Under the pieces are notes generated by a model. The model searched no databases and had not been told where the DNA came from. It saw nothing but the letters and a program-made list of their open reading frames with translations. A stretch of DNA of 64,000 nucleotides, from contig CM049404.1 of the NCBI GenBank assembly GCA_026929865.2, positions 27,119,001 through 27,183,000 of the forward strand, in the 5' to 3' direction. Below, one piece after another: positions 1 to 64,000 of the stretch. Position 1 is the stretch's first letter. Every line of letters starts with the position of its first letter. Made by a program: the position numbers and the translations under genes. This DNA is from Hyperoplus lanceolatus. Lineage: Eukaryota; Chordata; Actinopteri; Uranoscopiformes; Ammodytidae.

Positions 1-469
1 CAGCATATTTGCATCATGTCTTCTCCCCTGTGCCTTTGCCTCAAATGTCCAAGGCCCCCCCCCCCCCCGGGGAGTCCTGCCTCACAGTTCTAGTCTTCAA
101 GGGCAATGTATTCCCCTGTCAGGCACATCCCCAAACTCCTTACAGTGTGTGGGCGCCAGCCAGACTCAGGCCATATCTCTCCCATCCACTGTACCGTCTA
201 TTCTGCATTCCCCCTGCTCACTTCCTGGCTAACAGAATAACCCAAGGCTGTAATATGTTGAATTGCTGTTATTTGTCTTCATTCAAGTCTGTTAGCTCTG
301 CTGGACTCAGCTTCTCTGCGCCACCACAGCGGCTGCAATGACATTACGGTTGCTAATGGAGGTGCGGGTCAGTGTGTTTAGCTAGAATGAAATGGCCCCG
401 AGGTCAGCCATTCCACAGAGTACGAATGTGGATGACCACAGAGGCACCAGCAAAAGGACTTTCAGGCCC
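1..469. other. Non-coding stretch, left edge
   Basis: I see no supportable gene here. There is a poly-C run near 55-68. The short open frames have no domain, no codon bias and no splice context. By synteny (CD34 next to PLXNA2 in vertebrates) this could be downstream flank of plxna2, but no plexin coding sequence can be read. Confidence 0.5.
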
Positions 470-691
470 CCTGACACTGGCGCAAGAGCAAGAAGAAATA
501 TCCCACAAAGCGCCCACAAAATGTTTCAGTTGGTGATTCTACTGCTAAGAAAAAACCCGGACATACAGCAGAAGGTATCAAATCTATGCGCTTTCATGAA
601 GGCTTACCTCATGTAGATGTGCAGACAGTGTAGTTATAATAAGTCAGAATTCCTCATGGGGGCAACAGAAGTTACATACTATAGCTTTAAG
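470..691 (+). mobile_element. MITE family A, copy 1 (5'-truncated)
   Basis: This matches the body and right end of a short element found at least five times in the window. Shared landmarks are CTGCTAAGAAAA, GGACATACAGCAGAAG, GCTTACCTCATGTAGAT, and a right terminus resembling AAGTTACATACTATAGCT followed by TTAA. The left terminal repeat is missing. It has no coding capacity, so it is a non-autonomous DNA transposon. TTAA flanks in other copies suggest a piggyBac-type mobiliser, which is inference. Confidence 0.75.
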
Positions 692-2207
692 CAAAGTCCT
701 TGAGCAAAACACTGCATCTCTACCAGTGTATTATGTAATAGCCATCACACTTTTGTTGTGATTGGTAGCTGTTTTCATCTTTTAGACAATACCACCACCT
801 TGAACCATATGATTACCTAACAGTGTCCTACTTGTGGCAAAATCAGATTCCACTGATTAGACTGTTAATAAACAGACAAAGGAGAGGTCATTCATTCATT
901 CTTTTTACATGACCCTAATGAAAATGTGTAGTCGAACCCCCTAACATACTGCAGTGGAGTAGTGGTTTGAAATAAGCCAGTCTATCTATCTAGTAATATA
1001 TGTATTCTATATCTTGCGTCCCTTGGCAACCCCTGCTCCTGTATTTCCTCCAGGGTGGGTCTAATCCCCACTGCTTCTAATCCTGTACTGCTGAGACCAA
1101 TTCAAAATCCACGTGGGACTTAACGCGCCATAATGCCTTTACAAGTAGTTGCATAAAGCTGACATCCCATTCGTTCTGGGTAGGATTCTCAGACTGGATT
1201 ACAAGGCAAATTCTGAAATAATTAATGTGAGTTGGCAAAAGAGGATAACAGACAGGAGGGAATTCAGCCCCATTGTGATATTACTAAACTGCCATTCTTA
1301 AAAGAATGGCAGTTTAGTAATATCACAATGAAGCAGTGCCTTGTCACCTTGTCAGACGTCACTGTAGTTTACACCTGTCACCTATAGTCATGTATTTGAT
1401 GATTATGAAGAAAAGTTTTGAATTGGCTCAAATTGTGGTGTTGGCAGAGTTACGTATGTGTTGCCAAAAAAACAACACTAGTTCTGTAGATTAGATTAAT
1501 GGGCCACAACTTCAAGTGTCCTTGAAACACCCCCAGCTGTGTCTGATGAGCGTGTGGAACAATGCGGTTCATTGGAGGATGTTTCGCCACCACACTGTGT
1601 GTACATGCGCTCCATTTATCATTCAGATATATGCATGGAAGGCAGAGATGGTATCTTAAAGATTTTTACTCTGATTTAGCTCTAGCCCTATTTATAGGAT
1701 AAGTCTGGGCATATTATCGCAATTCTTAACAAACCCGATGAAAGTCCCTCAAAACTTTTCAAAAAATGGGTCATGAATATTTACTATAGTTTTAAAAAGG
1801 GGGATTATTTGCAGGCGCGGATTCATACACAATTGGTGTACTGGTGATATTGTACTTAAAATGTATAATGGCCCTGTCTGGAGATCATAAACAACTTGTA
1901 TTTACTTTAATATGAAGGTATATTCCAAAAGACAGCATCCTGATATCTCCTGCAATCATGGACAAAACACCTCTCAGGATCTACCGCTGCACCCTCTCTC
2001 TTGTTCGCCTTGCTTCTCTGTCACTTCTCTTTCCTCGCTCACTTGGTCTACCTGTATTTTCTGTAATAAACTTGAGCACTTACACAACAAGTAAGAAATG
2101 CTAGAAATCTTATTTGTTTCCTTCAAATTACCCTATATACATGTATTTGTAATGTTCAAATAATATCACCTATATTATACATTCAAATCCAAAAGAAAAT
2201 TCTCATC
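692..2207. other. Non-coding stretch
   Basis: No exon or RNA gene was recognised. The one structured item is the hairpin at 1271-1330. An AATAAA at about 2063-2068 (+) is an isolated hexamer with no transcript evidence. Confidence 0.5.
1271..1330. repeat. 60-bp near-perfect palindrome
   Basis: Two 29-base arms (1271-1299 and 1302-1330) are exact reverse complements, separated only by AA. The left arm begins CATTGTGATATTACTAAACT. A 2-nt loop is too tight for a normal Drosha substrate, so a miRNA is unlikely. No flanking target duplication is evident. Confidence 0.9.
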
Positions 2208-4205
2208 AAGCTGGGAACACACCGCACTGGCCGCGCGGCGAGATTACATACAAAGTCAATGTACTAGCGCGTGGCCGCGCGTCCACCCAATAATCGGCGT
2301 CCAGCGGCCGGCGGCGGGGGCTTGCGCGGCGCGTGGCCGCGCCTCATGAGAGGCGCGTGAATCGGGAGCGCGGCCATTAGCGGCGCATAGAAATTGTGTC
2401 ATCGAAGGAGCGTGAATCGAAGGCTTGTGCGGCGAACACGGCGCCGCAGAAAAAGATGAAAATGTTCATCTTTTTCTGCAGCGCCGCCGGGCGCCGCGCC
2501 TCCACAGCCAATCAGCGTTGAGATTGCCCGGTGGCGGTGGTCTGCAAGACGAGGTGGGCGTGTGGAGTGAGGACATTGGGCTTCCAATACATTCTGCAAA
2601 TATGTGTATTTTGCATCTGTTTAGCTGTTTGTTGTACTTTAGCCAAGGTAGCGCCGGTTAGCATAGTGAAACTCACCCAGCTGTGTGCTGCTCCTGAGGA
2701 TAATATGAACCCAAACTTGACGGCGGTGTCCGTGTGGAATTCCATATAGGCTAGTACAGCGAAGCACCGGTGATGTCCTCCGTCAGCCGGCACACTTTCA
2801 CTTTCAGGTAGGCTGATGTCTGCCTTTATTTGTGCCGCTGAGCACACACTGCTGGTGTTAATGTGTTTAGTATGTTGCTGAATTGCTGTTAATGTGTATT
2901 TGCGATCGGGGTGCGTGTTCATGCTGTTTTAATGATATTTGTGACAAGACTGCCGCTGGTTACACAGTGAACCTACATCTGTATTTTTTGGCACAGCTGG
3001 ACCATGTTATTGTTGTTGTTGCACCGTAAGTGTGACGGGTCTGATCTCGGCGTCGGCGTCAGGAATATATGGCCCAATATGATCAAGCGGCGAGCCTCCT
3101 GCGGTCACGCCACAGGAGCTGAGGTTAGTAAAGCAAATTAGGGAAGCAAACTTTCAAGCTAAAGCTGGGAACACACCGCATTGGCCGCCTGCGGCGGTTG
3201 GCCGCGTGAACGCAGGAGGCTCGCCGCTTGGTCATATTGGGCCATGTTCACCGCAGTCGCCGCCACGGCCAACCGCCGCCTCATCGTAGGCGGCGGTTGG
3301 CCGCGTGACCGCAGGAGGCTCGCCGCTTGATCATATTGGGCCATATATTCCTGACGCCGACGCCGAGATCAGACCCGTCACACTTACGGTGCAACAACAA
3401 CAATAACATGGTCCAGCTGTGCCAAAAAATACAGATGTAGGTTCACTGTGTAACCAGCGGCAGTCTTGTCACAAATATCATTAAAACAGCATGAACACGC
3501 ACCCCGATCGCAAATACACATTAACAGCAATTCAGCAACATACTAAACACATTAACACCAGCAGTGTGTGCTCAGCGGCACAAATAAAGGCAGACATCAG
3601 CCTACCTGAAAGTGAAAGTGTGCCGGCTGACGGAGGACAACACCGGTGCTTCGCTGTACTAGCCTATATGGAATTCCACACGGACACCGCCGTCAAGTTT
3701 GGGTTCATATTATCCTCAGGAGCAGCACACAGCTGGGTGAGTTTCACTATGCTAACCGGCGCTACCTTGGCTAAAGTACAACAAACAGCTAAACAGATGC
3801 AAAATACACATATTTGCAGAATGTATTGGAAGCCCAATGTCCTCACTCCACACGCCCACCTCGTCTTGCAGACCACCGCCACCGGGCAATCTCAACGCTG
3901 ATTGGCTGTGGAGGCGCGGCGCCCGGCGGCGCTGCAGAAAAAGATGAACATTTTCATCTTTTTCTGCGGCGCCGTGTTCGCCGCACAAGCCTTCGATTCA
4001 CGCTCCTTCGATGACACAATTTCTATGCGCCGCTAATGGCCGCGCTCCCGATTCACGCGCCTCTCATGAGGCGCGGCCACGCGCCGCGCAAGCCCCCGCC
4101 GCCGGCCGCTGGACGCCGATTATTCGGTGGACGCGCGGCCACGCGCTAGTACATTGACTTTGTATGTAATCTCGCCGCGCGGCCAGTGCGGTGTGTTCCC
4201 AGCTT
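2208..4205. mobile_element. ~2 kb palindromic (fold-back) element
   Basis: Arms 2208-3110 and 3303-4205 are 903 bp each and reverse complements with no indel: every position p pairs with 6413-p. I noticed only two mismatches (near 2289 and 2768). The outer ends read AAGCTGGGAACACACCGC and its complement. The 192-bp loop (3111-3302) holds another copy of that terminus at about 3164-3182 and a roughly 100-bp tandem unit (...GCAGGAGGCTCGCCGCTTG...). Each arm also has an internal hairpin near 2439-2487 (AGAAAAAGATGAA against its complement). The element is very CpG-rich compared with its flanks. TTAA follows the right end; the left flank reads ATCA, so a TTAA duplication is not proven. Open frames mirror each other in the two arms and show no recognisable protein, so it is probably a non-autonomous inverted-repeat transposon. 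Confidence 0.8.
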
Positions 4206-5523
<1,318 letters not shown>

Positions 5524-5539
5524 GATCCTTCTAATTCTG

Positions 5540-5860
5540 TCTTTGTGAGAGCCGTCGTTGACATAATGCCTTCCATAGCACCTTGACTTAACCTTAACCA
5601 TCACAACTAAATGCCTAACCCGAACCCTTACACTTACCCTAACCTAAACCAAATTCTAACCTGATCCTTTATTATACCAAGTCTTGACCCTCAAATGGCC
5701 CTTTAAAGAGGTGAGGATCAGCCAAAATGTCCTCACTTTCCAAAAATGTCCTCACTTCGATGGTTAAAATCCTAAATTTAGCGTCTTTGAGTGACCTCCA
5801 AAAAAGCGCTATATAAATTTTATCAATTATTATTATTATTATTAAATTGGTCCTCCTCAC
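5540..5860 (+). repeat. Fish interspersed repeat with LINE/SINE-type tail
   Basis: It starts with a CCTAACC-rich segment, then has two AATGTCCTCACTT motifs. It ends with a 3' tail AAGCGCTATATAAATTTTAT followed by (ATT)n. That tail is typical of L2-mobilised fish SINEs. It lies between two long CA arrays. Confidence 0.6.
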
Positions 5861-5864
5861 ATAG

Positions 5865-5866
<2 letters not shown>

Positions 5867-5923
<57 letters not shown>
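5867..5923 (+). repeat. (CA)n microsatellite
   Basis: A pure CA array of about 56 bp immediately after the tail of the preceding interspersed repeat. Confidence 0.97.
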
Positions 5924-5924
<1 letters not shown>

Positions 5925-7229
5925 AAAAGCCCAAGTCACACATAAAGTAAATAGTATGACGTTGGTAAACAGCACACATGTACAAACAGGTGCATAATCA
6001 GCAGAATGAGACCTGGGAATTATGCAAGCTCACACCTTCAAAGGGAAGGGAGAAACAGCACACAGCTATTAATTAACCGCGTGTCTCTCATGTATAGGCT
6101 TTGGGAAAGTTTCCCACCGACATTAGCTGACAAGTGCTTCCACTTTCCTGAGCACAGTGACTGTCCCTATCAGCAGGCGAGGCTGACAATCAGTGACTGG
6201 GTTTGGAAATGCCAAAATTCGTAGAAAAAATTATATTTTTGACAGTTAATGCGCAAAATTAGAGATTGAAACACATTTTTCATGAGTTCAGATGTAGGGA
6301 ACAATGAACACACGTGACTGATCAGTTGTTTATGATAACATTGTCAGCATATTGCCCTTGTTGCCACTGCGTGCATCACAATCTCTGCATAATGTGTTGG
6401 TCTCCCCATAGCAGTTAACCTCACTATCAACTTCACTGAAAGGTCAATAACAACTTGCCCCAATTGAAACCAATTACAGCATACCACCTTCTGTTGTTGC
6501 ATTTGCTTCTGATTTATAACATCTAGCCTACTTATTTGACTTTTTACCATGTTACTACATCGCCTATGGAACAAACCTCAGGCTAAACAAGTGTAGTTTA
6601 TCCACTTCAACCACTTTATGGAAACACACCTAATTCGCAGTCCACCCATACCAAACATGCTTCCCAAAAAAGTGCAGCCGTAAATACTTTTCTGCTATGG
6701 AAAAATGTACAGGAACATTAAAATACACAAGTGTGTCTGTCCAGGAACAGGGGGTTGTGTTATGAATTTGAAAGTCACATAAAACACACATGATTAGATT
6801 TTTCACAAGTGAATCTGTGCACTCTGATGTCCCCCCTACACACACACACACATTTACACATAAACACACACTATGGCGCTGGGTGCAGGTGAGAAACGGC
6901 TGCCAAAATGTCCCTAGCTGGATATGCACTCGGTTTGCATATGCAGATGTTAATTACCACTGGAGCTTGTATGGGCCAATCAGCATGCTGCCTGGAACAG
7001 CTTGTGCACCCCCCCTCCCACACACACACACACACACAAACACGTCGCCCGTTTCCACAGTTACTCCCCTGGCTGATAATAATGATAATCACCTCCGATT
7101 TCCTTCATGGCTCATTTTCCCCGGTTTCGCTTCTAAAAAAAGGCCAGAGCGCCGCTGTCTGATTCTCCACGCTTTAGGTCTTATCAGTGAGTAGAGCCAG
7201 GGCCGAGGAACTGGGGCGGGGGGCCAAGT

Positions 7230-7276
<47 letters not shown>

Positions 7277-7815
7277 ACCTGCCACACACACTTACCAGAG
7301 GGGGGATAGCTTGGTTGAGTCAGTCAGGGTCTCAGATATGGAGGGCTAATGAGTGCCAGATTATCCATCCGGTATAGTGTAATTGCGGTTTGGAATATAC
7401 AGGGCCTGGATGAGAGGAAGGTCAGAAGAGATGAGATCAGGTGATGATGGTTGTTATCACATGGACTGACTGACAGGGCTTAGCCAGGGATGTTCAGTTA
7501 GAATGTCAGCAGGTTTTCAGAAACCTTGAAATGAAGATTTAGGGTCAACCAAACCATTGGATTATATCCATCAGAATCACAGTCAGTAGTTTCTATGTTA
7601 CCTATTCTTCCTGAGGTCTTAACACACATCTTTACATTAGGACAATGCAATAATGAATTGACATCATACAATATACAGTAAACAAGACTAAATAAGACAT
7701 TGGGCATTGTAAGACTAAGACCTGACCCACAATAACATCAAATCATAACATAACAAATTGGATAACAAGTAAAACAATTTGGTCCATTTCCTACCATTCA
7801 TCCAATACGATGCAA
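5924..7815. other. Non-coding stretch with CA arrays
   Basis: No gene was found. Short CA arrays lie at about 6837-6852, 7019-7038 and 7229-7275. The segment 6890-7200 between them is less repetitive and has homeobox/octamer-like words (TTTGCATATGCA, TTAATTACC); calling it an enhancer would be a guess. Confidence 0.45.
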
Positions 7816-7968
7816 AGTCTTATATTTAATTTATTTATTTATTTTATTAGGATAACCCCTTGAGATGAAACCATCTCGTTTTCAAGAGGGTCCTTACAAA
7901 CAAAAAATACAGTAAAACATATTCTTAACATACAAAAATGAAAATATATATAATACAAATAACATACC

Positions 7969-8000
<32 letters not shown>

Positions 8001-8280
8001 ATGCATATTAAGTGCTTGACATCAATCTTGCATAGTACTTTTCCAAGAAAAAAAATATATAAAATACATGGTAAAGTGATAACAGTAATAACAAAAGGTT
8101 AAATAATACATTTCATTACAATACATGATTAGTAACATGAACAACTGTTTGTAAAGTGAGATGACAGAGCATTTTTAAACTTGTGCAGAGATGAAATAGA
8201 GCGAATATTGACAGGCAGATTGTTCCAATCAGATGGATATTTCAGACCTTTTGATATCAGTTCTGAAATAATGACATAAC
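7816..8280. repeat. Degenerate interspersed repeat
   Basis: It begins (TTTA)n then GATAACCCCTTGAGATGAAA and CAAGAGGGTCC, a layout common in fish dispersed repeats. It continues into an A-rich body with a small CA array at 7969-7994 and TTGTTCCAATCAGATGG near 8220. I cannot name the family. Confidence 0.5.
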
Positions 8281-9199
8281 ACACACAGTAAAAACATTAC
8301 AGAAAGAAGCGTCATAAAACCAAGATAAAAAAAAATATGGATTTCAAACTGCTTCTTGAATATTTTCACAGAAATGTTGATTTTTTTGTTCACACTACTT
8401 TAAATCTTCTCTAACCATAATCTGTTGTCATTACATCTGAAACACGGCCTGTTGCACACTGCATATCCAGTTGATAGCTTTTAGAGGGACCCATATGGTC
8501 TGGGCCCATACAATAGATCTCATTCCCAATCACACTCTCCCTCTCTCTCTCTCACTCTCTCTTTCTGCCCCCCCCCCCCCTCATCTCTCTTTCTTTCTGT
8601 CTCGGCTCTCATGCTCCCTTGAATCCATTGTCCAGATAGAGAACGTGCCTTGGATAGCAAAGGGCTCTCTTTCGGCACACTTCTTTGAGAATTATTTAAG
8701 GCTTAGGAGTTTTTCCTCTGCAAAATGAATATTTGATGCGGAGGATTTGAGCGTCTCCCAGCGAGCCCAGAGCAACACTTCAGAGAACGTCTGGGCTGAG
8801 GTGTATAGCTTCCTGCATCAAAACACACACACACACACCTACATACACACACACACCTTCACAAACAAGCAAGCACCCGCTCTCTCATCATCACAGCAAA
8901 CGTTTTATGGCGGGTTATTGAATAAAAAGGTTGGATCGTAAAAGTCCGGAGGCTATCTGTTCTGATCTCGGATGCATGTTTTTCTGGGTCTGTTTCTTTT
9001 ATTTGCCATCTTCCTTTACCCAATGGTGTAGTTTAGTCGTCAGTCTTCAAGGTCCCTCACAATAATATATATGATATTGTCATAATTTCTTCTGGCTCTC
9101 ATATTTCTTACCTCAATATAGAACGTGTTGACAGGTTCATGGCATGGCATTAGTCAACTCCATATGTTTTCTATGGCAAGGATTGGGAAAAATTGAACA
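8281..9199. other. Non-coding stretch
   Basis: No gene was found. A CT-rich tract with a run of C lies at about 8537-8582, and CA arrays lie at about 8823-8855. Confidence 0.45.
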
Positions 9200-10420
9200 T
9201 AAAGTGGAGGAAATAAGTATTTGATCCCTCACCGGTTTTGTAAATTTGCCCACTTACAAAAAAAATGAGAGGTCTATAATTTTAAAGCTAGGTTTATTTT
9301 AACAGTGATAGACAGAATATCAAAAAGAAAATCCAGAAAATCACATTAAAAAAAATATATATAAATTATTTTGCATTTCATTGAGTGAAATAAGTATTTG
9401 ATCCCCTATCAACCATAAATAATTCTGGCTCCCACAGATTAGTCCTCCTCGTGCTTTAAAAATCCTAATCTCAACTAGTTTCCAGTATAAAACACACCTG
9501 TCTCAACTTGTATAAAAGACACCTGTTCTCATGATCAATAAATCAAACTTCAACATCTCCATCATGGGCAAGCCCTAAGAGCTGTCTGAGGTTGTAAACC
9601 TGCATAAGGCCGGAATAGACTACAAGACCATTGGCAATGAGCACCTGAACGACTCAGAGAATGCTTAGGAGAAGGTGACGTGGTCAGATTAGAACAAAAT
9701 CAAGTTCTTTGGTATCATAGTCACTCGCCATGCTTGGAGGAAGAGGAATTCTGACTATGACCCCACAAACACCATCCCCACAATGCTTCAAGCATGGAGG
9801 TTGAAGCATTATGCTTTTGGGGTGTTTCTCTTCTAAGGGGACAGGTGGACTTCACTGCAACAAGGGAACTATGGATTAGGCCATGTACCATGAAATACTG
9901 GGTGACAACATCTTTCTCTCAGCCAGGTCTGTAAAAATGGGTCATGGGTGGGTCTTCCAGCACGTCATGACCCTAAAAATACAGCAAAGGCAACAAAGGA
10001 GTGGCTCAAGAAGAAGCACATTAAGGTCATGGAGTGGCCTAGCCAGTCTCCGGACCTTAATCCAATAGATCTGTGGAGGGAGCTGAAGCTCAAGCGACAG
10101 CCTCGAAACCTTAAAGATTAGGAAAGGATCTGCGAAGAGGATTGGTCCAAATATCCTCCTGAGATGTGTGCAAACCTGTTCTTCAACTACAAGACACGTC
10201 TGACCTCTGTACTTGGTTTTGATCAAATACTTATTTCATTCAAGGAAATGCAAAATAATTTCTATCTTTTTTTTATGTGATTTTCTGGATTTTCTTTTTG
10301 ATATTCTGTCTATCACTGTTAAAATAAACGTAGCATTAACATTATAGACCGTTCATTTCATTGTAAGTGGGCACATTTACAAAATCAGTGAGGGATCAAA
10401 TCATTATTTCCTCCACTGTA
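9200..10420 (+). mobile_element. Tc1/mariner-type element, decayed
   Basis: The ends are long inverted repeats built around GTGGAGGAAATAAGTATTTG (left) and its complement (right, ending CCTCCACTGTA), flanked by TA at 9200-9201 and 10419-10420, as expected for Tc1/mariner insertion. The interior keeps remnants of a Tc1 transposase gene. Near 9560 is the start-region sequence ATGGGCAAGCCC. At 9960-10080 is the C-terminal catalytic part, encoding residues like [12 protein letters not shown] and DLNP. The element is about 1.2 kb, shorter than an intact ~1.5 kb Tc1, so part of the transposase is deleted. Confidence 0.9.
9560..10220 (+). pseudogene. Tc1-like transposase remnant
   Basis: Fragments of a DDE transposase lie inside the Tc1 element. 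The C-terminal segment can be recognised ([14 protein letters not shown]-like, then [18 protein letters not shown]-like), but only across frame changes and stops. The middle of the gene, including much of the catalytic core, is missing, so it cannot encode an active enzyme. Confidence 0.85.
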
Positions 10421-11612
10421 AGGTATTTAGTTTTTTGCTGTGGCCACAAGAGTGCAGAATCGAGTCATTCAGAAATCCCCTTTTTCCATTTGTGACTGTT
10501 TGAGGCTTGGGCTGGTTTTAATAGCCTGGTCCTATAGTGCCATCTCATGGTGCACCGTGGGAAATATAGTGTTGTGGTCAAAAATAAATCCCTCTGGAAA
10601 TTGAAGAATGCCAGTCAGGAAAAAAGTCCAACAAGAAAGACTCACTTAAACTGGGAAATTTGGTTAGGGTTAGGTTCTTTCTTACAAACACTCTCTAGGA
10701 ACTGCTACACAGTGCCAGACCACCCCGGACTATTCAAATCACCACGTCTGGCCCATGTATTTGAAACACATGGCATGTTGTAGTTCAGTAAGATACATAT
10801 TGAAAAAATTGCCTAATGCTTTATATTGTGAAGCAACAAATTACCTAGAACAATGTTTCTCATCTGTTTCATTGAAGTTGTATTGAAACTTGACGTCTAT
10901 TTTTTTTTGCATAGGCCCCCAAGACACCATAATATCAGTCACTACCAACTTTTGGCAATCATGTTACAACTGGCTAGAATTACCAAGTTTTTTATACCAC
11001 CGGTACCACTGACAGTTTGATTTAAGTGAAAGCACACCATGCGATGACTCGAACAGATACATGTAATGAGAGCCATATGGGCAGCCATGCAGCGTTCTAA
11101 TGAATTAATCCCACAGACCTTCTTCTCTGGCTGTGTGTGCGCTGCCAGAGAAGAACACACACACACAGTTTTATTATGTAGGGCCTACTTAAGGGATGCC
11201 AGTATACTAGTATACTGTGTTGGTGGGGTGCTCTCGTCTGGTATCTTAAAAACAGCAGCCTTTGATTTCCCGTGGTCCTGACATTGTTTTCATGACGTAT
11301 GAGGGAACTGTCGTGTGAATAACAGGATATTAATCTGACATGGAAAGATTGAATGTTTTGCCGAACATGAATAGTGCTTAAATTATATTGTCATATTCTT
11401 TTTTGCTGTTGTGGCGGAAAAAAAAAGAATAGTTATAGAACTGATAATAAATGATTGCTCAATATATTGGCCAGAAACAGGAATAATACATTAAAAAACA
11501 TTTGGCAGTGAAATATGACTTGTGAAATGCCTTTTGAAGTACTTAATGCATTTGGTCTCATTCTCCGCAAGTGCTTTAATGCTGCATCAATATACATAAG
11601 CCCCATAATAGA
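10421..11612. other. Non-coding stretch
   Basis: Nothing recognisable as a gene or RNA. There is a short CA run at 11157-11166. Confidence 0.45.
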
Positions 11613-12680
11613 TAGGGGAAGGTGGGGTGATTTGTGAACTTTTTACTCAAAGTATTTTAAGAGCCTTGACAGTTATGTCTCCAACTCAAATATGTACATA
11701 TATTTCAGATGTTGTCATCCCTGCAATAAAAACTTTGGATCTGGAATAAACTGTTTAAGAAATATAGCTGAAAAATGCTTCACAAATCACCCCACTATGT
11801 GATTTGCATTTGCACAATGACAAAGTCACCATCATCATCTTTTCCATCTAACTCTCATCAGTGGTGTCGTTAAGTGAATTGAGATGTCACTCTCTCCTGA
11901 GCTACTGTAGACTATCACTTTCTTTTTGGTGACCAGGTATACAGCCATGCCACTGGCACAACTCTCAGAAATGTACTTTGCACTAGTTGCTCCGTGCTTG
12001 TGGAACCAACTGCCACCTGACAAATGTGATTCCCCCTACATTTCTGCCTTTAAATCAAGGCTCAAACCCATATGTACACCCTGGTGTTTCCTCCCCATTA
12101 ACCTCTGCACTACTTACTTACCTCTGCACTACTATCTGTGTTTATGTGGATGTATGGGCTTTCGTCTTTTATTTTGGTTTTGTTATTTTACCTTCATTGT
12201 TTACCTACTGAATGCACTATGTACAGCACTTTGACAGTGCAAACTGTCATAAATGTGCTTTTATAAATACATTTTACTTACTTACTTACTTATAACTCAC
12301 CCAGCCCTTGCCACAAATCACCCCATCCCCAGAATTTTGATAATAGGCATGATCAGCAATTTAGGGTTGACATTGTGCTAACTATATAGACTCAAAGTGT
12401 AGCATACCAAAGCACTAAAACATGTGTCAAATGTTTTCAAACGTGTCTATAATTGTTCAGACACAATAATCAAAAACCTTGATCATGAAATTTTACTTTG
12501 AAACAAAACACAGTTTTTTGAGCTTAAATGTGCTTATATCTTATTCCTTGTGTCTCCTTCTTTACAGGATGAGTCAAATGATCTCTTCTTAAATATGTGC
12601 ACATTTCCAATTTCTTCCACGGTTTTCTAGAAACAAGGGTTTTCAACTTCCAAAATCACAAATCACCCCACCTTCCCCTA
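11613..12680. mobile_element. DNA transposon with perfect 25-bp TIRs, split by an L2 fragment
   Basis: The termini 11613-11637 and 12656-12680 are exact reverse complements over 25 bases (TAGGGGAAGGTGGGGTGATT... at the left). The outermost TA on each side fits a TA target duplication, which suggests a mariner-type non-autonomous element. The motif CACAAATCACCCCA also recurs internally at both flanks of a LINE fragment, so the LINE inserted into this transposon. Confidence 0.85.
11880..12295 (+). mobile_element. LINE (L2-type) 3' fragment
   Basis: The translation includes LAPCLWNQLPPD-like and AFKSRLKP residues (about 11970-12070), which match the C-terminal end of fish L2 reverse-transcriptase ORFs. 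A short 3' UTR follows, then a tail with CTTTTATAAATACATTTTA and (CTTA)n. It is 5'-truncated and non-functional. Confidence 0.8.
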
Positions 12681-12929
12681 CCCTTAAAGAAAAAAAATCG
12701 GTATTCAATGTTCCTACAGGTTATGATGAAGAAATCTCTGAGACACAAAAAAAAGCAATCCCAACCTTCACAACCCCTCTCAACCTTGAGCATAAATCAC
12801 TTCAAGATGTCGACCGACTGAGCCGCCCAATCAGAGCCAATTAGCTGGTTACAGGCCTGTAGAGTTTGTCCTTTTCAAGGAAAAACAAGGGGAAGGACGT
12901 GAGGGAGCGAGAGGGGACGAAGAGGAGAC

Positions 12930-13262
12930 TTAAAGCTACAGTGTGTAACTTTTGCATATTAATGAATGACGGTAACATTCATGCCATCGCCAAACCAGTT
13001 GACACAAAGTTGATTAAGCCTCCACAAAAGTCCCTCTGTATTTCTCAGTATGACAGTGCCACTGACAGTGGCGCAGGAGTTCATAAAAATCCCAAGAAGC
13101 GCCCAAGAAATATTTAGTTTTTTTGATGTACAGCAGAAGGTGTACAATATATGTGCAATCACTGCAGGCTTATCTCATGTACAGTAGATATCACTAATAA
13201 TGTTGTCGTAATTACTCAGAATTACTATTGTGGGCAACTAAAGTTACGTACTATATCTTTCA
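12930..13262 (+). mobile_element. MITE family A, copy 2
   Basis: A nearly full-length copy. The left end is TTAA then AGCTACAGTGTGTAACTTTT; the right end is AAAGTTACGTACTATATCTTT. It contains the family words GTTGATTAAGCCT, TACAGCAGAAGG and GCTTATCTCATGTA. It has no coding capacity. Confidence 0.85.
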
Positions 13263-14158
13263 GAGAGAAAGAGAGAGATAAGATCCTCTGAGCTTGGGAT
13301 TTTCAAAAAGAAAAGACAAAAAAAAGTTGTTGCCATTGACGTACTCCCCTTGCTGTGGTATGCATCTGATCATATCATATGTCCAAGATACAGTATGCAT
13401 GATTTTTCTGCGCATGCAACAGTTGCACACACACAGAGTATATGTGCAGTGTGTGCTTTAGTGCTCCATGTGTTGGGCTGGGTCTGGGGACCATGGGATT
13501 TTCATGAACAATAGGAGCTAGGCCTCCCTCCAGAGGGGAGTGCTAAGGAAGAACATCTGTATGGCATCAAGGCAGTGAGGAGAGTGAAGGGGAGTTTGAA
13601 AGGTGGGAGGAGAAGGAAGCCGAGGATTTTTTTCTTGGCACTGTATGACAACGCAAAAAAACCTCTCAATCAATAACGCAAGCAGCAGGCCGTGCATATT
13701 AGAATTAAACGAAAAAGAGAGGGAAGCATTGCATCTGTCCAAGTCCACACAATATTATCCAAATCCCTTATATTAAACATTTGTCTTTGCTTTTCCTTGC
13801 AAGACTGTTTTTTTTGTGATAATTGGATTTAAATAGAACCATTCTTTGGGTTTCCCGGAACATGATGTCATAGCGAAAAGAGATTGAAGTTGTGTCAACT
13901 GTTTGCCTCTGTGTCCTCGTATGGCAGTCTGTTCCCTGTTTGTCAGTGGTGTCAAGATTAAGCAGTGGTGACATCATATCTAGAAGGCTTTCTTTGTGGC
14001 TTCAAGTTTCGTTCCTTTTTTTTTTAGGGGTGAAGTGGGAACAAATTCTTCACTCTACTGCCAGGGCGAACACACTCTAACTCATCTCGACACCCTGATA
14101 TTTCCTCCTCACAAAGTGTTTTCTACATTGTTCACACATTTGCAGGAAACACTTGGCG
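13263..14158. other. Non-coding stretch
   Basis: I see no gene, RNA or structured repeat beyond a short GA-rich run at 13261-13280. Confidence 0.45.
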
Positions 14159-14398
14159 TTAAAGCTATAGTGCGTAACTTGTGTTGCCCCCTTGAGGATT
14201 TCAAGTAATTACGACAACTTGCAATGTTGGCGCATCTTCAAGAGGTAAGCCTTCGGTGTTCCCTCAAGGACGTTAGACCTTCTGCTGTACGTCCAGGTTC
14301 TTTTCTTAGCAGCAGATTCAAAAACCGAAACATTTCTGTGATCGCTTGAATGCAAACAACATTCATTTATATGAAAAAGTTACGCAATATAGCTTTAA
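14159..14398 (-). mobile_element. MITE family A, copy 3 (reverse orientation)
   Basis: It is bounded by TTAA at 14159-14162 and 14395-14398. The ends read AGCTATAGTGCGTAACTT and AGTTACGCAATATAGCT. The internal family words appear reversed (CTTCTGCTGTACGTCC, TTCTTAGCAGCAG). This is the clearest example of TTAA on both sides in this family. Confidence 0.88.
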
Positions 14399-14741
14399 GG
14401 CGGTATGCTCTGGATTGATCAACTCAATCTAGCATTCTTCAGAGGTCTGACTGTTGTGTTATACGCTATATTGTTGCCCTCCATTTTTCCCCTGTCCTTT
14501 GTTGCTCTTTCCACCCAGTTCCCCTGGTGAGAAAGTGGACTCTTGCTCTGCCACTATGGTGCGGAAAAGCCCTGGCCGGGTCCAAGCCGTTTCACACGGT
14601 CTTATGTAACACGAGTGGAAGGAAGGGCATCGGGGATACCACAAGCGAGAGGGGTAAGGGCAGGGTGAATATAAATACGTTTCCATGTTTGTCTTTCGCT
14701 GGTTTGGGGGGTCATCCCTGGGTCTGTCTGCACACTTCTTT

Positions 14742-14742
<1 letters not shown>

Positions 14743-14828
<86 letters not shown>
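14743..14828 (+). repeat. (CA)n microsatellite
   Basis: A pure CA array of about 86 bp. The flanks (14400-14740 and 14840-15185) hold no recognisable gene. Confidence 0.97.
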
Positions 14829-14834
<6 letters not shown>

Positions 14835-15185
14835 ACAGGGATAATGGCAGGAAACAGAAGAGGAATTTGGGACGCGGGAGTGGCGTTAGATGGGGCAGGT
14901 CAACAGGATGATGAGGGGAGGAGAGGAGCCCATCAAGGCTGAATGGAGAGGCATCGGCTAATGTTATCACTTATCTCACAGAAAGGGAGGATTTGTTATT
15001 GTTTTCTCTCCCCTCCATTGGTCAAATCGTTACTGACTTCACTGCGCCCCAAAAACAAAGCCGCCCGGCATTAACCTTCCCTTATCTACATTACAATCCA
15101 ATCAAAGCAGGAAGGACCTTGAACTTTCTGGAATCTCTGTTAATAGTTTTATTTGTACAAATGTACTTAATTGAAAGGGCCCATC

Positions 15186-15538
15186 TTACCGTGGCTCAGG
15201 TGGTTAAGCGGGTTGGCCAATGATCCAAGGGTTGGCGGTTCGATCCCTGCTCTGCCACCAGTGTCATGGTTGTTGTGTCCTTGGACAAGACACTTCACCC
15301 ACCTTGCCTCGTGTGAATGTGTATGTATACTGCTGTATGTTTGAGGTGGTGGTCGGAGGGGCCGTAGGCGCTGAATGGCAGCCACGCTTCCGTCAGTCTG
15401 CCCCAGGGCAGCTGTGGCTACTATGGCAGTTTACCACCACCAGTATGACTGTGTGTGAATGAATGGAACCTGGAACCCTGTAAAGCGTCTTTGAGTTCCT
15501 TGAAAAGTGCTCTATAAATCCAATCCATTATTATTAAA
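15186..15538 (+). mobile_element. tRNA-derived SINE (V-SINE type)
   Basis: The head has pol III promoter-like boxes: box A region GTGGCTCAGGTGGTTAAGC and box B GGTTCGATCCC. A conserved central core follows (GTCTGCCCCAGGGCAGCTGT near 15395-15415). The 3' tail TTGAAAAGTGCTCTATAAAT ends in (ATT)n. That order of tRNA head, V-type core and L2-like tail is that of fish V-SINEs. It is not a functional tRNA gene. Confidence 0.88.
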
Positions 15539-16290
15539 ACTTTGAGAGCCTTTAATGGCAAAATATTTATACTTCCTCATCAGCTTCTTTACAATCAGTT
15601 AAAAAGGTAGGGACTATTTATGAAATTAAAAATGAATGTATGCAAAATCTTTTATGTTAAGACATTGGATACACAGATTTTTGTTTTTAGAGATGTAGGC
15701 TGCATTTGACGCATTATTGGTAAATATTGGCAAATCAGCCTATTATTTATTCAAACATTTCTGGAATTTTTTTTTTATTTAACAATAATTGTTATAGTGT
15801 AAGTAATCAACTGGCTAAGTGTCATGATGATATCTTAATCACCTTATAGGGCAAGATGAGGGATATAGAATAAGGCCAACAACAACAACAACAACAACAA
15901 CTTAGCCAGAAGACACATCACAGTCATCACACCTTCATACATTTTAGCAAAATATGAGCTTTTATTGAACAAATATTACCCTGTCATTTATGCCTGTTAG
16001 CCTGTACAGTCACATGTGTATCATGCTGCTATGGTAGCGCCCTCCTGTCCCTTGATGGGTCCAAGTCTCTGATGCCATGTGCTGATTCTCGTGATATCCT
16101 GGCAGTGCCCCCCCCCCCCCCCCACACACACTGCACAGAGATTCATTGTGCATTAAAACCAAAATAAGTCAAATGATAAGATAGGGGAGGGTGATTAGCG
16201 GAGACATTTAAATAAAGCCACCAAAAATGCTCCCTTTGCCAGTCTTGGCTCATCAGGATTCTCCAGCTGTAAACAGAGATATTCTTTACT
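15539..16290. other. Non-coding stretch
   Basis: No gene was found. It contains a (CAA)n run at 15880-15901 and a poly-C/CA tract near 16108-16131. Confidence 0.45.
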
Positions 16291-16630
16291 GTAATACTTT
16301 ACAATAAGGTACACAACATTATAGGAACTACTACATAGTTATGCATTACCTACTGCATAGGTTTTTGTGCCCCAGCGACCAGCCTGGAACTTGGACTTGG
16401 TTCCCGTTGGTGGGAAACGGGTATTGTAGTAGTTACAAAAAAAAAAAAAAAAAATATTTAGTAAGTAATGCATTACTATGTAGTAGCTACTAAAAAAATA
16501 ACAAACAAAAAACCTATGTAATGCATAACTATTTAGTAGTAACTTAATTTGTTTTTTAACCTATGTAGTAGTAGGTCATGCAACTATATGCAGTAGTTAC
16601 TACAATTTGTACCTTATTGTAAAGTGTTAC
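16291..16630. mobile_element. MITE with long imperfect TIRs
   Basis: The ends GTAATACTTTACAATAAGGTAC (trimmed here to its key part, ACTTTACAATAAGG) and CCTTATTGTAAAGTGTTAC are inverted repeats. The inverted similarity extends inwards through repeated TATGCATTACCT / AGTAGTTACTAC words. There is no open frame of note, so it is a small palindromic non-autonomous element. Confidence 0.8.
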
Positions 16631-17397
16631 CTTCTTCACATTCAAATAAGTGAACTTGACTGAACAAATATAATATTCCATGAACAATAATGCAAGAGGA
16701 GAAGTATTGCTCTGGCCAGTTAACCAGCCCTTTACTTTCAATTAGGTCTTCACTCCATCATGTTCCATTAGTATTACTTGACTTATATTTTGGCAGTTTA
16801 AAGTTAAATTCACTGGGTTTACAGCCCTTCATAAGGATTTTCTAGTGGAGTTGAAATGACTAGATTGGCAGTCGGATTTGATTCCCACCAGGCCTATTCA
16901 CTTTCTTTATATATGTTTCTTTATGTACTGTATGTTTCAACACAAAACAATGTCACTTATCCTAGCATATATCTGAAGACTCACACTTTAGTCTCTGAAA
17001 AGAGGGAAATGACTACCAGCAAGGCATGTTCAAAAACTGAAAGTATTGTAATCTTGCAAAAGTCTGCAAACATTGGATGAAAAACTTTCAAAGCTTTTCA
17101 CTTTTTAACAACGATTTCAACACTCAAAACAGACTTTAAACTTTTGAAATCATGGCTTCAGTTCTATCAATTTGTAAGTTTGATTTTAAAGGAGGGTCCT
17201 TTAACAGACTTTAAAAGTATATGGTCTAAAACATAGGGGTGACTAGCAGGAGCAGCAGTTCCCAGACACCAGCCCCATCCTGGCTTCATTCGGCCTCATA
17301 TGGTCGCAAAGCACCATGAGGCAGTCCTCAAAAAAAGCCAGCGGGGTGGACCGCAGTGCTTCCAGATGTGGCCTGCCTGCATCTCTGCAACAGCACA

Positions 17398-17460
<63 letters not shown>

Positions 17461-17638
17461 CATGTACAAACGGTGAACACCCAGCATCACACACCTACAA
17501 CACACCACGGACCACTACAACCGTTTGTCACTTTCTGCTGATGTGGATAGATTGCGAAATAGCATGTGTGTGTTTTGTCTGTGATGTCAGTGTGTGTGTG
17601 TGTGTGTATATGTGTGTGTGTATGTGTGTGTGTGTGTA

Positions 17639-17673
<35 letters not shown>

Positions 17674-18540
17674 ACGTTACAGCAATTGCAAAAAAGGCGT
17701 CTACTGTACATGTGTGCTGCTGCGGTTCAATGAATGACTCACTATGGGCTGTTAGTCATCTGTCCAGGGACACACAAAAAGCGGGGCCAACGCTGGTGTG
17801 TGACGCCATGTGCTTTCACAGGCCTCTCAGCTATGTACACAACATTTAGGAGGAGATGGGCTTCCTGTTTACCAGGTGCATCTTAAGAGAATTGGGACAA
17901 ACCCCAGCTTCTTTAACACCTGTTGCGTTGTACACGACTACCAATTTTATTTCAATTTTTTCTTCCGGTTTGAGTAAATAAACATTAAGCCATGTTACTT
18001 TTTTTTCTAAATAGACAGAACACTGGTAATAGTGTATTTTGTATTTAGGGCATCACTTGAAACTTTCTGAAAGTGCAACCACAACACCCACATTGCAGAA
18101 CTAGCACAAACTTTGCAACTTTAAAGTGAGCAAGGAACACATCTTGTATAGCATGTGCTTGTGCTTCAAGGGATACACATTAAAAGCCAAGTAAAAAGAG
18201 ACAAATCTAGCTATGTTTACATATAGCAATATGTAGAAGAAATCACTATATAACAAAGAAGTAATTTAAAAAAATAAAAATGTAAAGGAGTGCCCGGCAT
18301 TGTCACCAAAAAAAAAACCACTCTGCAGCACAGATGCAGATGTCAAGTTTCCTCCAAAACATCTCATGATCTCATTGTGGTGCTTGCTGAACATGTGCGC
18401 TCGCACAGCCGCCAACACACACACACACACACACACACAGGGGCAACAAGGGAGGAAGCAGGGAACCGTTGCATTGGGGGAAATGGGTTAACAGCGGTTT
18501 GAAAAAGGGGTGTGGAAAGAGAGAGCAGAGAGAGAGAGAG
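16631..18540. other. Non-coding stretch upstream of cd34
   Basis: No gene was found. GT arrays lie at about 17400-17459 and 17590-17674, and a CA array at 18416-18440. It probably contains the distal cd34 5' flank. Confidence 0.5.
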
Positions 18541-18558
18541 GCCAAATGAGTGGGGCCA

Positions 18559-18565
18559 TATAAAG
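18559..18565 (+). promoter_or_regulatory. cd34: Candidate TATA box of cd34
   Basis: TATAAAG lies 176 bases before the chosen start codon, in the context GGGGCCATATAAAGAGC. That would place transcription start near 18590 and give a 5' UTR of about 150 bases including a CA run (18708-18730). No experimental TSS is available. Confidence 0.45.
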
Positions 18566-18740
18566 AGCAACAGAACACAAGCCAGACTTTATCCTGCATG
18601 TCTGTCCCGCTCACTTGGACCTCACAGGAAACACCCAGCTCCCCCTGCCCTCACACGCTCACTCATTATCACTCACCACACGCTGTACTCTTACTCTCTC
18701 ACACACACCTACACACACACACACACACAGTCCAGAGAGG

Positions 18741-38237
<19,497 letters not shown>

Positions 38238-38278
38238 AAGGGTACACAAATAATCACAGCCCCCAGGATCTACCCCCA

Positions 38279-38318
<40 letters not shown>

Positions 38319-38345
38319 TCCACACACACACCCATCCACACACAC
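38279..38345 (+). repeat. (CA)n array in cd34 3' UTR
   Basis: A CA-rich array with CCTATCC and CCCATCC interruptions, beginning about 40 bases after the stop codon. Confidence 0.95.
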
Positions 38346-38952
38346 ATTCACACATGCCTATGCAAACTCAACCCCCTCCCCTTTTCTGAATCCACTCTAC
38401 AGAGAGTCCACGGCAAAAAGTGGACGTCAGGGACTTTAGAACAATCTCTCACTTCAACACACCCTCTTGTTTATGGTCCCTTTGCTCCCATTCTCTGGCG
38501 AACGTGTCTCAATAAACATAAGGGAAACTAGTCAAGTGATGACGGCGGTGGTGAATGATGGTGACGACAAAGGCTCTGTCCCTCCCTGGGTTGCTGGGTG
38601 TTGGGTCGGCCTGGGAAACGAGAGACAGGAGAGGGGCGGTTCTTTCTTTGTGGTGGGAAGAGAGAGCGTGCATTTCAGCATCAATCAGCGCTGGTTCCCA
38701 AGATGACTGCAAGCCTCCGGGATCATGTGACGTCAACACCCAGCAGTCCTCTCAAGTTTAAAGCTCCCACCAAGCCTACAACAGTTAAATGTGTTATAAG
38801 CACATCACTTCTTTAGTTTAAAGTAAAAGCATTGTCAGACAGAGAGGGGAATACATCTTGAAATTTGTTTACAAAGTTCTCAGTGGAAAAAAAAATCAAT
38901 TGGGCTCTGATCTCGTTTGTGTGATTGACTTATTGGTCATGTAGGTGTACAG

Positions 38953-39059
<107 letters not shown>

Positions 39060-40032
39060 GGAGTGTGTGTGTAGGCGTGCATTTGTGCTGCTTTCAATGT
39101 GTGTTAACGTATACTTGCATCTGTTCTGTGCATGGACTGTATGTGTATCCGTACATGCATCTTAAGCTTGCTCACTGTTCATACGCTTGGTTGATGGAAA
39201 GTGGTATAGATTTTGAAGAGTGAATGATGAGTGAGTGTATTTGCACGCAACATTAGCGTAGCATAAGTGTACTATTTTGTAAAAAAATGAGTTGACAAAG
39301 TGATGGCTCACCCAGTTGCAGTTGGTCGCCATGGTGAGGATGAAGTTTTAACCACAACATTTTTTCTTGATGTACTGCATTCATTGAATTTACTATCACT
39401 GCAAAATGGAGCACTCGCCAAGCCACTTCTTCCTACAGTGGCTTCACAGTCACTACCGAACATCATTGGAATGACTGTCAGACCAACAGACTATATAAAA
39501 GCCTTGAACGCAGAGTCCTTTAACTGTCTGCTATGTCCATCTATTTGTCAGTGTTATTCTCCTTACATTTTACTGTATATTCTCTTTATACTATCTTTAT
39601 GTATAGTATGGTGACTTTTTTTTTCTATTGTTTATATTTAGTGTATCCGCGCTTACGGTCCATTTCTATGCCAAAGAATTTCCATTTCATAGCTCATGTT
39701 GTACTAAAATTTGTATTTTCTGTGACCAAATTTTGATCCAGGACTTGGATCATAGATATGGTGTGTGGTGGCCAAAACCTGTGATTTTTTTTTTTCTGTA
39801 GATTTGTCAGTTTCTTACGGACATTAGATACAACTGTACATACAAACTGCCAAAATGTGTAAGTCGAAATGGAACAAAAAAAATTATTCAGAATAACTTG
39901 CATTGATTTCTCCTATTCAATCCATTTTGTATCTCTTCCATGCTAACATTCCAATGTGACTGTTTTACCTTTTTTTTTACTAGCAGCCTATAGTTTGAAT
40001 ATGGATTTAACGTGAAAAATTACGAAGTGAAA

Positions 40033-40038
40033 AATAAA
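40033..40038 (+). terminator. cd34: Candidate poly(A) signal of cd34
   Basis: AATAAA followed within about 20 bases by GT-rich sequence. It is the first canonical hexamer with good downstream context after the long UTR. Confidence 0.55.
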
Positions 40039-40055
40039 TAACTTTTTATGACTCG

Positions 40056-42442
<2,387 letters not shown>

Positions 42443-42450
42443 GCTAATAG

Positions 42451-42825
42451 CTAGCCTGGCTCCGCCCGCCCGCCTACTTCCGGCCAAATTTTATTTTCCC
42501 TTCAGTAGTCAGTCTGGGTGTACAGCCCATTTCCCAGTTTTGCTGGAGATTCGACAGCCGGTCCAATCAGCGAACAGAGCGAGTGGCTGAGAACGATGAC
42601 GTCGAAGTCGCGCTCCAGTTTCAGTTGCCAGAAGCCGGCTCATGACACGCGTGACGATCAAACGTTATGCGATTGGTTGGCTAATCCAGAGTGGCACTGG
42701 GCAGATCCAATAGTTTTAAACTTTAACAGACACCCGCCTCCATGAGTTAACGTATGCCAATTAAAGCACGGCCAGACCTTCTGTACAAATGAAATGAAGT
42801 ACGATGGTCTGGTAGCACCAGGCTA
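42451..42825. mobile_element. MITE with 8-bp TSD (hAT-type)
   Basis: Identical GCTAATAG flanks at 42443-42450 and 42826-42833. The element ends are CTAGCCTGG and CCAGGCTA, inverted. The interior is GC-rich near the left (GGCTCCGCCCGCCCGCCTAC) and has CCAATCAGCG and GCGATTGGTTGG words. It has no coding capacity. Confidence 0.88.
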
Positions 42826-42833
42826 GCTAATAG

Positions 42834-45459
42834 CCATAATGTGTTGTTGGAAAAATCCATGTCATTTAAAAACAGTTGTTCCTAAAGTCTTTCCAGAATC
42901 CCCAAAAGGCTGCTCTACCCATTAGAATGAAAACATGTTTTGTCTGCTCAATGGTAAAACATTTTGTTTTAACATGTTTCACAAATTGGGCCTCTGTTTC
43001 CAAATCAAAACAAAGATGGCCGCCTACCGGCTACATGGATAGGAAATAGAGGGTCAACTTGGAAATTGTGACAAAAACCGTTGAAGTCTTGCAACTAGTG
43101 GAAATTGATTTTCATCCCGATAGTTAAGTAGGTGCTTGTAGACAATCCTTAAAAAACCCTACAGTTGTGAATTACCAATGGTTACTCCACTCCATAGTGT
43201 TGAAGGGAACTGTAGAGTGGGGTGAGAATACAACAACTCCTTCTACATGTAAGTAGCCATGTGATACATTTGTTTACTCTAAAAATGATTAGTCATATCC
43301 ATTTGTAGAAAAAATATTTGTAGAATAGTAGGCTAAAAGAAGATGGTATCAAATGTCCAAAACATTAGGAAATAGCAGACTTCTAGGGCTAGCTTGAATG
43401 CTAGAGCAAGTATCCAGGTGCTACATCGACATAAATAGATGATATGAGTGTTACAACATAACAGTTTAATATTGAATCTGAAAGTATGGACTGTTAGAGT
43501 TGTCTGCATGCTCAGGTCTGGATCTGGAAAGGAATAGACTACCCAATTGTGTAGATATAAATATACCTATGAGATATGCTGGAAGAGAGAAAACAAAACT
43601 GTCATCACATCAGATGGTCAAACGGAGATACATATCTGAACCAGTGAGCAAGCTGACTAAATATCCCTTTCAAAGATCTGTGAAAATGGATAATGTGCCG
43701 AATATAACTAAGGTAGAATTCACACAATTAACTAACTCGTGCAGAATCAAATGGCCTTCAGTTATAAAGAGTTCAAGTTGGTCTGTGACAAGAGGAAGTT
43801 TGAGATATGTGCTCCACTGAAACTTCCTGAGTTGATTTATGTTTTTGACATCTTGGCACCAATGAGAGGTTTTTTATTCCCCTCTCTCTCTCATGCAACA
43901 ACACCCCTGCATGAACACAACAGTACGCATCCGCCCACAATCAAATGGACATTCTCACAAAGTTCCTCAACAACTGGAGAGGCATTTCATATACTTCCAC
44001 ATACTTTAGAAAAACACATGCACCATGGGAAATGTACTATGCCGTTTCAAAGCTGTAATCCACATTAAGGGAGGGGCTCACTCACTGTAAGGCAAATATG
44101 GGCCCCCACTGAATAATGTGCGCACATAAGGGAGTGACCAGACACATCCTACATGTAACTGTCCCATTAGACAGCCGTGTCAAAGGCCAATCCGTTCTTA
44201 ATAATTTATTTTCCAAGTGAAATATTACACCTTTTTGCCCTGATTAAATGTCACTAAAAAATGTGTCTAGCGCTAATAAACTGCACATTCTTGTCATGCG
44301 TGCGTGTGTGGCAAGAGGCTACTTTTTAAAAATAAATATATTCAAATGTCCTCGGATAATTTTCTGACTTTTCTGACGAGTCTTTTGCTCTGTAGCATCT
44401 TTCTGTAATGTCTAAAACTGTTCAAATGCAGGGACTGTGCTGCGTTAGAACAGAAACGAAAATACTAATGACCAAAATATTTTGAAAAAGCTCAATATTT
44501 GGTCTCCATAGACACCTAAACAGCAAAAAAAAAAGCAAAACAACGGAAACTCAAATTGATCTCCCGTCTGTTTCCTGCACATTGCTCGGTGCTGTCGTCT
44601 ATTCCAAACATCTGCTCAGGGAAACAATCTGGAAGGCATTGTCTCTTTTTTTTTTCCAGTGATGCAAGTGTCCACAGAATGCACATGACACCCCGTAGTA
44701 AACTGCAAACCACAAAGTTGATTGTATACTATACTAAAGATAAAGTATGTACGGTATTGTACACATTGCACAGTAGAAACATATACTATTAGTCTTAATG
44801 TATTAGGCTGATCTAAAAGTTGTTATATTCGCTTCTAAATGCATCAAATTAAATGTTTGTTTGAAATGTAAAAACTTTGAAAAATGTACATGCCCAATAT
44901 TCTGCAAAGGCTTTACATCACCAGCCCACAGTCAAATGATCCTAGACTTTAGTCAGAGTGAAGCACACAGAGTAGATAGTTCCAATGTGATATTGTTGGG
45001 TTAGGATGCCCCCTGCTGTGGCCTTAGGGGCGTTTATTACAAGCGGCTGATAAAATAGTATTAAAATGTATATAATATGCAACAATGACCAACAACATAC
45101 AATATTTTTATTTATTTTTTTTTATATGTGTGAAAATTCTGACATCAAAGCATCAAGATGTTACCATGTCAGTTTAGGATAACAACATCAACTGCAACAG
45201 CCTCCAAACTATAGGCCTACTAGAATGTTTAAATAATCTAGCAGGCTAATGAGCTATCAAAGGCAAAATCAATTAGTGATCATTATCATCATCAATCATT
45301 CCATTAGAATGTATTCAATATTCAATATAGGTGAGCTGACATCAACTTGTGTTCTCTATTGGGCACGTGCAGTAGGCTAATAGTGAAGTCACATATTATT
45401 CATGAATTCAATATCTTAATTGATTCAAAGTGTTTTCTTCAATTATAAAACTTTTTTAG
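42834..45459. other. Intergenic stretch
   Basis: No gene, RNA or clear repeat was recognised. Part of 42890-43260 reads like a degenerate dispersed repeat. Confidence 0.45.
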
Positions 45460-45786
45460 CCAAAGCCGGAAGTGCACAGGAGTGAATGCTCTCGTCTCGT
45501 TGCGTCCACGCTCTCTTCCGCTCTGTGCTGCCTGTTTGTAAACATCATGCGTCAAAAGCACGTGATCCCGTAGACGCATTTCGGAGCAGCGTCCAATCAG
45601 GAAACGGAGGTGTGTGCTTGTGGGCGTAGCTCAGTTGTGTTGCTGTGAAAATATCGATGGATGGGGCGTTTGGTCAGTGCAGGGGGGCAGTTTGGATTTG
45701 ACAATAACTGGGAGGTTATGGCAGCATTATGACGGAGTAGTAAATATAGGAAAAGGGACCGGACGTGTTGCGAAAGAGGTGCTTAG
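45460..45786 (+). promoter_or_regulatory. CpG-rich promoter and first exon, putative miR-29 host
   Basis: A CpG-enriched stretch in otherwise AT-rich DNA. It has an ETS-like GCCGGAAGTG at about 45465, a FOX-like TGTTTGTAAACA at about 45532, an E-box CACGTG at about 45560, a CCAAT at about 45593, and GTGGGCGTAG at about 45621. It ends at a good splice donor TTAG|GTGAGT (45786/45787), so the segment could contain the promoter and first exon of the + strand unit leading to the miR-29 cluster. An alternative donor CTGC|GTGAGT is at 46377. The call depends on position and sequence only. Confidence 0.5.
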
Positions 45787-46082
45787 GTGAGTTACCTCCC
45801 ATCCAACGAGAAACCGTTCAAGTGTTTATTTACGTCAAGTGCCTGCTCCAGGGTATAGAATACCAATAGGGCCTATCTATATGGACATAGGCGATAGTGC
45901 GTCTATGGTGGGCAGTAGGTTTGTTTTTTGTTTTTTTAGCAACATATATAGGCCTACAGTAACGTGCTTCATTCGTTTTTTCATACATAATTTTTACTTT
46001 ACATAATCTCACAATTTGCGACGTACAATATTTAACTATTTTAAACCTGTTCCAATTGTAGCCTACAGTATGTTTCGTATGA

Positions 46083-46125
46083 TAGGAATAGGAATAGGAA
46101 TAGGAATAGGAATAGGAATAGGAAT
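46083..46125 (+). repeat. (GGAATA)n hexanucleotide array
   Basis: About seven tandem copies of the six-base unit TAGGAA. Confidence 0.95.
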
Positions 46126-46732
46126 CACGCACGAGCGCGATTTGACCAGTAAGAGGCGCAGTTCCCAGACGTTTCCAGCGCTGTTGCCAACGTTACCAGG
46201 AAATAATCAAGGAATTATTTTTGCTCTCAGCTGTTTCCTTATGAAACATGTGCGTGCTTATCTGCGTCTCATTGTGACCAGGGTGGGATGGAGAGGTGCG
46301 CAGGGAGGATGTTGCGCACTTCAATTTACCTGAGGAGTGAGTGAGGGTCTGTGCATCCATGCCGTAGACTCTACTGCGTGAGTATATTGATTTATGAGGT
46401 AGATGTTGTTGTTGTTATTGTCTGGTTATATTAGCCTAATATTTCTGAGTAGCAGTGCGGACTTAAATGTAATTGATTCCGTTTTTAATACATCTCTTGC
46501 TAGAGGTACTTTATACTAGTAAGTGTTATTGAAAGTTACCGATTACGGGAAATACGTGGGGGGGCGGGGGGGGGGGGTAATGAGTGTTGGAGAAAGAATC
46601 ATAAGGAAAGGTAATGATGCAACTTTTAAAGGACATTTAAAGTCAGTATCATAGAATACTAACGTTATTTTGTGTACTAATATTTATTATATAGAATATT
46701 ATAAGTATAGTATATTATAACTCTATTTAACT

Positions 46733-46800
46733 CGACGTCATTGTAAATGAGGGTCATCCCTCAATTGGTCTCTCGAGGATAAATAAAAGTTAAATGAAAA
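46733..46800 (+). repeat. LINE/SINE-type 3' tail, copy 2
   Basis: CCTCAATTGGTCTCTCGAGG then ATAAATAAAAGTTAAATG. It is the inverted counterpart of 19545-19627. Confidence 0.65.
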
Positions 46801-47681
46801 AAAAATATATATGTTATTATAATATTTGAAACGCAAAATGTATAAAGAAATGTTAAATCAGTTGCTCTATTCAATAAATATTATAGACTGCTGACTTTTA
46901 TTTTTGGTTTTACTATTATTGTAGGCTTAATTTAATTGCAAAATGTGTCAAATTCAGTCACATTTTGCTGTGCGTAGGCCCAGAGTTTAAATTATGTAAG
47001 ATTGTTTTTCCCCATTGTTCCCCCATTTGTAGAAAACGATTTTACCCTCAATGACTTTATTTATCTAAAAACACATTATTGATGCTTTCTTTAAATACTT
47101 AACTTTTTCCTCATCTGTGAATTTATACTGCGTGAGCCTGCTGTGCCGGTAGCCTTGACTCAGCTCCATCCATCCAGAGGTTTCTATGTCATACGCACTT
47201 TTTATTCCTGATGTAAACAAACCCTCCAAGAGTGATACTCTCATTCAACACTGGGTGGCGGATTTGTCCAGTCTTAGACCTTGTATTCAACATGAAGTAT
47301 AACAAAAAAAAAAATATTCTTGAGTCAGATATTATTCGGGGAAGTATTGATGCAACACTGCAGCTGTGGTGCTCAAGAAAAATGAGAGCCAGCCAGTGAA
47401 TGTTAGCTTGTATCCATTTCATGCCGCATAACTGGTTCATCCATCTGTTGTGCTTCGGAAGAAAATTGCCGGACTACTCTTGACGTAAAAAAAAAAAAAA
47501 AAACAGAATCACTGCAGTCTGCTGACCAATTGATTTGCTTAGTGCTTCCGAGGAGGCACAGTAAGAGGAAATGGTACCATAGAATGGGCTCAAATGTATT
47601 GGAGAGTAGAGCTACAATATTAGGATTTGACTCACAAATTGCTTGTCTTTGAGATAAACACTTCTATTCCTCTTTTCACAG

Positions 47682-47718
47682 AAGCGACCTAGGTATTCCT
47701 TTCTACTCTCTGTAAAAG
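47682..47718 (+). ncRNA. Putative miR-29 host transcript exon 2
   Basis: A 37-base segment between a strong acceptor (CCTCTTTTCACAG) and donor (AAAAG|GTAAGA). No long frame runs through it. It is called from splice-site quality and its place between the CpG-rich promoter and the miR-29 hairpins. Confidence 0.4.
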
Positions 47719-48132
47719 GTAAGAGCCAGTGCGTCTCACAACAAACGCAGCCAACAACATCTAGGATGAATGGCATAACGTCTCATTATTTATATCAATT
47801 ACTACCGTAAAGTCTTTGCTGAATAGAATTTGACAAGATGCATGTTTTGCATAATTAAAATGCATGGTGTGTGTGTGTATATAATATAAGTACCAACATT
47901 CTCTTCGTTTGCAATCACACACAGCATTAAGGTGTTATATCAGTACATAGAGTCACTGTTCTCATTAACACTGTGATTCACATAGGAACTGCTGAGCTGA
48001 GGGGGAAAAACATTCTCAATTTGCTGTGTAGTACGTTTGACATGTCTGGAAATAAAGCCTTGGAATTTTTTTCAGGACCTGCCCTAGACAATTTTTTCCA
48101 TCGCACAGTACGTGATGCTGGAACACATCCCC

Positions 48133-48133
<1 letters not shown>

Positions 48134-48197
<64 letters not shown>

Positions 48198-48198
48198 C
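48134..48198 (+). repeat. (GA)n microsatellite
   Basis: A GA array with CAGAGA interruptions. Nothing else was recognised between 47719 and 49714. Confidence 0.95.
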
Positions 48199-49714
48199 CT
48201 GCTTGCTTTCGTACCGCAAACCAGGTAATACCAGATCAAGATTACCCTTTTTTACTTTCAATAAAACACTGCAAGACATTCATTTTATTGTTGCCTGAAT
48301 GTATGTGTGGGTGCATTAATACCCATTGTTCCAAATACAGCCCCCCCCAAACAAAAAAAACAATATCAATGGAGCAGACTGGGCACCTTTCCAAAAGGGA
48401 GAGATTAGGGTTTAGGAAGTGGAACAGGAATGGCTGATAGATGACATGGCTAAAATTAACACAGCGCTCACTGAATGAGGAGCATTAATAGCAGACGGAC
48501 CGGAAGGAGCACTTGGAGGTGTATTTAAAGCTGTAGATTGTCTCTGTCAGCATGAACACAAACCCCTAACATACAGTACAGTATAAAACATTAGATTTTT
48601 TGTTGAGCTACTACGTTGTTAAAAGCAAAAAATCCCATATCTGCAAGGATTGGATATGGATAAAGTAGGACACAAAAAACTATGAATTATTTGATATAGT
48701 AGGCCAAGTAATATATTTTCAATTGTACGTTTTTTATTCTATCTTCCAAGCTGGAAATCTATCACCAAAATTAGCCATGTGCTCGGCTTCCATGCCTATT
48801 CCTTGGTGGTATTTTGTCTGGTAAGGGATGCACAGCACATACAGGTTTTATCCTACAAGAGCAGATAGGCCTCAGATCGATAACTTTAGTATCTAGCAGT
48901 CTGTTTGGGATATAACATGCTTTGATCCCTCAGATCCCTTACATTTACCATATAGCTGGAGGGTAAATGCTGATTATTTTACCCATGCTCCTCTCTGTCA
49001 GTCACGTATCTTAACTACAAGTGAATTTTACTGCAGCATATTATTCCATATCAAAACCTACACTTGTAACCTGAGGATAATGGAGAGGTTAAGGCATTGA
49101 AATAGACGGCCTTCAAACTATCTGACACTACAAGAAGCTTCAGGCAGTCAGTGAGACAGCGCTGTAGCATAGAAAATATTCTCAAAACCTTGCTATGATG
49201 TTTGGAATAAAGTGTGTATCCATGTTTTTTTTTTTATAGAGTATGAATTATTTATTCAGGCACTTGTTGAACAAGCACATTGTCACGTATCTCTAGTACA
49301 AATAGAGGGGGTGGTGAGTTGGACGAAGGCACGCACTTTGTTAACCTTTTGTTAGCCGATACGAAGCTGTTAGTTCCACTTAACATTTAAATGGGGGCTT
49401 TATACTTCAGAATAGCAGACAGACTTAATACGCACAGACTTGTTGAGAAACAGACAAGCTGGACTATGAATATTTATTATGAGAATTCTTTCATAGTGGA
49501 TGTATCTTCATTGGAACATTGCATTCAATAGAATGCTACTGTAATTTGGCCCATTTGTCGTTAATCCGTCATGCCACAGTCCAAATAGCCAGCTGCAAGT
49601 TATAGTGCCAGAGTCAGTAGCATTATCCGTGAGACAGCTTTTGTATGTCACAAGGCATTTCCTTTTAATTTTGCACTCTAAAAAGTATTTTTTTTTCTTT
49701 TTCTCTGCCCACAG

Positions 49715-49745
49715 CTCAAATAACATGAAGAATCATCTGATCAAG
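49715..49745 (+). ncRNA. Putative miR-29 host transcript exon 3
   Basis: A 31-base segment preceded by a long pyrimidine tract and CCCACAG and followed by AAG|GTATGT. It includes an ATG (49724) whose frame continues MKNHLIK into the next putative exon. Confidence 0.4.
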
Positions 49746-50243
49746 GTATGTGAACAATCTGAATAAACAGTTGAGACCTACATTCCTAAAATTAACTCAA
49801 TGTTTAACCAAATCAAAACAGACTATTTATAAGACATGGACACACTCCTTCTAAAGGAGCAGCTACATTACATCTAATAAAATACGCTTGCATAAATATT
49901 ATGCTATCACGTATTAGTTTACAATATCGTGTTTTTAATTGCTGTCATGTTTTTAGTTTGAACGAATAACTATGATTTGGAGTAGGAAATGAGGATAAAA
50001 CCACAATCTGTGTTCCCTTTAAGGCAAAGCTGTGGTAGGAAGTTTTTTGAACTGGAAGAGGAAGTGCATTAATGTGTGGTAGTTATGTTCATGGTAAAGT
50101 GTCAAACTATAGTTGTGGTGATCAATCACTCTACACTGTATTTAAAAAAATAATACTTGCCTTGCTCTGCAGGGTTAAAACAAGTAGTAACATTGTATGA
50201 GGAACGTCTTGTATTCTCAGTGATCACTATATTAACCTATTAA

Positions 50244-50602
50244 AGGTGGAGTCAGCAAGTCTTGAGAGCGCTTGTTGTCAAAATCCAGTTTTCCCAATAT
50301 CAGTGAATATCTCCTCACAAGCTGCTACCTGTCCATAATGCGCTGAAAAGGAATCTGGTGTTAGTACATAGCCTAGGCTCTGTAAACTGGTATGTAAACA
50401 AATGGAATGTAAACAAAGGGACCCACCGAAGCTAGCAAGATGCCCGTTGGCGTTTACAGAGCCTAGTCTGTGTATTAACACTGGATCATTTGTCAGCGCA
50501 CACACAGGTAGCGGATTGTAAAGAGGTATTTATTTGTTTATTGATTTCGTCAAAGAAAAGTGTTTCGACAACAAGCATTCTCCAGAATTGCCTACTCCAC
50601 CT
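50244..50602. mobile_element. MITE family C, copy 2 (TTAA-flanked)
   Basis: TTAA at 50240-50243 and 50603-50606. The ends are AGGTGGAGTCAGCAAG and ...GCCTACTCCACCT. The second inverted pair AGCCTAGGCTCTGTAAAC / GTTTACAGAGCCTAG lies in the centre. It is a non-coding piggyBac-like element. Confidence 0.88.
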
Positions 50603-50739
50603 TTAACTCATGGGTATTACAAAACAATACCATAACATTGTCATACTCGTTTGACTATTCAAATAGCCATAACGAGCGTGTTTTCTGTGCTTATGCAACT
50701 GATACACAAGCTGGTGATGTGCCTTTAAAAGCAGCGGGT

Positions 50740-52460
50740 TGTCAGGTGATCGAAGAGAGACTCAGTCAGCTCAGCCTCACAGACACAAGAGCCAGAGTGC
50801 GTCTGTAGTCCGAAGGGGAGGAGAGGAGAGGAGAGCTGCGTTGGAGAGAGAGAGACCCAATTATAAGGGCAGACAGGGGGGAAATGGGGACACGGCAACG
50901 TCACAGGGAGCCATGGTGGTGGTAGGGTCCCTTTAACTGCAGTCTGCTCATGCTCACTCGCCTTGTGTGGCAGCTAGCAAGTGTGTGTTTCTGGCTTCAG
51001 CTTGATCAAGAAAGTTGCGTTGCACAGCCACAACACTGGCATAAAAAGCACAGAGAATTAACTGCTGCGTCACACACACCAGGAAGAGGAATAGCGTGAG
51101 CATGCGCGCGTGTGCACGGCTATGCGCGTGTGTGTGTACAGGCTCTGCTGCTGCGTGTGTGTGTGTGTTCTTGTGTGTGTGTGTTGGAAGTAACAGTCGA
51201 AGAGCAGTTTTTGCTGTTGCAACGAGATGAAAATAAAAAGAGTGTGTGTGTTTGAGAGGAAAGCAGAAAAGGGAGAGAGAGACAGAGATGCAAAGAGAGA
51301 GGAGAGGGAGAGAGAGAGAGAGAGAGATTGTGGATTAGTTGCTACGTCACTTTTTCATGTCAGGAGAAAGAAGCTGATATGAGAGAAGCCCACAGTCATC
51401 GACTCTTCCACCTGAAGTGGACACAGTGGTTTCGGACAGCCTCGGCTTTCTCGGTAGTTGTTGATCTGCACTGCCTGTCGCTGCCATATAGTGTGTGTGT
51501 GTGTGTCTGCATGTGTTGTGTAGAACCTGTGAACTGATGCTGGGATTTTTTCAACATGGATGCTGGAGATGTGACACAGTTTCCTATATTAGGTCTTGTT
51601 TTGATAATATGGCATCGGTAAGGTGTGTGTGTGTGTGTGTGTGTAAGGTGACAAAGGGGTTAACAAGAGAATATTCTGGAAGGCTCTTAATATCACGACG
51701 AAGCTCAGTCCGGAATGTTTTCCTCAGAATTGTCGAGGTATTTTCGAACATCACTTTTGCCTTTTTTTTTTTTTTTGCCAACGTCATCTCAAGAAATACA
51801 AATGATTATTGTCTAAACAGGGCGATAGAATCCTGCACGGTGTCGTCGGACCTATTATGAAACCATATGTTCGATACGCCATTATAAGGACTACTGTACA
51901 GATGCAGCCAGGTAGACTTTATAGTAGCTCACGGGATAAGTTTGGCATTCAATTCAGTGAAGAGGGTGGTGTTTTTTGATGACCACTACATATGTACACC
52001 TGTGTCTCTGTTGGAGCTGTTGACTGTTGGCCTGCTTATTGTGATTACATTAGTTGAAGGAAAGGCTGTAGAGATAGGGAGGCAGGCACGTATGAAGGCG
52101 ATTCCAGTTGTGTGTTTGTTTTCACACAACTATCATGTCTATGATTCGTGGCACTTTAAGTCATGTGATTTTGTTTGCACCCTCCAGGGTCCGCTGGGAA
52201 TCGGCTGAATCCTCCCCAAGACACATTTGTTTTTCTGCGTAGTTAGGAAACAGAGATGGTGACGCAGTCGTTTCGGGGCCGGACTTCTCTTTTGGCCGGT
52301 ATACGCAGCCTGCAGCTCTCCCATTCTCCCTCTGTCTCTTTATCTCTCTCTCTCTTTGAGAAATGGGAGCGACAGAAGGGGCTAAATGTCATGGCACAGG
52401 ATCAGTCAGATAGATAGAGAGAGAGAGAGAGAGAGATAGACAGAGAAATGGAGACAGAGG
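50740..52460 (+). other. GA/GT-rich non-coding stretch
   Basis: It contains GA-rich runs (50815-50850, 51289-51327, 52412-52440) and short GT runs (51127-51183, 51492-51505, 51624-51645), with a TATA-like GCATAAAAAGC near 51040. It could be an alternative start for the pri-miRNA, but I cannot support an exon. Confidence 0.3.
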
Positions 52461-54050
52461 AAGAGTGAGAAGTTGTTTACCTTGCTCTCTTGGTGACTCT
52501 GCTTTGGCTTGTCTCCAGTTCACAGGCACTGGACTTCCTAAAGCTGCTGCATCACAGGCCACCGTGCCAACGCTGGCTTCTCATTGGATGGGAGGAGCCC
52601 CACAGCACTGCTTTATTGGCTTAATACAAGCGAGCAGCTGGAGTTCAATGTCTGATTGGCTAAGAGGCATTGTTCTCTCTTACAATGGTTGTGCAGTAGC
52701 AGAAACACTTGTCCATAGATACGTGATGAGTAGCATGTATGCTTATATGGATTGAACTTTTAATACGGTAATACATGAATTAGTAAAAAGTTGCCAGGGG
52801 ATTTTTGAAGGAAAAGGTAACATTTGTTCACTATGTGAGTTTAGAAAGTGATGCATCACAAATGATTTTACATTGCTTCCTGTGTTTTTTTTTTCTGTGA
52901 AGTGATTATCATACATATTTCTTCTTGACTATGATGATATGGCAATGCATACCTGCCGCTTTATAATGCAGAAGGCATTATTTTACAGGTATTGTTATTT
53001 TTTAGGGAATGCATAGGGGGGCCGAAAAAATAAAGTGGCAGGCCTTAGTGTTAACTCTGAACTGTCAGCATGAGATAACTGCTAGGCATTGTCTTCCTGC
53101 CTAAAACCCTCTGATACCTGTGATGAGTGCGGCAACCAGAGGAGAGGTGGTCTCACTATCTATACTGGAGATCGAAATGTCCAAAAGACGCCACATTTCT
53201 CAGATGATGCGTGCGTATGTGTGTGTGTGTGTTTGTGGCTGCCCGATGGTCTGCATTGCAGCTCCTGCTTCAACAGTCAGCGTCTTCCTTTCCCTTTCGT
53301 TCTTGCTTTCACTCTCTCTTCTATATGTGCTGATGCTCTAGTATACAGTATACAATCGCTGCCTATTTATTTTTACTTTACAAAGACGATCGTATACAAG
53401 GATGTTAGCTGAAGCTGGTACTATCCCAGTCACCTCACCCCAATGGGGGGGTGGGGGTCATTCCTCATGAATGAGTTAACACCACGGTGACTTAGTGTAT
53501 CAGTCTGTGCATGCTACACATCAACAAAAGGCAGAATTGTCTGAGACAGGCGTACACTATTTCAGCTTCCTTGCAAAGAGTTTTTTTAAACAATCTGCTA
53601 TATTTTAATTTGATAGTATTCTCCATATGTGTTAAAGTATAGCTGTAAGTGAGCAAAAAGCCTATCGTTAATGTTTCAGCGATTAACTACTGCCATTAAA
53701 CTCCTATTTCTCTGTAAAGAAGGAGGGCTGTAAAGATATTCACCCCTGCAGGGTTTCCCCAGGGTGCTTCAAAGCTCCTTCCTGATTCCCGACTCTGGCC
53801 GCTCTCTTAAGGCGTCCTGCCCCTTTAAATCTTTTATAAGCATTACACAACAGGTCCAGTGGCACACAAGCAACAAACAACTCGAAAAAGACGGGGTTGG
53901 GTTGAGCCATCCAGGAACCAGACACCTACGGATAGACAGGCCGTCTGATCAGAGGCGTCACTGTGGCGACAGTGCAAACACACACGTAGCCACAGAAGGC
54001 TGATAGGGCCTTGTAAAGGCTGTGTGGATTGTGTCCTTCTGATCTTGGCC
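52461..54050. other. Non-coding stretch
   Basis: No gene, RNA or repeat family was recognised apart from a short GT run near 53217-53231. Confidence 0.45.
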
Positions 54051-54054
54051 TTAA

Positions 54055-54421
54055 AGGTAAAGGTAGTGTCAGTGAATCTGGAGAAACATTCACAAATCAG
54101 TGAATATCTCCTCACGATCCACTACCTGCTTTGTGTGAGAAACACAAATCCCATTTCATCTATATCACTCTCAGATCATGAGGAGATAGTGCCTAGGCTC
54201 TGTAAACAAGAATGTAAACAAAGCTTATGTAAACAAAGGTGGCTGTGTCGTAGATAGGAACGCACCCGTTTACAGAGCCTAGGCTGTGAATTAACACTGG
54301 ATTTTCTTTCAGCGATGCACACAGTGCGTACAGGTAGCGGATTGTGAAGAGATATTCACTGATTTTGCCAAAAGGTTATTTTGACAACAAGCATTCTCCA
54401 GTATTTGCTGACTTTGCCCCT
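54055..54421. mobile_element. MITE family C, copy 3 (TTAA-flanked)
   Basis: TTAA at 54051-54054 and 54422-54425. The right part reads TTTGACAACAAGCATTCTCC, matching the other copies. The central CCTAGGCTCTGTAAAC and TTTACAGAGCCTAGGCT words are present. The left arm is diverged. Confidence 0.85.
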
Positions 54422-54791
54422 TTAATCGGTTTCAGGAGAAGTAATGTTTGTGGGAGTTGTCACTTGTAAACACAGAAGAAATGAAGGCAGACTGTGTGTG
54501 GGTGTGAGTTCTGGAGGGACGAGTGGGAGGAAGCCAGACAATGAATTGTAAGTGGTCCTTTCACAGAGTAAAAAAAAGCCGTAGGGGGTAAAACAAAAGT
54601 CAATTACAAACGGTTGCGTAATTTCTTTTTTCTAAACTTTTGTTGAAACACTTGGCAATAAGTCAGTGAACTGGCCACTACCTGTCCTTGCCCCACCCTC
54701 TCTCTTCAGTGTGTTGTAGCTGCGTATCTGCGTCATGGCTCTCATTGCCAGCTATTGACTTGCCACTTCCTTGCTTTTTTCCCCCTTGTAG

Positions 54792-54903
54792 TGGGCCGGA
54801 GAGCAAGGCTGCTGCTCCTCACATCATCCTCACTGCTCTACCATAGCAGCAGAGAGACGGGGAAGGACTCATCGACGAAGTCCATACGCATATAGAGCTG
54901 CAG
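54792..54903 (+). ncRNA. Putative miR-29 host transcript exon 4
   Basis: A 112-base segment with a very strong acceptor (CTTTTTTCCCCCTTGTAG) and donor (CTGCAG|GTGAGC). It begins TGGGCCGGAGAGC. It lies 1.8 kb before the miR-29b hairpin. Read after the preceding putative exon it stays open throughout (44 codons from the ATG at 49724); whether this is coding is unknown. Confidence 0.5.
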
Positions 54904-56312
54904 GTGAGCCTGTGTTGTGTGTGAAATACATATATAGAGTGGCAGTGTTTTGTGTGTGTTTGTGTGTCTTGTTTGGCCCTTCAAACATCCGCAAAGCTCG
55001 GATCAAGTGTCAGATCAGCCGTGTGGGCGTGTTACAGAGAGAACGATTAAGAGAGAGAGATAGAAAGAGAGAGAGAGAGCTGTTCTGGTGCTTTCTCAGT
55101 GGTTTCCCATTTCATCTATATCACTCTCTCTCTCTCTCCCTCTCCCTCCATCAGTGTCCCTCCTCTCTGGCCTGAAACAAAGCAGTTAATCAGACTGGAG
55201 AGATGAGCCTAAACCGTCCCAGAGTGCACTGCATTCAAAGTGTCTGACAGTATCAAAGGTGCTCGTCAAGCTTCCCTGGATCATCATCTAGACCCGGTCA
55301 ATTTTTTTAGGTTTGCTGAAGGGCAGAAACCTCCTAGCCCTCCTCCACTTGCCTTTACGTGGCTTTTGCCCCTTGTCAGGCCGCCATCGTAAATAAGAAC
55401 TTGCCTTTCGGAAAAAAAATAAAATGACGTGGTGGCAAACTAAACTTAATAGGAGGCACTGTTACTAATTACGTAATCACTAGCATAGGTGCAATGGAGA
55501 CCAATAAGGTGTGTTTAAATTTTTTATTATTTTTTTGCATAGCGTAAGGCATCCAGATGAACCAAGACATAATACCACATGCCTCTAACAGCTGTTGTCT
55601 CCTCTCTGCCCCCTCACAGATCTCATTTGAGTCAACTTTCTCAACTGAAAAACACAACCAATGTAACAGTCCATTGTGATGAAATGGCATGCATATTTGT
55701 AAAACAATATTGTGGGTGTTTAGCTGCTGCATAATTCGCAGCTGCAACCATGCAATGGATAGTTTCTACATGACATACTATCAGCTGCTCCATCAGAGAT
55801 GTCTCTTTGTGGGGGCAACTTTCTTATCCATCTACAATTTCAGATGAGTGATAAAAGTAAAGTACCTGGTGAGAAACAGATCTCTACAGCAAAGTTATGG
55901 AAGCCGAGGGTAAAAAAGGGTTTATTAAACCCCCAAAAATATAGCACAAGATAACTATGGAGCAATCAAATACAATGATAAGTGAAGAGAGGAGAGAAAC
56001 AATTTTTAGAACACATGCTTTGTCGTCTCAAGATCTTGAGATGAAACAACCTTTTGTGCTAACGGGAACCTTATCGTGTTCCCTAGAAAAGGAATTGATA
56101 ATTATCTTGTGATCTCTAGATAGGAGCATTTAATATTTTAAGTAAGAGAAAAGAACATTTTGTTTTTTGAGGTCACAAGACAATGAACTCTGTTTTAATT
56201 ACAGTAAATGCAGATATTCAGCTATGTGTATGTCTGCTGCTGCATTGGAACCACCTCTCAAATATTGTTTTAATTAGTCCGACTACACTGTTTCTACCTT
56301 GTTTTGTTGTGT
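54904..56312 (+). other. Non-coding stretch before the miR-29 cluster
   Basis: It holds GA and CT runs (55048-55080, 55121-55148). No further exon could be supported. It is probably pri-miRNA intron or terminal exon. Confidence 0.45.
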
Positions 56313-56530
56313 TTAAGCTTTAATGCGTAACCTTTTCATATAAATTAATGTCGGCTACATCCAAGCCATCTTTCGGTTGTGGATTCTACTGCTAAGAAAA
56401 CCTGGACATACAGCAGAAGAAAATCAATGCTTGATCACCAGAGGCTTACTGCATGTAGATAGACTGACTGTTGTTGTGATTGCTCAGAATACCTCATGGG
56501 GGTGACAGAAGTTAAACACCATAGCTTTAA
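56313..56530 (+). mobile_element. MITE family A, copy 5
   Basis: TTAA at 56313-56316 and 56527-56530. It contains TAATGCGTAACCTTTTCA, CTGCTAAGAAAACCTGGAC, ATACAGCAGAAG, TTACTGCATGTAGAT and GAAGTTAAACACCATAGCT. It ends about 120 bases before the miR-29b hairpin, so it is likely inside the primary transcript. Confidence 0.85.
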
Positions 56531-56647
56531 ACTAACATCAACTTATAGTAATTGTTATTTTACCTTTTTCCATTGTTATTTAGTTTTTTTTTTCCCTTTA
56601 TTTTTTCAGTTTTATGCCACAGAAGGATACCTTTTTTCAGACATGCC

Positions 56648-56727
56648 CCCCTTGGAAGCTGGTCTCAGATGGTGGCTTAGAATATTGTCATCTATCTAGC
56701 ACCATTTGAAATCAGTGTTTTTGGGGT
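56648..56727 (+). ncRNA. mir29b: mir-29b precursor
   Basis: The 3p arm at 56697-56719 begins TAGCACCATTTGAAATCAGT and continues GTT, which is the mature miR-29b-3p sequence. The 5p arm CTGGTCTCAGATGGTGGCTT (about 56660-56679) pairs with it across a loop near 56681-56696, and the lower stem pairs around TGGAAGC. The seed AGCACCA is intact. miR-29 represses collagens, other matrix genes and DNMT3 in vertebrates. The position between cd34 and an RCA gene matches human MIR29B2, which lies between CD34 and CD46. Confidence 0.97.
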
Positions 56728-56910
56728 GGGAAAGTGTATTTCCCTCGCCAGCAACAGGCAGCTGTGAAGTGTCACAAGTGGTACCTGAAGATAAAAGGTA
56801 AACGAGAGGGACAACTTCACCTGGCAAGTATCACTCCCTGAAGCACTGCTCACTGGGCTAAGAACCAAGCGTCTACAGCCATGTTTTGACAGCTCACGAT
56901 TTTTGTCCTC

Positions 56911-56993
56911 TCTCCAAGGTTGACCGATCTCTTTTGGTGTTCAGAGTTTGCTTTCGTTTCTAGCACCATTTGAAATCGGTTACAGTGAAGGCG
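56911..56993 (+). ncRNA. mir29c: mir-29c (29a-type) precursor
   Basis: The 3p arm at 56961-56982 begins TAGCACCATTTGAAATCGGT and continues TA, equal to mammalian miR-29c-3p (mammalian 29a has C at position 10). The 5p arm TGACCGATCTCTTTTGGTGT at 56921-56940 closes the hairpin with loop TCAGAGTTTGCTTTCGTTTC. It starts 264 bases after the miR-29b mature start, so the two are almost certainly co-transcribed. Naming as 29a or 29c depends on convention in the fish species. Confidence 0.97.
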
Positions 56994-57089
56994 AGATATC
57001 ATCTTACCTGGAGGAGGATTGTGCGACCGAGCAGTGCTCTTAATCTTACTGTTTGGCCGTAGTGAAATGCTGTTAGCTCTCTCGATGAT

Positions 57090-57720
57090 ATCAAGTGTTT
57101 GCAGTGGAGGAAGAACTGTTACTTGCATAAAAGTAACACTACAAAAATACTATGTATTGTGTGTAAAGGTCCTGCATTTTATTAAATTAAAAAGGTACAT
57201 CAATTATTAGCAAAATGTTTGGTTTTGTATATTATACTTTTATCTACAAAGCAACTTCATACACCTATAAAGAATCGGGAAAAAGAGTATTTTCCGTTGC
57301 ATTGTTGAGATGCAAGTATGAATGAATATGGATCAAAAAAAAGTTTGATAAAATGAACTAGTGACAATCCACCACTGGATGTTGGTCGGCCAATATAATG
57401 TAATGAAGGGATCATTTGAACTATTTCTGTCACATCCACAAGGTGGCACTGTAATATATTGTTGCGTAAATACTTTTCATTTGTGCCCATAGTTGGCATT
57501 TTAAATGTTGAGTCAAATTAAATGAGTAAATTGAGTCAAGTTTAATCTCAAGCTTGTATAGTCCATAAATCAAATGTTTACTGATGCTTTATTTAAAAAG
57601 TAAAGTGATTGCAGTTCAAGTTTATTTATTATTAAAGTAACTTGCCTGTAGTAAATGGCTCATCATTTTTTTCCTCAGAACTCATTTCTATAGAAGCTGT
57701 GGATTTAGGATAACGTGTGC
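57090..57720. repeat. Dispersed repeat fragments after the miR-29 cluster
   Basis: Contains GCAGTGGAGGAAGAACTGTT, AAGTAACACTACAAAAATAC and GTCCTGCATTTTATT wording, common in fish genomes. The family is unidentified and the limits are approximate. Confidence 0.5.
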
Positions 57721-57961
57721 TGCAATAGCTTTCAAATATTAAAAAAGCAGTACCAATGAGCTATTTAGTGTTGATATTTGTACACTCCCTTCTTGCTCAC
57801 TGTATTTGAATATGCGCAATACCTGGAATGTATATAGATGAGCTGATGAAGTTTCATTAACTTTTTCAAGCTCCATTTCAAAACAAACAAATTCCTTCAA
57901 TTCGTCTTTAACCAAGCTTATTAGAGTTGTGAACACGGGTGAGTCGTTAGTGTGCAATCGT

Positions 57962-57967
57962 TTTATT
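57962..57967 (-). terminator. Candidate poly(A) signal of the RCA-type gene
   Basis: TTTATT on + reads AATAAA on the minus strand, about 970 bases after the stop codon of the minus-strand gene. It would give a 3' UTR of about 1 kb. Other hexamers further left (near 57626) are possible. Confidence 0.4.
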
Positions 57968-58933
57968 TCTTTGATTAAAAAAAAAAAAGTGCCAATTTAA
58001 GAGTTTTACTCCTCACTCAAAACAATGTAAAAAGCGTTAACGATATTGTGACACACATATCTATTCAATAAATAAAAGATAAAAAGCCAGGCAAGTGCAA
58101 ATTTTCAAAGATCACAATCTGTACAACATTATGCAACCACAGAAACACTTTCCGTGACCTAATACTCTATTTTCTCTCCTTTTCTGGCATTAATCTGAAA
58201 CACTAGAACACTTTGGACGATATTTACTAAACAACTCATTTAGACAAATTAATATTTCCTTTGTTATGAACAAACAATGTGCCATTAATTAGCATGGTTA
58301 TTCTGCATAAACATCAAGCAAAATAAGACCCACATTTGAGCCTACATTAACTCATCCCAACATGGGTTATCATGTATGCAATTCACAGGACAAACCCTTG
58401 AAGGGACAAAACACGCTGAAAAGTTTGACTTTCTGCATTAAGGCATGTGGTACATGCCTCATGTTTAGGCACTATGCTAGGGACTGTTTTCAAGACCCCA
58501 TTGACAGCAGGACTAGTTTAGAGACTATTAGCCAGCTGTATTTAAAAAGGTGAAACTTTTTCAGATTTTGCTTTGTGAAGCGGTCGGTGAACCTTTGCAA
58601 TATCGGCCAAGCTGAGAAATGCTGTGCTACTGCAAGTTTTAAATGAAAATGGAAATATCATGCCTTCATAATTACAGAAAAGGATCCCAAATGTCACTGA
58701 CTTGAATTTTTCAGAATAGGCAGAAATCATAATGAGTGACCTGTCAAAGATGGAAGATATTGTCAACTGATCAGAGAAAACACTTCAAGCTCAAAACTAA
58801 GGTTAAAGTTAAAGTTACAGATGATTTTGAACCGCTGATCGATCGTCCAGAAACCTTTTTTCATGGGGTTTTATAAACATGTGCGGCACAATTACATTCA
58901 AGGACTAGTCCGGTCACACTCCTCTTCATTTTT

Positions 58934-58985
58934 TTATCCCGTCATTTTTACATCCAGTTTGGGGACAACAGGACTGCCACGCTTA
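58934..58985 (-). CDS. RCA-type gene, last coding exon
   Basis: The acceptor TTCTTTTTCTGTAG precedes codons for KRGSPVVPKLDVKMTG-stop; the first base completes a Gly codon from the previous exon. It is a short basic cytoplasmic tail with no recognisable signalling motif. Confidence 0.82.
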
Positions 58986-61900
58986 CTACAGAAAAAGAAG
59001 ACGCAAAGAGAAGCTTAAATTAGACGACTTGTGATACATCATATTTAAATAACCTGTACAGCAGCACTGTGAAAGAGGAAAAAAGGAACTGTGAAGAGAC
59101 ATTGCACAACAAGTTAGTTAAAAGTCTGGTATAATATAGAAGAGGGAAGAAAAATATCTTGAACATTAATGGCATGCCATTGACATATAGGATGCATAAT
59201 ACACATGATTTTGCCTAGATTACATTATTCCTGTTCATCGCATCGTTATCCGTTCAATTGGCGAAGGGAAAAAAAAGAAGAGTTTAAGTGTGCTTGTTGG
59301 TCCATCTTCTTACCGAGAGTGCTACTTCCTCCCCATGATTTGTAGCGTCATTGATAGGATAGCCTCTTGTAGAGCTGCAATCCAATATTCACTGGTCAAC
59401 ATTACTGATTTTGTATGACCAGGCAGACAAGAAAGCTTAAAGAAGAAGGCGACAGCAACACACTCTATAAGCCACACGACTACAGACCACCCATCTACGA
59501 AGAACATCTTACACACAAGGCCTGTCATCTACTGCTAGCCCTACGTCTCGTACAGCCTGAATATTAAAATTGGGTTGGTAACTTTAACCTGTTCATTTTT
59601 AAGAGCAGGAGACAATGGTCATATCATATGGTCTGGTGTTCCAAAAAATTACACTGAGATAACTATTAAAAAAAACCAGCTAGAATAATCTGTCAGATCT
59701 AATCAGTTCTTAAATGATTCATTCTAAAAATGTTTAGAACACCGTTCTTAATGAAATAAATATATGACTATAATTACCAACACATGCTCTGTGTCGTCAC
59801 ATTTCTTTTGATCAAATTGACTGCCGCTGCCTCCATCTTTTAATTCATAAGCATAACTTCTATGCCAGACAAGTGGCCCTTTGATGCTTATTCAAAGTCT
59901 CACAGTGAATTAGGCATTACACACAACTTACTCTACCCCCACAGGTTGCCTAAGAAACACGTCTCAAAACATGATTTACCACAACTTCCGATTTTGCAAA
60001 GTTGAAATTCGCCATGAATGAATCAGAAAGGAATTTTCAAGCACAAACTACTAACTTAGCATTGTATTGCAAAAGTTATTTCAAAGACATTATTTGCCTT
60101 CCGTTTACCCAGGATCAAAACTTTTCTCATCTTTATTCAATACTCTGCCCCATAAAAAAGGCAGTTGTGACCAAGTGAGTATCATGCAGCTCTGTATACA
60201 GCTTATTATTACACACAACACACAAGACGGACAGAAAGCTTGGACAATAAGAACATGCTGTGAGCGATCAATCACTGTTAACGGTTGGTGTGACATGCAA
60301 ACAAAAACATTGAACAACCAGGACAGAGACGAAGCCATTACAAAAGGTTAGTCTGCATAGTTAAATAAAAAAATATATATTTTACCCTCGATTTCTCTTC
60401 TTGAATGGTGGGATTCCACGCCAATAAAAGATGACGACAATGATGACAATGGCGGCTAAAACAGCGATGACTATTCAGATGAGAAAAAAAAAGATGTTTG
60501 AAGATTACTGGGAAATAAAAAAGATGGACCGGCGATTGTAGTGCCATTGGGCATGAAAAGGATGAGATTGGTGATTCTGAAGAAATGTTTCTCTTCTCAA
60601 ATTATCGCAGAACAATGATTTATATTGCCAAGGTAGTCCCATGAAAAAACGATGTGAATGGTGATTCCTTAGACATCTTCTCTTCTAAAATGAATGCCGG
60701 ACAATGATTGCTATTGCCAGGGTTCCCACACGTTGTGAAATATCATTGAAGGACTTTTTTTTTTTTAAATATGTGTTTAATGTTGGTTAATACTGTTACA
60801 ACACAGACAATTGTTGTAATTGAGGCTTTTTAGTAGTCCTGAAGTCTTCCTGCATACACACTACTCTATTCACTATTCATATTTTACTCTAGTATTACTA
60901 TGTACACATCTGGTCAATGATTCGACTCCTTTGTGATTTTCTCTTATTTTCTGTACATATGACATCTATTGCATGATGTCCGTCCGTCCTGGGATCCCTT
61001 CCTCTGTCAACTCTCCCTGAGATATCTCAATTTTTTAAATCCCAATAAAAGGGTTTTTACTGGGAGTTTATTTTCTCAGCCGAGCTGAGGGTCTAAGGGC
61101 ATGGTGTGTACGGAATGTAAAGCCCACTGAGGCAAATGTCTATTTGTCATATTGGGCCATTGTACAAATAAAACTAATTTCATTTGGTAGCTGACAGAGA
61201 ACGCCTTTTGACTTCCCTGTCATGCAATACGTGACCATAGTGATGTCTCAACACACACGTCGGGACACATGTATACAGGACGGAGGAACGTGGTCTACTT
61301 ACTAACGTTAAGGGACGAACAATACAAAATAACATACATTTCTTATTATTGCACAAAATGTATCAATTCAAGCCATTTAAAAGAATTGTGTCTATTTATG
61401 TCCAATCCATTGTCAAAAATGCTCAATGTCTTGATGTTTTAACTTCGATTCACAAATGGTAAAGGGACCGCGGGAACCCTGCATTGCTATTTGTTAGATT
61501 AGCAAATCAGAAATGATTCATTCAACCTAATATGAACCTTTTCATAGCAAAACGGAAATCATCTATTTGTGAAATCATTTGAACATATTTTTTATTGTAT
61601 TTTCATGCTTTTAATTGTTCTTTTTTTGATATGTCTGAAATAAAATTGAATCAATCAATCAATCTACAAAAAAAAACATAATCACATAAGAGAACACATC
61701 CAGTCGCATGCAAATGTTCCAGTAGCTAAATGCCCCACTTTGTTCCACATAAAAACACAATGTCCTCTGTAGGTTTAAAAAGGTACACCACGTTATTCGT
61801 AATACCAGGTTTTCGTAGGTATTAGCAGTGTGTAGAAAGTCAGAATGTTCCTAAAAACTTGGATCAAAGATTGTGTTCAGTGGTAAGGATTTTTTATTTT

Positions 61901-63096
61901 TTATTTTTTTTCCTTTTCACCCAGACATTTTTTGAGAGGTGTAATCGCAATACCAAGATACTATAAAACCGTGGTATTTTGCTTAAGGTTATCATAGTGT
62001 CAGAATATCATACCGACCCATGCCTAGCCCTCAAGAAACTACACAGTCTACTGAAATATAACCATGCTGTTCAACTGAGACCATCATGTTCTTAATAGGG
62101 TCAACATCTTCTCCAGACATTGTTAAAGGACGGGGTTGAAACTTACCTATAAGAATAGTGTTCCAGGGCACAGGTTTAATTCCATCACTGCCTGTGAAAA
62201 AAAGAACACAAAAATGAGAGAATCATGTCAAACTGTGGTTTTGATTTAACTGCAATTGCTCAAGAAATTGGTCTGATGACCAAACAGGTGTTCCCTTCTG
62301 CACAATAAAACCAATGAGAATCAAGTCCAATCAAGTCTACTGTACTGGCCTGCACACAGCATATCATCAAGGGCTCAGCAGTGTTTTGAGGGAAACATTA
62401 ATGATCAGATAACATTTTTTGGGCAATGCCAAGAAGTGTGTTTTGACCGCCGTGTGGCTGGCCTACACATGAGAACATTCTAAATCATAAATGTTAAACA
62501 TGTTAAATTAAGATTTTTCATGAAAAAAGCCTTAAAGAGATATCAGCTGTAAACCTATAATACAGAGTTTTCCTAATTTAGTAACATCATTTTTGTAACA
62601 TAAAAAAGGGGCCATTTTGAGTCACAGCAACAACGAAAGATATATAAATTGCGTAATCTGTTGTGGTAACTTCCTGATGTTTAAAATGTATTGAACTACC
62701 TAGCAAAGGAAGGATACACTTGACAACTACGACCACATAGATGCAAGCACAGTAAAATGATAGGGTAAGTTGTGTGAATAAGCTAATCATTAATGAATGC
62801 AATGATATCTGGATTGGTGTGTAATCATGTTTTTGCCTTGTTTTTAAATCATAGCATCTTCATAACAGGTCAATTTTAATCTTAGAGACTTCATATCAAG
62901 TCATTTTTCATTTATGACTTACATGTTGGAAGTGCGGGCTTCCACTGGCCTTTGTTTTCACACGTCACGGTGGGATTCCCTACCATGTTAAAGGGTTCTT
63001 TGCACTTGAATGTCACCGTTTCCTTGTATGTGTACGGGGGTGAAGATTCTTCAACCTTCTCAGCATTCTTAACCTCAGGTGTGTCGCACGATACAA
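58934..63096 (-). CDS. Complement-regulatory membrane protein, CD46/Tecrem-like (3' part)
   Basis: The C-terminal end of a type I membrane protein of the regulators-of-complement-activation family; such proteins bind C3b/C4b on host cells and aid their inactivation by factor I. Exons in transcript order: 62923-63096 (sushi domain), 62147-62191 (stalk), 60386-60470 (transmembrane), 58934-58985 (tail and stop). All borders are GT-AG and the phases 1-1-1-2 agree. The sushi exon has the four-Cys pattern: SCDTPEV, FKCKEPF, VTCENKGQW, and a fourth Cys split across the splice (T|GC). The next exons read SDGIKPVPWNTI, then the helix LIVIAVLAAIVIIVVIFYW, then GIPPFKKRNRGKRG and a short tail ending VKMTG. 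Further sushi domains and the signal peptide should lie beyond 64000. The order next to cd34 and miR-29 matches mammalian CD46. It could instead be a DAF- or CR1-like paralogue; the teleost name Tecrem fits this class. Confidence 0.88.
60386..60470 (-). CDS. RCA-type gene, transmembrane exon
   Basis: It encodes the rest of the helix VIAVLAAIVIIVVIFYW and the basic stop-transfer FKKRNR. The acceptor is CATCTGAATAG and the donor GG|GTAAAA. Confidence 0.9.
60531..60735. repeat. Diverged ~89-bp tandem repeat
   Basis: Two and a half related units. Shared words are ACAATGATT.TATTGCCA, CCATGAAAA and GGTGATTC, with CTTCTCTTCT after them. It lies in the intron just upstream (in transcript sense) of the transmembrane exon. 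Confidence 0.65.
60960..61195 (+). repeat. Fish retroposon-like 3' end
   Basis: Contains GTCCGTCCTGGGATCCCTTC, CTGAGATATCTCAATTTTTT, AAAAGGGTTTTTACTGGGAG, GAGGGTCTAAGG and TACAAATAAAACTAATTTCA, a widespread fish repeat layout. The family name is uncertain. Confidence 0.65.
61570..61665 (+). repeat. LINE-like tail with (AATC)n
   Basis: TGTCTGAAATAAAATTGAAT followed by (CAAT)n, a common LINE 3' end. Confidence 0.6.
61790..62030. repeat. Degenerate MITE-like repeat
   Basis: GTAATACCAGGTTTTCGTAG... and ...AAACCGTGGTATTTTGC, TATCATACCGACCCATGCCT are wordings of a fish DNA-element family. The ends are poorly preserved. Confidence 0.45.
62147..62191 (-). CDS. RCA-type gene, stalk exon
   Basis: A 45-base phase 1-1 exon with acceptor TTTTTTTCACAG and donor ATAG|GTAAGT. 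Its first two bases complete the last Cys of the sushi domain; it then encodes SDGIKPVPWNTILI. Confidence 0.88.
   Translation of the reverse strand, partial: AVMELNLCPGTLFL
62923..63096 (-). CDS. RCA-type gene, sushi (CCP) domain exon
   Basis: A 174-base phase 1-1 exon encoding one CCP module. It has Cys at VSCDTP, FKCKEP, VTCENK and the split codon, and the conserved Trp in GQWKP before the last Cys. The acceptor is TTTTTTTCTCCCTGCAG and the donor ACAT|GTAAGT. Confidence 0.92.
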
Positions 63097-64000
63097 CTGC
63101 AGGGAGAAAAAAATAAAGAAAAAAAGGGAAATTAATAGAATTGTGAATATATTGATACTACTCAGTCGTAATTTAAAAAAACGCAAAAAAGACCAAGGTT
63201 TAAAAATTAAAGTTTATGGGGGAAAAGGAAATTTGAACTTTTTCAAATTAGAAGAGTTTTTTTTTTCTGAAAAACAATACTTATGGATAAAATAATCAGA
63301 TTGGTAATTCTGTTTCTGGCTATTCCAGGGAATTCAGTACAGTTCTCATCAAATGTATACAGACAATCAATCATGTTAAAATGCAGTATTTCAACAAAAA
63401 CACTGATTTAAAACAGCAACCACCACCACTCGTCGCCATCATAATTGTCCAATTCTACACACACACACACACACACCACTGTGATCACTTGGACCATTCC
63501 ACTGAAATTCCTTCACAGAAACACAATGACGGCAGTTTGATGAAAGCTCTATTCACTTGCTTTGATACAGTGAAAAAGTCGAAGCTTTAGGTGTCAATCA
63601 CACACACCAAAAGCTTTTTTGGCAAACACAAGTTTCACCATTCCATCAGGTGAATGCGGCTACTGCTATAAACAGTTATCAATTATTAATATGGAATATT
63701 ACGTAATAGCAAAGAAACCAACCGAGTCCACCAGTTACCAACAATCTCACCAAAGCATAAAAGGTATTGCATGGATCACACCTTTACAACTGTTCCATTT
63801 AGTTTGGTTATTGATCAGTCCCTCATTTTAAAGAGCATAATGAGTTGGCAGGATGCTATTGAGTACCAGGCCTCATGCAGATCAAAGAATAGAGAATAGA
63901 AAGTGGCCAATATTCACTTTGGCATTTCAGCGTCACAGCATTCCAAGTGCCGGCAGTACAAGTAATGTCTGCAGACCCCTCTGCATGCCTGTAGCCATCG
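63097..64000 (-). other. Intron of the RCA-type gene, right edge
   Basis: No further sushi exon can be read before the window ends. There is a short CA run at 63457-63476. Open frames here lack cysteine spacing or splice context. Confidence 0.6.

Follow-up and report, generated by a model that had tools for sequence, protein, structure and literature searches.

A mir-29b/mir-29c cluster downstream of cd34 in Hyperoplus lanceolatus, a probable ortholog of human MIR29B2/MIR29C

The closest described system to the locus reported here is the human MIR29B2/MIR29C cluster (1q32.2; host MIR29B2CHG, also C1orf132), in which two hairpins presumably lie on one strand in the order 29b then 29c, as they do in this fish. 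The host transcript of the human pair is non-coding and spliced, and its last exon holds both hairpins; the targets of miR-29 include collagen mRNAs. In human as in mouse, MIR29B2CHG is flanked by CD34 and CD46, its direction of transcription relative to these neighbours is alike in both species, and it is described as having 5 or 6 exons, with the promoter ~20 kb upstream (PMC8268529). A review (PMC4536984) places a second human cluster, 29a/b-1, at 7q32. We searched the literature for mir-29 together with its neighbouring genes or with genome duplication in fish. Among the papers listed, which did not include the teleost microRNA study of Desvignes et al. (2021), we saw none on the synteny of mir-29 in fish; Mir-29 is not mentioned in the main text of PMC8789304.

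Two mir-29 hairpins on the + strand

The window, by which we mean the whole 64-kb stretch of DNA analysed, is C10:27119001-27183000 of a genome of 806.7 Mb. A previous reading of the bare letters (the sequence-only reading) had placed an intact miR-29b/miR-29c cluster on its + strand, inside 56648-56993, and we found it there: the only two gathering-level Rfam matches in the 64 kb are hairpins of the mir-29 precursor family RF00074, whose gathering cut-off is 46.7 bits.

56654..56721, + strand: mir-29b precursor hairpin, first of the pair (RF00074, 62.4 bits, E 3.1e-11)
56697..56719, + strand: mature miR-29b-3p (23/23 letters identical to human)
56918..56985, + strand: mir-29c precursor hairpin, second of the pair (RF00074, 58.5 bits, E 3.7e-10)
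56961..56982, + strand: mature miR-29c-3p (22/22 letters identical to human)

In a scan of 38300-58300, the antisense readings of the two hairpins scored just 28.1 and 26.0 bits, so the + strand is clear for both. A mir-29 hairpin is near-palindromic, and a wrong orientation is easily overlooked. We also ran the folding check that the sequence-only reading had proposed, and the segment does fold as hairpins, with z-scores near -3: the minimum free energy was -35.8 kcal/mol for the first (z -2.97; 3 of 200 shuffles equally good) and -29.2 kcal/mol for the second (z -3.13; 2 of 200). The two had been described as 264 bp apart, which is correct as the distance from one mature start to the other and incorrect as the gap between the hairpins, which is 196 bases; the human spacing we take to be several hundred bases.

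Two sets of further candidates were rejected. A third hairpin at 56985-57110 was not called, as 22 of 200 shuffles folded as well (z -1.19). Weak Rfam matches to microRNAs and snoRNAs at 52.3 kb and 54.1-55.2 kb were all below their cut-offs, several of them on both strands of one stretch.

The two mature 3p sequences are letter-for-letter those of human, as listed in Table 2 of PMC7545844. The 17-mer TAGCACCATTTGAAATC that is common to both occurs twice in the window, both times on the + strand, against a chance expectation of ~2.5e-5 for both strands. For the bare seed AGCACCA we counted 12 occurrences over the two strands, where ~12 are expected, and we discarded this count alone as evidence since it carries no signal. 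Its placement is another matter: in both window copies the seed occupies positions 2-8 of the 3p arm, within the hairpin. The 5p arms differ from those of human MIR29B2/MIR29C by a few bases. The arm of the first hairpin is identical to human 29b-2-5p at 20/22 positions and to 29b-1 at 21/24, and that of the second is identical to 29c at 19/22 and to 29a at 20/22. With these scores and the seed lying inside the hairpin, both belong by sequence and fold to the mir-29 precursor family.

Genes on either side of the pair

A cd34 gene had been named as the upstream neighbour, and a gene of the CD34 family does lie upstream of the pair on the same (+) strand.

31236..31480, + strand: cd34 exon, Ala/Thr/Ser-rich mucin-like stretch (AG/GT borders, phase fits the next exon; outside the Pfam match)
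33229..33306, + strand: cysteine-bearing cd34 exon (AG/GT borders, phase fits; outside the Pfam match)
35497..35608, + strand: cysteine-bearing cd34 exon (AG/GT borders, phase fits; no Pfam match when taken alone)
35772..35824, + strand: short cd34 exon (AG/GT borders, phase fits)
36300..36446, + strand: cd34 transmembrane exon (AG/GT borders, phase fits; within the PF06365 match of the joined protein)
38046..38237, + strand: last coding exon of cd34 (tail ADTEL, then stop; within the PF06365 match of the joined protein)

The phases of these six exons are compatible across all five junctions, and every internal border is AG or GT. Joined, they give a protein that matches Pfam CD34_antigen (CD34/Podocalyxin family, PF06365) at 42 bits (cut-off 26.3). 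The match spans residues 163-275, which are the transmembrane and tail exons, and the outer exons were assigned by position, phase and composition. The transmembrane exon alone stays below cut-off, with CD34_antigen at E 0.23 and two other families at E 0.0049. We did not find the first exon of the gene. From the cd34 stop to the first hairpin there are 18,416 bases. The tail of the window protein carries the motif DTEL, which we take to indicate CD34, DTHL presumably indicating podocalyxin. According to a figure legend in a review of CD34, proteins of the CD34 family have the tail motif DTEL or DTHL (PMC10220851).

Downstream, and convergent with the cluster, lies a gene for a membrane protein with sushi domains.

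60386..60470, - strand: transmembrane exon of the sushi gene (AG/GT borders, phase fits, hydrophobic stretch)
62147..62191, - strand: short linker exon of the sushi gene (AG/GT borders, phase fits; no Pfam match)
62923..63096, - strand: sushi (CCP) exon (PF00084, 52.2 bits, cut-off 20.7; AG/GT borders)
63898..64000, - strand: partial sushi-like domain running past the window edge (pattern match; the frame 63859-63999 alone has no Pfam match)

We compared the sushi exon 62923-63096 with PDB sequences and obtained 71 distinct chains at E <= 0.001. Among the 60 of these that were listed, CR2 and CR1 were foremost; factor H was also present, and membrane cofactor protein (CD46) was matched at E 1.4e-18. 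The adjoining 3 kb of the contig holds three further sushi-like stretches on the same strand, found by a pattern search whose pattern gives chance matches elsewhere; the two that were scanned against Pfam were both over the cut-off (35.7 and 24.5 bits). CD46 of tongue sole has four sushi modules and a transmembrane region (PMC5670209). Judging by its sequence, the downstream gene encodes a membrane protein with sushi domains, of the kind that regulates complement, and is a counterpart of CD46 only putatively. The earlier description of this neighbour as a complement regulator stands as far as a sushi-domain membrane protein on the - strand is concerned, and does not extend to one-to-one orthology with CD46.

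The order in the window is thus cd34 (+), mir-29b (+), mir-29c (+), sushi gene (-). This order and orientation match the published CD34 - MIR29B2CHG - CD46 arrangement, and the locus is, as had been proposed, in the same place as human MIR29B2/MIR29C. The two systems share their mature 3p sequences and their CD34 and complement-regulator flanks; they differ in the downstream gene, which in human is CD46 and here its putative counterpart. The strands of the human block also agree with the window layout. The proposal that gene order and orientation are kept "across bony vertebrates" holds for one fish genome set against human and mouse, and in its wider form exceeds these data. As a test of reading raw sequence the outcome is a clean positive: a real microRNA cluster was found and correctly placed.

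Four mir-29 places in the genome and the identity of the window pair

A search of the genome with RF00074 returned eight matches, seven of them over the cut-off; the one below it was an antisense reading of the hairpin on C6. The same search of 14 control genomes gave a sub-cut-off signal in one. The mir-29 hairpins lie at four places, as pairs on C10 (the window), C2 and C22 and as a single hairpin on C6, beside which no mir-29 partner was found at E up to 1 within 9.9 kb on each side.

C6:25890746-25890815, - strand: single mir-29 hairpin, its mature 3p sequence altered at one position (position 10)

At three of the four places a mir-29 pair lies downstream of a CD34-family gene on the same strand, at 18 kb on C10 and C2 and at 106 kb on C22, where mkln1 lies between. 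Searching the genome with the Pfam CD34 family gave exon-level matches on C2 (two) and C22 (one). As the cd34 gene of the window itself escaped this search, the lack of a match near C6 carries little weight.

On C2 a plexin, the CD34-type gene and the mir-29 pair are all on the minus strand, in the same order as on C10. The first hairpin lies 17,737 bases beyond the CD34-type tail (18.4 kb in the window), and the tail, which reads ADTEM and then stops, is 57% identical to that of the window cd34. One plexin exon from each place was compared with known structures, and the best match was plexin-A3 on C10 and plexin-A1 on C2. Plexin exons are common, with 55 matches in the genome and several places on C10 and C2, and we restricted ourselves to those close to mir-29. 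We rejected the plexins on C22 (6.97 Mb) and C6 (27.09 Mb) as plexin-A partners because one exon from each was compared and matches plexin-C1 and plexin-B2, respectively, best. No sushi-like domain was seen in the 9.9 kb that follow the C2 pair, where two pattern matches are both broken by stops. Judged from sequence, C10 and C2 are a duplicated CD34-linked block with plexin-A, a CD34-type gene and the mir-29 pair on one strand.

Other genes accompany the C22 pair. Exons of muskelin (mkln1, PF06588), found nowhere else in the genome, lie between it and a CD34-family gene whose tail reads EDTHL and then stops, and whose similarity to the window tail is at chance level (E 0.53). The order mir-29 pair, mkln1, DTHL gene is presumably that of human chromosome 7, and on these grounds the C22 pair is likely the podocalyxin-linked cluster, as expected of MIR29B1/A. 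Human MIR29B1/MIR29A (7q32) and this likely counterpart resemble the window pair in family and in their near-identical mature sequences; the C22 pair differs from it in having mkln1 and a DTHL-ending gene at a distance where the window has a DTEL gene close by.

Both 3p sequences on C22 are identical to the two in the window, which rules out mature sequence as a discriminator between the b2/c and b1/a types, and the neighbouring genes therefore decide the assignment to MIR29B2/C. On C2 the first hairpin has 2 of 23 positions changed relative to human 29b-3p (21/23 identical) and the mature 3p sequence of the second is unchanged; the C6 hairpin has 1 of 23 changed (22/23 identical). Among the seven hairpins, the second on C10 is closest to its equivalent on C2 (76%, versus 67% to that on C22). 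The first is nearer to that of C22 (73%) than to that of C2 (66%), and the hairpins by themselves are therefore no proof that C10 pairs with C2.

We conclude, with a probability of about 0.95, that the window pair is the ortholog of the human MIR29B2/MIR29C cluster, retained downstream of cd34 and doubled at C10 and C2. The cluster would have lain downstream of cd34 since before the fish/mammal split, and its two copies would remain from a duplication of the block or of the genome, with the teleost genome duplication as the likeliest event. Points against this conclusion are the moderate fold z-scores, the first hairpin's greater likeness to C22, the lack of a sushi-like domain in the 9.9 kb examined beyond the C2 pair, and a 3' splice-site filter (see below) that was passed within 100 nt of a hairpin at one of the four mir-29 places, C10.

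We regard it as very improbable that the cluster is instead of the MIR29B1/MIR29A type of human chromosome 7, with podocalyxin as its CD34-like neighbour. The mature sequences are the same under either assignment, the 5p arms are ambiguous (that of the second hairpin has 20/22 positions in common with human 29a and 19/22 with 29c), and the first hairpin as a whole is closer to C22 than to C2. However, the window gene ends in DTEL, the DTHL-ending gene and mkln1 accompany the C22 pair instead, and the window copy is flanked by plexin-A and a sushi-domain gene; the C22 block largely refutes the assignment. Slimmer still is the chance that the window hairpins are decayed copies that have lost expression: their folds are the weakest of the seven (z -3.5 to -6.2 for the other five) and their 5p arms are altered, as in the two mismatches of the first to 29b-2-5p, but both 3p sequences are letter-perfect against human, which one would not expect of dead copies given the age of the split, and the first C2 hairpin and the C6 hairpin have drifted more in that arm.

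As the ortholog of MIR29B2/MIR29C, the window cluster is a well-kept, ordinary ancestral cluster. It adds a further genome to those with a duplicated plexin-A - CD34 - mir-29 block and a separate mkln1/podocalyxin-type cluster, and this helps in naming the copies. We think it unlikely, though worth stating, that the CD34-type gene and mir-29 are joined by shared regulatory DNA that predates the vertebrate genome duplications, with the 3p drift on C6 and in the first hairpin of C2 hinting at a division of labour; gene order is the sole observation behind such a bond.

A putative host transcript and other elements of the window

We infer a non-coding + strand host transcript that would start between cd34 and 56.6 kb and carry both hairpins in its last exon.

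56610..57190 (3' end approximate), + strand: putative last exon of the host (ATTAAA at 57181; 3' splice-site-like sequence ahead of the first hairpin)

The 3' splice-site-like sequence ends 44 nt before the first hairpin and has 19 pyrimidines in the 20 positions ahead of its CAG; sites passing the filter occur in the window at a background of 0.54 per kb per strand. The sequence on C2 that aligns with this site of the window has a T-rich stretch and AG but fails the filter, and no site within 100 nt of a hairpin passed it on C22 or C6. Stretches that are somewhat richer in CpG lie at 42301-42800 and 45401-45900, and our guess would be a promoter in one or the other. Drosha and Dicer would release miR-29b-3p and miR-29c-3p from the transcript, and the two, with their common seed AGCACCA, would repress target mRNAs. 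Views on the action of miR-29 are unchanged by the window cluster.

A dispersed repeat (56368-56419) ends ~190 bases ahead of the putative exon. It resembles stretches at 31664-31716 and 12930-13183, and also near the DTHL-ending gene of C22.

At the other end of the window, 9996-10109 (+ strand) is a Tc1/mariner-type transposase-like fragment, with DDE_3 at 21.6 bits (below the cut-off of 28.6). An inverted repeat occupies 2208-3110 and 3303-4205, a CpG-rich stretch, with arms of 903 nt that differ at 2 of 903 positions and a spacer of 192 nt. A 138-aa frame in one arm had no Pfam match over the cut-off. Among 126 matches listed for the arm in the genome, at least 43 are near full length at >=93% identity, the window's two included; this count is a lower bound, as only the best candidates were scored. 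The arm looks like a young, many-copy element that is present here as two inverted copies.
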